NCBI GenBank assembly: GCA_040757775.1
Contig: JBFLWQ010000003.1
Coordinates: 124,001-188,000, forward strand
Direction: 5' to 3'
Source of the DNA: Thermodesulfobacteriota bacterium
GTDB lineage: Bacteria > Desulfobacterota > UBA8473
DNA length: 64,000 nt
Each line of letters starts with the position of its first letter. Position 1 is the stretch's first letter. The position numbers were made by a program, and so were the translations under genes. The notes under the pieces were generated by a model. That model searched no databases. It was not told the origin of the DNA and saw only the letters and a program-made list of their open reading frames with translations. Below, one piece after another: positions 1 to 64,000 of the stretch.

Positions 1-345
1 GAAGTAATCAGCTGCCATTTTTTTTACAGGATGGATATATCTTTCGTCTTCACCAAATTTTATAAGGCATTTTGCTAGCCTAACGTTATTTTCTGTAAAA
101 TACCTTTCTGTCCATTGAACTGCCGACTCGATTATTTCGAAATATAAAGCAGGGAAATCAGAATAGGACAATCCTTTCAGGTTAAATGTTGTTGTTATCA
201 ACCTAGGCAGCCTATTGTTCCTATTATTTTTTTCAATATAATATACTGTTCGAAATCTAAATTTTGTTATGACCAGAAACACAAAACTGAAAAGATTTAA
301 TTTCTCAAGGATTAGTATTTTCGGTAATTTTTTCAAGGCGTTCAA
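1..345 (-). CDS. Hypothetical protein, 3' end outside the window
   Basis: An open frame of 115 codons runs off the left edge of the window without a stop. It begins at a TTG at 345 preceded by an AAAGGGA-type ribosome-binding site, 22 nt after the stop of the Wzz-like gene and in the same direction, so it is probably the next gene of the exopolysaccharide operon. The N-terminal part is basic and hydrophobic, followed by an aromatic-rich stretch (YSDFPALYF). I do not recognise the family. A TTG at 336 is an alternative start. Confidence 0.5.
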   Translation of the reverse strand, partial: MNALKKLPKILILEKLNLFSFVFLVITKFRFRTVYYIEKNNRNNRLPRLITTTFNLKGLSYSDFPALYFEIIESAVQWTERYFTENNVRLAKCLIKFGEDERYIHPVKKMAADYF

Positions 346-366
346 ACGTCGTTCCCTTTCAACCCA

Positions 367-1845
367 CTAGGTGATCCTGTGAGATAGTATCTTTTTTATG
401 CGGAGTAACGGAGAAGAAGTGGGAGGGATGATCACAATTGCTTTCGCTTGGTGGTCCGTAATCTTCTCTAAACTCTCCTTATGAAGAGCCAATTCTTTTA
501 TATATGTGTTGCCTATTTTAACCACAGGAAAAGTAATATCTGCCCACTCCACCAGATCAAATATGAAAGGAGACATTACGCCATGTGGGGCATCTGCCAG
601 TACATAATCGTATTTGGAAAAATCTCCTGAACCCAGATTTTTTTCAGACGTACTTTTTAGATTAATGGTATTAGAAGGATTAGCCATTAACTTTTTATGT
701 ATCTCCTCATATATCTTCTGATTGTCAGTATTGTAGTTAATCACTAAAACCTTTCTGCCTATTTCGGATAATGCCTTTCCGATTTTACAGATCAAGATGG
801 TTTTCTCAGGATTCTCATCCATACTACTGAAGACTATCTTTCGTGGGCATGTATCATCATTGACCATAAAGGAGCTTTCTATGTTTTTTCTTATTATTTT
901 TTCTTCTTCTGAAATATACATTGTTTCAGCAAGGTTTTTCCTCCCTCTCCAGTTTAGGGTTAAGGTGCCTGAGATGGGCATACCTATCTTATCTATAGCT
1001 TCCATTTCGTAGATTCTTTTATCCAGAGCTTCCAGAGCGAAAGCCAATAATATACCGATGGTGAGACCAATCAGTGCCCATGTTAAGGCTATTTTTCTCC
1101 TCTGGGGTCCTACAGGTACTTCAGGTATAAGGGCACTATCCAATACCGTGAAGTTGGAATATGTATCTTCTTCAAGTTTGGCTAAATCATACTGCTGGAT
1201 AGAGGATTGGCGGACTGCCTCTAGTGCCAGTACATTTGAGAATTGCCTTTTATAATTTTCAAACCTTATTGTATTGTCACGGAGTAATGCCTCGCTTCTT
1301 TTGATCTTTTCTCTTAAACCGTCTCTGTACGTTTTGAAATTTTTTTCCAAATAATTCCTTAAAGCCACCGGATAATAATTGGCTATGTCAGCTGCCTTTT
1401 TGGGGTTGGCTGACTCGTATGTTACGACAATCGTTCCCTCAGAATCAGCGGCATTGACAGACCCTTTGATAGACAGGGCAGCCTTCTCAACCGGTTCTCC
1501 TTTGGCCAGATTAAAGTGTCTGACTACATCTTCTGCTACTACCCTGCTTTTCAGTATAGTAATGAGATTCTGGCCGGGTCCGCCAGCCGGCCTGATGCCT
1601 AAAGCAGGCATCTGAGTTCCCGCAAGATTACCCAGTGCTTGCGAAAGCCCAGTCATTTGAGGGGCTGAGCCACTGGGCAGTATTATAGTTGTAGATGCCC
1701 TGTAGATATTGGGAAGTTTCTTGGCGTAAAATACAGCTCCAATGGAAAAAGCCAGTATACAGATGATAATATAGATTTTCCTTCTATTAAGGATTCTCAA
1801 ATATCTTAAGAGAATGCCAAAATAATCGTCTTCATTTTTGGCCAT
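367..1845 (-). CDS. Wzz-type chain-length protein with degenerate BY-kinase-like domain
   Basis: 492-residue inner-membrane protein expected to control polysaccharide chain length and export. A transmembrane helix near residues 22-42 is followed by a Wzz-type periplasmic region with coiled-coil segments, a second helix (ALTWALIGLTIGILLAF) and a cytoplasmic ATPase-like domain. That domain resembles CpsD/Wzc tyrosine kinases, but the Walker A position reads SSMDENPEKT without GKS/GKT, the Walker A' strand is VLVINYN, and there is no tyrosine-rich tail. It is therefore probably a pseudokinase (inference). Start chosen at the ATG followed by AKNEDD, which has an AAGAGGT ribosome-binding site. A longer frame to 1962 would overlap the preceding gene by 83 nt. 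Confidence 0.8.
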   Translation of the reverse strand: MAKNEDDYFGILLRYLRILNRRKIYIIICILAFSIGAVFYAKKLPNIYRASTTIILPSGSAPQMTGLSQALGNLAGTQMPALGIRPAGGPGQNLITILKSRVVAEDVVRHFNLAKGEPVEKAALSIKGSVNAADSEGTIVVTYESANPKKAADIANYYPVALRNYLEKNFKTYRDGLREKIKRSEALLRDNTIRFENYKRQFSNVLALEAVRQSSIQQYDLAKLEEDTYSNFTVLDSALIPEVPVGPQRRKIALTWALIGLTIGILLAFALEALDKRIYEMEAIDKIGMPISGTLTLNWRGRKNLAETMYISEEEKIIRKNIESSFMVNDDTCPRKIVFSSMDENPEKTILICKIGKALSEIGRKVLVINYNTDNQKIYEEIHKKLMANPSNTINLKSTSEKNLGSGDFSKYDYVLADAPHGVMSPFIFDLVEWADITFPVVKIGNTYIKELALHKESLEKITDHQAKAIVIIPPTSSPLLRIKKILSHRIT

Positions 1846-1879
1846 AGTAATACCTCTTTCTTGTTTTCTTGAAGATAAT

Positions 1880-3163
1880 CTACCCAAGACCCTCCATAAT
1901 GCCAAACACATCAAAAACGCTTGGATTTTCAGGGATATAATAACCCTCAGAGCCTTTGACAATTAAGAAGGCATCATTCTGTGTATGTTTCCCGGTAAAG
2001 ATGGTAGTTTCTGTAAGCGCTTCAGCCTGTAGCCGGGCCTTTAGATCAAACCCTCTATTAGGAATTAATACCAGATCCGGGGCTCGGTCGAGAAGGGAGC
2101 CTGTGTATATCTCCTCTCTTCTATATACCTGTTTTATCACTTTCTCACCTTCAACCTCAAGGGCATTGAAGGCATCGGTTAAATCACTAATGATAATATC
2201 TTTGTCCTTTTCTTTTACGCTGCCCCTTGGATACTTTGTAGCCTTGTTTACATAAATCCTATTTGGTTCAAGGGCAAATGCCCGAGTCCCTTGATCTATA
2301 TCATCATAACTACTGTCAGGAGTTTTTTTTAGCTTCAGAAAGCCAGTTTTTCTTAAATAGTAATTTATATAGATGGATTTCTTCATCCTTTCGAAACCAT
2401 GATCAGAAAGGATAATTAATGAGTCCTCAGGGCGTGTTCTCCATACAATCTCTCCAATCGCTTCGTCGATAGTATTAAAATATCGGAGAAAGGTATTATG
2501 GTATGGATGGGTATTGTCTTCATAAGCCTCCCATAAAAAGTGTCCAAGTCTATCCGTACCCGTAAAAACCAGCATGAAAAGCCCCCAGTCCTCCTTATCC
2601 CATAGATAACGGTATGTCCGAATTCTGGCATCGAGGGTTCTGTTTAAATCATCAATAAACAATTCCAGTGATTGATGGCCTTTTTCAGAATCCACGTCGA
2701 TATGGTAATTAAGCCTTTTAATCTCATTGACCAATGAGGGAGGGTACACAGCCTTTTCCAAATCAGGGGCTACAAAGCCAGAAATTAAAATCCCATTGAG
2801 TTGACTGGCTGGATATGTCGAAGGCACATTGATGATAATAGATTTTCTACCATTCCTGTAATTCCAGAAAGGTATCCCATGTAAATTTGTAAAATTAGGG
2901 AAATAAAGACTGTAAGTCCCGGGCACCAGGTCTGTGAAACCATATATTCCGTGTTCTCCTGGGTTCTTGCCGGTTATTATGGAACTCCATGCCACAGAGG
3001 AGATGTCTGGTATTGAGGACTCCATCTGCCGGAAGATACCCTCTTCAATTAACCCCCGCATATTGGGCATAACGCCCCTTGATGATAAATCCTTTATCAG
3101 AGAATAAGGGACGCCATCCATACCAATAATGATTGTGCGCTTGTTAGGGCAGAGAAAAGTCAT
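1880..3163 (-). CDS. AlkP-superfamily phosphodiesterase/phosphohydrolase
   Basis: About 427 residues. The N-terminus carries the metal-binding strand IIIGMDG, followed by a segment of the form PDISSVAW...TGKNPGEHGI that matches the nucleophile region of type I phosphodiesterase/nucleotide pyrophosphatase-like members. Serine seems to sit where threonine is usual. Later motifs LSDHGF and GKHTQND fit the remaining metal ligands. No signal peptide is seen. The ATG at 3163 is preceded by GGAGGG with about 10 nt spacing and overlaps the cysN-like stop by 20 nt. An upstream ATG at 3196 lacks such a site. Relatives occur in polysaccharide clusters, but the substrate (nucleotide sugar, phospholipid or sulfate ester) cannot be read from sequence. 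Confidence 0.75.
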   Translation of the reverse strand: MTFLCPNKRTIIIGMDGVPYSLIKDLSSRGVMPNMRGLIEEGIFRQMESSIPDISSVAWSSIITGKNPGEHGIYGFTDLVPGTYSLYFPNFTNLHGIPFWNYRNGRKSIIINVPSTYPASQLNGILISGFVAPDLEKAVYPPSLVNEIKRLNYHIDVDSEKGHQSLELFIDDLNRTLDARIRTYRYLWDKEDWGLFMLVFTGTDRLGHFLWEAYEDNTHPYHNTFLRYFNTIDEAIGEIVWRTRPEDSLIILSDHGFERMKKSIYINYYLRKTGFLKLKKTPDSSYDDIDQGTRAFALEPNRIYVNKATKYPRGSVKEKDKDIIISDLTDAFNALEVEGEKVIKQVYRREEIYTGSLLDRAPDLVLIPNRGFDLKARLQAEALTETTIFTGKHTQNDAFLIVKGSEGYYIPENPSVFDVFGIMEGLG

Positions 3164-4400
3164 CGGCAATAATCCCTCCGGCACAAACCTCTCCATGTCG
3201 GGTCAGAACGAATCTGCCCAATTCCTCGGTCTTATTAAAGTCTTCAAAGACCATAGGATTGTCAATGGAGATTGTAACCTTGCCAACCTCAGTTTCCATC
3301 AGGATGTTACTGTTGCTTTCTATTATCTCCAGGGTTGAGGAGTTTATTCTTGTTTCAATGCTTTCTATGTGGCATTGCTCCTCCGCGGTAGCACACCTGA
3401 TAGCCAATTGATTCTCGGTATAAAGCGGCTCAGACGATATCCAGAAGATGTTGGCATTTATTTTTGTCTTTATTTCAGGGGAATATTGGGGATGGCAAAT
3501 TACTTCTCCTCTTCTCAGGTTAAACTCATCTTGAAGGATAACTCCAATACTCTCTCCTGCCCTGGCAACATCTTTCGTGGCCTGATATACCTTGATGGAT
3601 TCTATCCTTGTTCTTGCCTTACTGGGTAAGATTATAACCTCGTCTCCCTTTTGTACCTTACCCGATAAGATCCTGCCTGCCAGGATCTTATTTTGATCGG
3701 AAATATAGGTGTCCTGAATCGGGAATCTCAAAGGCTTTCCAACAGGATCTTCTTTGGTTTCTAGCTTGTCAAGTGCCGCAAAGACTGTAGGTCCATTGTG
3801 CCATCTCATATTTACTGAAGCCCTTGCGATATTGTCTCCCAGCCTTGCCGAAATCGGGATGGCATAGTTAGGTTTTATCTCCAAAGAGTTAAGAAAGCTT
3901 GATACCTTACATTTTAATTCTTCAAAACGGTTCTGACTGTAATTGACCAGATCCATCTTGTTAATTGCCAGGATAACCTGTTTTATACTTAACATTCCCA
4001 GTATATAGGCATGCCTCCTGGTTTGTTCCTCTATTCCGTCTAAAGCTGACACAGTAAGAATTGCTGCTTCTGCCTGGGATATTCCGGTAATCATGTTCTT
4101 GATGAATTCCCCGTGTCCTGGCGTGTCAATAATAACATAGTTTCTTTTGCCTGTTCTGAAGAAAGACTGGGTGGTCTCAATGGTTTTCCCTTCTGATTTC
4201 TCTTCCTCTAAATGATCCATTAAGTAAGCAAATTCTATTGGTTTGCATGCTTCTTTAATACCTTGATCGATCTCTTCCATAATGTCTGAGGGTAGCGAGT
4301 TGGTATCATAGAGTAATCTTCCAATAAGGGTTGACTTGCCATGATCAATATGGCCAACGATGGCAATGGGAAGAGTGGTTTCAACTCCTCTACTCTTCAA
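3144..4400 (-). CDS. cysN: Sulfate adenylyltransferase large subunit (CysN-like GTPase)
   Basis: 418 residues of the EF-Tu/CysN GTPase family. G1 is GHIDHGKST, G3 is DTPGHG and G4 is NKMD, followed by two beta-barrel domains. CysN hydrolyses GTP to drive formation of adenosine 5'-phosphosulfate by CysD. There is no fused APS-kinase (CysC) domain. The gene starts at TTG (4400) just after the cysD stop, suggesting translational coupling. Its place inside an exopolysaccharide operon suggests sulfate activation for polysaccharide sulfation rather than cysteine synthesis, but this is inference and no sulfotransferase or APS kinase is in view. Confidence 0.85.
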   Translation of the reverse strand: MKSRGVETTLPIAIVGHIDHGKSTLIGRLLYDTNSLPSDIMEEIDQGIKEACKPIEFAYLMDHLEEEKSEGKTIETTQSFFRTGKRNYVIIDTPGHGEFIKNMITGISQAEAAILTVSALDGIEEQTRRHAYILGMLSIKQVILAINKMDLVNYSQNRFEELKCKVSSFLNSLEIKPNYAIPISARLGDNIARASVNMRWHNGPTVFAALDKLETKEDPVGKPLRFPIQDTYISDQNKILAGRILSGKVQKGDEVIILPSKARTRIESIKVYQATKDVARAGESIGVILQDEFNLRRGEVICHPQYSPEIKTKINANIFWISSEPLYTENQLAIRCATAEEQCHIESIETRINSSTLEIIESNSNILMETEVGKVTISIDNPMVFEDFNKTEELGRFVLTRHGEVCAGGIIADDFSLP

Positions 4401-4403
4401 TTG

Positions 4404-5207
4404 CTACATATACCCCAGGGCTCTTAGCTTCTGCATCATGTAAGCTTCTTCTTTGTCCTGGGTCCTTCCTGCTCTCTCTTGTGTTTTTGCAGCATGCAAC
4501 TCAGCGATGATAGAGTCTATATCCTTTGCATCAGAATCTATTGGTTCACAACAGGTGTGGCAGCCAATGCTCCTGTATCTTTTACCATTGACTGACCTGT
4601 AAAGTTCAATAAAAGGTATATTTTCCCTTTTGATGTAGTTCCATATATCTAATTCAGTCCAATGTAAGAGGGGGTGGACCCTGATATGCGTATGGTCCTC
4701 CGATTCAGATTTGTATTGATCCCACAATTCTGGAGGTTGATTATTATAGTCCCATGCGAATTGAAGGTCTCTGGGAGAGAAATACCTCTCTTTTGCCCTA
4801 ATTCCGTGTTCATCCCTTCTGATGCCAAGGAGAATTGCCTTGTAACCTTCTTTGTTGATTAGCTTCCTTAAAGCATTGGTCTTAAGCTCGCTGCAACATT
4901 TCAATTTGTCGTTATTATGAGGACCTATACCTTTACGAATAGCTTCCTCATTTCTTACTATTCTTAGGTTTAATTCCCATTCACTCGAGTACTTATCCCT
5001 GAAGGAATAAATCTGAGAGAATTTATAGCCCGTATCGATATGTATAATAGGAAGGGAGATCCTGTCGAAAAATGCCTTACGGCAGATCCAGAGTAAGACA
5101 GTTGAATCTTTCCCGATGGACCAGAGCACTCCTGTATCTTTAAAATAGTAGTAAGCTTCCCTGATGATATAGATACTTTTGCTCTCCAGCTCATCCAGAC
5201 GTTCCAT
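4404..5207 (-). CDS. cysD: Sulfate adenylyltransferase small subunit (CysD)
   Basis: 267 residues of the PP-loop ATP pyrophosphatase family. The pyrophosphate-binding loop reads SIGKDST near residue 31, and the family features HIDTGYKF, LLGIRRDE and a C-terminal YRSIGCHTC segment are present. It forms APS from ATP and sulfate together with CysN, encoded 3 nt downstream. Length is slightly below the usual 300. PAPS-reductase-like relatives are excluded by the CysN partner. The two genes follow the NusG-like gene after a 254-bp gap that contains a dispersed hairpin repeat. Confidence 0.88.
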   Translation of the reverse strand: MERLDELESKSIYIIREAYYYFKDTGVLWSIGKDSTVLLWICRKAFFDRISLPIIHIDTGYKFSQIYSFRDKYSSEWELNLRIVRNEEAIRKGIGPHNNDKLKCCSELKTNALRKLINKEGYKAILLGIRRDEHGIRAKERYFSPRDLQFAWDYNNQPPELWDQYKSESEDHTHIRVHPLLHWTELDIWNYIKRENIPFIELYRSVNGKRYRSIGCHTCCEPIDSDAKDIDSIIAELHAAKTQERAGRTQDKEEAYMMQKLRALGYM

Positions 5208-5248
5208 TAATCTCTGCCTCTTATGAGATTTGAAAAACTGCCAACAGT

Positions 5249-5327
5249 GTCATTTCGACCGAAGGGAGAAATCTTGAACAGATTAAAGCTATTAAGATTT
5301 CTCGTCGCTATCGCTCATCGAAATGAC
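5249..5327. repeat. Dispersed hairpin repeat (GTCATTTCGA family), copy 1
   Basis: A long imperfect palindrome opens with GTCATTTCGACCGAAGGG and closes with CATCGAAATGAC; arms carrying GAGAAATCTT/AAGATTTCTC flank a roughly 18-nt centre. The same arms recur at 15447, 15646, 31942 and, in variant form, 38853 and 57952. Here it lies between the NusG-like gene and cysD, so it would be transcribed as a large stem-loop. Confidence 0.8.
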
Positions 5328-5422
5328 AAAATTCAAAGCTCTCCCTATTTTTATACAGCTCCGCCCTCTGAGTTACATGGAATAAAACCATAAAAGTTCA
5401 ATATTTACAATAAGTTATGTTA

Positions 5423-5460
5423 ATTTATCTTCACATCAATGAATTAATGTGAAGATAAAT
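5423..5460. terminator. Perfect 14-bp inverted repeat after the NusG-like gene
   Basis: Arms 5423-5436 (ATTTATCTTCACAT) and 5447-5460 are exact reverse complements around a 10-nt loop, and the repeat directly abuts the stop of the minus-strand NusG-like gene. There is no uridine tract on the minus strand, so a classical intrinsic terminator is uncertain. It may be a pause or antitermination site, an mRNA-stabilising hairpin, or an operator. Confidence 0.6.
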
Positions 5461-5461
5461 C

Positions 5462-5998
5462 TTAAGAGCTGATCTTTTGAACAGCCCATTCATGCATCTC
5501 TACGGCAATTGAACGTTGGAGTAAAGGAATGGAAACAACTAACTTATCTTTCTTTGACTTAGGTTTCAAAATGGTGCCTACTACTCCCTCCAATGGACCA
5601 TCAATGACCGTAACCTTATCCCCGGTTTTTATATAGTTATGAGGGAATACGGGTAAGCCACTATTTACCATGAGTTTGAGAGAGATAATCTCTTCCTCAG
5701 GGATGGGCCTGGGGCGGCCCTTTATACCTATTATTCTGACTACTCCAACTGTTTTAAGAATATCGTGATGACTATAATTGTCAAGCTGGCTTTGCACAAA
5801 AATGTATCCCGGAAATAATGGTACCCAAATCTTCTTTCGCCGGTCTTTCCTACGGCTCCAGGTTTCTGCCTTTGGTAGAAACACCTCGAAATATTTGTTT
5901 TTTAGCATAGTATAGACCTTTTCTTCGTGGCGGCTTCGAGTATAAACAGCATACCACTCTATAAGGTCTGCAGGGTATATCGAATTCATTGTAACCAT
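5462..5998 (-). CDS. NusG/RfaH-like transcription antiterminator of the UpxY type
   Basis: 178 residues. The N-terminal NGN domain has WYAVYTRSRHEEKV and the characteristic PLFPGYIFV. The C-terminal KOW region reads IKTGDKVTVIDGPLEG. Specialised NusG paralogues with this layout bind RNA polymerase and promote read-through of long capsule and exopolysaccharide operons. It lies just downstream of the winged-helix regulator (9 nt between the two frames) and heads the cysDN-AlkP-Wzz block. The hairpin directly after its stop is a possible target. Confidence 0.88.
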   Translation of the reverse strand: MVTMNSIYPADLIEWYAVYTRSRHEEKVYTMLKNKYFEVFLPKAETWSRRKDRRKKIWVPLFPGYIFVQSQLDNYSHHDILKTVGVVRIIGIKGRPRPIPEEEIISLKLMVNSGLPVFPHNYIKTGDKVTVIDGPLEGVVGTILKPKSKKDKLVVSIPLLQRSIAVEMHEWAVQKISS

Positions 5999-6007
5999 TT
6001 AAAATGC

Positions 6008-6589
6008 CTATTTTATTTTTATAATCCTGTTTTTATTGATTCCATACTTTAATATTTCATCTATCGCTTCATTGTGTCCATCCACGGTTGTCAGTAAGAT
6101 GTAATCAATGTTAGATTCATACAGATTTTCAGTTTTCAATATATTAAAGCTAAAAAATTTTTTACCTTCCTGAGTATTGTCCACAACAGCAGCCAGTTCA
6201 ATATTTGTCTGTTGTAAAAAGAGATATGCCAATTCAGCAACCTCTCCAACACCATAAAAGACTATACTTTTAACCTGGGATCTCTCAAGTTCCCTGTAGA
6301 TATTAAGCAATAGAGTCTTTATTTCGTTATAAAATCCTAAAGAATACTGCAAGTACTCAAACGCGAGTCTTGACTTTTCGGCTATTCCCTTTGGAGTTAA
6401 CAAGTATTTTACGCGGTTTGGGGGAATAGTTGTTATCTTGAAATATCCTTTTTGTACAAGTCGTTTTATGAATATGTTAACAAGTCCGAGAGAAATGTTT
6501 AATTTTTTTGACAGGTCTCTTTGAGTTAAGGTATTATCATTCTCAATCTCCTGAAGGATCTTTAATGTATTTATTTCTTTCTTCTCCAT
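6008..6589 (-). CDS. Winged-helix (MarR-like) EPS-associated regulator with C-terminal nucleotide-binding-like domain
   Basis: About 193 residues. Residues 1-75 form a winged helix (LTQRDLSKKLNISLGLVNIF is the helix-turn-helix). The C-terminal half has a Rossmann-like pattern: VKSIVFYGVGEVAELA, then AAVVDN, then IDYILLTTVDG. This resembles MarR-family regulators found at the head of exopolysaccharide loci, where the second domain could sense a nucleotide sugar (inference). ATG 6589 is chosen for its GGAAGGG ribosome-binding site. A TTG further upstream would lie inside the promoter-operator region. Confidence 0.75.
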   Translation of the reverse strand: MEKKEINTLKILQEIENDNTLTQRDLSKKLNISLGLVNIFIKRLVQKGYFKITTIPPNRVKYLLTPKGIAEKSRLAFEYLQYSLGFYNEIKTLLLNIYRELERSQVKSIVFYGVGEVAELAYLFLQQTNIELAAVVDNTQEGKKFFSFNILKTENLYESNIDYILLTTVDGHNEAIDEILKYGINKNRIIKIK

Positions 6590-6603
6590 AGAGCCCTTCC
6601 TGT

Positions 6604-6620
6604 TGTTCAAATTTTGAACA
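6604..6620. promoter_or_regulatory. Palindromic operator candidate
   Basis: TGTTCAAATTTTGAACA has two perfect 8-bp arms around one central base. It begins at the last base of the minus-strand -10 box and covers the expected transcription start, 15 bp upstream of the winged-helix gene. The position suggests autorepression by that protein. Confidence 0.65.
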
Positions 6621-6647
6621 TTATAGAGCAAACTCCCACACTGTCAA
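6620..6647 (-). promoter_or_regulatory. Consensus sigma-70 promoter of the EPS regulator operon
   Basis: On the minus strand a perfect TTGACA (6647-6642) and a perfect TATAAT (6625-6620) are separated by 16 bp. Transcription would start near 6613, inside the palindrome, 24 bp before the ATG of the winged-helix gene. Confidence 0.85.
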
Positions 6648-6723
6648 GAAGAAAATATAAGACCTCTGAAAAAGCGAAAACCATAATTTCGAGAAATGTC
6701 TTTCCAGAGGACTCAATGTTCAC

Positions 6724-6743
6724 ACGTTTAAACGTTTAAACGT
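6724..6743. repeat. 20-bp palindromic tandem word
   Basis: ACGTTTAAACGTTTAAACGT is a perfect palindrome made of overlapping GTTTAAAC units and is bracketed by CACACG-type flanks. It lies between the fused sugar gene and the regulator promoter. It looks like short-repeat intergenic DNA, though an operator role is possible. Confidence 0.6.
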
Positions 6744-6753
6744 TCACACGTAA

Positions 6754-8379
6754 CTATGTCATTTTCAGGAGATTCAACCCCCTTTTCCTATATTGTTTAT
6801 TACAGCTTGAACATACCGCCACAGAATTAATGAAATTAAGCCTTATTCCACACTCACATGCCCAACCTTTGATCCTGGCAGGGTTTCCTGTGACTATTGC
6901 GTAATCTGGAACATTCTTGGTAACTACAGCCCCTGCTCCAATAAGTGCATATCTGCCTATGGTATTGCCGCAAATAATAGTGGCATTAGCGCCAATAGTA
7001 GCGCCTTTCTTGGCCAGTGTAGGGAGGAAATGCTCTTTAGTATTCCTTGGCACCTCTGAGCGGGGTGTAAGTATATTGGTAAAGACCATGGATGGCCCAC
7101 AGAAGACATCATCCTCCAGGATAACCCCTTCGTAAATAGAGACGTTATTCTGTATCTTTACGTTGTTTCCCATTGTTACCCCGGGAGAGATTACCACATT
7201 TTGCCCGATATTGCAGTTTCTCCCGATCTTTGAGTCTTTCATAATATGAGAAAAGTGCCATATCTTTGTTCCTTGGCCTATCTCACATGGTTCATCAATA
7301 CAGGCAGTCTCATGGGCGAAGAACCGTGAATCCCGCACAATATCTGTGCGGTATGAATCGTGAATCGTGAGTTGTTTTCCACCCTGTTCTAAAGACTCCT
7401 GACAGCGCTCAAGTACTTTAAGCACACGCATGCCGTTTTCCCCATCGGTCTTGGGCTTTTGACGGGATGCCATGCAGTCAAGGAAATGTTGACATTCTAT
7501 TCGGAGCGGCTCGGTCATCTCAAATTCTACTACCTCTGCATGCTCTTTACGAGGGATAGGAACCCTGCCAATCCAGTCAATCTTATGACTGTAAAGTAAG
7601 AGCTTCTCTTTTTCAGATACGTCATCAAACAGAGCCATTTTTCTATCACCAACTACGATTAGCTTCTGTTCTTTATAAGGGTGTAACCAGCTAACGAAGA
7701 TATGGGATTGTACGCCACTTGCAAAGGACATGGTGGTGATTGTAACATCGGCGATCTCTTGATGAAGATAGTTTCCACCATGGGCAGATATTATTTGGGG
7801 TGTTTCACCAAGGAGTAATAGAATAACAGAGATATCATGAGGTGCAAAGCTCCAGAGGATGTTTTCTTCTGTCCGAAATTTCCCCAGGTTAAGCCTGTTT
7901 GAGTATATATAATTGATCTTTCCTAATTTACCGGTATCTATCAGTTCTTTGAGTTTTATAATACCAGGGTGATACTCCAGGAGGTGTCCAACCATCAGGA
8001 TACGGCCTTTTTCTTCCGCTAATTTAACAAGCTCTCTCCCTTCAACGGTATTTAAAGCAAGAGGTTTTTCCACAAAGACATCCTTCCCTGCCAAAAGAGC
8101 CCTTTTTGTCATTAAGTAATGAGATTCCGCTGGGGTGGATAGTACTATACCCTTTATCTGATCGTTTAGCAGTACTTTTTCGAAATCGGTGGTCAGTGTT
8201 GGTGAGTCGTGAGTCGTGTGTCGGTGATCCGTGTCGGTATCAACTCCTTCACTCCTCCATTCCTCCAATTTTCCAGTATCTGTGTCACAGATGGTATGGA
8301 GAGCATCCAGTTCTGCAAAGTTCCTCACCAGGTTTTTGCCCCAATAACCACATCCTATAACGGCTATGTTTTTATTCAT
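6754..8379 (-). CDS. Fused Gfo/Idh/MocA sugar dehydrogenase and left-handed beta-helix acyltransferase
   Basis: 541 residues combining two enzymes usually encoded separately, as in the WbpB/WlbA plus WbpD/WlbB steps of amino-sugar biosynthesis. Residues 1-335 are an NAD-dependent oxidoreductase (IAVIGCGYWGKN, EKPLALN, and SFAPHDISV in the substrate region). Residues about 355-500 are hexapeptide repeats of an acetyltransferase (IGQNVVISPGVTMGNN, GAGAVVTKNVPDYAIVTGNP). The tail carries CECG and CSSC, a likely zinc ribbon. Two stretches, about residues 48-65 and the interdomain linker near 340-352, are encoded by short tandem repeat DNA resembling intergenic repeats. AGGG precedes the ATG by 6 nt. 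Predicted product: an N-acylated amino sugar precursor for the surface polysaccharide. Confidence 0.85.
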   Translation of the reverse strand: MNKNIAVIGCGYWGKNLVRNFAELDALHTICDTDTGKLEEWRSEGVDTDTDHRHTTHDSPTLTTDFEKVLLNDQIKGIVLSTPAESHYLMTKRALLAGKDVFVEKPLALNTVEGRELVKLAEEKGRILMVGHLLEYHPGIIKLKELIDTGKLGKINYIYSNRLNLGKFRTEENILWSFAPHDISVILLLLGETPQIISAHGGNYLHQEIADVTITTMSFASGVQSHIFVSWLHPYKEQKLIVVGDRKMALFDDVSEKEKLLLYSHKIDWIGRVPIPRKEHAEVVEFEMTEPLRIECQHFLDCMASRQKPKTDGENGMRVLKVLERCQESLEQGGKQLTIHDSYRTDIVRDSRFFAHETACIDEPCEIGQGTKIWHFSHIMKDSKIGRNCNIGQNVVISPGVTMGNNVKIQNNVSIYEGVILEDDVFCGPSMVFTNILTPRSEVPRNTKEHFLPTLAKKGATIGANATIICGNTIGRYALIGAGAVVTKNVPDYAIVTGNPARIKGWACECGIRLNFINSVAVCSSCNKQYRKRGLNLLKMT

Positions 8380-8421
8380 TTAAACCCTATGATTGACTCA
8401 GTTGGTATTCCGACCTTTAAC

Positions 8422-8486
8422 TTGATAATTCCCTGTAGCTTGCTACATGGGTTCAATAGTCATTCCTGCGAAAGCAGGAATCCAGA
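8422..8486. repeat. Dispersed repeat with GTCATTCCTGCGAAAGCAGG hairpin
   Basis: The block from TTGATAATTCCCTGTAGC through GCAGGAATCC recurs in inverted orientation at 17711-17759. It carries the hairpin CCTGCGAAAGCAGG. It occupies the first part of the 363-bp gap 8380-8742, in which I see no gene. Confidence 0.75.
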
Positions 8487-8513
8487 AAACTAAAAGACTG
8501 GATTCCGTATCAA

Positions 8514-8645
8514 GAGACTGTGTCGTAATGCTCTTTTTGTCATTGCGAACAACCGAAGGGAGTGTGGCAATCATTGTATAATCAATGACATATAAGATTG
8601 CTTCAGTCGTTTCACTCCTTCGCAATGACATTGTGACACAGTCTC
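8514..8645. mobile_element. MITE-like element with 11-bp terminal inverted repeats
   Basis: GAGACTGTGTC at 8514-8524 and its exact complement GACACAGTCTC at 8635-8645 bound a 132-bp palindrome-rich segment. Internal arms read GTCATTGCGAAC and CCTTCGCAATGAC. No coding capacity is present. The start of the left terminus (GACTGTGTC) recurs at 15423, ahead of another hairpin repeat. Confidence 0.7.
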
Positions 8646-8742
8646 CAAGAACGGAATGACAGAATACAGAATAGCGAAAATTTATAATATGTTTGAATAC
8701 CCCTCAGCTTGCTGCGGGGAGGTTCATTGGCGAAACACTCTG

Positions 8743-11700
8743 CTAAAATATAGCAGCGAGCGCAGCTATAGATAAGAGCGTCTGGGAGAGAATCTGGGTG
8801 ATGTCCCTGGTGTATAAGAGGGGACTTATCTTTGCTTCAACCGTAGCCGGGACAATTATTGTATCCCCTGGCATTATCTTGGCGGACAAAAAATCTCCGC
8901 CTCCAAATACCCATCTATTCTCATTGCTCTTCCACAGAAGCCCCCCTTTTTTGGCTTCTGATTGGCTTACTACTGTACCATTGTATCTAACTATGTAAAT
9001 GCTTTCCTTATCCGCATCTTTGGTTATTCCACCCACTTTTGACAGGTAGTATTTGACATTAGCATTTTCTCTAAAGCTTATGGATGTCTGGTTATAAACC
9101 CTCCCAATAACATTAACTATAGTAGGTCTGCTGGGTATTTTAAGGGTATCTCCAACCTCCAGCATAACATCATCCTGCGACCCTTCTAACTCTTTGAGGG
9201 GTTTCAGATTTATAGTTACTTTGCCTTCAACCTTCACTTCCTTAAGCTTCTCGATGAACATACGCCTCACCTCTAAAGACTGTTTCTGGATGGAGGCTGT
9301 CTCTCCGGATGTTGCTAACTGGGCTGCTTTTGAACTCTCTATGTTTAATCTCAACTCCAGATCCTTTACAAACTCATCGAACCTCATCTGCTGTTCTTTT
9401 CTTGCCGACTCTTTTATGAGATATGCCCCTTCAATAAAGGCATCTCTTGTATAACCACCTGCCCTTCGGATAAGGTCGCTCAATCTATCACCTTCTTGTA
9501 TATTGTAATCTCCTGGGAACATCACCTTTCCTTTGATTGCTGCAATCTTTTTTATGTCCCAATCTGGGATACTTCTCACAAAGAGCGTATCATCTTCCTG
9601 AAGCAGTATATTGTGGTCAGGATTGTCCTTCAGTGCCTCTTCAAGACTGATATATATCTGTTTTGCTCTGGTACCATCTTTGTCCTTTATAATACGGGTG
9701 ATCTCTGCCTTGGGCAGATACGCCTCTCTCTTCAGGTTACCGGCAACATATATGAGGTCCATAACTCTCATATTCTTAATCAGCTTATAATCCCTGGGAT
9801 ACCCTACCTCTCCATTTATATACACCTTTGGTAATTCTTTCATCTGTTCTTCAGAGAAAAGTACTACCCTGTCCCGGTTTTTTATTTCAATGTCTTCTTT
9901 TAGATCTCCCTTTAAGAGTTTTCCCAGGTTAAAGGATACGACTTCCGAATGGTAATCAGGAGGAACCAGTCTTGTTATTTCTCCATACCCGAGGAATGGT
10001 TTTGGAAGCAGTACGTCATAAGAAGGAACGAGATCACTGAGCCTCATTCCGGGTTTTAGCTCATATCTGCCAGGCCTCTTCACATGTCCTTCCAGGTGTA
10101 CTATATTCTTAACCTCCATGAATATTGGAAATATTTTAATTAGGTCTCTGTCTTTCAATGGTGTAAGGATAGCCTCACCTTTGGGGTCAGATATATCGAG
10201 TTCCATAGCTACAGGTTCCTGGTGAGGAATAACCCTCTCAATCTGGACCCTGTTCAGATAAGTAGTTCCTGATAAACCTCCTGCGAGCTCAAGAAGCTTT
10301 TTTAATGAGAGCATATCTTCTTTGATCTCATATATGGCAGGTTCCTTAACTTCTCCGGTTATTCCAACTACATGCCCTATCTTGGGTACGAATATAGTAT
10401 CCCCGGGTTGCAATTTGATATCTTTGCCCTGTTTGCCTTTTAAAAGGAATTCATACAGATCAATAGAAGAAATTACTTTGCCATTCCTTATCAACTGGAT
10501 ATTCCTCAAGCTTCCCTTCTTAGTTGGCCCTCCGGAAGCAAGGAGTGAATTGTAAAGAGTAGACAGGGAACCTACCTGATAACTGCCTGGAAATTGGACA
10601 TCTCCAGTAATAAAGATCTGGATACTCTTTAGTTGATCCATGGTTACATTGAGCGAGATGAGGTTATCATATCTAGAAAACTGCTTTAAAAGAAAGTCCT
10701 TAAGTTCTGAAAACCTGAGCCCGGACACACTGAGGCTGCCTACGAAAGGAAGATTGATCTTCCCAGTACGGTCGACTATTACAGGAATCTCCTCATTTAT
10801 TCCGCCCCAGAGATAGATAGTGAAGTTATCTCCCGGCCCTATGATGTAATCAGGTGGGGCAGGGAACCCCTGAAAAGGGACAAAACTGGAGACTATAGAG
10901 GAGAATGTGTCATATCCGAATTGTTTGATGACATTTTCCTCTAATTCTTTTTCGATCCTTTCCTCCATCTTCTTTTTGTTCTTTTCCGTTGTTTCTTTTG
11001 TTATCTTTTCTTCAAGCTCCTTTATATCCTCTTTTGTTATATCTCTTGGAGTCTTCTTTTCTAACTTTCTAATTTCCTCGTCCAGTTTTTCTCTTATCTC
11101 CCTTCTGATTTCCTCATTTAGCCCCCGTTCTATCTTTGTTGTCAGTTCCCTCTTGAGTCTTTCCTGAAACTCTTTTTCTATATGGGATAGGGTATCTTTC
11201 AACGGACGGGCTGCCACTTCGATGGTCATGATCCCCCCGGCTTCAGCATCCTCTTTAACAGTAGCTTTTTTTGAGGCTACGACTACAATATAATATGTCT
11301 TATCTGGATCCAGACCGGTGATAGTATAAGAGTTGAGGTTTCCTGCGTCTTTTTGATCTGTGTAATTGCCAGACTGAAGCCCCCACATCACACTGTAGGT
11401 TACATCCTGACCTTCAAGAGGGATCCAATTGAGGTGGAGGCTTTTTACCCCAGGTTTAACTGTTAGGCTGTTAGTAAAACTGTAGTTAATTCCTATATCT
11501 TTCTTTGATAGAGTATCTGCCCCCTCTTTTCCCTCTTTAAGCCCTTTAATTCCTCCGCTTGCTCTCTCTTCAGCAGATGTTAATCCGCTGCCCAATTGTC
11601 CACCAATACGACTTCCTAAATAATACCTCAATGCCTGCTCCTTATCCCTGTCACTTCCCTCCCCTGTTGAGATTCCATAGCCAACCATTAAAATACCGGC

Positions 11701-11760
11701 AAAAAGTAGGGAAGTAAGTAACGCTACCCTCTTTAGAAATACGTATTTCATGTTTTTCAC
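8743..11760 (-). CDS. Wza-like polysaccharide export protein with six SLBB domains
   Basis: 1005 residues. An N-terminal hydrophobic segment (residues 10-30) has no lipobox cysteine, unlike classical Wza. Next come a fibronectin type III-like domain (about 98-168), a highly charged Glu/Lys/Arg coiled coil (about 190-281), and the polysaccharide-export domain starting at DYIIGPGDN (about 304). Six SLBB repeats follow (ITGDVQFPGSY, ITGEVKEPAIY, LEGHVKRPGRY, INGEVGYPRDY, IKGKVMFPGDY, VIGRVYNQ), and a second helical insert lies between repeats five and six. The C-terminus is a hydrophobic helix. The fold and length fit an outer-membrane export conduit. The fibronectin plus coiled-coil front end is unusual. 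Confidence 0.85.
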   Translation of the reverse strand: MKNMKYVFLKRVALLTSLLFAGILMVGYGISTGEGSDRDKEQALRYYLGSRIGGQLGSGLTSAEERASGGIKGLKEGKEGADTLSKKDIGINYSFTNSLTVKPGVKSLHLNWIPLEGQDVTYSVMWGLQSGNYTDQKDAGNLNSYTITGLDPDKTYYIVVVASKKATVKEDAEAGGIMTIEVAARPLKDTLSHIEKEFQERLKRELTTKIERGLNEEIRREIREKLDEEIRKLEKKTPRDITKEDIKELEEKITKETTEKNKKKMEERIEKELEENVIKQFGYDTFSSIVSSFVPFQGFPAPPDYIIGPGDNFTIYLWGGINEEIPVIVDRTGKINLPFVGSLSVSGLRFSELKDFLLKQFSRYDNLISLNVTMDQLKSIQIFITGDVQFPGSYQVGSLSTLYNSLLASGGPTKKGSLRNIQLIRNGKVISSIDLYEFLLKGKQGKDIKLQPGDTIFVPKIGHVVGITGEVKEPAIYEIKEDMLSLKKLLELAGGLSGTTYLNRVQIERVIPHQEPVAMELDISDPKGEAILTPLKDRDLIKIFPIFMEVKNIVHLEGHVKRPGRYELKPGMRLSDLVPSYDVLLPKPFLGYGEITRLVPPDYHSEVVSFNLGKLLKGDLKEDIEIKNRDRVVLFSEEQMKELPKVYINGEVGYPRDYKLIKNMRVMDLIYVAGNLKREAYLPKAEITRIIKDKDGTRAKQIYISLEEALKDNPDHNILLQEDDTLFVRSIPDWDIKKIAAIKGKVMFPGDYNIQEGDRLSDLIRRAGGYTRDAFIEGAYLIKESARKEQQMRFDEFVKDLELRLNIESSKAAQLATSGETASIQKQSLEVRRMFIEKLKEVKVEGKVTINLKPLKELEGSQDDVMLEVGDTLKIPSRPTIVNVIGRVYNQTSISFRENANVKYYLSKVGGITKDADKESIYIVRYNGTVVSQSEAKKGGLLWKSNENRWVFGGGDFLSAKIMPGDTIIVPATVEAKISPLLYTRDITQILSQTLLSIAALAAIF

Positions 11761-11897
11761 TCCGTAAGTTTATATTTTAGATTCTTTTTCCATTTAGTTG
11801 TTAAGAAGGATTCGAGGATTCAAGGGTTCAAGTGAACGGAACTTAACCACTAGAATACTTTCCGCCTTTGGCGGACTTGAATCCTTATAATCTTAAT

Positions 11898-13460
11898 TTA
11901 AAATCGAAATAGAACCTCAAAGCCCATTATATGGTGGTTTTTTGTTTCATCATTTACAAATCCAAAATTCTCTATCCTCTCAAAGCCGTATCTTCCCTTA
12001 AATTCAACCATATCAGTAATGTTATAGGACAGGTCGATCCCCACCTGGTAGTGCTCCTCTGGATACGCGTTGCTATTTCCTCTCTTTTCTATGTCAATAT
12101 CGATTCCTATTGATAAATCGTTGTTCAAATAACTGGTACCCCTGATAAAAATATCCTGTGCATCACTTCCCATATGGTGGCCTATTACTGAATTTTTATA
12201 AGTGTAACCGGTCTTGTAAATATTATGATTATACCATAGGTTCGGGGTATTGCCGATATCGTTGTTTGCATATTCAATTCGAAGGGTTGTCCCTTCTTTC
12301 AAGAAGATATCCTGGAGTAAAATTCCTGTGAGATAACCAGTGCCGCTAAAAAGCCATCCGGCTTCATCTTCTCCTCCAATTTCTCCATAGATAATAATAG
12401 ACCTGGAGATTGGTACAAATCTGTCAATATGGGGGATCCTTACAGAGAAATCGATAGATGCGATCTGGTTATTATTCTTGCCAGAATCGGATTTATTTTC
12501 CTGGTTAGCAAGAAACATTGATATATAATCGAAAAATTCAAGCCTCTCTCTACCTTCTCCACCAAACATAACCACCCTTGAAATACCCAGTTCAACCGTA
12601 GGGATTGGCTTAAAATCTAATCTAAGTCCTGTAAGATAAGGTTCAGGAATTGTTCTGTCTTCTTCCAGTCTTGTCAGAAACCAGGTTACCTTGAAAGGTC
12701 CCATGTATCTGAAAAACCAGGGCAATAGAATTGGTTGAGGATTAGAAATTTTCAGCATATCAAAGGGCTTGGCGTTATTGGTCATAAGCAGAGAACCGTG
12801 GTACCCGGGTCCCCACCAGAGAGAATCCCGTCCCAGCTCAAACTCTAAGTTGTTTTTTGTAAGTTTTACGTAGCCTTTTTCCAGGTCAAACTCATTTCTT
12901 GTTTCATTGTCTAAGTTTTGGTTGTATTCAAATATGGGCTGGTAATACAGAGATAAACTTTCAGATAATTTGCCATATCCTGAGAAATCTAAGGAGAGAT
13001 TATGATCGTCACCATATCGAATCCCATCATTGTTATAAAGAGTGTAGTTTCCATCAAGCAAATTGTATTTTACTCTTAGTTCCTCTAGAGGTTTTATAAA
13101 GGTATCAAACCTGGTACCCTCAATTATCCCAAGGCTGATTAACTCATCCTTTAGTTCTCTTTTAAGCCGTTCTAAAAAATAGAGGGTTAACCTGTCCGTT
13201 TCATCTTTAAGCTTTTTTTCTGCTATTAAACGCATTGCCTCACCGGTTAATCTTGCTGCTTCTATTCGGGTGAGGGGTTTGGTGTTCATTAAATCACTTT
13301 CTGTTAACCCGACCAATGTCAGCCTTTCCAATGCGGGGTACACCCAACTGTCCAGATTAACATTTACCGATGTTTCAGAGAGAGACAGAGATGGGAAGAT
13401 AAAGATTGAGAAAATAATCAGAGCGGTTTGCAATTTTGATTTAAATAATTTTCTTTTCAT
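11898..13460 (-). CDS. Wzi-like capsule assembly outer-membrane protein
   Basis: About 520 residues. A signal peptide (residues 1-28, ending SLSLSE) precedes a helical N-terminal segment and a long beta-barrel-like region rich in alternating aromatic residues. It ends in LFRF, with the terminal phenylalanine typical of BamA-assembled porins. Patterns such as GRDSLWWGPGYHGS fit the Wzi/capsule assembly family, which binds exported polysaccharide at the surface. The ATG at 13460 has a GAGAGG ribosome-binding site. The gene lies between engB and the Wza-like gene on the same strand, consistent with one export unit. Confidence 0.8.
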   Translation of the reverse strand: MKRKLFKSKLQTALIIFSIFIFPSLSLSETSVNVNLDSWVYPALERLTLVGLTESDLMNTKPLTRIEAARLTGEAMRLIAEKKLKDETDRLTLYFLERLKRELKDELISLGIIEGTRFDTFIKPLEELRVKYNLLDGNYTLYNNDGIRYGDDHNLSLDFSGYGKLSESLSLYYQPIFEYNQNLDNETRNEFDLEKGYVKLTKNNLEFELGRDSLWWGPGYHGSLLMTNNAKPFDMLKISNPQPILLPWFFRYMGPFKVTWFLTRLEEDRTIPEPYLTGLRLDFKPIPTVELGISRVVMFGGEGRERLEFFDYISMFLANQENKSDSGKNNNQIASIDFSVRIPHIDRFVPISRSIIIYGEIGGEDEAGWLFSGTGYLTGILLQDIFLKEGTTLRIEYANNDIGNTPNLWYNHNIYKTGYTYKNSVIGHHMGSDAQDIFIRGTSYLNNDLSIGIDIDIEKRGNSNAYPEEHYQVGIDLSYNITDMVEFKGRYGFERIENFGFVNDETKNHHIMGFEVLFRF

Positions 13461-13501
13461 AAAAATTAGCCTCTCTTTAACGAATGCAAACACAATAACT
13501 T

Positions 13502-14083
13502 CTATTCAACCCTGCAAAGAATTTGTTTCCATATTTCTTCTTTCCCTTCTTTGGTAACAGCTGAAAATAGGATAGGATTGTTGTTCTTTAACGGAAGAGA
13601 CTCTTTAATGAGTTCGATCTGTTTCTTCAATTTTGCCCTGGATAACTTGTCTGTTTTATTTAATACTATTACTCTCGGGATCTGATAAAAATCAAACCAC
13701 TCTATAAGTTCAATATCTTCCCGGCATGGTATCCTTCTTACATCAAGGATAAGCAGCACCAGCTTTATAGCTTTTCCCGTCTTTAAATAGCCCTCTACTA
13801 AAGGTTTCCATCTCTTTCTCAACTTCAATGGAGCCTTGGCATAACCATAACCAGGCAGGTCAACAAACGTGATCCCATTGTTGATATTGAAAAAATTTAT
13901 AGATTGGGTCTTGCCCGGGGTGGAACTGGTCTTGACCAGGTTTTTTCTGTTTACTAAGATATTTATTAGTGATGACTTTCCAACATTTGACCTGCCCGCA
14001 AAGACCACTTCCGGCAAGGAGTCTTTGGGGTAATCAGAAGGCATCCATGCACTCTTTACAAACTCTGCAGAGGTTATTTTCAT
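13502..14083 (-). CDS. engB: Ribosome biogenesis GTPase EngB/YsxC
   Basis: 193 residues, typical of the family. G1 is GRSNVGKSS, G3 is DLPGYGYA and G4 is NKTDKL. EngB helps assemble the large ribosomal subunit in the cytoplasm. The ATG at 14083 sits 5 nt after the stop of the aminotransferase gene and has a GAAGG site about 10 nt upstream, overlapping the end of that gene, so the two are probably coupled. A TTG at 14092 is a weaker alternative. Confidence 0.93.
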   Translation of the reverse strand: MKITSAEFVKSAWMPSDYPKDSLPEVVFAGRSNVGKSSLINILVNRKNLVKTSSTPGKTQSINFFNINNGITFVDLPGYGYAKAPLKLRKRWKPLVEGYLKTGKAIKLVLLILDVRRIPCREDIELIEWFDFYQIPRVIVLNKTDKLSRAKLKKQIELIKESLPLKNNNPILFSAVTKEGKEEIWKQILCRVE

Positions 14084-14088
14084 AATGC

Positions 14089-15225
14089 TCAAACCTTCAA
14101 ATAATCTGCTATTCTATCCATAGCTTTGCTTATGTTTTCTAATGAATTGGCATAGGAGAAGCGGATATATCCCTCACCGTTACTCCCAAAATCGATACCG
14201 GGTGTTACCCCAACCTTTGCATTTTCCAGGATGTCAAAGGCAAGTCTATAAGAGTCTCCTGAAAACTTTCTGGCATTGGCAAGTACATAAAAGGCACCGG
14301 TTGGTTCAATGGTAATTCCAAAGCCTATCTCCTTAAGCTTCGAAATCATAAATTTCCTTCTTTCATCGTATACCTTTTTCATCTTTGCCACTTCCTCTTT
14401 AGTTTCCTTGAGGGCAGCAATTCCTGCCCACTGGACAAAGGCATTGGCAGAAATGAAGAAGTTTTGATGGATCTTTTGCAGGGGACGAATAAATTCATCC
14501 GGGACGATAGCATATCCCAGCCTCCATCCGGTCATTGCGTAGAGTTTTGAAAAACCATTGAATACAAAGGCAGTATCTGTAAATTCCAGTATAGTATGTT
14601 CTCTGTCTTTATAGACCAATCCGTGGTAGATTTCGTCGGAAATAACCAGGGGCCCCAGCCCTGCTATTTCTTTCATCCTTTCAGCAGGTAGTATGTTTCC
14701 CGTAGGGTTGGAAGGGGAATTGAATATAATCCCTTTGGTTCGCTTTGTTATCTTTTCTACAATCTTTTCAGGTAAGTATTGAAAACCATCTTCCTCAAAT
14801 ACATCTACCCATAAGGGCTTTCCATCAACGAACTCTATAAGCTTAGAATAGCAGGAATAGGAAGGGTTAGGGAGTATTATTTCATCTCCGGGATTGAGCA
14901 GGGAAGAGAATAATAACAGCATAGCCGGTGAACTTCCTGAGGTAACAAGAACCTGGTCCGGAGAGATTTTCACATTGTATTTCTCGAAGTAATGTTCGCA
15001 AATTGCCTCCCTCAGCTCAATCAGACCCAGACTGTGGGTATAGTGGGTCTTGCCGTCCTTCAGGGCTTTAATGGCTGCCTCTTTAACACATGCAGGGGTA
15101 TCAAAGTCTGGTTCCCCTACTTCAAGATGGATGATGTTTTCTCCTTTTCTCTCCATCTCTGCCGCCTTCTCCATCACATCCATCACTATAAAAGGGGGTA
15201 TATGTATTGCCTTTTTTGATATCAT
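14089..15225 (-). CDS. Class I/II pyridoxal-phosphate aminotransferase
   Basis: 378 residues of the aspartate aminotransferase fold-type I family. Visible motifs are NPSNPTG, SDEIYHGLVY and the lysine-containing FNGFSKLYAMTGWRLGY, which forms the internal aldimine. The C-terminal YIRFSYA supplies the carboxylate-binding arginine. Substrate is probably a dicarboxylic or branched/aromatic amino acid, not resolvable here. The ATG has an AGGA site 8 nt upstream and is followed directly by engB. Confidence 0.88.
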   Translation of the reverse strand: MISKKAIHIPPFIVMDVMEKAAEMERKGENIIHLEVGEPDFDTPACVKEAAIKALKDGKTHYTHSLGLIELREAICEHYFEKYNVKISPDQVLVTSGSSPAMLLLFSSLLNPGDEIILPNPSYSCYSKLIEFVDGKPLWVDVFEEDGFQYLPEKIVEKITKRTKGIIFNSPSNPTGNILPAERMKEIAGLGPLVISDEIYHGLVYKDREHTILEFTDTAFVFNGFSKLYAMTGWRLGYAIVPDEFIRPLQKIHQNFFISANAFVQWAGIAALKETKEEVAKMKKVYDERRKFMISKLKEIGFGITIEPTGAFYVLANARKFSGDSYRLAFDILENAKVGVTPGIDFGSNGEGYIRFSYANSLENISKAMDRIADYLKV

Positions 15226-15446
15226 ATTCGAAATCCTAAGATAGTCGAAAATTTCAGATGCCAGAAGTTGACAACCTCATAAAAAGTCAAAACTCCCTCT
15301 CCCTCGATGGGAGAGGGTTGCCTGCCTGTGCGTGTCCGCACGCAGACAGGGGGTGAGGGTGGATATAGATAGTGATTTCTATCGGTTAGAATTTCCCTCC
15401 CTTTTATTCCCTTCCACCAGGGGACTGTGTCAAAATCCCCTTTTTT

Positions 15447-15534
15447 GTCATTTCGAGTAAAGCGAGAAATCTTAATCGTTAGTAATATTAAAATGTTAAG
15501 ATTCCTCATCCACCAGAGGCGGATTCGGAATGAC
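15447..15534. repeat. Dispersed hairpin repeat, copy 2
   Basis: The arm GTCATTTCGAGTAAAGCGAG pairs imperfectly with the closing GGATTCGGAATGAC. The right arm contains the CCACCAGAGGCGGA word seen also at 57952-58031. It is preceded at 15423 by GACTGTGTC, as in the MITE-like element at 8514. Confidence 0.75.
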
Positions 15535-15645
15535 ATGGGGGCGGTTTAAAAGTGAAAATTAACTTCTTATAGAAGAGATGTCAAGGTATTTTTGTTTACC
15601 CCATTTTTCGTTTATGCTATATATACCACTTGGGTTATTTCCATT

Positions 15646-15679
15646 AAGATTTCTCGTCGTTGTCGCTCCTCGAAATGAC
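15646..15679. repeat. Half copy of the dispersed hairpin repeat
   Basis: This matches the right arm of the copy at 5249-5327 (AAGATTTCTCGTCG ... TCGAAATGAC). The match continues into the following AAAATTCAAAGCTCT, so the repeated unit extends beyond the hairpin itself. Confidence 0.75.
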
Positions 15680-15729
15680 AAAATTCAAAGCTCTATAGGC
15701 ATGATTGGGGAATTCTGTCGGGGGTTATA

Positions 15730-17607
15730 TTGCCAGCCTATCCAAAGGAATATGATGTTATTGTAATTGGCGGGGGACACGCCGGCTGTGAAGCTGCACT
15801 GGCTGCTTCACGAATGGGGTGTAAAACCCTGCTCACTACTATCAATCTCGACACTATTGCTCTGATGTCCTGCAACCCGGCCATCGGTGGACTGGCAAAG
15901 GGACAGTTGGTTAAAGAGATCGATGCTCTGGGTGGAGAGATGGCGAAGAATATAGATGAGACTGGCATACAATTCAGGGTTTTAAACACAAGGAAAGGGC
16001 CTGCTGTCAGGTCATCTCGTGCCCAGGCTGATAGGCAGGCTTATCGTTTACGCATGAAGACGGTTTTAGAGAATCAGGACAATCTGGACATTAAACAGAC
16101 CGTCGTAGATAGAATATTGGCAGAGGCTCATACTGTTTGTGGTATTAAGACCAATATTGATGAATATTTTGTTGCAAAGACAGTTGTTATTACTACCGGC
16201 ACATTTCTGAATGGACTGATTCACATAGGTCTTGAGAACTTTCCGTCCGGAAGGATGGGGGATCCACCTTCTATAAAACTCTCTCAGAGTTTGAGGGATT
16301 TAGGGTTTAAAATGGGAAGATTAAAGACTGGTACCACACCACGACTCAATTGTAAGACAATTGATTTTGGAAGGCTTAAACCGCAGGAAGGGGATGACCC
16401 TCCTATTCCTTTTTCCTTCTCAACAAAGGAGATAAAGCAGTCCCAGGTTCCTTGCTACATTACCTACACCAATCCAAGAACCCATGAGATAATAAGAAGC
16501 GGTTTAGATCGTTCTCCACTTTATATGGGATTGATAAAAGGGACTGGTGTAAGATACTGTCCATCTATTGAAGATAAGATTATGCGGTTTTCTGAAAAAC
16601 CAAGGCATCAAGTATTCCTGGAGCCGGATGGCATTGATACAGTGGAGATATACCCCAATGGTCTCTCTACAAGCCTGCCTCTGGATATACAATGGAAGAT
16701 GCTCAGGAGTATAGAGGGGTTGGAACAGGTGGAGATAATGAGGCCTGGATATGGTATTGAATATGACTATATAGACCCTACCCAATTGAAGCCAACCCTG
16801 GAAACTAAACCTATTAAAAACCTTTACTGCGCTGGACAGATCAATGGCACTACCGGTTATGAAGAGGCTGCTGCCCAGGGTATTGTTGCCGGAATCAATG
16901 CCGTCCTGAATGTTCAGGGCAAGGAATCTTTTGTCCTGGACAGGTCTGAGGCGTATATTGGCGTCCTGATAGATGACCTGGTTACAAAAGGAACCGATGA
17001 GCCTTACCGAATGTTTACATCGAGGGCAGAGTACCGATTGTTATTGAGAGAGGATAATGCAGACATTAGGTTGCGAGAGAAAGGCTACCTTCTGGGGTTA
17101 GTAAGCAATAAAGACTACAGCAATCTTAAGGCAAAGGTGAAGGCTATTGAAGAGGAAATAGCCCGACTTAAGGCTAAAAAAATCAAACCAAACAAAACTG
17201 CAAATGAGAAACTCCTCAGACTGGGAAGTAGTCCTTTAGACAATGTAATAACGCTGGAAGAGCTTCTCAGGAGACCGGAGATATTGTATAACGATTTGAA
17301 ATTATTTGATGATTCGACCATTCGTGAGTTGTCCCCTGACGAAGCCCTTCAGGTTGAGATTCAGGTTAAATACAGGGGCTATATAGACAGACAGGGGGAA
17401 GAAATAGAGAAATTCAGGAAGATGGAAAAACTACAAATACCCCATGACCTTGACTTTGGCAATATCCCAGGGTTGTCCAACGAAGTAAGAGAGAAATTGG
17501 TTAAGATAAGACCCCTTTCTCTGGGGCAGGCGTCCCGCATCTCCGGGGTTACCCCTGCTGCTATTTCTATACTTACAGTATATATGAAGAAGTTGGGGTA
17601 TCTATAA
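15730..17607 (+). CDS. mnmG: tRNA uridine-34 5-carboxymethylaminomethyl enzyme MnmG (GidA)
   Basis: 625 residues, full length. The FAD-binding N-terminus is [18 protein letters not shown], followed by family motifs [20 protein letters not shown] and GYEEAAAQG. With MnmE it modifies wobble uridines of tRNA. A TTG start at 15730 follows a GGGGG stretch about 5 nt upstream; no in-frame ATG lies nearer the FAD motif. The frequent downstream neighbour rsmG is absent; an accessory region follows instead. Confidence 0.95.
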
Positions 17608-17663
17608 CATGAAGGTAGTTTTCTGGGATTATTGTTAAACTTGAAATTGCTAATCTGTATTCT

Positions 17664-17759
17664 GTCATTCCGTGCTTGACAGAGCCTGCCCCGTAATTGA
17701 TACGGGGTTCGCAGGAATGACTATGGAAACCCTGTAGCAAGCTGCAGGGAATTATCAAA
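17664..17759. repeat. Composite dispersed repeat
   Basis: GTCATTCCGTGC at 17664 pairs with GCAGGAATGAC ending at 17721 around a CCCCGTAATTGATACGGGG hairpin. The adjoining 17711-17759 is an inverted copy of the block at 8422-8486. It separates mnmG from the accessory genes. Confidence 0.7.
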
Positions 17760-17825
17760 TTAAAGAAAGATTGAAATTAATCAGATAGTTGTTATACTTT
17801 AATATACCAATCGGGGCAGGAGGCA

Positions 17826-18047
17826 ATGAATGTGAATAGTATAGAGGCAACATCTGAGGTCTTCTTGACGGCGTTTCGAGCATTAACAAAAAAAGCGAGA
17901 GAGGCAGTGGTAGAAAAAATGCTCAATGATAAAGAATTCCTGGAGGACTTGATAGATACTGTTATTATCGAACAACGCCGTAAAGAACCATCTCGCAATT
18001 TGGATGAGTACCTAAAATCCATTCCCTCGCAATTCCAAGAAACTTAA
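17826..18047 (+). CDS. Small antitoxin-like protein without visible toxin
   Basis: 73 residues, helical and charged, with an acidic middle (LNDKEFLEDLIDTVIIEQRRKEP). AGGAGG precedes the ATG by 4-5 nt. The composition and size resemble the antitoxin halves of RelE/ParE-type pairs, but no toxin gene follows: the next 86 bp contain stops in all frames before the HicB-like gene. Family not recognised with certainty. Confidence 0.55.
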   Translation: MNVNSIEATSEVFLTAFRALTKKAREAVVEKMLNDKEFLEDLIDTVIIEQRRKEPSRNLDEYLKSIPSQFQET

Positions 18048-18133
18048 TTATCAAAGGACTAAGTTTGGCTTCACCGAAACTTCGTATATGCTGGAACCAA
18101 TAGACAAAGCGGTAGTGTTATGGAGGTAAGAAA

Positions 18134-18364
18134 ATGAGGCAGATAATCATTTATCTTGGCGAGGATGGTTACTGGGTAGCTGAATATCCGAGCCTTCCAG
18201 GCTGTATTAGTCAAGGAAAGACAAAGGAAGAGGCTATAATCAATATCAAGGAGGCAATTCAAGGGTATATCAAGGCATTAGAAGAAGATGGTCTTCCTGT
18301 TCCTGAAGAACATTTTGATGCTTTGCTCATCCGCCAGCCCTTTATGCGAAACGATGGGCTTTAA
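18134..18364 (+). CDS. HicB-family antitoxin-like protein, HicA absent
   Basis: 76 residues. The HicB partial RNase-H-like fold is clear from GYWVAEYPSLPGCISQGKT followed by EEAIINIKEAI and GLPVPEE. HicB normally neutralises the HicA mRNA interferase encoded beside it. No HicA-like frame (small, with a conserved GSH motif) exists on either side. The C-terminus after DALL reads IRQPFMRNDGL, unlike the usual short hydrophobic ending, so the 3' end may have been replaced by a deletion. Confidence 0.75.
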   Translation: MRQIIIYLGEDGYWVAEYPSLPGCISQGKTKEEAIINIKEAIQGYIKALEEDGLPVPEEHFDALLIRQPFMRNDGL

Positions 18365-18377
18365 AAAAGAGGATAGA

Positions 18378-18527
18378 ATGACTAATCAAAAAGTGAATTT
18401 CAAAACTGAAAAAGAACTTCAAGAAGTAATCTTGCAGGAAAAAGCAAGAGGGACCGCTGATTTAGAGATTGGACAGAAATATGGAGTCACATTTAGGTAT
18501 ATTGAGCGGACTTACAATTTTAACTAA
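18378..18527 (+). pseudogene. N-terminal stub of a DNA methyltransferase (probable)
   Basis: 49 codons with a good GAGGAT ribosome-binding site. The sequence (KELQEVILQEKARGTADLEIG, then YGVTFRYIER, quoted in part) resembles, from memory, the leader helix-turn-helix region of a group of adenine-type DNA methyltransferases. The frame ends within a few codons of that helix, and no methyltransferase catalytic motif (DPPY or FxGxG) follows. The endonuclease-like gene 137 bp downstream supports a broken restriction-modification system. If the resemblance is wrong, it is simply a 49-residue unknown protein. Confidence 0.45.
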
Positions 18528-18663
18528 AAAGGCGTCGATTCAATGAGACAAATTTTCCGGAAAGAAAAATTCCAAGGAATAAACGGTCACTTTTTATTAA
18601 ATCCCCATTTTTGTATAATGATTATACTCGCTTAAAAATAGAGTTTTACATAGAGGAAATAAA

Positions 18664-19434
18664 ATGGATAACCAAAAATTATCTTGGAAAGAAGTTGTCA
18701 GAAATGCCTTATTAGAATTAGGTGGACAAGGTCATTTGTCTGAGATTAATAAAATCTTAGAAGGTCATCCCAAAACTAAGACTAATCCAACTTGGCAGGA
18801 TACTATTAGGCGAGTTGTAAGGCAATATAAGATTTTTAAACCAGTCCCACCCGAAAGAAGTGGTATTTACAAACTTTTGGAAGAAGTTTTAATGAAACCC
18901 GAATCGCAGAGTTTTACTCAAAAACCAGAAATTGATCACGGAATTGCTCAAGGAATGTTAGTTACATTGGGGAAGATTTACGGATATGAAACTTATGCAC
19001 CTCCGCATGATCAGACCATTAGAAATTTTCAGGGAAAACCATTGAGAGATTTTGTCAGTGTATCTGACTGCACTGATATTTTCAGAGGTCCTAATTTATC
19101 AAAAATTAGGGAAATAGATTCCTTATGGTTTGACGAGGATGATTATGGATTATTTCCGGTATACGCCTTCGAAGTGGAAGAAACAACAAGGGTAAAATCT
19201 GGTCTAGATAGGCTATTAAAAATACCAAGAAGATTCCCTACCCAATTTTTTGTTATAGGCCCGAGCACAAAAGAGAAAGATTTGTTTAACCAATATGTTA
19301 ATCAGACACCGTTTAGAAATTTTAAAGAGAAATTTCTGTTTAGACTTTATAAAGAGTTAGAAGAACTTTACAACTCTGCCTTAATTCATAATGACCGACG
19401 AGAACAATTTGGAATCATTAAAATGAGAGGATAG
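18664..19434 (+). CDS. HARE-HTH plus restriction endonuclease-like protein
   Basis: 256 residues. Residues 7-58 match the HARE-HTH winged-helix pattern (SWKEVVRNALLELGGQGHLS, then a WQDTIRRVVRQY-like helix). The C-terminal part (about 90-256) contains a conserved segment FAVxEFE-like, here VYAFEVEETTRVKSGLDRL, followed by a strand FFVIGP, compatible with a PD-(D/E)XK-type nuclease core. A role as the restriction partner of a methyltransferase is inferred. GAGGAAATAAA precedes the ATG. Its 3' end is duplicated in decayed form at 19741-19880. Confidence 0.6.
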   Translation: MDNQKLSWKEVVRNALLELGGQGHLSEINKILEGHPKTKTNPTWQDTIRRVVRQYKIFKPVPPERSGIYKLLEEVLMKPESQSFTQKPEIDHGIAQGMLVTLGKIYGYETYAPPHDQTIRNFQGKPLRDFVSVSDCTDIFRGPNLSKIREIDSLWFDEDDYGLFPVYAFEVEETTRVKSGLDRLLKIPRRFPTQFFVIGPSTKEKDLFNQYVNQTPFRNFKEKFLFRLYKELEELYNSALIHNDRREQFGIIKMRG

Positions 19435-19439
19435 AAATT

Positions 19440-19688
19440 ATGCTGAAAATAACGATTGATTCACAATATTACCGCGGCCAATTTGATGATTGGCTTGCAG
19501 GTGGCAAGGTTGAATATAAAGGGAGAACATATTATTGGTCTGCGCAGAATAGCAATTATGGTTTCGGCTGGGAAATTCAACCAGTTTCAGAAAAAGATTG
19601 GGCTAATATTGCTGAAGATACATTTAATAAATTCATAGGCTTTATAGAAAGGTGTCTCTATGAACATCGAATAGAATATGTTTTCTGA
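19440..19688 (+). CDS. Hypothetical 82-residue protein
   Basis: Starts 5 nt after the endonuclease-like gene with the upstream site GAGGATAGAAATT, so it is co-transcribed. It is rich in aromatic residues (YKGRTYYWSAQNSNYGFGWE) and ends with a helix. I do not recognise the family. It occupies the same position relative to the endonuclease gene as the 53-residue gene at 19878 does to the decayed copy. Confidence 0.5.
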   Translation: MLKITIDSQYYRGQFDDWLAGGKVEYKGRTYYWSAQNSNYGFGWEIQPVSEKDWANIAEDTFNKFIGFIERCLYEHRIEYVF

Positions 19689-19740
19689 TTTTTTCTCAGA
19701 AAGATCAACTTTATCTTCTTATTTTAAAACAGGCATACAT

Positions 19741-19880
19741 TAGTCAGACCCTATTTAGGAGCTTTGGAGACAAATTTCTGTTTAAGCTTTTTAAAGAATT
19801 AGAACAATTATAGAACTTTGTATTATATCATAATGACCAACGAGAGCGATTCGGCATAAATGAAAGGTGAAGAAATTATG
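19741..19880 (+). pseudogene. Decayed duplicate of the 3' end of the endonuclease-like gene
   Basis: This segment aligns with 19303-19441. Both contain CAAATTTCTGTTTA/GAAATTTCTGTTTA, TCATAATGACC followed by ACGAGA, and a final purine-rich GAAATTATG junction. The copy carries in-frame stops (for example CAATTATAG) and indels. It retains the start codon of the next small gene, as in the parental arrangement. Confidence 0.75.
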
Positions 19881-20039
19881 AATTCCGAAATAACAATTAA
19901 GTGTGTATGCGGAAGAGATGTAACCCTTGAACTTATTGCAGGGCAGTACCAGGATGAATATCAGGGTGATTGTAAATGTAGTCGGCAATGGTTTTTGAAA
20001 GAATTAACAGCGGCATTGGCAGAAATAGATGCTTGTTAA
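19878..20039 (+). CDS. Hypothetical 53-residue CxC protein
   Basis: A short frame starting with ATG after AGGTGAAGAAATT. The protein has two Cys pairs (KCVCGRD and DCKCSRQW), a likely small zinc-binding unit, followed by a helix (FLKELTAALAEIDAC). Function unknown. It follows the decayed endonuclease copy directly. Confidence 0.45.
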   Translation: MNSEITIKCVCGRDVTLELIAGQYQDEYQGDCKCSRQWFLKELTAALAEIDAC

Positions 20040-20151
20040 GATGTATGTTGAGTACAATTAGAGAGCCTGATCCCACAAGACAGATTGATTTTTAGAGATG
20101 ATAGATTTTGTATTTTTAATGATATTTGCCAAATAGAGAAAAAAGTATTAA

Positions 20152-20404
20152 ATGCCCCTAACAGTATTTCGATTGAAGGAAGGACCGGATGGAAGAGCGG
20201 AAAGACTAACAAAGGCGGAGGTGGTGGAATTTCATCTTGAAGATGAGCTCGACGCATCGTCTAACATATACGCTATGCCCCTTTGGTGCTTGCCCTTAGG
20301 GAAATTCACCTTCGACGATTATGGGAAACTGCGTTACTGCAACGCGGGGTTACTATCCATGGTTACCAGAAAACCATGAAGATTATAAAATTCTTACATG
20401 GTAA
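20152..20404 (+). pseudogene. Frameshifted small gene of unknown function
   Basis: Reading frame 1 codes for 75 residues and passes through GKFTFDDYGKLRYCNAG. At the GGGG run at 20346-20349 the frame changes. Removing one G lets the same segment continue as YYPWLPENHEDYKILTW and stop at 20402-20404, a more protein-like ending than the annotated LLSMVTRKP. Either a real frameshift mutation or a sequencing error in the G run. Family not recognised. Confidence 0.5.
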
Positions 20405-20412
20405 AAAATGAA

Positions 20413-20577
20413 ATGGAAAATGAGAAGGAAAACTATTCCACATTGAAGAATTTGGTTATCGATTTAGGGGGATCGCTTTTTGGGGTTGCCGATATCAGAG
20501 ACTTAAAGAACAGTTTCGTTGACCTCCCTCCCAGCAGACGAGCCAGCCGAGAAATTGTTAGAAAGAATAAGAAGTGA
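20413..20577 (+). pseudogene. 5' fragment duplicate of the iron-sulfur gene at 21296
   Basis: 54 open codons. The first 40 or so match the N-terminus of the downstream iron-sulfur protein almost exactly (STLKNLVIDLGGSLFGVADI versus STLKNMVMDLGGSLFGVADI). The match ends near 20525, after the codons for VDLP, and the frame then runs through unrelated codons to a TGA. A partial direct duplication of about 115 bp, with the toxin-antitoxin-like pair between the two copies. Confidence 0.8.
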
Positions 20578-20633
20578 GGGGACAAAATAATCAAATTTGT
20601 GTAAGATAAAGCATGGTAGAAGAAAGGTTTTAA

Positions 20634-20945
20634 ATGGTAATTGTTAGATCGAAGAATAATGTGCCTATACGGTTGACCATTGAAAGATGGGAGCACATAA
20701 TTAGAAGGCATCCTGAAATGGATGGAGAAAAGGGGAAGGTTCTAAAAACTATTACTGATCCCGATCTAATTCAGAAAGGTGATTTTGGAGAGCTTATCGG
20801 GATTAGGTTTTACAAAAAGACACCGCTAACTTCAAAGTATTTGGTTGTCATATACAAAGAAGTTTCAAATACAGATGGGTTTGTAATAACAGCATATTGT
20901 GCTAAGAAGCCATCTGAAAGGAGAGAGGCTATATGGAAGCAATAA
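20634..20945 (+). CDS. BECR-fold toxin-like protein
   Basis: 103 residues. The pattern ERWEHIIRRHPEM with a later FVITAYCAKKP fits the BECR (barnase/EndoU/colicin/RelE) nuclease-like families found in phage and toxin-antitoxin loci. The histidines of IIRRHPE and the ITAY strand are the recognisable features. AAAGG lies 6 nt before the ATG. The 3' end overlaps the DUF2283 gene by 13 nt, the usual layout of a toxin-antitoxin pair. Confidence 0.6.
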   Translation: MVIVRSKNNVPIRLTIERWEHIIRRHPEMDGEKGKVLKTITDPDLIQKGDFGELIGIRFYKKTPLTSKYLVVIYKEVSNTDGFVITAYCAKKPSERREAIWKQ

Positions 20946-21163
20946 AGATACTTGAGAAAAAAGAGAATCTTAACTGGGAATATGATGAAGATGCCGATGT
21001 TCTTTACATCAGTATAGGACAACCCCAAAAAGCACTTGGGGTTGACATAGGAGAAGGAGCAGTAATTAGGTATAGAGAAGAAACCGGGGAAGTTGTAGGA
21101 TTAACGTTTATCGGTGTAAAAGAACGTCTGCTTAGCAGCCTTAAAAAAATTGATTTTGTATAG
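20933..21163 (+). CDS. DUF2283 family protein, probable antitoxin
   Basis: 76 residues with the family signature YDEDADVLYISIG, GVDIGEGAVIRY and VGLTFIGV. DUF2283 proteins are small and commonly sit beside toxin-like nucleases. GGAGAGAGG precedes the ATG. Overlap with the preceding toxin-like gene supports co-translation. Antitoxin function is inference from context. Confidence 0.75.
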   Translation: MEAIKILEKKENLNWEYDEDADVLYISIGQPQKALGVDIGEGAVIRYREETGEVVGLTFIGVKERLLSSLKKIDFV

Positions 21164-21295
21164 AGGGTTTCTAAATGCCCAACAAATCTGCAACTATCAT
21201 GCCTGATAGCAGGCAATAAACCTCCTGCTATTCCAAAGGATCTTGATTGGGAGAACCTCCTAAAAGCCTACTAATATGGTACTTGGGTAAATTAA

Positions 21296-21973
21296 ATGGA
21301 AAATGAGAAGAAAAACTATTCCACATTGAAGAACATGGTTATGGATTTGGGTGGCTCGCTTTTTGGGGTTGCCGATATTAGAGACTTAAAGGACAGTTTT
21401 ATTGACCTTCCTTCACGGCAGATTGAAGGGTTGGATTATGGCATCTCTGTAGGGGTGAGGTTGTCAAAGAGAGTTATAGAGGGTATAGAGGACAGACCTA
21501 CCCAGCTTTACTTTCATCATTACAGGCAGCTCAATAACCTTCTAGACCAGATAGCCGTCAAGCTAACCGGGCATATACAAAAGGAAGGATGGGATGTCCT
21601 GCCCATAGCAGCTTCCCAGATTATCGATTGGGATAATCAAAAGGCACACATTTCTCATAAGAGGATTGCTGCTCATGCAGGTCTGGGCTTCCTGGGCAGG
21701 AATAACCTGTTGGTTAATCCAAGATTTGGCTCCCGCGTAAGGCTGGTTACCTTACTTACCAACATGCCTCTATTGGCTGATAGCCCCTTGAACCAAGATT
21801 GCGGTAATTGCCGGGAATGTATCCCCGTCTGTCCTGTTAGTGCTATTAAGGAGAGACAAGAAGATTTTGATCATCTGGGTTGTTTTGAGAAGCTGCGGGG
21901 TTTTAGGAAGGAATGCAATATAGGACAGTATATCTGTGGGGTATGTATTAATGCCTGTTCAGGAGAGCTTTGA
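21296..21973 (+). CDS. QueG-like double [4Fe-4S] protein, short form
   Basis: 225 residues related to the C-terminal iron-sulfur part of epoxyqueuosine reductase-like proteins. A ferredoxin motif starts at Cys169 (CGNCRECIPVCP), and further cysteines occur in GCFEKL, KECNIGQYICGVC and NACSGEL. Full-length QueG is about 350-390 residues and binds cobalamin; this protein is too short for the complete enzyme, so epoxyqueuosine reduction is not claimed. It stands alone upstream of the nicotinate phosphoribosyltransferase gene. Confidence 0.7.
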   Translation: MENEKKNYSTLKNMVMDLGGSLFGVADIRDLKDSFIDLPSRQIEGLDYGISVGVRLSKRVIEGIEDRPTQLYFHHYRQLNNLLDQIAVKLTGHIQKEGWDVLPIAASQIIDWDNQKAHISHKRIAAHAGLGFLGRNNLLVNPRFGSRVRLVTLLTNMPLLADSPLNQDCGNCRECIPVCPVSAIKERQEDFDHLGCFEKLRGFRKECNIGQYICGVCINACSGEL

Positions 21974-22043
21974 AAAGGGGGCTTCTTCAAAGCTCTCGGA
22001 AGGTTCTGCAAAGGTCTCAGAGATGGAGTAGGAAGGAGGTACT

Positions 22044-23252
22044 ATGTTTCACAGTGTGACTTCCCATGATATAAAGGATGGTAAGGTAACAGATGTCTAC
22101 TTTACCCGAACCTATGAGATACTTAAGGCTAAGGGTATAGATAAAAGGGTTAAGGGTGAGATTATTGCTAAAAAACTGCCCGGAGATTGGCAGTGGGCAG
22201 TCCTGGCAGGGGTGGAGGAGTGTGCTTCCTTGCTGGAAGGGCTGAATGTTAATGTGAGGTGTTTGGCTGAAGGTACCTTCTTCAGGGAGTATGACCCGGT
22301 ATTTGAAATCGAGGGTGACTATACTGACTTTGGGGTTTACGAGACCTCTGTATTGGGTTTTCTGTGTCAGGCGTCGGGTATAGCAACGGCAGCAGCCAGG
22401 TGCCGAAATGCTGCCGGAAACAGGCTCTTGATAAGTTTTGGTGCCAGACGAATGCACCCGGCTATCTCTCCCATGATCGAGAGGAATGCCTTTATTGGCG
22501 GATGCGATGGGGTATCCTGTATTAAAGGCGCTGAGCTGATAGGAAAAGAGCCTATGGGTACCATGCCCCATGCACTTATCCTGATTATGGGAGATACGGT
22601 AGAGGCAACCAAAGCATTTGATGAGGTCATATCAAAAAAAGTAAACAGGGTTTCCCTTATAGATACCTTCAATGATGAGAAGTTTGAGGCACTGAGGGTA
22701 GCAGAGGCATTGGGTAAGAACCTGTTTGCCATAAGGCTTGATACCCCTTCTTCCAGAAGGGGCAATTTCCTGGAAATTATAAGAGAGGTTCGTTGGGAAC
22801 TTGACTTGAGAGGTTATAGTGATGTGAAGCTTTTTGTCAGCGGAGGCATAGATGAAAAGGCAATCTTTGAGCTTAACCCGCTGGTGAATGCCTATGGGGT
22901 AGGGACATCCATCTCTAATGCACCTGTCGTAGATTTTTCTTTTGATATAACAGAGATAGAAGGGATCCCCCTGGCAAAGAGAGGAAAGATGTCCGGAAGC
23001 AAGATGCTTATTAGGTGCCCCAGATGTTTTTCATATAGAGTTGTACCAGTAAGAGTTAAAAGTGAAAAGTTAAAAGTGAAAAGTGAGGAAGAAAGCGGAA
23101 GATGCGAGTGTGGGGGAGGTTTTCAGCCACTTACAGAATCCCTTATAGAGAATGGAAGGATAGTTGGGAGATTACCAGAACCCCAAGAAATAAGAAGGAT
23201 GGTATTAGAACAACTGAGGCATTTTCCAGCACAACCCATTAAGGAGAGATAA
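22044..23252 (+). CDS. Nicotinate phosphoribosyltransferase, archaeal-type, with zinc ribbon
   Basis: 402 residues. The catalytic core shows SFGARRMHPA, MGTMPHALIL, LIDTFNDEK and RLDTPSSRRG, as in the shorter archaeal/bacterial NAPRTase group that makes nicotinate mononucleotide for NAD salvage. A C-terminal extension has CPRC and CECGG, a zinc ribbon. Between those two cysteine pairs the protein reads VKSEKLKVKSEEES, encoded by a 14-bp tandem repeat (23055-23082). GGAAGGAGG precedes the ATG. nadC, the de novo NAD gene, is elsewhere in the window. Confidence 0.88.
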   Translation: MFHSVTSHDIKDGKVTDVYFTRTYEILKAKGIDKRVKGEIIAKKLPGDWQWAVLAGVEECASLLEGLNVNVRCLAEGTFFREYDPVFEIEGDYTDFGVYETSVLGFLCQASGIATAAARCRNAAGNRLLISFGARRMHPAISPMIERNAFIGGCDGVSCIKGAELIGKEPMGTMPHALILIMGDTVEATKAFDEVISKKVNRVSLIDTFNDEKFEALRVAEALGKNLFAIRLDTPSSRRGNFLEIIREVRWELDLRGYSDVKLFVSGGIDEKAIFELNPLVNAYGVGTSISNAPVVDFSFDITEIEGIPLAKRGKMSGSKMLIRCPRCFSYRVVPVRVKSEKLKVKSEEESGRCECGGGFQPLTESLIENGRIVGRLPEPQEIRRMVLEQLRHFPAQPIKER

Positions 23253-23256
23253 GAAT

Positions 23257-23700
23257 ATGCATTCCGACAGTTTGTTAGATCAGATAAGAAAAATCAATTT
23301 GGAGATGGAGCACCATTTCTATCGCTTGTTTAGCCCCAAGCATCCTCTTCAATCCTTATCCCAAGAGAAATGGCAACCGTACACGGATGTCTATGAGACG
23401 AAGGATGCGGTGGTGATTAAAATGGAGCTGGCAGGGGTTAAGAAAGAAGACCTCTCAGTGAATCTCTATGAGAAGAGGTTGACAATTAGAGGGGTCAGAA
23501 GGGACTCTGCTCATGGGGAGGAGAGGATATATCACCAGGTGGAGATAAACTATAGTGAATTTGAAAGGGCTATAATGCTGCCTGAAACAGTGAAGCAGGA
23601 GGCTATAAAGGCGGAGTATAAGGACGGCTTTTTGAGCATAAATATCTCAAAAGAGCATGTTCAGACAGTAGAGAAGATACTGGAAATAGAGGTAGAATAG
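23257..23700 (+). CDS. Small heat shock protein, Hsp20 family
   Basis: 147 residues with the alpha-crystallin domain (TDVYETKDAVVIKMELAGVKKEDL, quoted in part) and the C-terminal I-x-I-type LEIEVE ending. It holds unfolding proteins. It starts 4 nt after the nicotinate phosphoribosyltransferase stop with a GGAGAG site, and lon follows 10 nt later, forming a proteostasis operon. Confidence 0.92.
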   Translation: MHSDSLLDQIRKINLEMEHHFYRLFSPKHPLQSLSQEKWQPYTDVYETKDAVVIKMELAGVKKEDLSVNLYEKRLTIRGVRRDSAHGEERIYHQVEINYSEFERAIMLPETVKQEAIKAEYKDGFLSINISKEHVQTVEKILEIEVE

Positions 23701-23710
23701 GGGGGACAAT

Positions 23711-26122
23711 ATGGCTTCAGAATTGAAAGAAACCGCTTCAGAAGAACTAAAGGTCATAGATAAACCAGGGGGCTACGACATACCCCATGAGTTAGCCATT
23801 ATCCCTGTTAGTGATATGGTTATTTACCCCCATACCCTGGTTCCTCTTGCCATAGCGGATAAAAGGGGAGCTGATGCTGTGGATTATGCTATGTCTCAGA
23901 ATAGAATGGTAGGCGCCATTGCCATAAGGTCTAAAGGGAAAGCAGAGATATCCGAAGAAGACCTTTATGAAATAGGGTCGGTTATGGTTGTTCACAAGAT
24001 GTTAAAGATGCCCGATGGTAGTATGAGACTTATCATACAGGGTTTGGCAAAGATAAGGGTGACTGAATACATTCAGAAAGAACCATTCTACAAGGCCAGG
24101 ATAGATGTTATGCCGGAAAAGGAAGAAATTACCGAGAGGACGGAGGCATTGATGAGGACCATATCCGGGCAATACCAGAAGATGGTCAACCTGGTCCCTT
24201 ACATGCCGGACGAACTCCAGGCTGCCGTCATGAACATTGAAGAACCTATAAAACTTGCATACTTCACAGCGACTATGGTCAGAATGAAATTAGAGGAGAG
24301 GCAGGGGATACTGGAGGCAGAAAATGTAGAGGACAAACTCAGCAGGGTTTTATCCGTATTAAACCGGGAGCTTGAACTCCTGGAGTTAGGGGGCAAGATT
24401 CAGTCTCAGGTGCAAAGCGAGATGAGCAAGACCCAGAGAGAGTACTATCTTAGAGAGCAGTTGAAGGCTATTCAGCAGGAATTGGGGGAGACAGATGAAA
24501 GGCAGTCGGAAATAAATGAGATTCGAACTAAAATAGAGGCAGCCAATCTGCCGTATTATGTGTTTAAAGAGGTAGACAAAGAGTTAAAGAGATTTGAGAG
24601 ATTGCCTCCCGCATCAGCGGAGTACACTGTTATCAGGACATATCTTGACTGGCTTATAGAAATTCCCTGGAACAGAGGAACAGAGGATAACATCGATCTG
24701 GTAAAGGCTAAAGAGGTTTTAGAGGCAGACCACTATGATCTCAGGGAAGTCAAGGAAAGGATTATTGAGTATCTGGCTGTAAGAAAACTGAAGGATGACA
24801 TGAAGGGTCCTATCCTTTGCTTTGTAGGTCCTCCGGGCGTGGGTAAGACCTCTTTGGGTCAGTCCATAGCCAGAGCATTGGGGAGAAAATTTATCCGAAT
24901 GTCATTGGGAGGGATAAGGGATGAAGCTGAGATTAGAGGCCACCGCAGGACCTATGTGGGTGCTCTGCCAGGTCGCATAATCCAGGGCATCAGGCGGGTT
25001 GAATCAAATAATCCTGTTTTCATGCTGGATGAGATAGATAAGGTGGGTGCCGATTTTCGGGGGGACCCTTCCTCTGCCCTTTTGGAGGTTTTAGATCCGG
25101 AGCAGAACAACTCATTCAGTGACCATTATATAGACCTGCCCTTTGATTTATCAAAGACCATGTTCATAACCACAGCGAATGTAATGGAGACTATTCAGCC
25201 GGCACTTAGAGACCGGATGGAGATTCTCAGGCTGGCAGGGTATACTGATGAGGAAAAGGTCTGTATTGCAGAAAAGTACCTTATACCCAGGCAGTTAGAA
25301 GAGCACGGTTTAAACATTGAGAACATTGAGTTTGCCGGAGAAGCTTTACGAAAGATTATTACAAGCTACACCAGGGAGGCAGGTGTTAGAAACCTTGAGA
25401 GGCAGATTGCCAGGGTTTGCCGAAAGGTGGCACATCAGGTAGCTATAGGAAAGAAAAATAAGAAACCAGTAAATGTTTTGCCAGAAAATCTATACGATTT
25501 CTTGGGGCCAGAAAGGGTTTTCCCGGAGGTTGCCAAGAGAACATCTCATCCTGGGGTAGCTACCGGATTGGCGTGGACAGAGGCGGGGGGTGATGTCCTG
25601 TTTGTTGAAGCGATGAAGATGCCAGGGAAAAAATCCTTATCTCTTACCGGTAGTATGGGGGATGTTATGCAGGAGTCGGCAAAGGCTGCATTGAGTTATA
25701 TTCGCTCTCAGGCAAAAAAACTCAATATTGACCCTGAGTTCTTCGAAAAATATGATCTTCATCTCCATGTACCGGCAGGGGCAATCCCTAAAGACGGTCC
25801 TTCTGCAGGGATAACTATGGCTACAGCAATAGCCTCTACCCTTACTGAAAGGCCGGTCAGGAATGATATAGCAATGACAGGGGAGATAACCTTAAGTGGT
25901 ACTGTCCTGCCGATAGGGGGTGTAAAAGAGAAGGTATTGGCGGCCAAACGTGCTGGAATAAACACAGTAATACTGCCCCAGAGAAATAAGAATGATATAG
26001 ATGAAATAGATAAGCAGCTCAGAAAAGGCATGAAATTTGTCTTTGTGGAGAATATTGACAAGGTTCTAAGATTGGCTCTTACTGATAAATCGAAGAAGAA
26101 AACGAAAAAGTTGACGGTTTGA
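23711..26122 (+). CDS. lon: ATP-dependent protease La (Lon)
   Basis: 803 residues, full length. The N-terminal substrate-binding domain is followed by the AAA+ ATPase with Walker A GPPGVGKTS (Lys379) and Walker B FMLDEIDK. The protease domain carries the catalytic Ser698 in DGPSAGITMA and the lysine of GGVKEKVLAAKRAG. It degrades damaged and regulatory proteins in the cytoplasm. Located directly after hsp20; no HrcA/CIRCE or heat-shock sigma promoter seen immediately upstream. Confidence 0.97.
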   Translation: MASELKETASEELKVIDKPGGYDIPHELAIIPVSDMVIYPHTLVPLAIADKRGADAVDYAMSQNRMVGAIAIRSKGKAEISEEDLYEIGSVMVVHKMLKMPDGSMRLIIQGLAKIRVTEYIQKEPFYKARIDVMPEKEEITERTEALMRTISGQYQKMVNLVPYMPDELQAAVMNIEEPIKLAYFTATMVRMKLEERQGILEAENVEDKLSRVLSVLNRELELLELGGKIQSQVQSEMSKTQREYYLREQLKAIQQELGETDERQSEINEIRTKIEAANLPYYVFKEVDKELKRFERLPPASAEYTVIRTYLDWLIEIPWNRGTEDNIDLVKAKEVLEADHYDLREVKERIIEYLAVRKLKDDMKGPILCFVGPPGVGKTSLGQSIARALGRKFIRMSLGGIRDEAEIRGHRRTYVGALPGRIIQGIRRVESNNPVFMLDEIDKVGADFRGDPSSALLEVLDPEQNNSFSDHYIDLPFDLSKTMFITTANVMETIQPALRDRMEILRLAGYTDEEKVCIAEKYLIPRQLEEHGLNIENIEFAGEALRKIITSYTREAGVRNLERQIARVCRKVAHQVAIGKKNKKPVNVLPENLYDFLGPERVFPEVAKRTSHPGVATGLAWTEAGGDVLFVEAMKMPGKKSLSLTGSMGDVMQESAKAALSYIRSQAKKLNIDPEFFEKYDLHLHVPAGAIPKDGPSAGITMATAIASTLTERPVRNDIAMTGEITLSGTVLPIGGVKEKVLAAKRAGINTVILPQRNKNDIDEIDKQLRKGMKFVFVENIDKVLRLALTDKSKKKTKKLTV

Positions 26123-26160
26123 TGCGAGGCTTGGCTAGAAAAACAAAGAATAGGTGTTCT

Positions 26161-26805
26161 ATGGATTTCGATGCCGAACGTCAACGGATGGTTGAGACCC
26201 AGCTAAAAACAAGGGGTATAACCAGCCTCAGGGTTTTGGAAGCAATGCGAAAAGTTCCGAGACACAGTTTTGTGCCTCCGGAGTTTATATCATCTGCCTA
26301 CTACGATGGCCCTCTGTCTATTGGAGAGGGGCAGACCATATCACAGCCATATATGGTAGCCTTGATGACTGAGTGTTTAGGGTTAAAGGGAGAGGAAAAG
26401 GTTTTAGAGGTAGGGACAGGGTCTGGCTACCAGACAGCCATACTTGCCGAACTGGCAAAAGAAGTATATAGCATAGAAATTCATAAATCTCTTTCTGAGA
26501 AAGCGAGACAGGTTCTTACATATCTGGGTTATAACAATATAGAATTCAGGATTGGCGATGGGAGCAGGGGGTGGGAAGAAGAATCTCCCTTTGATGGTAT
26601 TATAGTTACTGCCGGATCGCCTGATATTCCCGGTACTTTACAGAACCAATTGACTGATGGAGGACGGCTTGTTATCCCTGTTGGTTCAAGGTTTGTCCAG
26701 ACACTTTACAGGATAACAAGAGTTGGAAGGTATTTTAAAAGGGAAGAGTTTACCAGTTGCGTGTTTGTTCCTTTAGTTGGAGAACATGGGTGGAAAGGGG
26801 AGTAA
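26161..26805 (+). CDS. pcm: Protein-L-isoaspartate O-methyltransferase
   Basis: 214 residues. The S-adenosylmethionine-binding motif is VLEVGTGSGYQTA, with family segments VPRHSFVPPEF and GEGQTISQPYMVALM. It repairs isoaspartyl residues in aged proteins, fitting the hsp20-lon context. ATG 26161 (MDFDAERQRMVETQL) matches where family members usually begin and has an AGGTG site. ATG 26122, which overlaps the lon stop as TGATG, would add 13 residues and is a real alternative. Confidence 0.92.
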   Translation: MDFDAERQRMVETQLKTRGITSLRVLEAMRKVPRHSFVPPEFISSAYYDGPLSIGEGQTISQPYMVALMTECLGLKGEEKVLEVGTGSGYQTAILAELAKEVYSIEIHKSLSEKARQVLTYLGYNNIEFRIGDGSRGWEEESPFDGIIVTAGSPDIPGTLQNQLTDGGRLVIPVGSRFVQTLYRITRVGRYFKREEFTSCVFVPLVGEHGWKGE

Positions 26806-26810
26806 TAGCG

Positions 26811-27884
26811 ATGGAATTTTCAGGCAACTGTTTGCCAACAACCATAGGTAGTATGCCTCATACGGATGCCAGGGAGGCTACCGAGTTGATGCTTCGATAT
26901 ACTCACCATATCCCTGCATGGGTTCAACTGCCCAAACTACCTAAAGAGGATATGCTGACCCAGTTTACCGAAGGCATACCCGGGCTGGTATGGAATGAGG
27001 GAAGCCCCCATTTTCTAAATGAGGGGCAGGAATTTGAAGAAGAAGTACTCGCGTTTTATGAAGACTACCTCTCTGTTACAGAGGGAGGCTCATCAATTCA
27101 TTTAGAAAAAAGATTTGCTGTTTCTCCTGACTATGCCTCAGGATTGTACGCCTTGATCGATGCATTGAAAAGTAACCCGCTTTCACCTCTTGCCATTAAA
27201 GGTCAAATTACCGGTCCATTCACTCTGGGGACGTGTTTAACAGATAAGGCAAAGAGATATGCCTATTACGATCCAACCCTTAAGGACATAATTGTAAAGA
27301 GTCTGGCTATGAAGGCTAAGTGGCAGATCGATAAATTTAAGCCCTTTGGGGTACCGGTGATAGTCTCAATTGATGAGCCTGGTCTGGTGGGTTATGGTTC
27401 CTCACTCTTTATAAGTGTATCAAAAGAGGATATCCAGGAATCCCTGGGACAGGTAATAGTTAGTATTCACGAAGAGGGGGGGATAGCGGCTACCCATTGC
27501 TGTGAAAATACCGATTGGTCGTTACTCCTAAATACCGATATAGATATCCTCAGCTTTGATGCTTATGGATTCTTTGATAATCTGCTTATATATGAGAAGG
27601 AGTTAAAGGAATTTATCGAAAGGGGGGGCATTATTGCCTGGGGTATTGTTCCCACCCTTGATCCTACTCTTCTGTCACAGGAGACCAGCAATTCTGTAGT
27701 CTCAAAATTGATAAATAGCATTGAAAGGCTGACAGCGAAGGAGATTGAATTTAAAAGACTGTTGAAACAATCCTTGATTACCCCCAGTTGCGGGGCCGGG
27801 TCACTCAGTATGGAATTGGCAGAGAAAGCCCTCGCACTTACCAGAGAGGTTTCTGATAAAATCAGGAAGGAATATTTTTTGTGA
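26811..27884 (+). CDS. MetE-like core methionine synthase family (UROD/MetE-like) protein
   Basis: 357 residues of the cobalamin-independent methionine synthase C-terminal fold. The N-terminus has CLPTTIGSMPHTD. Candidate zinc ligands are His and Cys in ATHCCENTDW and Cys in TPSCGAGSL. There is no N-terminal MetE domain, so it is a core type like the Mes/archaeal proteins. The methyl donor is unknown, possibly a corrinoid protein. GGGGAG precedes the ATG by 8 nt; 5 bp separate it from pcm. The stop overlaps the xseA GTG start by 4 nt. Confidence 0.75.
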   Translation: MEFSGNCLPTTIGSMPHTDAREATELMLRYTHHIPAWVQLPKLPKEDMLTQFTEGIPGLVWNEGSPHFLNEGQEFEEEVLAFYEDYLSVTEGGSSIHLEKRFAVSPDYASGLYALIDALKSNPLSPLAIKGQITGPFTLGTCLTDKAKRYAYYDPTLKDIIVKSLAMKAKWQIDKFKPFGVPVIVSIDEPGLVGYGSSLFISVSKEDIQESLGQVIVSIHEEGGIAATHCCENTDWSLLLNTDIDILSFDAYGFFDNLLIYEKELKEFIERGGIIAWGIVPTLDPTLLSQETSNSVVSKLINSIERLTAKEIEFKRLLKQSLITPSCGAGSLSMELAEKALALTREVSDKIRKEYFL

Positions 27885-29221
27885 CCAAAAACCTGGATAT
27901 TTTAACGGTTTCAGAGCTTACCCAGAAGATAAAGCTTCAATTGGAATCCAATTTCGAAACTGTCTGGGTAGAAGGCGAGGTATCCAACCTCAGGTCCCCA
28001 TCATCAGGACATCTGTACTTTACCCTCAAAGACGAAAACAGCCAGATCAAAACAGTGGTCTTCAGATCCCATATAAGGTTCCTCAGATTTGAGATAAAGG
28101 ATGGCATTAAGGTAATATCCAGGGGTAGAGTCAGTGTCTATGAGCCCAGGGGCGATTATCAACTGATAATCGATTATATAGAACCAAAAGGGGTTGGCGC
28201 CCTTCAGCTGGCTTATGAACAACTGAAAGAGAAGCTGAAAAGTGAAGGGCTTTTTGATGATTCTCATAAAAAACCATTACCCCTGTTACCCGGAAAGATA
28301 GGACTGATTACCTCTCCTTCAGGAGCTGCTGTTCGAGACATGATAAATATCATCCTCCGCCGGTTTCCCAACACAGGGATTCTTATCTTCCCTGTACGGG
28401 TTCAGGGAGAAGGGGCATCTTCCGAAATAGCCCACGCCATAGAAGAGCTCAACAGAATATCCGGGGTTGATGTGATGATTGTGGGAAGAGGGGGAGGATC
28501 CCTAGAAGATCTCTGGGCTTTTAATGAAGAGATTGTTGCAAGGGCAATCTACCACTCAGATATTCCTGTGATTTCAGCGGTTGGCCATGAAATAGACTTT
28601 ACAATTTCGGATTTTGTAGCAGACCTCCGTGCCCCTACACCGTCTGCCGCTGCAGAACTGGTAGTAGCCAATAAGTCTGAACTTATAAATTACCTGAAAA
28701 ACTGGATGGGAAGACTGGAAAATCTTGTATGCCAATTTCTTGAATCCAATCGTAATAAACTGGGTTTCCTTGAGAAGAGACTATCGGATCCGAGAAGAAG
28801 AATAGACGATTTCAGATTAAGGGTTGATGATATTTTCAATCGTTTGTCTATCGATACATCCAATCTGTTACGAAGAAAGGCTGAACAGTTTGAGAGAAGA
28901 AAAGACGCCCTTATCTCCAGAAGTCCGAAAAGCAGGATAGGGGAGTTGAAAAACCTTGTTTTTCAACTGAATAAAGAGACAGATGTCCATATGAGGCATT
29001 ATCTGGGGAATCAAAGACACAGGTTTGAGAGGTCACTGGAGGGGCTGGATAAACTAAGCCCACTGAACATACTCCGAAGGGGTTACAGTATAACCAGGGC
29101 TCTGCCCGATTACAGTATCTTGAAAGATGTGAAGGGATTAAAGGTTGGCGACAGGATAAATGTCAAATTACACCAGGGAGAGATAATAGGTCAAATTAAG
29201 GAACTTATAGAGGAGAATTGA
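27881..29221 (+). CDS. xseA: Exodeoxyribonuclease VII large subunit
   Basis: 446 residues. An OB-fold N-terminus (VWVEGEVSNLRSPSSGHLYF) is followed by the catalytic region with DVMIVGRGGGSLEDLWAFN and SAVGHEIDFTISDFVADLRAPTPS (quoted in part), then coiled coils. It degrades single-stranded DNA together with XseB. GTG start overlapping the previous stop. The small subunit gene xseB, usually next, is not found here; a peptidase gene follows instead. Confidence 0.93.
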   Translation: MTKNLDILTVSELTQKIKLQLESNFETVWVEGEVSNLRSPSSGHLYFTLKDENSQIKTVVFRSHIRFLRFEIKDGIKVISRGRVSVYEPRGDYQLIIDYIEPKGVGALQLAYEQLKEKLKSEGLFDDSHKKPLPLLPGKIGLITSPSGAAVRDMINIILRRFPNTGILIFPVRVQGEGASSEIAHAIEELNRISGVDVMIVGRGGGSLEDLWAFNEEIVARAIYHSDIPVISAVGHEIDFTISDFVADLRAPTPSAAAELVVANKSELINYLKNWMGRLENLVCQFLESNRNKLGFLEKRLSDPRRRIDDFRLRVDDIFNRLSIDTSNLLRRKAEQFERRKDALISRSPKSRIGELKNLVFQLNKETDVHMRHYLGNQRHRFERSLEGLDKLSPLNILRRGYSITRALPDYSILKDVKGLKVGDRINVKLHQGEIIGQIKELIEEN

Positions 29222-29225
29222 TACG

Positions 29226-30149
29226 TTGTGGAATAGATTTTTGAAAAAGTATCCCTTTTCGCTTCAACATCCATTTTTTATATGGGGAGTACTTTCCATT
29301 TTCTTTTTCATCCTTCTTTTATCGGGGACTGCTTTCGCAAAACAGAAGGGGGTTCCCTTTAAGGTAAGCTGGTTCCCAAAAAAGTTCACACAGGGTGATG
29401 TATGTGTGGTTAAGGTGCTTGTTCCCAGAGGTACTCGTTCGCTCACAGGAGAGTTTCAGGAAAAAGGACTCTCCTTTTATAAAACAAAGAAGAGTAGGTT
29501 ATTTCGAACTCTAATTGGCATAGATATGGAAACAGATCCTGGGACATATCAACTGGTAATATCGGCAAAAAACCGTTCAGGTAGAGTTGTAAAGGGCAGG
29601 TATCGTATAAGGATAAAAGGGAGGGATTTTGGCGAGCAGAGAATAACCCTGCCGGAAGAGATGGTTGAGTTGGACGATAATACCTTAAAGCAGGTGGAGG
29701 AGGAAGAGAAAAAGGTAAAAGAAATATGGATAAAGGAGAGAAATGATAGGCTCTGGCGAGGGAAGTTCATTAAGCCTTTAGACGGAGAGATTACAAGCCC
29801 CTTTGGGGTAAGACGCATTCTCAACGAATTGTCAAGGAATCGCCATAATGGAGTTGACCTGGAAGCAGAAATGGGAGAAGAGATACGATCCTCAAATGCT
29901 GGAATTGTTGTATTTGCAGGTGAACTGTATTTCAGCGGGGAGTCAGTTATTGTGGATCATGGGAGGGGGCTCTATACTATGTACTTTCATCTGTCCAGAA
30001 TTGATGTAGATGAAGGGCAACGGGTCAAAAAAGGGGAGATTTTAGGTCTTGCAGGTTCCACCGGCAGGTCAACCGGTCCGCACCTCCATTGGGGGGTACG
30101 TTTGCACGGGGCCAGGGTTGATCCTTTTTCTCTGCTGAGATTAAGGTGA
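29226..30149 (+). CDS. M23 family (LytM/NlpD-like) metallopeptidase
   Basis: 307 residues. A hydrophobic segment at about residues 18-38 anchors or exports the protein, followed by an immunoglobulin-like region and the M23 peptidase domain. Zinc ligands are visible in RHNGVDLEA and in GPHLHWGV. It cuts or senses peptidoglycan cross-bridges in the periplasm. TTG start at 29226 with a GAGGAG site. Its 3' end overlaps the convergent ispH-ubiA gene by 9 nt. Confidence 0.85.
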   Translation: MWNRFLKKYPFSLQHPFFIWGVLSIFFFILLLSGTAFAKQKGVPFKVSWFPKKFTQGDVCVVKVLVPRGTRSLTGEFQEKGLSFYKTKKSRLFRTLIGIDMETDPGTYQLVISAKNRSGRVVKGRYRIRIKGRDFGEQRITLPEEMVELDDNTLKQVEEEEKKVKEIWIKERNDRLWRGKFIKPLDGEITSPFGVRRILNELSRNRHNGVDLEAEMGEEIRSSNAGIVVFAGELYFSGESVIVDHGRGLYTMYFHLSRIDVDEGQRVKKGEILGLAGSTGRSTGPHLHWGVRLHGARVDPFSLLRLR

Positions 30150-31904
30150 AAGGGTAGGAGGGTTATTATAAGACAACGAAAATAACCAGATTAACGAAAC
30201 TAACCATCCAAGAACAAAATTACTCTCCACCATACCTTCCAGCAAAACACCATGGGATATTGTCTTTCTTTCGTAAATAAGCGTATAACTGTATGCATAG
30301 ATGACACATGCCAGAAGTAGATAACCTAAAGATGGGATTACGCCTGATAGAGACGAAGATAATAGGATTATGGATAGAATTACTAACGACAACTTAAGTA
30401 CGGACCTGGTCTTATTTTCTCCTATTATAATTGGGATAGTCTCTTTGCCTACGATTCTGTCCCCCTGGATGTCCATAATGTCAAATAGAGCCGACCGAAC
30501 AAATACCAAGATAACGACAAATAAAAAGGCTATCCAAGTAGAAAAACTAATTCCTTGGTTAACGGACAGAGCAGGTAAAATTGAAATAACAGTCCCCCAC
30601 GCAAGTGCTACAAATGCAGTTTTTGAGCCTGGTATATCCTTTAACTTTTTGTATTGAAAGATATTCCACAGGCTTTTGGGAATTATTTTAATGCCATATA
30701 TCAATCCTAGAAGAGAGATGGTTATGAGGAAAACAAAAGCCTTTCCTCCCATCTTAAATGAGAGAAAAAGGAAGGTAAATGCAGAGAGTATGATAAGGGC
30801 AACAAAGATTCCAGCATGTCTTTCGTAAAACTCTGCCCTGGCAGGATCGTTATACCTCGCGGCATCCCTGTCCGTAAAATAATAGAGGATGTGCATAGAG
30901 AATACATAGGAACTGGCAATAAGAAAATAGGATAGCCTTGGGGTAATCCCCTGGAGTAAACAGCTAACGTAACTGAGACAACCAGCACCAAAGGCAACAT
31001 ATATGTTGCTCTTCACAAGAAATCCCAGAGAATTTGACCAGAGCCTCGAAAAGACTGAACTCCGCCTCTTTTGAAGACTTTCTATCCTGTCAACTACCCT
31101 GTTTATCATCCAGTTTGGTGTGGATGCCCCTGCTGTAACTCCTATGTTATGGCAATCTGTGAGCTTTTTCGGATCAATGTCTTCTTCAGTCTCTACATGT
31201 AGGGTTTGGGTGCCAGTGGATTCTGATATCTCTGCTAATCTCCGGGTGTTACCGCTGTTTCGTCCCCCGATGACCACCATACCATCTACCTTCTTTGCCA
31301 GATGGATTGCCTCTTTTTGCCTTTTTGAGGTAGAATCACATACGGTATTGAATACTATAACTTCAGGAAACCTCTCCCGGATCTTCTCAGAAATCTCTGT
31401 GAATTTTGAGGTGTCCTGGGTTGTCTGAGCTACAACACAGACCTTTTCCATATCCGCCGGTAGCTGATCAACCTCTTCTATACTACTTATTACCATTCCC
31501 TTATCTAAAGAGAATCCCAGAAGTCCGATTACTTCCGGGTGTTCTTTATCTCCTACAATAACTATATGGTATCCCTCTTTTGCCTGCCTTTTTATTATAG
31601 ATTGAACTTTTATTACCCTGGGACAGGTGGCATCTAGGATATTCAACCCTTTCTCTTTAATTTGTGCCTGCTCTTCAGGGCCAATTCCGTGTGCCCTTAT
31701 GACTACAGTCCCTGACAACGTTCCATTTAATCCATTAAGAGCCTTTATACCTTTGCTCTCAAGCATCTCAATGGCCTGAGGGTTATGTACCAGGGGACCA
31801 TAGGTATATACATTGTCTTTCCCGTTTATGGCATCTAATGCAATATCTATAGCTCTCCTGACACCCATGCAGAAGCCCGCGGTCTTGGCAAGTCTTACAG
31901 GCAT
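30141..31904 (-). CDS. ispH: IspH fused to a UbiA-type prenyltransferase
   Basis: 587 residues joining two isoprenoid enzymes. Residues 1-280 are 4-hydroxy-3-methylbut-2-enyl diphosphate reductase with its three cluster cysteines Cys12 (GFCMGV), Cys94 (DATCPR) and Cys189 (NTVCDS) and His/Glu residues in GPLVHN, RAHG and EHPEV. Residues about 305-587 are a polytopic UbiA-like domain with eight or more hydrophobic segments and an Asp-rich loop FDIMDIQGDRIVGKETIP; an earlier loop TDRDAARYNDP may be the first Asp motif. The ATG at 31904 has an AAGGA site. A longer frame reads into a dispersed repeat. The fusion could link isoprenoid precursor formation to prenyl transfer at the membrane. Confidence 0.88.
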   Translation of the reverse strand: MPVRLAKTAGFCMGVRRAIDIALDAINGKDNVYTYGPLVHNPQAIEMLESKGIKALNGLNGTLSGTVVIRAHGIGPEEQAQIKEKGLNILDATCPRVIKVQSIIKRQAKEGYHIVIVGDKEHPEVIGLLGFSLDKGMVISSIEEVDQLPADMEKVCVVAQTTQDTSKFTEISEKIRERFPEVIVFNTVCDSTSKRQKEAIHLAKKVDGMVVIGGRNSGNTRRLAEISESTGTQTLHVETEEDIDPKKLTDCHNIGVTAGASTPNWMINRVVDRIESLQKRRSSVFSRLWSNSLGFLVKSNIYVAFGAGCLSYVSCLLQGITPRLSYFLIASSYVFSMHILYYFTDRDAARYNDPARAEFYERHAGIFVALIILSAFTFLFLSFKMGGKAFVFLITISLLGLIYGIKIIPKSLWNIFQYKKLKDIPGSKTAFVALAWGTVISILPALSVNQGISFSTWIAFLFVVILVFVRSALFDIMDIQGDRIVGKETIPIIIGENKTRSVLKLSLVILSIILLSSSLSGVIPSLGYLLLACVIYAYSYTLIYERKTISHGVLLEGMVESNFVLGWLVSLIWLFSLSYNNPPTLSP

Positions 31905-31941
31905 TTTTCTTTCCTTAGCAAATAAATACGCATACACTAAT

Positions 31942-32014
31942 GTCATTTCGAGCGAAACGAGAAATCTTAATGCACACAAAATGTTAGAAGATATCTCCCT
32001 TTGGTCGATATGAC
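31942..32014. repeat. Dispersed hairpin repeat, copy 3
   Basis: Opens GTCATTTCGAGCGAAACGAG and closes GGTCGATATGAC; the arms pair imperfectly. It fills nearly all of the gap between tlyA and ispH, so the two genes are separated by a large stem-loop. Confidence 0.75.
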
Positions 32015-32021
32015 ATTGAAT

Positions 32022-32777
32022 TTAGTTGATATTGGGCGTACTAATTAAGTATATGAAAAACTCTTTATTTCCATCGGCTCCCAATATAGGGGACTCAATA
32101 AGTCCTAGCACCTTTAGATCATGAAACAAAGCGAATCCTTTTATCTTTTCAATTACCTGCCTGTGGTTTTCAGGGTCCTTAACTATTCCGCCTTTACCTA
32201 CTTCACCCTTTTCTACTTCAAATTGGGGTTTAATCAGGGCTATTATATATCCTTCTTTTCCTATTAGTTCCCTAACCTTGGGTAAGACCTTGGTGAGGGA
32301 TATGAATGAGATGTCTATTACAGCGAGATCAGCTTTTTCACCGACCTCTTCTGGGTCTATATAACGGATATTCCTGCGTTCCAGAGTGACCACCCGCGGA
32401 TCCTGTCTTATTCTCCATGCGAGCTGTCCGTAGCCTACATCAATAGCATAGACTTTTCTGGCTCCCCTTTGCAATAGACAATCACTGAATCCCCCGGTAG
32501 AAGCGCCTATATCAAGGGCTACCTTGTCCTTTACCTCCAGCTTAAATTCATCCAGGGCATAGGCTAACTTTACCCCCCCACGACTTACGTAGGGTATATC
32601 GTTCTCTTTTAATTTCAGGGAAGAATCAGCAGGTACTTTTGTACCTGCCTTATCAACCCTGATACCATTTACAATGACCTTCCCCTCCAAAATCAGGGCA
32701 CTTGCCCTTTCACGGCTCTGGACTAAGCCTCGATCAACCAATAGTTTGTCAACGCGTTCTTTCTTCTTTGTCACCAT
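32022..32777 (-). CDS. TlyA family rRNA 2'-O-methyltransferase/hemolysin-like protein
   Basis: 251 residues. An N-terminal S4 RNA-binding domain (ERVDKLLVDRGLVQSRERA) is followed by an FtsJ-like methyltransferase domain with the SAM motif ALDIGASTGGFSDCLL. TlyA methylates rRNA in Mycobacterium; the substrate here is unproven. It starts 8 nt after ppdK, with AGAGGG close to the ATG; the adjacent GTG codon could equally be the start. Confidence 0.88.
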   Translation of the reverse strand: MVTKKKERVDKLLVDRGLVQSRERASALILEGKVIVNGIRVDKAGTKVPADSSLKLKENDIPYVSRGGVKLAYALDEFKLEVKDKVALDIGASTGGFSDCLLQRGARKVYAIDVGYGQLAWRIRQDPRVVTLERRNIRYIDPEEVGEKADLAVIDISFISLTKVLPKVRELIGKEGYIIALIKPQFEVEKGEVGKGGIVKDPENHRQVIEKIKGFALFHDLKVLGLIESPILGADGNKEFFIYLISTPNIN

Positions 32778-32785
32778 CCCTCTGG

Positions 32786-35548
32786 CTAATCACCCTTTGT
32801 GGGTGCCACCTTATCTCTCAATACCGCCTGTGCGGCTGCCAGCCTTGCTATCGGAATGCGGTAAGGGGAACAGCTGACATAGTTCAAGCCTGTTTTGTGG
32901 CAAAACTCTATTGAACTGGGGTCTCCACCGTGTTCTCCACATATGCCTACTTTTAAAGATGGTTTTTCACCTCTACCCTTCTGTACACCTATCTCAACTA
33001 ACTTTCCAACCCCGCCCTGATCCAATTGTTGAAACGGATCCTTCTCCAGTATACCTTCCTTGATATAGGAGGGCAGGAATTTACCTGCGTCATCTCTGCT
33101 CAATCCAAAGGTCATCTGGGTTAGGTCATTGGTGCCGAAGGAGAAGAACTCCGCAACCTGGGCTATCTCGTCCGCTGTGATAGCGGCTCTGGGTAGTTCT
33201 ATCATGGTTCCTACCAGGTAGTCTATCTTCATATTATATGCCCCCATCACCTCTTTTGCAACCCTGTCCACTACCTCTTTCTGCATCATCAATTCCCTTA
33301 CGTGTCCTACAAGTGGAATCATTACTTCAGGAACAACCCTGATACCCTCTTTTGCCACCTGACACGCCGCTTCAAATATTGCCCTTGCCTGCATCTCAGT
33401 AATCTCCGGATAGACTATGCCAAGGCGGCACCCCCTATGACCAAGCATGGGATTGGTCTCATGCAGGTTTTCTATCTTGGAGGTCAGCTTTTTTTTGGAC
33501 ACCCCCATTTTTTTTGCCAGCGTATCGACGTCTTTCGGATTTCCAGGAAGGAATTCATGAAGGGGAGGATCAAGGGTTCGGATGGTAACCGGCATCCCGT
33601 TCATCAGCCTGAAGATACTCACAAAGTCTTCCTTCTGCATTGGCATCAGTTTTGCCAAGGCATTTTCCCTTCCTGCCCTGTCATCGGCCAGGATCATTTC
33701 TCGGACTGAATCTATACGGTCTCCTTCAAAGAACATATGTTCGGTTCTGCAAAGTCCTATACCCTCAGCGCCAAGACTTATGGCAATGCTAACTTGGTCG
33801 GGTTTATCGGCATTGGTTCTTATCCCTAAAGTTCTAATCTTATCAGCCCAGGACATTATCTCTGTATATATCTGATGTGTCTGTGAATCTTCTGGCTTCA
33901 AAGTTTTATCTATCAGTACCTGTAGAGTTTCTGAGGGAGTGGTAGGGATCTTGCCGAGGATAACCTCTCCAAGAGTACCATCAATAGAGATATAGTCTCC
34001 CTTTTTTATGGTATTGTTCCCAACTTTCATTTTTTGAGCGGTGTAGTCAATCTCCAATGCTCCACAGCCAGCCACACAAACCTTTCCCATCTGTCTGGCA
34101 ACCAGGGCAGCATGGGATGTCATTCCACCCCTGGCGGTTAAGATACCCTTGGCTGCATTCATCCCTCTAATATCTTCGGGTGATGTCTCAATCCTCACCA
34201 ATATAATGTCTTTATCACCTTTTTTGGCAAGTTCTTCTGCTTCTGCAGCGTTGAATACAACCTTACCACAGGCAGCCCCAGGCCCTGCATTCAATCCTTT
34301 AGCCAGCAGTCTCCCTTCCTTTATGGCATTTCTCTTTCCTTCTGGGTCGAAGACAGGGCTTAACAGCTGGTTTAACTGTTCAGGCTCTACCCTCATAATC
34401 GCCTCTTCTTTTTTGATCAAACCTTCCTTCACCATTTCTACCGCTATACGTAGGGCAGCAAAACCGGTACGTTTCCCGGAACGGGTCTGCAGCATCCAGA
34501 GCTTTCCTTTCTGGATGGTAAATTCAATGTCTTGCAAGTCTCTGTAATGCTTCTCGAGTTTATCCCTGATATCGACCAGCTGGCCGTAAATATCAGGCAG
34601 TTCTTCTTCCAGAGAAGGAAGAGGACTGTCCCCTTTTTGGATTTTGTTAATAGGTCTTGGAGTACGAATGCCTGCCACCACATCTTCTCCCTGGGCATTC
34701 ATGAGGTATTCTCCGTAAAATATATTCGTCCCTGTAGATGGATCACGGGTGAATGCTACCCCTGTACCACTGTCATCACCCATATTTCCGAAGACCATTG
34801 TCTGTACGTTTACTGCTGTTCCCCAATGTCCGGGTATATTGTTGAGCTCACGATAGGCAATCGCTCTGGGATTATTCCAAGAACCGAATACAGCTCCAAT
34901 TGCTCCCCACAACTGCTCCATGGGATCCTCTGGGAAGTCAACGCCTAGTCTCTTTTTGATTTCAAGCTTGAACTCTGCTACTAATTCTTTGAGATCAACA
35001 TGGCTTAGTTCATTATCGAAGGTAACTCCTTTCTCTTCCTTCTTTGCCTCCAGGATAACCTCAAAGGGGTCTCTTTCATCCTTCTCTACTGGTTTAAGGT
35101 CTAACACCACATCTCCGTACATCTGTACAAACCTTCGGTAACAGTCATAAGCAAATCTCTCATCATTGGATTGTTTGATAAGACCCTTGACCGTCATATC
35201 ATTTAATCCTAAATTGAGCACCGTATCCATCATGCCTGGCATAGATACCCGTGCCCCGGACCTTACTGATACCAGAAGTGGATTATCCTCATTGCCAAAT
35301 TTTGCCCCCATAGCAGTTTCAATCTTGGTTAAATTATCTTCAACCTGAGCCTTTAGCCCTTCAGGATAATTTCCATTATTATCATAGTATGCGGTGCAGA
35401 CCTCTGTTGTTATGGTAAATCCAGGAGGAACCGGGATACCAAGATTTGCCATCTCTGCCAGATTACATCCTTTGCCACCCAAAAGCTCCTTCATTTTTGC
35501 ATTGCCTTCAGTTTTACCACTACCAAAAAAATAGACATATTTTTTCAC
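32786..35548 (-). CDS. ppdK: Pyruvate, phosphate dikinase
   Basis: 920 residues. The N-terminal nucleotide-binding domain ([20 protein letters not shown]) is followed by the phosphohistidine domain with catalytic His in [16 protein letters not shown] and a C-terminal PEP-binding barrel ([35 protein letters not shown]). It interconverts pyruvate and PEP using ATP and phosphate. GTG start at 35548 with a very strong AGGAGGT site. Common in anaerobes, where it serves glycolysis or gluconeogenesis. Confidence 0.97.
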
Positions 35549-35629
35549 GTGAACATACCTCCTGTATAAATTATCTGCCAGTAAACCTACTTGAGAACCA
35601 GCTACTTAAATCCCAAACCTGTATCAAAA

Positions 35630-37702
35630 CTACTCGGTTATAATCTTTGAAAAGTCAGCGATATTTAAAAAAAGCCCCGAAATTTCAGCAAGTATAGCGA
35701 GCCTGTTTTTCCTTGTTTTCTCATCTTCCACCATAACCATGACGTTATCGAAAAAATCATCCACAGGTTTTCTGAGTTGAACCATTTTGATCAAAGCCTC
35801 AAGGTATCTCTTTTTAGAAATCAGTTCCACCACGTATTCTTCGATCTCTTTATATGCCTCAAAGAGAGTGTCTTCCATAGAATCTTGGAACAGGGATGGA
35901 AAGACATCTCCCCCTGGAGAGGATTGGCTTAAGATATTGGAAGCCCTTTTAAAGGCTATTGCCAGAGGTTTAAAATCAGGCTGGTTCTTCAACTCCTGTA
36001 AGGCTTTTATCCTTTCAAAAGAATCAGCCAGATCGTCAAAATACAACGATAGAACCGCATCTATTATGTCGTAAGAGTATCCCTGACTCGTTAACTGGTA
36101 TTGAAGACGGAGCCTGAAGAACTCCAGGACTCCCTCTTTAACCATAACGGGATCCCTGGATATCTTACCATTCAAATATTCTATATTTATTTCAATTAAT
36201 TTCTTAAGTGAGATGGGATATCTTTTATCCAGGATGATGTTAACGATCCCCAATGCCTGACGTCTTAAGGCATAGGGATCAGATGTGCCTGTCGGAATCA
36301 GTCCTACCCCAAAACACCCTACCACCGTATCTAACTTATCGGCTATGCTAACGAATGCCCCTGCATGGGTAGAGGGGAGGATGTCCCCTGAGAATCTGGG
36401 GAGATAATGCTCATAGATGGCAGTTGCTACCTCCACGTCTTCACCCGAAAGCAAGGCATATTCCCTGCCCATAATTCCCTGAAGTTTTGGAAACTCTCCA
36501 ACCATTCCGGAAGTCAGGTCGGCTTTACAGAGAATGGCGGCCTTTTTCGATATCTCTTTGAGTTCAGGCTTGATCTCCAATGCCAGGCATTCGGCCATCT
36601 TTTGGAACCTCATGACCTTTTCATAAAAGGTTCCCAGTTCTGATTGAAAAACTACCTCCTTTAAATGGTAAACCCTCTCCGGGAAAGGTATCTTTTGGTC
36701 TTCTTTGAAGAAAAACCTGGCATCAGATAGCCTGGCCTTCAAAACCCTCTCGTTTCCACTGACAACTATTCCATGGTCTTTTGCCAACGTATTGTTAACA
36801 GCAATGAAGTATGGTAACAACCTGTCAGCATCATCGACTACGGAAAAATACTTCTGATGTTCCCTCATACTGGATATCATGACCTCTCTGGGCAGATTCA
36901 GAAACCTCTCTTCAAATCTTCCCAATGTTGCTGTCGGATATTCCAGCAGATAGGTTACATCATCCAGCAGCTCATCATCCTCTAATACCTTTCCTGACAC
37001 CGCTTTTGCAGCCTGAGAGATTATCTCTTTTATTTTATCTTTCCTCTCGATTGGATCGATAATAACATAGGCATCTCTGAGATGCTTGATATAATGGTTA
37101 AAGTCTTGTACCTTAAATTGATCTGGGCTCATAAAACGGTGACCAAAGGAATGGTCTCCGCTTTCAATATTATACATCTTAAAAGGAACTATCTCCCCAT
37201 TAAATATACACAGAATCCAGTGGATGGGGCGAGCGAACCTTATTGACGAATCTCCCCATCTCATGGACTTGGGGAAGGGGATAGACGCAATGAACCTTGG
37301 CAGGATGGAGGATAGAACCCTTTTTGTATCATTGCCAGTCTCCTTTTTTCTGACTGCCAGGTATTCTCCCTTGAGGGTGCTTACCTGCTGGAGATCACTT
37401 GGGTTTATCCCCTGTGCCCGTGCAAAACCTATGGCTGCCTTTGTTGGATTCCCGTTTTGATCAAGGGCAACTTTTTTTGACGGACCTATAATCTCTATAT
37501 AGGTATCCTCCTGTTTATCTGACATATGGTCAATATAAAGTACCAGTCTCCTGGGAGTCCCCAAAGTTTTTATCTGTCCGAATCCAATTCTAAGGTTCTT
37601 AAGCTCCTTTTCAATGAGTTCCTTCATATCCTTCAATGCGTTGGGTACAAACCCTGATGGAATCTCCTCTGTCCCTATTTCTAAGAGTAACTCTTTTGCC
37701 AT
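35630..37702 (-). CDS. glyS: Glycyl-tRNA synthetase beta subunit
   Basis: 690 residues, normal length. The N-terminus LLLEIGTEEIPSGFV is diagnostic, and the C-terminal part carries an anticodon-binding helical region (FDNVMVMVEDEKTRKNRLAIL, quoted in part). It charges tRNA-Gly with the alpha subunit encoded 13 nt upstream. AGGATAG precedes the ATG. Confidence 0.96.
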   Translation of the reverse strand: MAKELLLEIGTEEIPSGFVPNALKDMKELIEKELKNLRIGFGQIKTLGTPRRLVLYIDHMSDKQEDTYIEIIGPSKKVALDQNGNPTKAAIGFARAQGINPSDLQQVSTLKGEYLAVRKKETGNDTKRVLSSILPRFIASIPFPKSMRWGDSSIRFARPIHWILCIFNGEIVPFKMYNIESGDHSFGHRFMSPDQFKVQDFNHYIKHLRDAYVIIDPIERKDKIKEIISQAAKAVSGKVLEDDELLDDVTYLLEYPTATLGRFEERFLNLPREVMISSMREHQKYFSVVDDADRLLPYFIAVNNTLAKDHGIVVSGNERVLKARLSDARFFFKEDQKIPFPERVYHLKEVVFQSELGTFYEKVMRFQKMAECLALEIKPELKEISKKAAILCKADLTSGMVGEFPKLQGIMGREYALLSGEDVEVATAIYEHYLPRFSGDILPSTHAGAFVSIADKLDTVVGCFGVGLIPTGTSDPYALRRQALGIVNIILDKRYPISLKKLIEINIEYLNGKISRDPVMVKEGVLEFFRLRLQYQLTSQGYSYDIIDAVLSLYFDDLADSFERIKALQELKNQPDFKPLAIAFKRASNILSQSSPGGDVFPSLFQDSMEDTLFEAYKEIEEYVVELISKKRYLEALIKMVQLRKPVDDFFDNVMVMVEDEKTRKNRLAILAEISGLFLNIADFSKIITE

Positions 37703-37715
37703 AGTACTATCCTAA

Positions 37716-38585
37716 TTAATCTTCAAGCAGTGGGAAGCCCATCTCTTCCCTTTGCTTAAGATACCCCTTTGCACATAATCCTGCAAGGTTTCTCACCCTG
37801 CCTATGAAACTCGTTCTTTCAGTGACACTTATAGCCTTTCTTGCATCCAGCAGGTTAAAGGTATGAGAACACTTTAAACAGTATTCATAAGCCGGTAATA
37901 CCAAGCCCTTATTAATCAATTCTAAAGATTCTTTCTCATACATGTTAAACAGATTAAACAACATAGCCACATCAGCCAGCTCAAAATTATAGACAGAGAA
38001 TTCTACCTCACTTTGATGATGTATATCCCCGTATTTTATCTTCCTTGCCCATTTAAGATCAAATACATTGTCTATGCCCTGGAGGTACATAGCAATCCTT
38101 TCAAGTCCATATGTCAGCTCAACAGAAACAGGATTGAGGTCTATGCCGCCAGCCTGCTGAAAATAGGTGAACTGGGTTATTTCCATCCCATCCAGCCAAA
38201 CCTCCCAGCCCAAACCCCAGGCACCAAGGGTAGGAGACTCCCAATCATCTTCAACAAACCTTATATCATGGGCTAACAGGTCTATGCCAAGTTCTTCTAA
38301 ACTATTCAGGTAGATATTCTGAATATCCATTGGGGAAGGTTTCATTATTACCTGAAATTGATAGTAATGCTGAAGACGGTTTGGATTTTCTCCATACCTG
38401 CCGTCGGTAGGCCGGCGGGAGGGTTCAACGTATGCCACATTCCATGGCTCAGGGCCCAGAACCCGAAGAAATGTGGCGGGGTTGAATGTTCCGGCACCAA
38501 CCTCAATACCATAGGGTTGCTGAATGACGCAACCCCTGTCAGACCAGAACCTTTGAAGTGATAGTATAATATCTTGGAAATTCAT
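37716..38585 (-). CDS. glyQ: Glycyl-tRNA synthetase alpha subunit
   Basis: 289 residues, normal length. Class II catalytic subunit with [39 protein letters not shown] (quoted in part) and [19 protein letters not shown]. Together with GlyS it forms the bacterial heterotetrameric enzyme. The ribosome-binding site is weak. Confidence 0.97.
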
Positions 38586-38634
38586 AATGTTGTGTTACCC
38601 GGACTTATGAAGACATTTGAAAAATCCCTAATTT

Positions 38635-38711
38635 GTCATTGCGAACGAAGTGCAGCAATCCCTCTCCTGCCTATGAGATTGCTTCGCCCCGACTTGTCGG
38701 GGCGAAGCAAT
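38635..38711. repeat. Dispersed hairpin repeat of the GTCATTGCGAA type
   Basis: Starts GTCATTGCGAACGAAG and ends in GGCGAAGCAATG. A nested perfect hairpin, GCCCCGACTTGTCGGGGC, lies near its right end. It belongs to the same broad family as 8514-8645 and 38853-38954. Confidence 0.7.
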
Positions 38712-38767
38712 GATTGAAAGCGAATTCTTAGCACCTCTCTTATGGTCAACAACTAAGTAAGTAGCAG

Positions 38768-38799
38768 GCAAAAATAAAAGCCCTGCGGGCTATTTTTGC
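38768..38799. terminator. Bidirectional terminator-like hairpin
   Basis: AGCCC/GGGCT stem with a TGC loop at 38779-38791, flanked by A-rich and T-rich runs (GCAAAAATA and TATTTTTGC are themselves complementary). On the minus strand the stem is followed by TTTATTTTT, so it could end transcription from the GAF-Fis gene. Confidence 0.6.
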
Positions 38800-38852
38800 T
38801 TCTCAGTAACGTATTATAGTGAAGGACTTAAATAAGTTGACATCCACCATTT

Positions 38853-38954
38853 GTCATTGCGAACCCCGACAAGTCGGGGTGAAGCAATCTCTTGGGATTG
38901 CCACGTCCCCTTCACTTCATTCAGGGCTTTGGCTCACTCGCTCCTCGCAATGAC
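38853..38954. repeat. Dispersed hairpin repeat, long GTCATTGCGAA form
   Basis: Starts GTCATTGCGAACCCCGAC, which is folded with AAGTCGGGG, and ends CTCCTCGCAATGAC. About 100 bp with complementary ends. Confidence 0.7.
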
Positions 38955-39054
38955 TACTTTTCGAGGTCGTTCACTATTAGTATCCGTAAAAAAGAGTTAT
39001 GATTTGGACAAGGCTGTTTAGAAAACCTAAAAGGAATTTTGCCAGACAGCGCTT

Positions 39055-39924
39055 TTAGACTGAAATATTTAAATCATTCATCTTTTTATATAAAGTATTC
39101 CTGTTAATCCCTAAAAAACGAGCTGCCTCATACTTTATGTTCTTCGTCCTCTTAAGTGCCAATTTTATTAATATCTTCTCTACGTTGGATATAATGTCGT
39201 CATATAATCTTCTTTTGCCTTCAGTCGTTACGTCCATTACTGTTATTATCTCATCCAGTTTCTTCTCTAAAACCTTTTCTATAGAGAGTTGTTTTTGTGG
39301 ATTTGTTCTTAACTCATGTCTATCTATGGTGTTAACATCCTTTAGTTTTTCCAGCTCAAGACGCAGGTATTTGTTCTCTCTAATGAGATCTTTCTTTTCC
39401 TTTTCTGCTGTATAGTAAATATTTATTGTTTGTGCAATAATAGATGTAATGCTGTTTAGTAAAATTAAATCCTCATTAAATTCTACACTATCATCAAAAA
39501 GGCGATCTACTATAAGTACCCCCATAGCCATGCCTTCGATCTTCATTGGTACGCATAAATAGGAGATATCCTGCTTCTTTATGTCAGATATCTTTGAACT
39601 GTCCAAAAACAAAGGAGGGCCACCTAAACTGGAAATAGCTGCGGGTAGTCCACTTTCAAAAACCTTTTTGTGAATGTCCCCATCTTCTATCCCTTGTTTG
39701 TTAGGGCCATAGACAACTTCCATAATCAGTTCCTTTGTCTCGGAATCCAACAGTATCAAAGAACCCTGGCTCATGGTCAGACGTGAAGCAAGGATATTCA
39801 TTACGTTACTGAGGGAGCTCTTTAGATCCAGTGATGAGCCTAAAGCCTTATTTATTTCTAATAAGGTGTTTATTTTTAAGGTCTCTTGAAAGTTTTCTTG
39901 ATTCTCTTTGGACAAATCTTTCAT
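39055..39924 (-). CDS. GAF domain regulator with Fis-type HTH, no AAA+ domain
   Basis: 289 residues. Residues 20-175 form a GAF sensor (GSLILLDSETKELIM, YLCVPMKIEGMAMGVLIVD). A coiled coil follows, and the C-terminus is a Fis-type helix-turn-helix (YEAARFLGINRNTLYKKMNDL). The order is that of NifA/NtrC-type enhancer-binding proteins but the central ATPase is missing. It starts 12 nt after moaC with a GGGAG site, so it is probably co-transcribed with moaC. The ligand is unknown. Confidence 0.8.
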   Translation of the reverse strand: MKDLSKENQENFQETLKINTLLEINKALGSSLDLKSSLSNVMNILASRLTMSQGSLILLDSETKELIMEVVYGPNKQGIEDGDIHKKVFESGLPAAISSLGGPPLFLDSSKISDIKKQDISYLCVPMKIEGMAMGVLIVDRLFDDSVEFNEDLILLNSITSIIAQTINIYYTAEKEKKDLIRENKYLRLELEKLKDVNTIDRHELRTNPQKQLSIEKVLEKKLDEIITVMDVTTEGKRRLYDDIISNVEKILIKLALKRTKNIKYEAARFLGINRNTLYKKMNDLNISV

Positions 39925-39936
39925 TCTTTTTCTCCC

Positions 39937-40419
39937 TTAGTTTTTACCTATTATATAATCACCACTTTTCCCCCCGCTTTTTTTGAGTAGCTTTATATCT
40001 GAAATGACCATCCCGCGATCTTTGGATTTACACATATCATAGATAGTTAAAGCTGCTACTGACACGGCAATAAGTGCCTCCATCTCTACCCCTGTTTTAC
40101 TAACAACCTTTACCCTTGATTCGATTCCGATTTTGCTTTCTCCTGAATCTGGATGAAAACGAATGTCAACAGTGGTAATATTTATGGGATGACACATTGG
40201 AATCAAATCACTGGTCTTTTTTGCTGCCATTATGCCCGCTATTTTAGCAACCTCTAAGACATCCCCCTTCTTGATCTCCCTTTTGGCTATCATTCGGAAG
40301 GTCTCTGGTTTCATTGCTATTATGCCAGAGGCAATCGCTTCGCGCCTCGTGACAGCCTTCTCAGTAATATCTACCATCTTGGCTCTTCCTTTATTGTCAA
40401 AATGGGTTAATTGGAGCAT
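39937..40419 (-). CDS. moaC: Cyclic pyranopterin monophosphate synthase
   Basis: 160 residues, complete. Motifs KTSDLIPMCHPI and GVEMEALIAVSVAALTIYDMCK (quoted in part) are typical, with catalytic lysines near the C-terminal SKDRGMVISDIKLLKKSGG region. It performs the second half of precursor Z formation in molybdenum cofactor synthesis. Divergent from tatAC. Confidence 0.96.
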   Translation of the reverse strand: MLQLTHFDNKGRAKMVDITEKAVTRREAIASGIIAMKPETFRMIAKREIKKGDVLEVAKIAGIMAAKKTSDLIPMCHPINITTVDIRFHPDSGESKIGIESRVKVVSKTGVEMEALIAVSVAALTIYDMCKSKDRGMVISDIKLLKKSGGKSGDYIIGKN

Positions 40420-40534
40420 TCCTCTCTCCAGAAGTTCTAAAATTTTTTAAATAGTGTTAAAAGCTGTTTTTATCTCCTGAATTATCCCGGATAAAAAGAG
40501 TGAACTATAATGAACCGAAAAAGAAAATTGAGGA

Positions 40535-40619
40535 GGCCCGACCCCATCCTACCAGGGCCATAGTGAACAAAAGAAAAGATTAAATGTGATGCCAACATAG
40601 TAGATAGTAAGGTGGGATG
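40535..40619 (+). ncRNA. Candidate structured RNA with pseudoknot-like pairing
   Basis: GGCCC at 40535-40539 pairs with GGGCC at 40555-40559. The loop between them contains CATCCTACC (40545-40553), which can pair with GGTGGGATG (40611-40619) with one G-U wobble, giving an H-type pseudoknot. It is a small island of higher G+C within AT-rich DNA. No known riboswitch consensus was recognised, and strand is assumed. Could be chance. Confidence 0.25.
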
Positions 40620-40852
40620 AGAGTGTAATTTCTAATCTTACCAACGCTGTGATTAACGAAGCCCTTAGTTAAAAAACTGCAGTTATTTTTATATTAAAAG
40701 TTTTTTTTAGTCAAGGCTAAAAATTTAAAATTATCTCAAAGTTGTCATAAGTAACTTTTTTATAAGACTAAAATTTATTTTTCTTTTATGTACTCTTTGA
40801 ATAATCAAAAGGTTGGCTTGGCATTTATAAAATAAGTACGAGGAAATAATCA

Positions 40853-40881
40853 TTGACAGTTATAATAAAAAACTCTATTCT
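40853..40881 (+). promoter_or_regulatory. Sigma-70-like promoter of tatAC
   Basis: TTGACA (40853-40858), 17-bp spacer, TATTCT (40876-40881). It lies about 45 bp before the tatA start codon. Confidence 0.7.
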
Positions 40882-40925
40882 TATCAGTATGTTAGTTTGT
40901 GAAACCAATATCATAGGATAAAAGG

Positions 40926-41240
40926 ATGTTTGGGATTGGAATTCCGGAATTGATAGTAATCTTTATAGTTGCTTTGATATTTATAGGCCCAAAGAAATTG
41001 CCTGATCTCGCCAGGGCATTAGCAAAAGGGTTAACAGAGTTTAAAAAGGCTGCCGAAGAGGTTAAACAGGAGTTGGATATTGGGGGGGAGCTAACTAATC
41101 AAAAAGAGGAATTGTTGAAAGACTATAAAGAAGTAGTAAGAAATGTTACGGAAACGATGGGCACGATGGGGTTAGAAGAAACAGAATACAAGAAAGGAAC
41201 CTTGGAAGTTCAGGCAGTAAAGAAAGAAAAAAGTGACTGA
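40926..41240 (+). CDS. tatA: Twin-arginine translocase subunit TatA/TatB-like
   Basis: 104 residues. A single N-terminal membrane helix (IPELIVIFIVALIFIGPKKLP) is followed by an amphipathic helix (LARALAKGLTEFKKAAEEV) and an acidic tail. It forms the Tat channel for folded cofactor-bearing proteins. The FGPKKLP-type hinge reads FIGPKKLP. No separate TatB is present. The stop overlaps tatC. Confidence 0.92.
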   Translation: MFGIGIPELIVIFIVALIFIGPKKLPDLARALAKGLTEFKKAAEEVKQELDIGGELTNQKEELLKDYKEVVRNVTETMGTMGLEETEYKKGTLEVQAVKKEKSD

Positions 41241-41997
41241 AGAGAATAAAGAGGAGAGAGAAGATAGGGAGCTAAGTGCTGATGAAAAGCTCCCTTTTAC
41301 TTCTCATCTTGAAGAGTTAAGAAGAAGATTGATCATCTGTTTTATTACGGTAGGTGTTGGGTTTGCTGCCTCTTATGTCTTCTCAAAGGAGATATTCAAT
41401 ATTTTAATGAAACCTCTACTCGATGTAATGCCACCTGGAGGGACATTAATATTTACTGGATTAACAGAAGCCTTTTTCACTTACCTAAAAGTGTCGTTGT
41501 TGGCCGGTATTTTTATTGCTAGCCCGGTCCTTCTCTATCAGATTTGGTCTTTTATTTCCCCAGGACTTTATAAGAGAGAGAAGAGGTGTGTCTTTCCTTT
41601 TGTTGTCTTTTCAACCGGTTTTTTTATTGGTGGTTCATTGTTTGGTTATTTTGTGGTCTTTCCTTCCGGCTTTAAATACCTTATGAGCTTTGCTACTGAA
41701 GCTATACGACCATTACCCTCTGTGAAGGAATATCTCTCTCTCTCTACAAGGTTGCTTTTTGCCTTCGGGATTGTATTTGAACTGCCTCTCTTTATCTTTT
41801 TTTTAACAAAGATTGGGGTAGTTGATGCCAAGATGCTGTCCTCTAAAAGGAGATATTCCATTGTAATCATCTTTATTGTTTCTGCAATACTTACTCCTAC
41901 CCCAGATGCAATAACCCAGTTGATGATGGCAGTTCCTCTTCTGCTGTTATACGAATTGAGTATATGGGTAGCCAAGGTGTTTGGGAGAAAATCCTGA
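41233..41997 (+). CDS. tatC: Twin-arginine translocase subunit TatC
   Basis: 254 residues with six predicted membrane helices. Family motifs are FTSHLEELRRRL, PALLYQIW-like SPVLLYQIWSFISPGLY, and ILTPTPDAITQLMMAVPL. It binds the twin-arginine signal. The GTG start overlaps the tatA stop by 8 nt. An acidic extension precedes the first helix. Confidence 0.96.
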   Translation: MTEENKEEREDRELSADEKLPFTSHLEELRRRLIICFITVGVGFAASYVFSKEIFNILMKPLLDVMPPGGTLIFTGLTEAFFTYLKVSLLAGIFIASPVLLYQIWSFISPGLYKREKRCVFPFVVFSTGFFIGGSLFGYFVVFPSGFKYLMSFATEAIRPLPSVKEYLSLSTRLLFAFGIVFELPLFIFFLTKIGVVDAKMLSSKRRYSIVIIFIVSAILTPTPDAITQLMMAVPLLLLYELSIWVAKVFGRKS

Positions 41998-42020
41998 GCG
42001 GTCCACTTTTGACGAAGCCG

Positions 42021-42572
42021 TCACTTTTTTATCCAGAGCCTGTTGAATTCTCTCTCGAAAAGCTCGGCTACTCTGGTAGATGGTATGATTAGCAAATTTT
42101 CGTAATTCCAGTTTTCTGCTGAAGTTGTCCAGTTATAGGATCCGGTAATGACTACCTTCCCATCAATGACGGCAAATTTATTGTGCATCGAGCCGGTCTC
42201 ATCGCCCAGATTATTTCTATTGGGTCCCTTTCTGTATTTAATGCTTATGCCTTTATTTTCAAGGAACCTGCTTTTGGAATAATCATCTGAAGAACTTTCT
42301 ATGTCCATAATAACCTTTATGTCTGTCCCTCGTTTGGAGACCTTTATGAGTTCCCTTGCTATGCGGCCGTTTGTGAAGTTGAACATTGCTATGTGGATAC
42401 AGCTTTTTGCCCTTCCAATTTCTTCAATTATCGCTTTTTCACAGTTGCCATTAGGGCTAAAGTAGATTTTAATACGCTCGGTTTCATCTACCCCTATAGC
42501 AGAACTAACAGACAAAAGAGTGAGTAGAGAAACGATAAAGGTGGATAAGGTTCTTTTTGGCAGCAGGGGCAT
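42021..42572 (-). CDS. Secreted phospholipase D-like nuclease (Nuc type)
   Basis: 183 residues with a signal peptide (about residues 1-26, STFIVSLLTLLSVSSAIG). A single HKD motif is present as HNKFAVIDGKVVITGSYNWT, so two chains would dimerise to form the active site as in the Nuc endonuclease. Expected to be periplasmic and to cut DNA or phosphodiesters. It converges with tatC; its link to the Tat system is unclear since the signal has no twin arginine. Confidence 0.85.
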   Translation of the reverse strand: MPLLPKRTLSTFIVSLLTLLSVSSAIGVDETERIKIYFSPNGNCEKAIIEEIGRAKSCIHIAMFNFTNGRIARELIKVSKRGTDIKVIMDIESSSDDYSKSRFLENKGISIKYRKGPNRNNLGDETGSMHNKFAVIDGKVVITGSYNWTTSAENWNYENLLIIPSTRVAELFEREFNRLWIKK

Positions 42573-42612
42573 TGTTAATAAATCTCACATTCCAGTTATT
42601 AATGACCTTGTA

Positions 42613-42653
42613 AAAAAGTCCATATGCAGTGCAACCCCACATATGGACTTTTT
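42613..42653. terminator. Bidirectional intrinsic terminator after dnaK
   Basis: Perfect 14-bp inverted repeat (AAAAAGTCCATATG and its complement) with a 13-nt loop; T runs follow the stem on both strands. It ends dnaK transcription, which means no dnaJ is co-transcribed. Confidence 0.9.
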
Positions 42654-42691
42654 ACTGTGTTATCCCAATCTAAATGTTCTGTATCTTTGAG

Positions 42692-44608
42692 TTATTTATC
42701 GTCCTTTACCTCTTCAAAGTCGGCATCGACCACATCTTCATCTGAGGGTTTCCCCGTATCTTCATCAGTCTGTGTTTTTGAGGAACCAGCGCCTGCGGCT
42801 TGAGATGCCTTGGCATACATACTTTCTGCCAATTTATGGGATGCTTTGCCTAGTTCTTCGCAGGCATTTTTGATGGCATCTGTATGCGAACCTTCCATCT
42901 CTCTCTTCACTTTTGCGATAGCGTCCTCTATGTTTTGTCTTTCAGCTGCATCAACACTGTCTCCGTGCTCTTTCAGGGTTTTTTCTGTAGTATAAATAAG
43001 GGTATCAGCCTGATTTCGGGCTTCTGCTAATTCCTTCTTTTTCTTGTCTTCCTCGGAATGTACTTCTGCCTCTTTTATCATGTTTTTAATTTCCTCTTCA
43101 GTAAGTCCACTAGAGGCAGTGATCTTTATGGACTGCTCTTTGCCGGTTCCCAAGTCCTTGGCAGATACATGGACGATTCCGTTAGCGTCGATATCAAAGG
43201 TTACCTCTATCTGGGGCATTCCTCTGGGGGCAGGGGGGATTCCAAGCAACTCAAACCTGCCAAGCGTCTTGTTGTACTGAGCCATTTCACGCTCCCCTTG
43301 CAATACATGGATACTCACTGCAGGTTGGTTATCTTCTGCCGTAGAGAATATCTGACTCTTTTTGGTAGGGATGGTAGTGTTTTTCTCAATGAGTTTAGTG
43401 AATATGCCTCCCAGCGTTTCGATACCCAGGGAAAGAGGTGTAACATCAAGCAGGAGCACATCTTTCACCTCACCTTTAAGAACACCAGCCTGTATTGCTG
43501 CACCAACAGCAACTACTTCATCCGGATTTACACCCTTATGAGGTTCTTTGCCAAATATCTCTCTTACCTTTTGCTGAACCTTTGGCATCCTGGTCATTCC
43601 ACCCACAAGAATAGCCTCATCGATGTCAGAGGGTTTTAGTCCAGCGTCTTTCAATGCGGTCATACATGGGGGCACTACCTTCTCAATCAAGTCGTCCACT
43701 AATTGCTCCAGTTTTGCCCTTGTAAGTTTAATATTAAGATGCTTAGGCCCGCTGGCATCTGCTGTTATAAAGGGTAAGTTAACATCTGTCTCTGTGGATG
43801 TGGATAGTTCATGCTTTGCCTTTTCTGCTGCCTCTTTCAGTCTTTGCAGTGCCATCTTGTCCTGTCTCAGATCGATCCCCTGATCTTTCTTAAACTCGGC
43901 AGCTAAGTAGTCAATAATTCTGCGGTCAAAGTCTTCTCCACCCAGGTGGGTATCACCGTTGGTCGCCTTTACTTCAAAGACACCATCTCCAATCTCCAGG
44001 ATTGATATGTCGTAGGTTCCTCCCCCCAGATCAAATACAGCAATCTTTTCATCCTTCTTTTTGTCAAGACCATAAGCTAAAGATGCTGCGGTTGGTTCGT
44101 TTATTATCCTCAAAACGTTTAATCCTGCAATCCTTCCAGCATCCTTTGTAGCCTGGCGTTGACTGTCGTTAAAATATGCCGGGGTAGTAATTACTGCCTC
44201 AGTGACCTTTTCACCAAGATAGTCCTCTGCAGTCTGCTTCATCTTCTGTAAGATCATTGCGGAGATCTCTGCTGAACTATAGTCTTTACCCCTTATATTA
44301 ACCTCGGCATCTCCATTCGTTCCTTTCGAAATCTTATACGGAAGATTGGGTATGTCCATCTGGACTTCTTTTGAATCATATTTCCTGCCAATAAGCCTCT
44401 TGACAGCAAACACAGTGTTTTCAGGGTTGGTTATTGCCTGTCTCTTGGCTATTTGCCCAATCAACCTCTCCCCACTGTCTGTAAATGCGACCATAGATGG
44501 TGTTGTTCTACTACCTTCTGCATTGGTAATAACTTTAGGGTCTCCACCCTCCATGATAGCTACACAGGAATTGGTGGTCCCTAAATCAATCCCTATTACT
44601 TTGCCCAT
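42692..44608 (-). CDS. dnaK: Chaperone Hsp70 DnaK
   Basis: 638 residues, full length. ATPase N-terminus [12 protein letters not shown], phosphate loop [14 protein letters not shown], interdomain linker [16 protein letters not shown], and C-terminal acidic tail. Cytoplasmic folding chaperone working with GrpE, encoded 47 nt upstream. The operon hrcA-grpE-dnaK is preceded by CIRCE and closed by the strong hairpin at 42613. Confidence 0.98.
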
Positions 44609-44655
44609 ACTTTCCTCCTTCCTTCACCAGCAGCTATATCTATCAACCTTTAGTC

Positions 44656-45318
44656 TCAGTTAGTTGTTGTTTTATCCCCATTCGCTACATTTACCTTGTC
44701 GGTATCTTGTTTTAAAGATGATGTAGTGACTGTAACTTTTGCCGGTCTAAGAAGCCTACCATTTAAAAAATAGCCTTTCTGAAACTCTGAAATGACGGAA
44801 CTAGCCTCATACTCATCGCTTTCAACTTGCATCATTGCTTCATGCCGATTGGGGTCAAATTTTTCTCCTACAGAAGAAAAACTGGTAACACCAAATTTTT
44901 CTAAACTCTTCATAAATTGGTTTAAAACCATCTCAACCCCTTCAATCAGAGATTTTGAATTATCAGGACTAGAATTTTCCCCATGTTTTAATGCCATCTC
45001 CAGGTTGTCAACTATAGGCAAAAGGTCTCTTATAAGATTCTCATTACAGAACCTTATTGTATCTGCCCTCTCTTTCTCCATCCTTTTTTTATAATTCTCA
45101 AATTCGGCTTGTGTTCGGAGTAATCTGTCGAAATTTTCTGCTGCCTCCTTCTCTTTAACACAGAGTTGCAACTTCAAATCTTCTTCTCGGTCTTCCTTTT
45201 TTTTCTCTTTCTCCGCATCTATTTTCTCTACAACTTCTCCCTCCTTTTTTGTGACATCGCTGTCTATCTCTACTTTTTTGCCTTTTTTGGGTTTACTGCC
45301 TGGTTCTTTTTTATTCAT
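44656..45318 (-). CDS. grpE: Nucleotide exchange factor GrpE
   Basis: About 220 residues. A charged, disordered Lys/Glu-rich N-terminus precedes the long coiled coil (TQAEFENYKKRMEKERAD) and the beta domain (EKFDPNRHEAMMQVESDEY, quoted in part; FQKGYFLNGRLLRPAKVTV). It releases ADP from DnaK. ATG 45318 is chosen because AGGA lies 8 nt upstream; ATG 45327 and a further upstream start are possible. Confidence 0.93.
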   Translation of the reverse strand: MNKKEPGSKPKKGKKVEIDSDVTKKEGEVVEKIDAEKEKKKEDREEDLKLQLCVKEKEAAENFDRLLRTQAEFENYKKRMEKERADTIRFCNENLIRDLLPIVDNLEMALKHGENSSPDNSKSLIEGVEMVLNQFMKSLEKFGVTSFSSVGEKFDPNRHEAMMQVESDEYEASSVISEFQKGYFLNGRLLRPAKVTVTTSSLKQDTDKVNVANGDKTTTN

Positions 45319-45418
45319 TACTTCCATCCTGACTACTGACCTCGCCAGAGGCACGGTCTCTAGCGGCCTCTTACGGGGCTAACTTCTCAAATTTATTGTA
45401 AAGCAACTGACTTAAGGT

Positions 45419-46456
45419 TTAGTATCTTGTACCCATTATTTTACTGACCGTTTTAGCAGTGTAATCAACTATTGGAACGACATCACAATAGTTCATCCTG
45501 GTCGGTCCAATTACCCCAAGGGTACCCATCGCATAATCTTTCCAGGTGTAAGGAGAGATCACTATACTGCATCCCTCTATTTCCTGAAATTGACTTTCTG
45601 TGCCAATAAAAATCTGGATTCCATCTGCCTCCATTGCTTTATCTAACAGCTTTATTAAGATGTTCTTCTCTTCAAAAGTACGTAGAATAGTTTTCATCTT
45701 TTCTACATCACAAAATTCAGGACAGTCAAAGATATTGCACTTTCCTCCTATATAGATGTCATCCTCCGGGTAGTTGCCGAAAACCTTCTGACTCAGTTTT
45801 AAAGCCCTTGACAGTAACCGGTCATACATATTACTTTCCTTTTTCATCTCATCGATGATCTTCTCCCTTACTTCTCTTAAGGTTAAATCGGTCAAGATTT
45901 GATTCAGGTATCGGGTAAACTTGTACAACTCATCTTGAGAAAGATTTTCTTCTATTTCGATAACCTTATTATGAATAATACCTGCTTTTGAAACAAAGAC
46001 AACCAGTATCTGTTTTTCTTTTAATTTAATAAATTCTATGTGTTTAAAGATTCTGTTATTGAATTTGGGAGCCAAAACGATTCCTGTATATCGGGAGATT
46101 TTGGAGAGAAGCAGTGAAGTCTCTTTCATGACGTCTGTAATCTCTAAGTTTAAAGGCCTGTATCCACTCTTAATGGTCTCCTTTTCTTGTTTGGTAAGCT
46201 TTCTGACTTTTAAAATACAATCCACGTAGTAACGCAGCCCTTCATCTGTGGGAATTCTGCCTGCTGATGTATGAGGTTGGAACAAAAGTCCCATGTCTTC
46301 AAGATCTGCCATGATATTTCTTATAGAGGCAGGGCTCAGATCTACCTTATATTTTTTTGAAATAGTACGAGAACCTACCGGTTCACCTGTTAAAATGTAT
46401 TCATTAATTACGGCGTGTAAGATGTTTGTGCTTCTCTCTAATAATGTTTCAGCCAT
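45419..46456 (-). CDS. hrcA: Heat-inducible transcription repressor HrcA
   Basis: 345 residues. N-terminal winged helix (GEPVGSRTISKKYKVDLSPASIRN, quoted in part; ADLEDMGLLFQPHTSAGRIPTD) and a GAF-like C-terminal domain. It binds the CIRCE element found 47 bp upstream and so represses its own operon. First gene of hrcA-grpE-dnaK. Confidence 0.97.
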   Translation of the reverse strand: MAETLLERSTNILHAVINEYILTGEPVGSRTISKKYKVDLSPASIRNIMADLEDMGLLFQPHTSAGRIPTDEGLRYYVDCILKVRKLTKQEKETIKSGYRPLNLEITDVMKETSLLLSKISRYTGIVLAPKFNNRIFKHIEFIKLKEKQILVVFVSKAGIIHNKVIEIEENLSQDELYKFTRYLNQILTDLTLREVREKIIDEMKKESNMYDRLLSRALKLSQKVFGNYPEDDIYIGGKCNIFDCPEFCDVEKMKTILRTFEEKNILIKLLDKAMEADGIQIFIGTESQFQEIEGCSIVISPYTWKDYAMGTLGVIGPTRMNYCDVVPIVDYTAKTVSKIMGTRY

Positions 46457-46502
46457 TGCCCCACCTATCTGAAAATTGAGATAATTAAGGTATTTTATGA
46501 AG

Positions 46503-46529
46503 TTAGCACTCTTTTACAAAGAGTGCTAG
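46503..46529 (-). promoter_or_regulatory. CIRCE operator
   Basis: TTAGCACTC, 9-nt spacer, GAGTGCTAG: eight of nine positions are complementary and it matches the known HrcA-binding consensus. It lies just downstream of the -10 box of the hrcA promoter. Confidence 0.95.
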
Positions 46530-46536
46530 TATTTAT

Positions 46537-46565
46537 AAAATAACAACCACTACCTTTATTGTCAA
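46537..46565 (-). promoter_or_regulatory. Promoter of the hrcA-grpE-dnaK operon
   Basis: On the minus strand TTGACA (46565-46560), 17-bp spacer and TATTTT (46542-46537). CIRCE starts 7 bp after the -10 box, so bound HrcA would block initiation. The gap 46457-46876 has nothing else apart from the tRNA promoter. Confidence 0.8.
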
Positions 46566-46772
46566 GCAAAAAATTAAATAATCTAACCTTCCTTATTTTT
46601 TGTCCAAGAACTCTCTAACTATCATGTTTTTATAATGGTTTCCTTTTATATGCCTAGTTGTAAATTCCGTAACCAATCCCGGAGAATAAAGAGAGGATGT
46701 ATCAAAATATTAAGAATTAAGAGAAAGGAAAGATTTGGTTTTATGGAATGATTTTAACCATTAAATAATGGG

Positions 46773-46801
46773 TTGACAAATGTTTTAAAAGATACTATAA
46801 A
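46773..46801 (+). promoter_or_regulatory. Promoter of tRNA-Leu
   Basis: TTGACA (46773-46778), 17-bp spacer, TATAAA (46796-46801). Transcription would begin about 70 nt before the mature tRNA. Confidence 0.75.
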
Positions 46802-46876
46802 AATTTTATAAGTACATTAAGTCCTTTAGTTATTTACAGAAATAACTATACCTAAAAACATTAAAGAGTGTTGAGT

Positions 46877-46964
46877 GCCTGGGTGGCGGAATTGGTAGAC
46901 GCAAGGGACTTAAAATCCCTCGGGGTTTAACCCCGTGCCGGTTCGATCCCGGCCCTAGGCACCA
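46877..46964 (+). tRNA. tRNA-Leu (anticodon UAA)
   Basis: 88 nt with encoded CCA. Acceptor arm GCCTGGG pairs with CCTAGGC (one G-U). Anticodon stem AGGGA/TCCCT with loop CTTAAAA gives UAA. A long variable arm (CGGGGTTTAACCCCG) marks a class II leucine tRNA. T-arm GGTTCGATCC is normal. Confidence 0.97.
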
Positions 46965-46972
46965 ATAAAATC

Positions 46973-47006
46973 AAGGGGTTAGCCGATTGAGGGTAGCCCT
47001 TTTTTT
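46973..47006 (+). terminator. Terminator of tRNA-Leu
   Basis: AAGGGG...GCC and GGG...CCCTT form an imperfect stem (one bulge, one mismatch) followed by seven T residues. Confidence 0.65.
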
Positions 47007-47189
47007 AATAGAATATCGGTTACAGATATAGCAGCTCCGCGAATTAACGGGATTCCTTATAGCTTTCCATTCAGATTTGATTACCTCATTTCATCCTCAT
47101 GGTGTCGCTGAATGTAGGAAATTTGTTCTTGTGTAGCTGGGATGCAGATCAGCGAGTCCATCGGGTGGAACAAAAAGAAGGAGAGAAAT

Positions 47190-47948
47190 ATGGCAGACGA
47201 AATTTATCCATTGAAAATGAATGAAACAGAAAAGGCATTCTGGACACTGGCTCTGAACGAAGCTAATGACCCTCGGCAGTTCTTTATAACAACACGCCTT
47301 TTCGCTGGAATTCTGATCAGGCTTGTAAACGAAGTAGAGAAAACCTTTGGTGATAAAGGCCATGAGATCTGCTACAAAATCATGCACCAAGTTGGGCTGG
47401 AGGTCGGAGAAAGAATTATGCAAAAACTGGGGCTCGAGGGTAAAGCAGACCTTCATACCATCCTAAGAGTAACGAGGTATCATGATCTCCAGATTTTCAA
47501 CATTTGCGCCGAAATAATAGAATCCGAGGATAGACGAGGCACGTACCGGGTAACTTTCTGTCCAATTATGCATCATCCTGACTTTAAAGCACGTGACTGC
47601 CGTATTTGGTCATGGTATTTTAGGGGGATACTAGATGCGCTTGGTGTTGACATCGGGTTTGAATTAAAGGAATTGGTCCCTGCTGGTGGTAACGTTTGCG
47701 AATTCAGCTTTTTCTATAAAGAGGATGTCATTTCGAAAGAGATAGCGGATGAGATAATTGACTTCTTGAATAAAAGGAAGGAAAACGCAAAATTGAAGGA
47801 AATCTTTTTCCATCTTAAGAAGTTGGGATTAGTGTCTGATACAAATGAGGGGTTTGGGCTAACTCGAATTCATGCTTCAGTGCTAAGGGACAGGAACGAT
47901 ATTGTCCTTTACGAAGACGGGTTTGGTTCTCCGAAGGAAGCAGCTTAA
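47190..47948 (+). CDS. Hypothetical protein, possibly ATC hydrolase-like
   Basis: 252 residues with a strong AGGAGAG site before the ATG. The middle part, FCPIMHHPDF with DCRIWSWYFRGIL and, further on, a glycine-rich GGNVCEFSFFYK, is reminiscent of the L-2-amino-thiazoline-4-carboxylic acid hydrolase-like or related ligand-binding families. No signal peptide. The C-terminal 70 residues look like an added helical domain. Assignment is weak, and it could equally be a sensor. It lies upstream of the CHAT lipoprotein, 124 bp apart. Confidence 0.4.
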   Translation: MADEIYPLKMNETEKAFWTLALNEANDPRQFFITTRLFAGILIRLVNEVEKTFGDKGHEICYKIMHQVGLEVGERIMQKLGLEGKADLHTILRVTRYHDLQIFNICAEIIESEDRRGTYRVTFCPIMHHPDFKARDCRIWSWYFRGILDALGVDIGFELKELVPAGGNVCEFSFFYKEDVISKEIADEIIDFLNKRKENAKLKEIFFHLKKLGLVSDTNEGFGLTRIHASVLRDRNDIVLYEDGFGSPKEAA

Positions 47949-48072
47949 GACCGTGAGTTAGTACCAAGGAACATAGTGGGGGAACGTAGTGAGGTAGTGC
48001 ATATTAATTAATTATGGCAGGCAGAGATAGGGTTTTCGAGGGTCTTGATAAAACCAGATGAGGTAAACAGCC

Positions 48073-51000
48073 ATGAATATATCGGCTTCCTTACTTTTTA
48101 AGCGTCTTATTCGTCTTATTCCTGTCGCTCTGATAGTATTACTACTTCCATCATGTGCGACCAAGATGTCCGTTGAAGAAGCGAAGAGAGTAGCCGTTTC
48201 TATAAGTCCTGTTTCAGGCTTTGTGCCTCCCCCGAGGAGGATAGATGACATCACTGCAATTCTGAACCAGCCAGGACAGTTTGACACAAAAGTAACAGAA
48301 CGATTAATAGCCCAGGCCAATGCCACCCCACCCGAAAAAGCAGACGGTAACTTCTATCTCAGGAGGGGTTTTGCTGCCTTACAGCTTGGCTGGGCCAGGC
48401 AAGCACTTGAAGATCTGCGTGAGGCACAACGTCTTTCAGAGGCTGCCGGAATTAGTAACGCTCGAATTCACCGTCATCTCGCCTGGGTGGAGAGAACCAT
48501 CGGAAATTTCAGCCGTGCTGTAGAGTTGCTTGAAGATGCCGCTAAAATTGACGATCACCCTTCTACATATTCAGGATTGGTAGAGACATACATCCAGATG
48601 GGAGATATAGAAAAAGCTGAAAAGACCGCAGGCAATGGAAAGATTTTCTGTGCCACCTCTCCGAAGCGGCGCAATTCCCAGTTCGTTTTATGGTGCGACA
48701 TTGAAACAGCGGCTATGGAAGCTGATCTCCTGGAAGCCCGTGCAAAGTATAGTGAGGCAGAGAAGTCTATTCGCCAGCGACTCAGTCTCATGCAGGCCAC
48801 GGAGAACAAATATCCTGGATTGCTCATCAACATCAGGCTACAGCTTGCAGGAAATTTATTGAGGCAGGAACGTTTCACAGAAGCAGAAATCGAGGCTCGA
48901 AAAGCCCTGAAGGAATCCCTGGGGCTCGGGGGGAAAGACGCTCTGTTAACAACAAAAGTAATCGCCACAATTGCCAGCATCCTGAGGGCTCAGGGCAGGC
49001 TCCCGGAGGCAGAAAAACTGGCTTCACTGGTAGTTCATGCCATGGAATCCTCCGGGATATCCAGCGAATCCAGAAATATGAACAACTCACGAATGCTGCT
49101 TGGCACTGTGCTTTCGGCTCAGGGTAACTTCACCGCTGCGATGAAGCAATACGAAGTCGCCCTCAAAGGGGTAAATGAAGATGAGTATCTTTATAAAAGA
49201 TACTTCATGGGGAGTCCCGATTTTATTCTCTCACTTCTGATGACTGGACAGCACGAAATGGCACTAAAAATAGTAACCAACACCTACACCAGAGCTGTAC
49301 AGAGATTAGGAGAAACGCATTACATAACCGCTGAGAGGCTGGCACTCCGGGGAATGGCTCACTACCGGATGAAACACCTCAGGGAGGCGGAGAGGGATTT
49401 TTCCATGGCGACGAACAGACTGCTTGAGTTTCAGATGGACAAGGCAGACTTTTCGAGGGCACGGAGGCTGAAGATAATCCTGGATGATTATATCAATCTG
49501 CTGGGTGAAATTCACGGCTCACCGGTAGAAAAAGAACTGGGTATCGACGCTGCGGGAACCGCATTCAGGATAGCCGAGGCATCACGGAGTCATACAGTCC
49601 AGCGTGCCCTGGCAGCGAGCAGCGCACGGTCGGCAGAAACAAATCCAGAATTGAATGACCTGATACGCCGTGAGCAGGATGCCCGGAAACAAATAGAGGT
49701 CATGGAGTCAACCGTCCTCGACCTTATAGCCGCACCATCTCAGGAACAAAAGCCGGAAATCATCAAGGATTTGCAAACAAAGATAAACAGCCTGAACAAA
49801 GCTACTGCTGCCCTGCAGGAGGAAATTAAAAAACGCTTTCCGAGATACTCGGATTTCGTGAATCCACGGGTAGCAACATGGGCTGTGACACAGCAGAATC
49901 TGCGCTATGGTGAGGCATTGATCTCCATCTATTCCACTAACATGAAAACGTATGTCTGGGCTATCCCCCACAATGGACACATGTCATTTCTTGTTTCCCC
50001 CTTCGGGAAAAAGGAAATCGGAGAGATTGTTGTCAGCTTGAGGAAATCTCTTGATCCAAGCCCTGTTACCGTGGGTGAGATCCCGGATTTCAACATCGAT
50101 TTGGCTTACGATCTTTACCACAAACTCCTGAAACCGACAGAAAATGGCTGGAAAGATGCCTCTGATATCCTGATTGTCACTAACAGTCCCATGGATCAAA
50201 TTCCGTTATCAGTTCTCCCTACTGCTCCTGCAAAGCTTGAAAGCGACAGGGACCTTCTCTTCAGTAAATACCGCCGTGTGCCGTGGTTCATCCGAAAGGC
50301 TTCTATTACCATTCTGCCATCTGTTTCCTCTCTCATCACACTCAGGACTCTTCCAGCAGGCGATCCCAATCGCAGGGCTTTTGTTGGATTTGGCGATCCC
50401 GTTTTTAACGTGGAACAATTAGCTCAATCGCAGGAGAGAAAAAAGTCCCTTGACACCACTTCTGTGGCAAAAAGGGGAACCGTCACTCAGATTCGCGGTG
50501 TCCGGATCACAGAAAAGGGGGGACTGGACAACTCTGATATCACAACCATCCAGTTGGGTAAACTGAGTCGCCTTCCTGATACAGCAGAGGAGATCAGAAG
50601 CATTGCTCAGACGGTGGGAGCCGATCCTGACAGAGATATTTTTTTCGGAAAGGATGCCTCAGAAAATCGTGTAAAGACCATGAATCTTTCAGACAGAAAG
50701 ATTATATCCTTCGCTACCCATGCCCTGGTGCCGGGGGATCTGGATGGACTGGAGCAACCGGCCCTGGCTCTTTCTTCTCCATTCGTTACGGGTGATAATG
50801 AGGACGGCCTGCTCACTATGGGCGAAATCATGAAGCTGAAATTGAATGCCGATTGGGTCATCCTTTCTGCATGTGACACCGCTGCAGGGGAAGGTAATGG
50901 CTCGGAAGCCCTTTCCGGCCTTGGAAGGGCATTTTTCTACGCTGGTACGAGAGCGATTATCGCCAGCATGTACCCTGTTGAAACGACATCTGCAAGGAAG

Positions 51001-51195
51001 CTGATCACTGCTGCTTTCCGGTATCAGAAAGAGGATAATACAATTTCACGGGCGAGAGCTTTGCAGAAGGCCATGATAAACCTGATAGACAAAGAAAATT
51101 TAGTGGATGATGCCACCGGTAAAATCGTTGCAAGTTACGCTCACCCTCTCTACTGGGCACCTTTTATTATCGTTGGAGATGGAAGTGGAAGATAG
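48073..51195 (+). CDS. TPR-CHAT caspase-like lipoprotein
   Basis: 1040 residues. A lipoprotein signal peptide ends in LLPSC (Cys28), then comes a long array of tetratricopeptide-like helical repeats (about 90-460), a coiled-coil region, and a C-terminal CHAT protease domain (about 620-1040). The predicted dyad is His883 (SFATHAL) and Cys934 (LSACDTAAGEG). CHAT proteases are usually cytoplasmic, cutting partners after TPR-mediated recognition; here the export signal places it on the periplasmic side of a membrane. Substrate unknown. The start has a GATGAGG site 12 nt upstream. Confidence 0.88.
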   Translation: MNISASLLFKRLIRLIPVALIVLLLPSCATKMSVEEAKRVAVSISPVSGFVPPPRRIDDITAILNQPGQFDTKVTERLIAQANATPPEKADGNFYLRRGFAALQLGWARQALEDLREAQRLSEAAGISNARIHRHLAWVERTIGNFSRAVELLEDAAKIDDHPSTYSGLVETYIQMGDIEKAEKTAGNGKIFCATSPKRRNSQFVLWCDIETAAMEADLLEARAKYSEAEKSIRQRLSLMQATENKYPGLLINIRLQLAGNLLRQERFTEAEIEARKALKESLGLGGKDALLTTKVIATIASILRAQGRLPEAEKLASLVVHAMESSGISSESRNMNNSRMLLGTVLSAQGNFTAAMKQYEVALKGVNEDEYLYKRYFMGSPDFILSLLMTGQHEMALKIVTNTYTRAVQRLGETHYITAERLALRGMAHYRMKHLREAERDFSMATNRLLEFQMDKADFSRARRLKIILDDYINLLGEIHGSPVEKELGIDAAGTAFRIAEASRSHTVQRALAASSARSAETNPELNDLIRREQDARKQIEVMESTVLDLIAAPSQEQKPEIIKDLQTKINSLNKATAALQEEIKKRFPRYSDFVNPRVATWAVTQQNLRYGEALISIYSTNMKTYVWAIPHNGHMSFLVSPFGKKEIGEIVVSLRKSLDPSPVTVGEIPDFNIDLAYDLYHKLLKPTENGWKDASDILIVTNSPMDQIPLSVLPTAPAKLESDRDLLFSKYRRVPWFIRKASITILPSVSSLITLRTLPAGDPNRRAFVGFGDPVFNVEQLAQSQERKKSLDTTSVAKRGTVTQIRGVRITEKGGLDNSDITTIQLGKLSRLPDTAEEIRSIAQTVGADPDRDIFFGKDASENRVKTMNLSDRKIISFATHALVPGDLDGLEQPALALSSPFVTGDNEDGLLTMGEIMKLKLNADWVILSACDTAAGEGNGSEALSGLGRAFFYAGTRAIIASMYPVETTSARKLITAAFRYQKEDNTISRARALQKAMINLIDKENLVDDATGKIVASYAHPLYWAPFIIVGDGSGR

Positions 51196-51294
51196 TTGCA
51201 GTAACGAAATGGCGAAAACGCCAACGGGTAGCCAGAAGTATTACAAGCGTCCCAAGAACTGACCCAGGAGAAAAACACCCGGGAGAAAAAACCC

Positions 51295-51323
51295 TTGACA
51301 CCTGTTTTGTGCAATGATAGGTT
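51295..51323 (+). promoter_or_regulatory. Promoter candidate for the acidic protein gene
   Basis: TTGACA (51295-51300), 17-bp spacer, TAGGTT (51318-51323) with an extended TGA upstream of the -10. It lies 57 bp before the gene. Confidence 0.5.
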
Positions 51324-51380
51324 ATTTTGAACTTTTTGCGACTTCATCAAAATCAAGGTTTGTGAAAAATAGAGGGCATA

Positions 51381-52025
51381 ATGGGTAGTACTGAAGAAGA
51401 TGAAGAGATCATCGAATTAGTAGATGTTATAGAGGAAGGGCCAGGGCTAGCTCTATTATATGAAAAGTCTCTCAAAGAACTTGAGGAATCCCGTAAGGAA
51501 ACTGACCTCTCTGCGTCCGCCTCTGGCGGACAGGCAGGCCTCTTTAATAAACCTGAAAACCTGGAAGAATTAAGCTTTAAGGGAGTAATAAAAGAGCACC
51601 TCGAAGAGAAGTTCAGCATTGAAGAAGCAGACTTTACTAAAGAGCCCGAACTCCAGGATGAATGGGAAATAGAATGGGCTTCAGATGAAGAATCTATGCC
51701 CTATAAGGGTCATGTAGAAGGAGTTCCCCCCCCAGAACTTCCATACAGAGAAGTCCAACCCTCAGAAATCCCGGAAGAAACTCCAGATGACCAGGAGATA
51801 AAAAGTATTGGGATGCTGGAGGAGAAAAATGTTGAAGTAATTATCAGGGAAGTTAGTCGAGAGGTGATAGAGAGTGTTGCAATGAAGATTACCCCTGATA
51901 TTACAGAGGCTGTGATTAAGGCTATGAACGAGAAAATAGAGAAAATAGCCGCGGACCTCTTTCCTCCCATAGCAGAGAAAGTGATTAAAGAAGAGATAGA
52001 GAAGCTTAAAGAAGGGGAAGTTTGA
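51381..52025 (+). CDS. Acidic PopZ-like/deltaproteobacterial C-terminal helix protein
   Basis: 214 residues, strongly acidic and proline-rich through residue 140, so probably disordered. The C-terminal 65 residues form two amphipathic helices ending IAEKVIKEEIEKLKEG, which resembles the oligomerisation region of PopZ/DUF2497 proteins and C-terminal tails common in deltaproteobacteria. An in-frame segment LSASASGGQAG is encoded by GTCCGCCTCTGGCGGAC, a palindrome of the dispersed repeat type. Function unknown; scaffold role is inference. A strong terminator follows. Confidence 0.55.
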   Translation: MGSTEEDEEIIELVDVIEEGPGLALLYEKSLKELEESRKETDLSASASGGQAGLFNKPENLEELSFKGVIKEHLEEKFSIEEADFTKEPELQDEWEIEWASDEESMPYKGHVEGVPPPELPYREVQPSEIPEETPDDQEIKSIGMLEEKNVEVIIREVSREVIESVAMKITPDITEAVIKAMNEKIEKIAADLFPPIAEKVIKEEIEKLKEGEV

Positions 52026-52072
52026 CATCCAGATCATGTCGTATAAGTTGTAAAGCTAATGTTGGTATATCA

Positions 52073-52096
52073 GGGGATTATGTTAATCCCCTTTTT
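52073..52096 (+). terminator. Intrinsic terminator
   Basis: GGGGATTA / TAATCCCC stem with a 3-nt loop followed by TTTTT; it ends the acidic-protein transcript before valS. Confidence 0.88.
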
Positions 52097-52103
52097 CACT
52101 TTT

Positions 52104-52229
52104 ATACAGAGCGTCATAACTTCGCATACCTGTGTTGCTCCTCGGCTCGTCATTGCGGCGCACGACAAAAGTGCGCCTCATTCCTCGCTTTCGTCGCGCC
52201 TTGGTCTGCTTTGTTCTGACGCTCTGTAT
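52104..52229. mobile_element. MITE-like element with 13-bp terminal inverted repeats
   Basis: ATACAGAGCGTCA at 52104-52116 and its exact complement at 52217-52229 bound 126 bp that are clearly richer in G+C than the surroundings. No coding capacity. Unrelated in sequence to the element at 8514. Confidence 0.65.
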
Positions 52230-52277
52230 GCGGCGCTATCATATCGGTATGTATAGGTCTGATTGACAAGGAGATTA

Positions 52278-54944
52278 ATGGCTGTGAAAGTATTGGAAAA
52301 AGGTTATGACCCTGCTAAAGTTGAGGACAAATGGTCTAGCTATTGGATTAACAATGGTAACTTCAAGGCTGATGTAAATGGTACAAAGGAGACTTTCTCC
52401 ATTGTTATTCCTCCCCCAAATGTTACTGGTTCTCTCCATATGGGTCATGCTCTGAATAATACCTTACAGGATATCCTGGCTCGGTTTAAAAGGATGGACG
52501 GGTTTAATGTGCTGTGGATGCCGGGAACAGACCATGCAGGAATTGCTACTCAAAATGTTGTGGAGAAGAATCTAGCCCAAAAAGGGATCAGCCGCCATAC
52601 ATTAGGGAGAGATAAGTTTATCGAACATATATGGAAATGGCGCAAAGAGTTTGGGGGAATAATTATAAATCAGCTTAAAAAATTGGGGGCTTCCTGTGAT
52701 TGGAGCAGGGAACGATTTACTATGGATGAAGGACTATCAAAGGCTGTTAGAGAGGTCTTTGTGGAACTTTACCATGAAAAATTGATTTATCGTGGCGATT
52801 ATATCATCAACTGGTGTCCCAGATGTCAGACTGCCCTGTCAGATTTGGAAGTTGAACATGAAGAGACTGAGGGGTATCTGTATTATCTTAAGTATCCCCT
52901 TTGTAATAGCAGGAAATTCATCGTAGTTGCGACCACCCGCCCGGAGACTATGTTGGGTGATACTGCGGTAGCTGTAAATCCAAATGATGAACGACACAAA
53001 AAACTGATTGGAAAGAGGGCTGTTTTGCCTGTAATGGGAAGGGAGATTCCTGTAATAGCAGATGAGTATGTTAACAAAGACTTTGGAACAGGAGCAGTAA
53101 AGGTTACTCCAGCCCATGATGTAAATGACTTTGAGATGGGGTTAAGGCATAATCTGGAAGCGATTAAGGTTATGGATGTAGATGGCAGGATGAATGAGAA
53201 TGCCGGTCCATACAAAGGTCTTGATAGGTTTAAGTGCAGGAAGGAAATAATCGAAGAATTTCAAAAAAACGGGGTGTTAAAAAAGAGAGAAAAGTATTCT
53301 CATAATATAGGGCACTGTTACAGGTGTAAGATGGTCATAGAACCTACCTTATCCAAGCAGTGGTTTGTAAAAGTAAAACCTCTGGCAGAGCCGGCTATCA
53401 AAGCTGTTAAAGATGGTAGTATCAGGATTATACCTGCATCCTGGGAGAAAACCTACTTTGAATGGATGAACAATATCAAAGACTGGTGTATTTCTCGCCA
53501 GATATGGTGGGGTCATAGAATACCAGCATGGTACTGCAACGATTGCGGGGGGGTTATTGTATCGAAAGAAAACCCCACCCGGTGTTCTAAATGTCTGAGT
53601 TCTGACATCAGCCAGGAAACGGATGTCCTGGACACATGGTTCAGCTCAGCCCTGTGGCCTTTTTCTACCATGGGCTGGCCTGAACATACAAAGGAGCTTG
53701 AACTGTTTTACCCAACATCTGTTTTGGTGACGGGTTTCGACATTCTATTCTTTTGGGTTGCCAGAATGATAATGATGGGGATAAAATTTATGGGTGAAGT
53801 CCCTTTTAATGATGTATATATCCATGCCCTGGTTCGAGACATCGAGGGCAAGAAGATGAGCAAGTCTAAAGGAAACGTTATTGACCCGTTGGTAATCATA
53901 GAAAAATATGGAGCGGATGCTTTCCGTTTTACTCTAGCGGCATTTGCTGCACAGGGAAGGGATGTTAAGCTTTCAGAAGAGAGGATCGGTGGTTATCGCA
54001 ACTTTGCAAATAAAATATGGAATGCCTCAAGGTTCTCCCTGATGAACATGGAAGAATATGATGAATGCCTTCTAGATAAGAATGGGATTGAATATACCCT
54101 GAGCGACAGATGGATACTATCCCGATTGAACAGGACTATTGAACAGGTAAGAGATGCTTTAGAAAACTACAAGTTCAATGAGGGTGCCCATTTCTTGTAC
54201 CAATTTATATGGCATGAATTCTGCGATTGGTATATTGAACTCATCAAATATTACCTGTACCAGAAGGATGACACGAAGCTTAAACTAAACACTCAATATG
54301 TTCTATTAGGGGTACTTAAAAAGGTATTGTGCCTGCTCCATCCTTTTATGCCTTTTATAACAGAAGAGATCTGGAGCAAATTACCGGATAGTAAAGGGAG
54401 CATTAATGTATACCAATATCCAAAATCAGATTCTAACCTTATAGATGAGAAGGCAGAAGCTGAGATGAATCTCATTATAGACATTGTGGGAAATATAAGG
54501 AATATCAGAGGAGAGATGAACATACCGCCTGTCACACAGGTTGAGGCATTTCTTTATACTGAAGATCAGGAGACATGCAAGAAACTTGAAAGGAATAAAA
54601 ACCACATTGAAAATCTGGCAAGGATAGGTACCCTTTCTATCTCTTCCAGGAAAAAAGAATATAAATCTTCTGCTACATCTGTAGTAGATAAGGTGGAAAT
54701 ATTCCTCCCCCTTAAGGGGATAATTGACTTTTATGAGGAGGAGAAAAGATTGAGAAAAGAGAGTGATAAGATTGAGAAAAAACTCATGCTCTTGAATAAA
54801 AAGCTGTCCAATGAGGATTTTCTTAGCAAGGCACCTTCTCATGTAATAGAGAACGAACGGATTGAAAATATAAAGTTGATTGAAAAAAAGAGAAAATTTG
54901 AGGAAGGAATACAGAGGATGCAAGAGTTGCAAAGAGAGATATGA
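52278..54944 (+). CDS. valS: Valyl-tRNA synthetase
   Basis: 888 residues, full length. HIGH motif is HMGHALN, the editing domain contains TTRPETMLGDTAVAVNP, KMSKS is KKMSKSKGN, and a C-terminal coiled coil follows. It charges tRNA-Val. The ATG at 52278 has an AAGGAGA site; a TTG five codons upstream is rejected. Its stop lies 4 nt before the nadC start. Confidence 0.97.
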   Translation: MAVKVLEKGYDPAKVEDKWSSYWINNGNFKADVNGTKETFSIVIPPPNVTGSLHMGHALNNTLQDILARFKRMDGFNVLWMPGTDHAGIATQNVVEKNLAQKGISRHTLGRDKFIEHIWKWRKEFGGIIINQLKKLGASCDWSRERFTMDEGLSKAVREVFVELYHEKLIYRGDYIINWCPRCQTALSDLEVEHEETEGYLYYLKYPLCNSRKFIVVATTRPETMLGDTAVAVNPNDERHKKLIGKRAVLPVMGREIPVIADEYVNKDFGTGAVKVTPAHDVNDFEMGLRHNLEAIKVMDVDGRMNENAGPYKGLDRFKCRKEIIEEFQKNGVLKKREKYSHNIGHCYRCKMVIEPTLSKQWFVKVKPLAEPAIKAVKDGSIRIIPASWEKTYFEWMNNIKDWCISRQIWWGHRIPAWYCNDCGGVIVSKENPTRCSKCLSSDISQETDVLDTWFSSALWPFSTMGWPEHTKELELFYPTSVLVTGFDILFFWVARMIMMGIKFMGEVPFNDVYIHALVRDIEGKKMSKSKGNVIDPLVIIEKYGADAFRFTLAAFAAQGRDVKLSEERIGGYRNFANKIWNASRFSLMNMEEYDECLLDKNGIEYTLSDRWILSRLNRTIEQVRDALENYKFNEGAHFLYQFIWHEFCDWYIELIKYYLYQKDDTKLKLNTQYVLLGVLKKVLCLLHPFMPFITEEIWSKLPDSKGSINVYQYPKSDSNLIDEKAEAEMNLIIDIVGNIRNIRGEMNIPPVTQVEAFLYTEDQETCKKLERNKNHIENLARIGTLSISSRKKEYKSSATSVVDKVEIFLPLKGIIDFYEEEKRLRKESDKIEKKLMLLNKKLSNEDFLSKAPSHVIENERIENIKLIEKKRKFEEGIQRMQELQREI

Positions 54945-54948
54945 TGCC

Positions 54949-55806
54949 ATGTTTGAGATTAACAGTTTAATAAAAGTAGCCCTTGATGAAGATATTGGGA
55001 GTGGAGACTTTACTACCTCTTCAATAATTGCCCCTGGTATAAAAGGGAATGCTCAGATAATTGCAAAAGAAGATTTGATTCTTGCTGGCATAGACATCTT
55101 CTGTAGTGTCTTCACATTCTTAGATTCCAGGGCAAAATCCAATAATTTTTTTAAAGATGGAGATTTTGTAAAGAATAACAGCACTATCGCTGAGATTTCA
55201 TGTGACGTGGTTGATCTTCTTCGTGGGGAAAGGGTTGCCTTGAATTTTTTACAGCGTTTGTCAGGCATTGCCACTTTAACCCGCAGATATGTAGATAGGG
55301 TTAAGGGATGCAATGTTAAGGTTTTAGACACGCGAAAGACTACCCCTGGCTGGAGGGCTCTTGAAAAATATGCTGTAAGGGTAGGGGGAGGGGTCAATCA
55401 CCGTGGCGGTCTATTTGACGGGATTTTAATAAAAGACAACCATATAAAGGTCTGTGGCGGAATCCGTCAGGCGGTTGAAAAAGCAAGGGCTAATATTCCC
55501 CATACCTTTAAGATTGAAGTAGAGGTCAAAAACCTTGATGAAGTGAAAGAAGCCCTTGAGTCTGGTGTTGAAATCATAATGCTGGACAATATGGATTCTG
55601 TGGAGATGGAAAAAGCGGTTAAAGTCATTAATAAGAGGGCTGTGGTGGAAGCATCGGGAGGAATAAATCTCGATAATATAAGAGATGTTGCAGAAACAGG
55701 GGTTGATCTCATATCGGTTGGGGCTCTCACCCACTCAGCCAGGGCTTGCGATATCAGTATGAACATTGTAGAAGTCAACTACCATCGGCTAAAGCCGATG
55801 GCTTGA
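54949..55806 (+). CDS. nadC: Nicotinate-nucleotide pyrophosphorylase (carboxylating)
   Basis: 285 residues. Conserved KVLDTRKTTPGWR, RVGGGVNHRGGLFDGILIKDNH (quoted in part) and ASGGINLDNI are present. It makes nicotinate mononucleotide from quinolinate in de novo NAD synthesis. Starts just after the valS stop; a longer frame inside valS is rejected. Confidence 0.96.
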   Translation: MFEINSLIKVALDEDIGSGDFTTSSIIAPGIKGNAQIIAKEDLILAGIDIFCSVFTFLDSRAKSNNFFKDGDFVKNNSTIAEISCDVVDLLRGERVALNFLQRLSGIATLTRRYVDRVKGCNVKVLDTRKTTPGWRALEKYAVRVGGGVNHRGGLFDGILIKDNHIKVCGGIRQAVEKARANIPHTFKIEVEVKNLDEVKEALESGVEIIMLDNMDSVEMEKAVKVINKRAVVEASGGINLDNIRDVAETGVDLISVGALTHSARACDISMNIVEVNYHRLKPMA

Positions 55807-55930
55807 GGGTTCAAGTCCGCCAGAGGCGGAAAGGGGTCAAGTGATCAAGGGAGAATTTTTTCTTTACTACTCTCTAATCCTGGAATCCTCGACTCCTCGA
55901 ACCCTTGCGGCGCAAAAGATCGAACTGAAG

Positions 55931-55955
55931 TCTTCGCCTAAAGGCGAGGGTTTTT
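55931..55955 (+). terminator. Terminator after nadC
   Basis: TCGCC-TAAA-GGCGA stem extended by wobble pairs, followed by TTTTT, 125 bp after nadC. The gap also contains the GTCCGCCAGAGGCGGA palindromic word at about 55816-55831. Confidence 0.65.
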
Positions 55956-56016
55956 CTCCCATTCCCCGAAGGGGACAATAAAGGGGTAATGGTTTAAGAA
56001 CAGGAGACTAGAAGAT

Positions 56017-56781
56017 ATGTTGCTGGTTATTGATGTTGGGAATACTCACACTGTTATGGGGGTTTTTGATGGAGACAGACTGGTTCAGGACTGGAGAATC
56101 AGGACACAAGAAGACCATACTGTAGACGAGTATGGGATTCTGATCACAAACCTTTATTTTTCCAGCAGGATAGCCTTAAGGGATATTAAGGATATAGTTA
56201 TCTCGTGTGTTGTACCCCCACTTAATATAACCCTGGAAGAGTTATGTAAGAAATACTTCAACATCAGCCCCCTGATTATAGAACCGGGAATTAAAACAGG
56301 GATGCCTATATACTATGATAATCCCAAAGAGGTTGGGGCTGACAGGATAGTTAATGCAGTGGCTGCATACGAGAAATATAAGCAGAGCCTGATTGTTGTT
56401 GACTTTGGAACTGCTACTACCTTCGATTATATATCGGCAAACGGTGAATACCATGGCGGGGTCATCGCCCCAGGGATTATAATTTCCAGTGAAGCTTTGT
56501 TCAAAAGGGCTTCTAAGCTGCCACATGTGGAATTAATCAAGCCCAAGTCAGTTATCGGTAAGGATACTATAAGCAGTATGCAAGCGGGGATTGTTTTAGG
56601 CTATGCCAGTTTAGTGGATGGAATCGTAAAAAGGATAAAAAAAGAAGTTAAATCAAATCCCAAGGTGATTGCAACGGGAGGATTGGCTTCCCTTATCGCA
56701 TCAGTATCGGAAACGATAAGTGAGATTGATAAATATCTTACCTTGAAGGGACTGAGGATACTTCACGAAAGGAACAGGTAG
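56017..56781 (+). CDS. coaX: Type III pantothenate kinase
   Basis: 254 residues. ATP-binding [25 protein letters not shown] and [10 protein letters not shown] mark the CoaX family. It phosphorylates pantothenate for coenzyme A. A GGAGA site precedes the ATG. It is followed by yggU. Confidence 0.96.
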
Positions 56782-56833
56782 GATATGTTTCTTTTTAAAA
56801 GGTATTCCTGAGAGCGAGAAGGGGGTCAGTAAT

Positions 56834-57133
56834 ATGTTATATATTAATGAAACTGCCAATGGGATAGTCTTTAAGGTTTGGGTGCAGCCCAAATCTGCCA
56901 GAAATGAAATCAAAGACCTAAAGGGAGATGCCTTAAGGGTAAGGATAACTGCTGTTCCGGTTGAAGGCAAAGCAAATAATGCCTGCATGGATTTTCTGGC
57001 AAGGGAATTGGGTATTAGTAAATCGCAGGTAGAGATTATCGGAGGCCATAAATCGCGAACAAAGGTGATAAGAGTAACAGGCGTTACGAAAGGTGAAATA
57101 GAACGACTTGCAATTCACGATTTACAAGCTTAG
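56834..57133 (+). CDS. DUF167/YggU family protein
   Basis: 99 residues. The family signature KVWVQPKSARNEI, VRITAVPVEGKANNA and IIGGHKSRTKVI is clear. Function is unknown; the fold is small and RNA-binding has been suggested. Its end overlaps the convergent suhB-like gene by 4 nt. Confidence 0.9.
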   Translation: MLYINETANGIVFKVWVQPKSARNEIKDLKGDALRVRITAVPVEGKANNACMDFLARELGISKSQVEIIGGHKSRTKVIRVTGVTKGEIERLAIHDLQA

Positions 57134-57909
57134 TCCAATCCTTTCTTTATTACCTGAACCATTTCATTGTGTATCCTCCCATTGCTGGCAAGGATTTCTT
57201 TAGAATAAATATCAAAGACTCCCCCTTTAAAATCCGATACCATCCCTCCTGCTTCTCTAACGATTAAGCTGCCCGCAGCCACATCCCAGGGGGATAGTTT
57301 GAGTTCCCAAAAACCATCAAACCTACCCATAGCCACATAGCACAGATCCAATGCAGCGGAACCTGCTCTTCTAATTGCCTGAGCATTCATTATAAAGTTG
57401 TTGAAATGAATAAGGTTGTTGTTTTTACTTTCTCTTAAATCATAGGGGAAGCCAGTTGCCAGCATACTGTGAATTAACTTATCAGTTGAAGAAACGCGGA
57501 TTTCCCTCCCATTTAAACATGCCCCATTTCCCTTTTCTGCCGTAAACAACTCATCTAAAACAGGATCGTATATAACACCAAGCAGAATATCTCTATTCTT
57601 CTCGAATGCTATTGAAACACAAAAACATGGGTATCCATGGGCATAGTTAGTAGTTCCATCCAGAGGGTCTATGATCCATTTATGAGAGGAGGTGCCTTTC
57701 TGACTTTCACACTCTTCTGTCAATATCTGGTGATCCGGATAGGTATTTCTGATAATTTGAACGATTGTTTTTTCTGAATTTATGTCAATATCTGTCACCA
57801 GATTTATCTCACCTTTGAAACCGATTTCTACAGACTTTCCTAAGTTCTCCTTCAGAATTTCCCCGGCCTCCTTGGCAGCCTCTATAGCAACTTCCATAAT
57901 TTCTCTCAT
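57130..57909 (-). CDS. suhB: Inositol monophosphatase family protein (SuhB-like)
   Basis: 259 residues with the metal-binding motif IDPLDGTTNYAHG and the second site WDVAAGSLIVREAGG. It dephosphorylates inositol or related phosphates and in Enterobacteria also associates with NusA-type antitermination; the role here is untested. Start at 57909, or at ATG 57897. Confidence 0.93.
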   Translation of the reverse strand: MREIMEVAIEAAKEAGEILKENLGKSVEIGFKGEINLVTDIDINSEKTIVQIIRNTYPDHQILTEECESQKGTSSHKWIIDPLDGTTNYAHGYPCFCVSIAFEKNRDILLGVIYDPVLDELFTAEKGNGACLNGREIRVSSTDKLIHSMLATGFPYDLRESKNNNLIHFNNFIMNAQAIRRAGSAALDLCYVAMGRFDGFWELKLSPWDVAAGSLIVREAGGMVSDFKGGVFDIYSKEILASNGRIHNEMVQVIKKGLD

Positions 57910-57951
57910 TTATCCCTCCATGATTGATGGCTTCGTAAAAAGTTCTGTTTT

Positions 57952-58031
57952 GTAATTCCAAGGAGCGCAAGCGACGAGGAATCTTTAATGATATCAGATT
58001 CCTCGTCCACCAGAGGCGGACTCGGAATGAC
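57952..58031. repeat. Dispersed hairpin repeat, variant copy
   Basis: Begins GTAATTCCAAGGAGCGCAAG and ends GACTCGGAATGAC; the arms CGACGAGGAATCT and AGATTCCTCG pair. The right arm shares CCACCAGAGGCGGA with the copy at 15447. Confidence 0.75.
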
Positions 58032-58193
58032 ATGGGGGCCTGTTTTCGACATTTTACGAGCATATCATGATTTAGAATACCAAAAATCCTGCTCATGTTC
58101 GCTCCAATAGAAATTTTTCATTTTTCAGGGTGGACGAATTAAGAATATCAAAAAAGTCATAATTTAGCAACAACTGGCTTGGGTTTTTGTACA

Positions 58194-58223
58194 TTGACTT
58201 TTCTATAATTTTTATGCTATAAA
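58194..58223 (+). promoter_or_regulatory. Promoter of the SDR gene
   Basis: TTGACT (58194-58199), 18-bp spacer, TATAAA (58218-58223), 43 bp before the start codon. Confidence 0.65.
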
Positions 58224-58266
58224 GTCTGTCAGAAATGGTCAGTAAACCCAAAATAAAGGAGAATTA

Positions 58267-59004
58267 ATGAAGCTAAAAGATAAGGTTGCTGTAATTACCG
58301 GTTCCAGCCGTGGAATGGGAAGGTTAGTAGCTCTGGATATGGCAAAAGAAGGGGCTAAGGTAGTAATAAATGGCACAACCCCTGGGCCAGTGGATGAAGT
58401 CGTTAAAGAGATTACATCACAGGGAGGACAGGCAGTCGCAAACTACGATACTGTTGCTACAATGGAGGGGGGGCAGAAAATAATCAAGACAGCCATTGAT
58501 AACTTTGGGAAAATAGATATTCTTGTAAACAATGCTGCTATCACAAGAGACAGATCCCTGGTCAAGATGACCGAAGAGGATTGGGATTCTGTAATAGCGA
58601 TTGATTTGAAAGGGGTCTTTTCATGCACCAAAGCAGCCATGACGTATATGATAGAGCAAAGATATGGGAAAATAATAAATGTTGCCTCTGCAGCGGGAAA
58701 GGCAGGAAATGTAGGACAGGCAAATTACAGTGCAGCCAAAGCTGGTGTAATTGCTTTCACCAAGACATGTGCGAAGGAACTGGGAAAATACAATATTACC
58801 GTCAATGCAATAGCTCCATCCCATAAAACAAGGATGTACGATAATGTCCCTGAAGAGGTATTCAAGAAAATAATAGCTGCCAGAGCACTGGGAAGGATGT
58901 CAGAACCATATGAGATACCACCAACCTTTATATTTCTTGCATCCGATGATGCCAGTTTCATTACCGGACAAGTCATTGGTGTAGATGGCGGACTTTTCTT
59001 ATAG
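58267..59004 (+). CDS. Short-chain dehydrogenase/reductase (FabG-like)
   Basis: 245 residues. NAD(P)-binding TGSSRGMGR, NNAAI, catalytic Ser in VASAAGKAG and Tyr-Lys in NYSAAKAG. Close in form to 3-oxoacyl-ACP reductase, but no fatty-acid genes are adjacent, so the substrate is open. AAAGGAGAATTA precedes the ATG. Confidence 0.88.
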   Translation: MKLKDKVAVITGSSRGMGRLVALDMAKEGAKVVINGTTPGPVDEVVKEITSQGGQAVANYDTVATMEGGQKIIKTAIDNFGKIDILVNNAAITRDRSLVKMTEEDWDSVIAIDLKGVFSCTKAAMTYMIEQRYGKIINVASAAGKAGNVGQANYSAAKAGVIAFTKTCAKELGKYNITVNAIAPSHKTRMYDNVPEEVFKKIIAARALGRMSEPYEIPPTFIFLASDDASFITGQVIGVDGGLFL

Positions 59005-59064
59005 AAGGGCAAGTCCTGAACGGGTTAAAAAGAAAGAGGTTGTTGTATTTGGAGGAGGTGTTCC

Positions 59065-61143
59065 ATGAAGAAATTATCCGTGTATGTTTTAATCCTTTTT
59101 ATCCTGCTCATCGCAATTCCCGGCTTTGCCTGGATTGGTGAGTTACATGATGCCGCAGAGCATGGCGATATTGAAAAAGCCCGTAGCCTGCTCAACAAAG
59201 GTGCGAATGTGAATGCGAGAGACAGCAAAGGCAATACCCCGCTCCATGTGGCTGCCAAGTATGGGAAAAAGGATATAGCACTTCTTCTGATTGAAAAAGG
59301 TGCTAATGTGAACGCAAAGGATAATGATGAATATGGTATAACCCCTCTTGATGACGCTGTGAATAATGGATACAAAGAGGTTGCCCAACTTCTTATTGAA
59401 AAGGGAGCTAATGTGAATGCAAAAAAGAGAAATACATGGACAGCTCTCCATGATGCTGCGTTTGGCGGGAAGAAAGACATTGTTTTCCTTCTTATAGAAA
59501 AGGGCGCAAATGTGAATGAGAAAACTGGTGTAGGCGACACACCTCTTCATATGGCAGCGTATAATGGTCACAAAGATGCCGCTCTGCTCCTCATTGAAAA
59601 GGGGGCATATCAAACAGAGAATAAGGATGGTTTTACCCAACTCCATGTCGCTGCAAGGCAAGGCAAAACTGACGTAGTCAGGCTTCTTATCGAAAAGGGT
59701 TGGCGTTTTGTGGCAAGGGACAATGCGGGCCGTACCCCTCTCCATTGGGCAGCGAGTGGGGGGCACAAAGAGGTCGCTCAACTCCTCATTGAAAAGGGAG
59801 CCGATGTGAACGCAAAAATGAACAATAACTGGACTCCTCTCCATGATGCAGCGTTTAATGGCTCCAAAGAAATTGTTCAACTGCTAATTGAAAAGGGAGC
59901 AGATGTAAACAGTAAAGATAATGAAGGCTTTACCCCTCTGCATAGAGCAACGAACTATATGCCTATCTTTTATAAAGGAGATGCAGAAGCTACTGTTCTC
60001 CTCCTCCTAAAAAATGGCGCGGATGTAAATGCAAAGACTAACGATGGTGATACCCCTCTCCATTTTGCTGTGCTAAGGAATGATAAAGTGAAAGCTACCC
60101 TCATTGAGAAGGGTGCAGATGTGAACGCAATGAACTTTAAAGGGCAGAACACTCCTCTCCATATTGTTTCTGGTATTGGCAATAAAGAGTTTGTCCTTTT
60201 CCTCATTGAAAGGGGCACTGACCCAGGCATAGCAAATAAAGATGGTAAAACACCTTTAAAGTTAGCTCAGGAAAAAGGCCACACAACCGTTGCCCTTATC
60301 CTTGAAGAGGCAGAGAAGGAATTTGTCAAAAAACTCCTCGCTAAAAAAACCGAACCTGAAAAAGCAGGTCAATATATTACTAAGCATGCTATACCTGATT
60401 TTAAATCTGCACCAAGACTGGATGACCTTGCAGTTATCATCGGCATTGAAAACTATCAGGGGCTGCCAAAATCCGACTATTCAAAGAGCGATGCGGGGGT
60501 TGTCAAAGAGTATTTCAAGGCACTTGGATTTCAGGAGAGGAATATTGAATTAATTACTGATGAAAAGGCAACAGGGAAAAGTATTGAAAAGGTAATAGAG
60601 GCATGGCTTCCCAATCGTGTTAAAAAAGACAGCAGGGTAATTGTTTATTATTCTGGTCACGGCGCACCAGAGCCAAAAACAGGAGATGCTTATATCGTTC
60701 CCTATGACGGAGACCCGAATTATCTTGAAGTTACAGGCTATCCATTAAAGAGGCTGTATGAAAAACTTGGTAAACTTGAGGCAGCGGAGGTCATCGTCCT
60801 TCTCGATTCATGCTTTTCAGGCGCAGGTGGGAGGAGTGTCCTTGCAAAAGGGGCAAGGCCGCTCGTGATGACGACAGAGGGTTTTGTTTTGCCGCAGAAT
60901 ATTGCAGTTTTATCTGCAACACAGGGAACACAGATTTCTTCATCATCTCCAGAAAAAGGGCATGGGATTTTCACATACTATTTCCTCAAGGCATTAAAAG
61001 ACGGCAAAAAGAGCCTCGCAGAGATTTATGAATACATAAAGCCACTTGTAGAAGACGAGGCAAAGCAGATCAATGTCCAGCAAAGCCCAAGTATAAGCCC
61101 TGATGCTGAGAAATTAAAGGGAAGGTTTGAATTGAGGAAGTGA
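59065..61143 (+). CDS. Secreted ankyrin-repeat caspase-like protease
   Basis: 692 residues. A signal peptide (1-23, ending GFA) suggests export. Twelve ankyrin repeats (about 30-430, consensus TPLHxAAxxGHKEVAxLLIEKGADVNA) are followed by a caspase-fold (peptidase C14) domain at about 450-692 with predicted His532 (YYSGHGAP) and Cys583 (LLDSCFSGAGG). GGAGGAGGTG gives strong initiation. The repeats probably bind a protein ligand and control the protease. A fusion of ankyrin array and caspase with a signal peptide is unusual. The domain is 81% identical to the one at 61829 by hand count. Confidence 0.9.
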   Translation: MKKLSVYVLILFILLIAIPGFAWIGELHDAAEHGDIEKARSLLNKGANVNARDSKGNTPLHVAAKYGKKDIALLLIEKGANVNAKDNDEYGITPLDDAVNNGYKEVAQLLIEKGANVNAKKRNTWTALHDAAFGGKKDIVFLLIEKGANVNEKTGVGDTPLHMAAYNGHKDAALLLIEKGAYQTENKDGFTQLHVAARQGKTDVVRLLIEKGWRFVARDNAGRTPLHWAASGGHKEVAQLLIEKGADVNAKMNNNWTPLHDAAFNGSKEIVQLLIEKGADVNSKDNEGFTPLHRATNYMPIFYKGDAEATVLLLLKNGADVNAKTNDGDTPLHFAVLRNDKVKATLIEKGADVNAMNFKGQNTPLHIVSGIGNKEFVLFLIERGTDPGIANKDGKTPLKLAQEKGHTTVALILEEAEKEFVKKLLAKKTEPEKAGQYITKHAIPDFKSAPRLDDLAVIIGIENYQGLPKSDYSKSDAGVVKEYFKALGFQERNIELITDEKATGKSIEKVIEAWLPNRVKKDSRVIVYYSGHGAPEPKTGDAYIVPYDGDPNYLEVTGYPLKRLYEKLGKLEAAEVIVLLDSCFSGAGGRSVLAKGARPLVMTTEGFVLPQNIAVLSATQGTQISSSSPEKGHGIFTYYFLKALKDGKKSLAEIYEYIKPLVEDEAKQINVQQSPSISPDAEKLKGRFELRK

Positions 61144-61153
61144 AGGAATAAAT

Positions 61154-61648
61154 ATGCTTGATTATCTTGGTATATTAAAAAAAATGAACGAAAAAGGAAT
61201 TCGATACATTGTTGTCGGAGGAATTGCGGTCAACCTGTACGGTATTCCAAGGATGACTTATGATATAGACCTGATACTTGACCTTGAGGACAAGAACTTA
61301 GAAAAATTTTTGAAATTGCTAAAAAGCTGGGGATTCAAACCAAAAGTGCCTGTTGACATCATGGAATTTGCAGAGAAGAATAAGAGAGAAGAATGGATAA
61401 AAAAGAAGAATATGAAGGCATTCAATCTCGTAAACCCCGAATGGGCTATTTCAGAGATAGACATTGTGATTGATTCACCTGTAGATTATGAGAAGGCGCA
61501 TAAAAGAATCAATGAGATTAAGCTTCATGGTTTTACAATCCCTGTAGTCTCGATTGACGATCTCATAAAAATGAAGGAAAGGACAGGGAGACAGCAGGAT
61601 AAGGCTGACATAAGATATCTAAAGGAAATGAAAAATGAAAAGAAGTAA
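61154..61648 (+). CDS. Nucleotidyltransferase-fold protein (toxin-antitoxin-like)
   Basis: 164 residues. YIVVGGIAVNLYGIPRMTYDIDLIL shows the nucleotidyltransferase GG-x(n)-DxD pattern (quoted in part), with later Asp in SEIDIVIDSP and SIDDLIKMKERTGR. Similar to the nucleotidyltransferase parts of AbiEii- or MNT/HEPN-type systems. It starts 10 nt after the ankyrin-caspase stop and overlaps the 59-residue gene by 14 nt, so all may form one operon. Confidence 0.75.
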   Translation: MLDYLGILKKMNEKGIRYIVVGGIAVNLYGIPRMTYDIDLILDLEDKNLEKFLKLLKSWGFKPKVPVDIMEFAEKNKREEWIKKKNMKAFNLVNPEWAISEIDIVIDSPVDYEKAHKRINEIKLHGFTIPVVSIDDLIKMKERTGRQQDKADIRYLKEMKNEKK

Positions 61649-61814
61649 GGCCAGAGGCTTTGATTATTATCTGAGCAAAGAGGCAATTGAGAGATATAAG
61701 GAGAAGCCGCTTGAATTGAGGCTGAAGTGGCTTTATATGGGGAATCTTTTGCGGATGGGATACAGTAAAAAACTTATCAAACTACAAGATAAATTTAGAG
61801 AAGGGGAGAGGTAA
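61635..61814 (+). CDS. 59-residue partner protein of the nucleotidyltransferase
   Basis: Helical, basic protein (GFDYYLSKEAIERYKEKPLE, then RLKWLYMGNLLRMGYSKK). Its start overlaps the nucleotidyltransferase gene by 14 nt, the layout of a toxin-antitoxin-like pair. I do not recognise a named family; small proteins of this type, ending in FREGE-like motifs, are often seen next to nucleotidyltransferase genes in my memory. Confidence 0.6.
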   Translation: MKRSKARGFDYYLSKEAIERYKEKPLELRLKWLYMGNLLRMGYSKKLIKLQDKFREGER

Positions 61815-61828
61815 TAGGAGGTGAGATA

Positions 61829-63202
61829 ATGAAAACCTTTATCTATATATGTCTGATTATTCTTGTTTCCGGGTGCGTCATACCTGTGCCCAGTCAATCA
61901 ATTCAGCCAAAACGTCTTGACCCTTTGGCAGGCATTGATGTCGGACCTTCGCCTTACAGCGAGCTTACCGTTGGCGTCATAATGTCAGAAAACACAAAAA
62001 GCAGTACACGTTTTGGACAAGAAGGCAGACGCTGGGTTAATTTTGACCTTGAAAAAATCATTGAGAGATTTGACGACGCTTTCAGGCATAATTTCAAGAC
62101 CGTCGTAAAGCTTGAAAAGATGGATGACGCCAATGCCGTGCATGTAGACCTAATCGCTGTCTTTGACCGTTATACCGAGGTTTCGCGTAATATCAAGTTT
62201 GACGCCAGTGTAATATTTTTCACGCCTGATCGTAGCGAGATTGATACCGTCAAGGTAGAAGGTATATCTCATAGTTTTAGTGGACTCCCGGCAAAGTCCA
62301 TTGAAACAGCAGCATTTGACACTGCGCGCAGATTGGAAGCAGCGATTCGCTCTTCGGCAAAACTTAGAGAATTTGCAAAGTCGGCATCGCCTCATAAGGC
62401 TGCCGTCTATGCTTCAAAAAAAGGGCCTGTAATTATAGACATTCACCATATCCCTGATTTTCAATCAAGCCCGAGACCAGATGATTTGGCGGTTATTATC
62501 GGAATTGAGAATTATAAAAGCCTTCCAATGTCCGATCACTCAAAAAGCGATGCGGCTGTTATAAAGGATTATCTAAAGGCTTTTGGATTTCAGGAAAGAA
62601 ACATTGAATTCGCGGTTGATGCCGATGCGACAAAATCAGCCATTGAAAAGGCAATTGAGGCATGGTTGCCAAATCGCGTTAAAAAAGACAGCAAGGTTTT
62701 CGTTTATTATTCAGGCCACGGTGCGCCAGAGCCTAACACAAGCGATGCCTACATAGTGCCGCATGATGGAGACCCCAATTATCTTGAGGTTACAGGGTAT
62801 CCTTTGAAAAGGCTTTACGATAGATTGGGCAAATTGCAGGTGGCGGAGGTCATTGTCCTTCTTGATTCATGCTTCTCAGGAGCAGGCGGAAGGAGTGTAT
62901 TGGCGCAGGGCGCAAGGCCGTTGGTTATGATAACAGATATTAAAACAATTCCATCAAACATGGCTATACTTTCAGCAACGCAAGGCAGCCAGATAAGCAC
63001 ATCATCTCCTGAAAAAGGACATGGCATATTCACATACTACTTCCTCAAGGCGATAAAAGACGGAAAGAAGAACATAGCAGAGATTTACGAATACATAAAG
63101 CCACTGGTAGAAGACGAGGCAAAGCAGATCAATGTTCAGCAAAGCCCGGGTATAAGCCCGGATATTGAAAAATTAAAGGGAAGGTTCATTTTGAGAAAAT
63201 AG
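61829..63202 (+). CDS. Lipoprotein with caspase-like protease domain
   Basis: 457 residues. The lipobox LVSGC (Cys16) predicts a membrane-anchored lipoprotein. Residues 30-205 form an alpha/beta domain (LTVGVIMSE, VHVDLIAVFDRY) resembling small lipoprotein sensor domains, not ankyrin. The caspase-fold domain (about 210-457) has His297 (YYSGHGAP) and Cys348 (LLDSCFSGAGG), spaced 51 residues apart as in the ankyrin protein. GGAGGTGAGAT gives strong initiation. Confidence 0.88.
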   Translation: MKTFIYICLIILVSGCVIPVPSQSIQPKRLDPLAGIDVGPSPYSELTVGVIMSENTKSSTRFGQEGRRWVNFDLEKIIERFDDAFRHNFKTVVKLEKMDDANAVHVDLIAVFDRYTEVSRNIKFDASVIFFTPDRSEIDTVKVEGISHSFSGLPAKSIETAAFDTARRLEAAIRSSAKLREFAKSASPHKAAVYASKKGPVIIDIHHIPDFQSSPRPDDLAVIIGIENYKSLPMSDHSKSDAAVIKDYLKAFGFQERNIEFAVDADATKSAIEKAIEAWLPNRVKKDSKVFVYYSGHGAPEPNTSDAYIVPHDGDPNYLEVTGYPLKRLYDRLGKLQVAEVIVLLDSCFSGAGGRSVLAQGARPLVMITDIKTIPSNMAILSATQGSQISTSSPEKGHGIFTYYFLKAIKDGKKNIAEIYEYIKPLVEDEAKQINVQQSPGISPDIEKLKGRFILRK

Positions 63203-63211
63203 TAGTGTATT

Positions 63212-64000
63212 ATGGTTGGTATTGTAAATATTGGATTGCTTTTTTTCTTAATCATCTTATTGGTTTTGAAAAAACTGGACCTGTGGCTTACCCTTATTAT
63301 TGGGTCGGTTTTACTTGGGTTACTTTTCCAAACGCCTGTATCAAGCATAGGGGAAGTACTCTTGGCAGCCAGTATGGATCCCGAGACTCTGAAATTGATA
63401 GGGGCTTTGCTTCTGATACTGCTTTTCAGCAATCTGATGGATGAGACAGGTGAGTTAAGAAAGCTCCTGGAATCCTTCAAGAATATCCTCCGTGATCTCA
63501 GGATAGTAGTTGGCATATTGCCTGCGATTATTGGTCTCATGCCTCTTATGGGTGGTGCTTTGATATCTGCCCCCATGGTAGTAACAGCATCGGATGAGTT
63601 AAACCTCTCCAGAGAAAAGAGGACATTTCTGAATTATTGGTTCAGACACATCTGGGAATATGTGTTACCCACCTATCCAGGGATAGTTCTTGCTTCTGCA
63701 ATCTTAGGGGTATCCATAAGAGAGATCAGCCTTTTTAACCTTCCACTTTTTATAGCAGCTGTTTGCAGTGGTATTATTTTTGGATACAAAAATGTTAGGA
63801 GAAACCCACCTGTTAATAAATCATGTAAAAAAGGGAAGCTGACAAATAATTTTTTTAAACTACTCAGATCATTATCCCCCCTTTTATTTGCTCTCTTCCT
63901 GGTCATTGCCCTAAAGGTTGATCTGGTCTATTCCTTTGTCCTTACTATTGCCGTATTATGGGTACTTTACAGGATTTCTTTAAGGGACATGGTAAGGATG
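63212..64000 (+). CDS. DUF401 family membrane protein, 3' end outside the window
   Basis: 263 codons visible, still open at the edge. About seven hydrophobic helices; conserved-looking segments LMPLMGGALISAPMV and FRHIWEYVLPTYPG match the DUF401/integral membrane transporter-like family. Starts 9 nt after the lipoprotein-caspase stop, so co-transcription is likely. Substrate unknown. Confidence 0.8.
   Translation, partial: MVGIVNIGLLFFLIILLVLKKLDLWLTLIIGSVLLGLLFQTPVSSIGEVLLAASMDPETLKLIGALLLILLFSNLMDETGELRKLLESFKNILRDLRIVVGILPAIIGLMPLMGGALISAPMVVTASDELNLSREKRTFLNYWFRHIWEYVLPTYPGIVLASAILGVSIREISLFNLPLFIAAVCSGIIFGYKNVRRNPPVNKSCKKGKLTNNFFKLLRSLSPLLFALFLVIALKVDLVYSFVLTIAVLWVLYRISLRDMVRM

Follow-up and report, generated by a model that had tools for sequence, protein, structure and literature searches.

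The gene under study is predicted to encode an exported TPR-CHAT lipoprotein anchored at Cys28. Its product carries a signal sequence, a lipobox cysteine shared with its orthologue, an invariant His-Cys dyad and a predicted fold in which a helical scaffold precedes the CHAT domain, and the gene has an accessory location within the window, as we call the whole stretch of 64,000 nucleotides that was analysed (Table 1). Exported TPR-CHAT proteins form a widespread branch to which the protein belongs, and it is also one of the caspase-family proteins encoded across this genome, all of them apparently exported. We consider it probable that it is an outer-membrane-anchored, periplasmic, separase-like protease that is conditionally activated. 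To our knowledge, the bacterial TPR-CHAT proteases characterised so far are RNA-guided and act in the cytoplasm. Should a large fraction of TPR-CHAT proteins prove to be exported and lipid-anchored, regulated proteolysis of the separase kind would also take place in the bacterial envelope.

Start site and export signal

The initial annotation read the frame as a lipobox followed by TPR and CHAT domains. Its open reading frame and the residues C28, H883 and C934 are correct by sequence, and both domain assignments by Pfam: CHAT (PF12770) scores 148.8 bits against a curated cut-off of 24, and Pfam TPRs span residues 94-445. The same Pfam scan of the product returned no match to Peptidase_C14 (PF00656) or Peptidase_C50. 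At the N-terminus, the positively charged residues K10, R11 and R14 are followed by a hydrophobic stretch (residues 15-25) and by the lipobox Cys28. The lipobox, LLPSC, has Pro at -2 and so falls outside the common [LVI][ASTVI][GAS]C consensus. Pro at -2 nevertheless recurs in relatives, since LLPAC is present in L053 (G049) and FLPSC in a WD40-C14 protein of G095, the likely counterpart of which in this genome has FLTSC.

The closest full-length orthologue (L065, from a Syntrophaceae MAG, up to 53% identity) has its own signal sequence, and reads VSSC/ATKMSLEEAK where the window protein reads LPSC/ATKMSVEEAK. The Cys28 column contains Cys in 18 of 34 alignment rows, the remaining rows mostly being type-I signal peptides. 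Among 79 homologous loci, 42 type-I signal peptides and 13 lipoproteins were called by a home-made rule rather than a trained predictor such as SignalP or LipoP, a crude rule that also flagged one nucleotidyltransferase of the window; many of the other loci are truncated or frame-broken, and nearly all intact full-length homologues have export signals. The placement of the protein outside the cytoplasm, as initially proposed, is backed by the start site, the lipobox common to the orthologue and the export signals of homologues. Ala at +2 further suggests sorting to the outer membrane, by a rule established in E. coli that may not be the host's.

It is highly improbable that the protein is cytoplasmic and its start misannotated. 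The lipobox Pro at -2 and a second Met at residue 32 would fit such a reading, but a Shine-Dalgarno sequence precedes the upstream start only and residue 32 lacks one, the orthologue keeps a signal sequence and SC/ATKMS, and signal peptides are present in homologues. A downstream start, the possibility raised against the initial annotation, is contradicted by an in-frame TAA at 48064 (9 nt upstream of the ATG), by GAGGT and by the lipobox match in L065.

Table 1. Features discussed in the text (positions in the window, unless a locus is named)
Feature	Position	Strand	Details
TPR-CHAT gene (predicted lipoprotein)	48073..51195	+	1040 aa; full-length AlphaFold2 model with the 34-sequence alignment, mean pLDDT 83.2, pTM 0.82
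Shine-Dalgarno GAGGT	48060..48064	+	8 nt ahead of ATG48073; read in sequence
Signal sequence, residues 1-27	48073..48153	+	sequence; model helix 8-28
Lipobox Cys28 (LLPS/C), Ala at +2	48154..48156	+	sequence; orthologue L065 VSS/CATKMS
TPR solenoid, residues ~57-520	48241..49632	+	Pfam TPR matches, model helices, PDB matches to TPR proteins
Long helical hairpin linker, residues ~525-596	49645..49860	+	AlphaFold model
CHAT domain, residues 678-1036	50104..51180	+	Pfam E=2.9e-43; VIA-align Z ~21 to Csx29 and separase
Catalytic His883 (predicted)	50719..50721	+	follows strand 875-881
Catalytic Cys934 (predicted)	50872..50874	+	follows strand 928-931
Ankyrin and C14 caspase gene	59065..61143	+	type-I signal peptide; H and C intact
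C14 caspase lipoprotein gene	61829..63202	+	lipobox VSGC; H and C intact
Accessory segment (ATC-hydrolase-like and CHAT genes)	46971..51283		4.3 kb; missing from congener G004; directly 3' of tRNA-Leu
tRNA-Leu(taa), left border of accessory segment	46877..46964	+	
ATC_hydrolase-like gene, co-inserted	47190..47948	+	below Pfam cut-off
DUF4384 gene adjoining exported C14/CHAT	L043:6907-7773	-	
DUF4384 gene adjoining exported C14/CHAT	L047:9590-10444	+	
DUF4384 gene adjoining exported C14/CHAT	L053:3254-3967	+	

Predicted fold and described relatives

The full-length model consists of a signal helix, a disordered tether (24-54), a solenoid to ~520, a long hairpin to 596 and the CHAT domain, in which H883 and C934 sit directly after two core strands. 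Its top Foldseek matches are separase and Csx29, in both of which a helical scaffold is combined with the protease domain. A model of the CHAT domain alone (pLDDT 84.7) matches Csx29 with Z 21.1 over 279 residues at 3.4 Å (VIA-align), separase with Z 21.1 at 3.3 Å, DdvA with Z ~18 and gingipains with Z ~17. By sequence, the single CHAT domain found no match among known structures; the corresponding profile search matched DdvA and Csx29 only, both weakly. His883 and Cys934 are present in 33/33 covering rows of the 34-sequence alignment, with homologues at 18-54% identity, from which we infer that the protein is a cysteine protease with a His883/Cys934 dyad. In its modelled fold, it looks like a protein of the separase/Csx29 type, yet sequence models place it outside both families.

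Csx29, the protease of Craspase (type III-E CRISPR), shares the TPR scaffold, the C-terminal CHAT domain and the His-Cys dyad, with the catalytic Cys aligned, and is tied for best structural match to the CHAT domain. However, Csx29 is cytoplasmic and works with Cas7-11, whereas the window protein has a signal sequence and lipobox and is only ~13% identical. The NCBIfam Csx29 model did not match the window protein at E<=0.01 and gave a paralogue 15 bits against a cut-off of 300, and neither Cas7-11 nor other cas genes were found among the window ORFs scanned. Separase (clan CD, C50) likewise combines a helical superhelix with a protease domain of this fold, but is eukaryotic and nuclear, and the Pfam scan above gave no match to its Peptidase_C50 family. 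DdvA (PDB 8rot, 8rw5), a transmembrane anti-sigma factor, is also a membrane-associated bacterial CHAT protein, and in the alignment its ATH and AAC motifs fall on His883 and Cys934. In contrast to DdvA, the window protein lacks an anti-sigma domain and an internal TM helix and has a predicted lipid anchor instead; before its TPR region, Pfam and the model indicate a signal sequence only. Gingipains (C25) are extracytoplasmic clan CD cysteine proteases of similar fold, but they are not lipoproteins, lack TPRs and belong to a different family. Bacterial C14 metacaspases and orthocaspases share the clan CD fold, the His-Cys dyad and the use of repeat domains (TPR, WD40) as sensors, but the window protein is CHAT, not C14.

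We searched the open-access literature and found no description of exported TPR-CHAT proteins as a class. The nearest described proteins are the cytoplasmic Csx29 and the membrane anti-sigma factor DdvA.

The locus, the genome and its relatives

The CHAT gene and an ATC_hydrolase-like gene make up the accessory segment. The latter ORF was listed from 47142, and the ATG at 47190, after AAGGAGAG, is the likelier start. Congener G004, in which the locus lies on one long contig, keeps the tRNA-Leu on one side and the hypothetical gene and valS on the other, with a different 1.5-kb cargo between them, and in two further congeners the right flank is retained next to other genes. The window's CHAT gene was found in no congener, some of these genomes being incomplete, and its GC content is 0.488 versus 0.418 for the window. 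Site-specific integration at the tRNA-Leu was considered and rejected: no duplicated tRNA end or att repeat was found, and the tRNA-Leu near the L072 homologue differs in sequence from that of the window, so we regard the site only as a variable locus. Filing the gene as a defence system by PADLOC was also set aside, the one match (BovA) being weak.

The window contains three exported caspase-superfamily proteins (CHAT with LLPSC, ankyrin-C14 with a type-I signal, C14 with VSGC) within 15.1 kb (48073 to 63202), in agreement with the initial annotation. By position these genes are not one operon or one system, because the CHAT gene and the C14 pair lie ~8 kb apart, and what separates them is mostly housekeeping genes (valS, QPRTase, pantothenate kinase, IMPase, SDR). 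At two separate loci of this genome, a pair of exported C14 genes flanks a nucleotidyltransferase gene of the DUF6036/AbiEii type (window 61154-61648, plus strand; L043:11436-11930, minus strand).

The envelope protease theme initially proposed from these three genes is borne out genome-wide and is broader than the window. A search of the 3.1 Mb genome for further CHAT and C14 lipoproteins, also proposed at that stage, gives a total of 4 CHAT and 13 C14 proteins. Under one start-choice and export-signal rule applied alike to both sets, all 17 look exported, versus 19/84 background ORFs (Fisher P ~1e-9). A lipobox was called in 10/17 versus 4/84, where one of the ten (C13:72681) is equally readable as a type-I signal, leaving ~9-10 lipoproteins, and one of the four (L050) is a caspase missed by the filter. 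The His-Cys dyad is intact in 17/17 (16 by pattern, C13:62601 by eye). In a 2012 survey (PMC3501461), just 15% of metacaspases had TM helices, and some of these helices were likely signal peptides, compared with 13/13 exported C14 proteins in this genome. A genome with an entirely exported caspase superfamily would be a clean setting in which to ask what roles bacterial caspases had before they took part in immunity and cell death. One region of this genome (G000:C13:53997-73367; L043, L044) contains six C14 genes in ~20 kb, several with WD40 and all with export signals.

In 99 relatives, C14 proteins are also mostly exported. The CHAT proteins there form two classes, one exported, with TPRs and high Pfam scores, the other cytoplasmic and combined with other partners. 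In named genomes of Proteobacteria, Bacteroidota, Acidobacteriota, Aminicenantes and Cyanobacteria, most homologues are likewise exported. TPR-CHAT proteins with export signals are widespread across phyla and not private to this organism. CHAT proteins of 2650-2880 aa occur in G033:C75, G046:C1, G067:C28 and G069:C16, three of the four with export signals. An 83%-identical CHAT homologue (L072:428-3793) adjoins the genes for two exported proteins, one with a transglutaminase core and one of C14-Lcl_C make-up. In L113, L128, L135 and L137, a repeat-rich frame of ~1050 aa lies a few bases upstream of an exported alphaproteobacterial CHAT gene; downstream of these CHAT genes is a kinase-DUF4384 gene (L128) or another gene.

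Among the 99 relatives, 24 of 36 DUF4384 genes (seven of the 36 from one G093 locus, a few fused to the caspase) have a C14 or CHAT gene within 3 kb, versus ~0.4 expected. Both DUF4384 genes of this genome adjoin caspase genes and are exported, and we regard DUF4384 as a candidate conserved partner of exported caspases. It was rejected as a partner of the window CHAT gene, which it does not adjoin although it adjoins other caspases. CHASE2 was rejected as well: it flanks L065 and L068, two of the closest homologues, and adjoins no caspase of this genome.

Proposed function and alternatives

In the mechanism that we consider probable, Sec would export the protein as a lipoprotein, and the lipidated Cys28, with Ala at +2 and no inner-membrane Asp signal, would hold it at the outer membrane, in the simplest case on the periplasmic side. 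A flexible tether of ~30 residues would link the lipid anchor to the TPR superhelix, which may bind a partner or substrate, and the C-terminal CHAT cysteine protease would act through the His883/Cys934 dyad. As in separase and Csx29, the helical scaffold could hold or recruit a regulator, and a changed regulator contact, or release of the regulator, would license cleavage of a specific envelope protein. No substrate or regulator gene is encoded adjoining the CHAT gene. The role is most likely envelope surveillance or conflict, which we favour over housekeeping because the distribution of the gene is patchy and accessory.

Three other functions were weighed against this conditionally activated protease. 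An exported sensor or scaffold lacking protease activity, in which CHAT binds and signals the state of the envelope to a partner, would be in keeping with the same-fold CHAT domain of the transmembrane DdvA, possibly used for binding, and with the CHASE2 sensor proteins beside L065 and L068. We think this unlikely: neither the His nor the Cys varies across the 33 diverse homologues or across the genome's 17 caspase-family proteins, which points to selection for catalysis. A housekeeping-like protease that matures secreted or outer-membrane proteins or controls their quality, comparable to gingipains that process surface proteins, appears similarly doubtful. The gingipain-like fold and the position of the alphaproteobacterial homologues a few bases 3' of long repeat-rich ORFs are consistent with it, but the two such ORFs scanned (L128, L135) gave no informative Pfam match, the window gene lacks a neighbour of this kind, and congeners do without the gene.

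Somewhat less doubtful, though still only a tentative possibility, is an effector of envelope defence or competition that senses phage or contact-dependent attack, cleaves an envelope target and kills or protects the cell. The patchy accessory gene, its variable tRNA-Leu locus, its higher GC and its absence from congeners all fit this possibility; cytoplasmic defence commonly employs CHAT and caspase effectors, and DdvA controls a defence island. Against it, the PADLOC match is partial (BovA, E=7.8e-4), the surroundings contain no defence island, and no toxin or gasdermin-like partner was seen adjoining the gene. A defence or competition role could also be added on top of the outer-membrane protease model.

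At the scale of the genome, the 17 exported, dyad-intact CHAT and C14 predicted proteases might form an extracytoplasmic caspase network with TPR, ankyrin and WD40 sensors, many members being lipid-anchored and some lying beside DUF4384 partners. Such a network would be the envelope counterpart of cytoplasmic caspase defence and death systems, with the TPR-CHAT lipoprotein as a separase-like initiator; we offer this as a speculative and rather improbable extension.

Elsewhere in the window, an apparent fusion combines LytB/IspH and UbiA prenyltransferase domains in one 612-aa ORF (30144-31979, minus strand). An interspersed repeat of ~114 bp is found at 5229-5342, 15643-15694 and 31941-32018, and shares 85% identity with L097:1461-1574, on a contig of another Deltaproteobacteria MAG.

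What the first reader, a model, noticed from the sequence alone, without database searches (positions are those of the whole stretch)
59065..63202. Envelope-directed pair of caspase-fold proteases in one operon
Two caspase-like proteases, one with twelve ankyrin repeats and a signal peptide, one a lipoprotein, flank a nucleotidyltransferase pair. Spacing is 10, -14 and 14 nt, so one transcript is likely. Caspase-like prokaryotic proteases in defence are normally cytoplasmic; both here carry export signals. The layout suggests a two-sensor periplasmic protease switch, possibly with the nucleotidyltransferase pair as a linked cytoplasmic module. This is my best candidate for an undescribed system.
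Basis: partly seen in the sequence, partly recalled or inferred. Interest (0 to 1): 0.85.

Follow-up and report, generated by a model that had tools for sequence, protein, structure and literature searches.

The report
Exported caspase-like pair with inserted toxin-like module
Two secreted relatives of the animal cell-death proteases (caspases) sit side by side in a bacterium with a small, probably toxin-antitoxin-like gene pair wedged between them; the proteases belong to a large local family of exported caspases, while the wedged pair is a widespread independent cassette, so the four genes look like an assembled cluster more than one dedicated machine.

Summary
Both caspase-fold proteins are intact with H/C dyads. 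Casp1 has 12 ankyrin repeats and a type-I-like signal peptide; casp2 has a lipobox. A nucleotidyltransferase (NT) and a 59-aa ORF lie between them; spacings 10, -14 and 14 nt are exact. (1) Exported caspases are usual in this lineage: 13 PF00656 proteins in the genome, and 36 of 41 sampled relatives have signal-like N-termini. (2) The four-gene block is an insertion: three congeners have the flanking genes directly adjacent. (3) Caspase-NT-small-caspase order recurs in the genus, at another site and with other caspase paralogues, and NT is broken in most copies. (4) Outside the genus about 21 NT-small pairs in several phyla have no caspase nearby. NT resembles the MenT1 tRNA-nucleotidyltransferase toxin by profile and fold, including its phospho-acceptor threonine; the small protein, unknown to Pfam/NCBIfam, is the candidate antitoxin. 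(5) The recurrent caspase neighbour is an exported DUF4384 protein (13 of 18 loci), absent here. Best reading: a recombining array unit of envelope orthocaspases carrying a hitch-hiking MenAT-like cassette. The 'two-sensor switch' is unproven and unlikely.

The parts
59030..63208 (+). Inserted block between an SDR gene (ends 59004) and a DUF401 gene (starts 63212)
   Evidence: G001, G002, G003 have SDR and DUF401 directly adjacent (42-91 nt unrelated intergenic); homology ends at 59029 and resumes at 63209. No flanking repeats, no transposase, GC like the window.
59065..61143 (+). casp1: signal peptide, 12 ankyrin repeats, C-terminal caspase domain (clade A)
   Evidence: PF00656 455-678, ankyrin Pfam hits; 12 units; tree; signal MKKLSVYVLILFILLIAIPGFA|W
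60658..60660 (+). casp1 catalytic His532
   Evidence: YYSGHG motif
60811..60813 (+). casp1 catalytic Cys583 (with Asp581 two residues before, expected basic-P1 pocket)
   Evidence: DSCFSG motif; specificity is inference from ortho/metacaspases
61154..61648 (+). NT: MenT1/AbiEii-like nucleotidyltransferase (GG22-23, T35, D37/D39, K141, D149/D152)
   Evidence: Pfam DUF6036/AbiEii; AF2 pLDDT 90.8; best PDB fold match MenT1 8an5 TM 0.65; profile hit 8an4 E=2.8e-6 with T35 aligned to MenT1 T39
61635..61814 (+). sml: 59-aa small basic protein, candidate antitoxin/partner of NT, 14-nt overlap with NT
   Evidence: Conserved family; about 21 NT-sml pairs outside the genus; no Pfam/NCBIfam/PHROG/PADLOC/PDB hit
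61829..63202 (+). casp2: lipoprotein (VSG|C), alpha/beta-looking N-terminal domain without Pfam hit, C-terminal caspase domain (clade A)
   Evidence: PF00656 220-443; lipobox; N-domain 36% identical over 127 aa to that of a caspase in G095
62717..62719 (+). casp2 catalytic His297
62870..62872 (+). casp2 catalytic Cys348

Best explanation
The locus is one unit of a lineage-specific, recombining family of exported caspase homologues (orthocaspases), with an unrelated two-gene cassette lodged between two paralogues. Caspases: each is exported by Sec; casp2 is lipidated, casp1 probably soluble periplasmic. Each has a swappable N-terminal recognition/anchor module (ankyrin stack or alpha/beta lipoprotein domain) on a conserved H/C protease domain, expected to cut after Arg/Lys. 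They would cut envelope proteins when the N-terminal module meets its ligand, independently of each other and of the cassette. Cassette: NT is a MenT1-like tRNA-modifying nucleotidyltransferase toxin candidate, and sml, translated by overlap with NT, its antitoxin candidate; it was carried in with the caspase array and works in the cytoplasm. Shown: genes, dyads, motifs, empty sites, recurrence in the genus, independence of the cassette elsewhere, purifying selection. Inferred: localisation, proteolytic activity, specificity, toxin/antitoxin roles, role of the N-terminal modules.
For: 13 PF00656 places in the genome. Close relatives are mostly lipobox proteins with variable N-termini; 36/41 sampled caspase ORFs have signal-like N-termini against 6/31 window genes. 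Empty sites in three congeners. In congeners the cassette is preceded by clade-B caspases, in the window by a clade-A one, and a remnant of a clade-B tail precedes a G003 NT copy. About 21 NT-sml pairs without caspase nearby, across several phyla. NT matches MenT1 by fold and profile. dN/dS 0.03-0.10 for caspase domains, 0.10 for NT. DUF4384 is the recurrent caspase neighbour.
Against: All five genus members keep the cassette beside caspases, and the own genome has a second caspase-NT'-caspase cluster with a 30%-identical NT, so a lineage-specific functional link is not excluded. Tight spacing suggests co-expression. Broken NT genes in congeners could be MAG assembly errors. Toxicity of NT and the antitoxin role of sml are untested; sml does not match MenA1 by sequence.
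Confidence: 0.62

Rival explanations
1. One reading: the four genes are one system, a two-sensor periplasmic protease switch with the nucleotidyltransferase pair as its linked cytoplasmic arm.
For: Four-gene order recurs in G001 and in part in G002-G004; conserved 8-11 nt caspase-to-NT junction in window, G001, G002, G003; purifying selection on all parts.
Against: No envelope-to-cytoplasm signalling part is encoded; NT broken in G001, G003, G004 copies; own C21 site has the B-A caspase pair without the cassette; cassette is caspase-free elsewhere.
Confidence: 0.1
2. MaOC1-like: the caspase cuts the neighbouring antitoxin and so frees the toxin.
For: Precedent: Microcystis MaOC1 orthocaspase next to a ParDE-like module cleaves its antitoxin (PMC7935541); sml is rich in Lys/Arg.
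Against: Both caspases carry export signals while NT and sml have none, so the partners are in different compartments unless export fails under stress.
Confidence: 0.07
3. The NT-sml pair acts as an addiction module that stabilises an otherwise unstable tandem array of near-identical caspase genes.
For: Caspase arrays show duplication and decay (G003:C204) and also hold PIN, HEPN and HepT-like genes.
Against: NT itself decays in arrays that keep intact caspases; own C21 and C11 caspases persist without it.
Confidence: 0.15
4. The caspases work with exported DUF4384/FlgT_N-like proteins encoded elsewhere in the genome; the window pair is a satellite copy using that partner in trans.
For: 13 of 18 DUF4384 places in 16 genomes lie within 3 kb of a caspase, both copies of the own genome included; DUF4384 is a known accessory domain of cyanobacterial orthocaspases (PMC8283722).
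Against: No DUF4384 gene at the window locus; no interaction data.
Confidence: 0.25

Closest known systems
Prokaryotic caspase homologues / orthocaspases (PF00656, MEROPS C14B)
   Same: Caspase domain, H/C dyad, DSC motif, C-terminal domain behind variable accessory domains, several per genome, sometimes several per operon (PMC3501461)
   Different: Lipoprotein or Sec-exported forms dominate here; ankyrin or unassigned alpha/beta-looking N-domains; most described ones have no evidence of export (15% with a transmembrane helix in PMC3501461)
MenAT1 (MenT1 nucleotidyltransferase toxin with small MenA1 antitoxin)
   Same: NTase fold (TM 0.65), GG, T-x-D-x-D, K and D motifs, adjacent partner gene
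   Different: NT 22-23% identical; sml shows no sequence match to MenA1 in PDB; activity untested
MaOC1 orthocaspase with adjacent ParDE-like module (Microcystis)
   Same: Caspase gene next to a two-gene toxin-antitoxin-like module
   Different: Different module family; caspases here are exported; two caspases flank the module; no flanking 152-bp direct repeats
AbiE (type IV) and MNT-HEPN modules
   Same: Nucleotidyltransferase plus neighbour in a short operon
   Different: Partner is a 59-aa protein with no AbiEi or HEPN match

Membership tests
Orthocaspase / PF00656 caspase homologue | Match above the family cut-off over the whole domain | tested here: met
   74.9 bits each against cut-off 21.4
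Orthocaspase / PF00656 caspase homologue | Catalytic His and Cys | tested here: met
   YYSGHG and DSCFSG in both
Orthocaspase / PF00656 caspase homologue | Proteolysis after Arg/Lys | not testable with these tools
   Asp before Cys is compatible; no assay
MenT/AbiEii (DUF1814) nucleotidyltransferase toxins | NTase fold with motifs GG, T/S-x-D-x-D, K, D | tested here: met
   Fold match 8an5 TM 0.65; profile alignment to MenT1 with T39, D41, K and D aligned; AbiEii Pfam 28.8 bits above cut-off 22.5
MenT/AbiEii (DUF1814) nucleotidyltransferase toxins | Growth inhibition by tRNA modification | not testable with these tools
   needs expression
MenAT1 / AbiE antitoxins | Antitoxin homologous to MenA1, or to AbiEi with winged helix | tested here: not met
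   sml has no Pfam, NCBIfam or PADLOC hit and no relevant PDB hit
MNT-HEPN modules | HEPN partner | tested here: not met
   sml is 59 aa with no HEPN hit
MaOC1-type caspase plus TA module | Cytoplasmic caspase that cleaves the adjacent antitoxin | tested here: inconclusive
   Both caspases have export signals by rule; cleavage untested
Known anti-phage defence systems with caspase (PADLOC) | Assignment of the operon to a described system | tested here: not met
   Only generic caspase, ankyrin and ankyrin-bearing models hit; NT and sml none

The most novel reading that the evidence does not exclude
In this genus exported caspases and a MenT1-like toxin / new small antitoxin pair have become one envelope-damage response: periplasmic orthocaspases, armed by ankyrin or lipoprotein sensors, act on the envelope while the co-transcribed tRNA-modifying toxin arrests translation. 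Independently, NT-sml would be an undescribed, multi-phylum MenAT-like family that nests inside operons.
Probability: 0.1. Interest if true: 0.85.

Novelty: new variant of a known kind. Interest (0 to 1): 0.42.

Why it matters
Work on bacterial caspases concentrates on soluble cytoplasmic forms. Here is a genus in which they expanded as lipoproteins and secreted proteins with exchangeable ankyrin and other N-domains, with an exported DUF4384 protein as the usual neighbour: a tractable question about what caspases do in a bacterial envelope. The small NT-sml cassette is a candidate nucleotidyltransferase toxin-antitoxin family with an unannotated partner, present in several phyla and often lodged inside operons.

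Tried and rejected
Single-sequence AlphaFold of casp2: pLDDT 39.7, discarded; the N-domain fold of casp2 is therefore unresolved (it looks alpha/beta, but no Pfam hit even for relatives at E<1). Viral contigs: no relative of casp2 or NT. No PDB sequence relative for casp2. Mobile-element ends at the insertion: no flanking direct or inverted repeats. A promoter or terminator inside the block: not above shuffles. Hypothesis 'export is unusual for bacterial caspases in this organism' was rejected (the sample is biased to relatives of casp2 and the signal test is a simple rule). Hypothesis 'the cassette belongs to the caspases' was rejected as a general rule.

Full report
Observation. Casp1 (59065-61143) has 12 ankyrin units and a C-terminal PF00656 domain; casp2 (61829-63202) is a lipobox protein with the same C-terminal domain. 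H/C dyads are intact in both. The middle is one nucleotidyltransferase (NT, 61154-61648) and one 59-aa protein (sml, 61635-61814) without any family hit.

Export. Signal-like N-termini are present in both caspases, and in most of the family. In the genome 13 places match PF00656. Of 41 caspase-fold ORFs with complete N-termini from relatives, 23 have a lipobox and 13 a type-I-like signal by a simple rule, against 1 and 5 of 31 window genes; the 41 include a few partial or overlapping records of the same gene. The literature survey PMC3501461 reports a transmembrane helix in 15% of 671 prokaryotic metacaspases, many possibly signal peptides, and multi-metacaspase operons. The rule is crude and the sample was drawn by similarity to casp2.

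History of the locus. In three congeners (G001, G002, G003) the flanking SDR and DUF401 genes are adjacent; homology to the window stops at 59029 and resumes at 63209. All four genes thus lie in one inserted block of about 4.2 kb. No terminal repeats or transposase were seen. The congeners carry caspase-NT-sml-caspase at another site, in G001, G002 and G004 next to an MFS-like gene and a PIN gene (PIN). There the upstream caspase is of clade B (G001, G002, G003), while both window caspases are of clade A. One G003 NT copy is preceded by the remnant of a clade-B tail. The own genome's orthologous site (C21) has a clade B-clade A pair with no cassette. G003:C204 is an array of about six caspase pieces, several truncated. 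I infer recombination among caspase paralogues.

N-terminal modules. Casp2's N-domain is 36% identical over 127 residues to that of a caspase in G095 whose caspase domain is of the other clade. This indicates domain swapping. Its fold is unresolved.

The NT-sml cassette. It is not tied to caspases. Six loci in Nitrospirae, Elusimicrobia, Omnitrophota, Ignavibacteria and an unclassified bacterium, and 15 more among 297 genomes of the phylum, have NT followed by sml with a short overlap or gap and no caspase in the held flank (flanks are only about 1.5 kb for the latter). Many are wedged co-directionally inside unrelated operons. NT folds with pLDDT 90.8. Its best PDB matches are the MenT1 toxin (8an5, TM 0.65) and TM1012. 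A profile search gives MenT1 at E=2.8e-6 with T35 aligned to T39, the auto-phosphorylated residue of MenT1, and D37, K141 and the QDxxD motif aligned (PMC11375011). NT is under purifying selection against G002 (dN/dS 0.10) but frameshifted or deleted in G001, G003 and G004 copies; these are MAGs, so some breaks may be assembly errors.

Recurrent partner. In 16 genomes, 13 of 18 DUF4384 matches lie within 3 kb of a caspase (counted by eye). These are exported proteins, some with a weak FlgT_N-like part. DUF4384 is a known accessory domain of orthocaspases (PMC8283722). None is at the window locus.

Mechanism. I favour independent action: exported orthocaspases that cut envelope proteins when their N-terminal module binds its ligand, and a cytoplasmic MenAT-like pair that travels with the array. 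What argues for a closer link is genus-wide retention (5 of 5 genomes), the conserved 8-11 nt junction, and a second caspase-NT'-caspase cluster in the same genome with a 30%-identical NT (C13). What argues against is the compartment barrier, the decay of NT, and the free-living cassette. A MaOC1-like cleavage of the antitoxin (PMC7935541) is conceivable only if export fails.

Verdict. Real, well observed, less unusual than claimed. It is a new variant of known kinds: exported orthocaspases with shuffled N-domains, and a MenT1-like nucleotidyltransferase with an unannotated small partner.

Noticed in passing
L074:1276-1939, L075:2363-3020, L077:4077-4743, L078:779-1446, L099:992-1677: NT-sml pairs lodged co-directionally, often with overlapping start/stop codons, inside unrelated operons (pilin genes, sugar-nucleotide genes, upstream of a tRNA synthetase; names from sequence look). 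Looks like an operon-nesting cassette.
   Followed up: partly
L102:1510-1704: An sml homologue alone (no NT) overlaps both neighbours, apparently a KdsA-like and a KdsD-like gene (names from sequence look, not searched).
   Followed up: no
L058, L060, L062, L067, L071, L055, L056: Exported DUF4384 proteins sit next to caspase genes in 13 of 18 DUF4384 loci in 16 genomes: probable functional partner.
   Followed up: partly
L071:10162-15405 and L072 (own genome, contig 13): Cluster of six caspase genes, several large and WD40-like, on contig 13 with a DUF4384 gene and a second nucleotidyltransferase (30% identical to NT) between two caspases; G004 has a similar cluster.
   Followed up: partly
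L055 (G003 contig 204): Array of intact and truncated caspase genes with two NT remnants, as if the array expands and decays by recombination.
   Followed up: partly
L054:6018-6461: A HEPN domain joined to a fragment of a caspase domain in one ORF; PIN and HepT-like genes are common around these caspase arrays.
   Followed up: no
L059:3947-9714 and L060:2316-14551: Caspase lipoprotein genes inserted between or after what look like purine/pyrimidine genes (purL, purF, pyrE by sequence look) in other families of the phylum.
   Followed up: no
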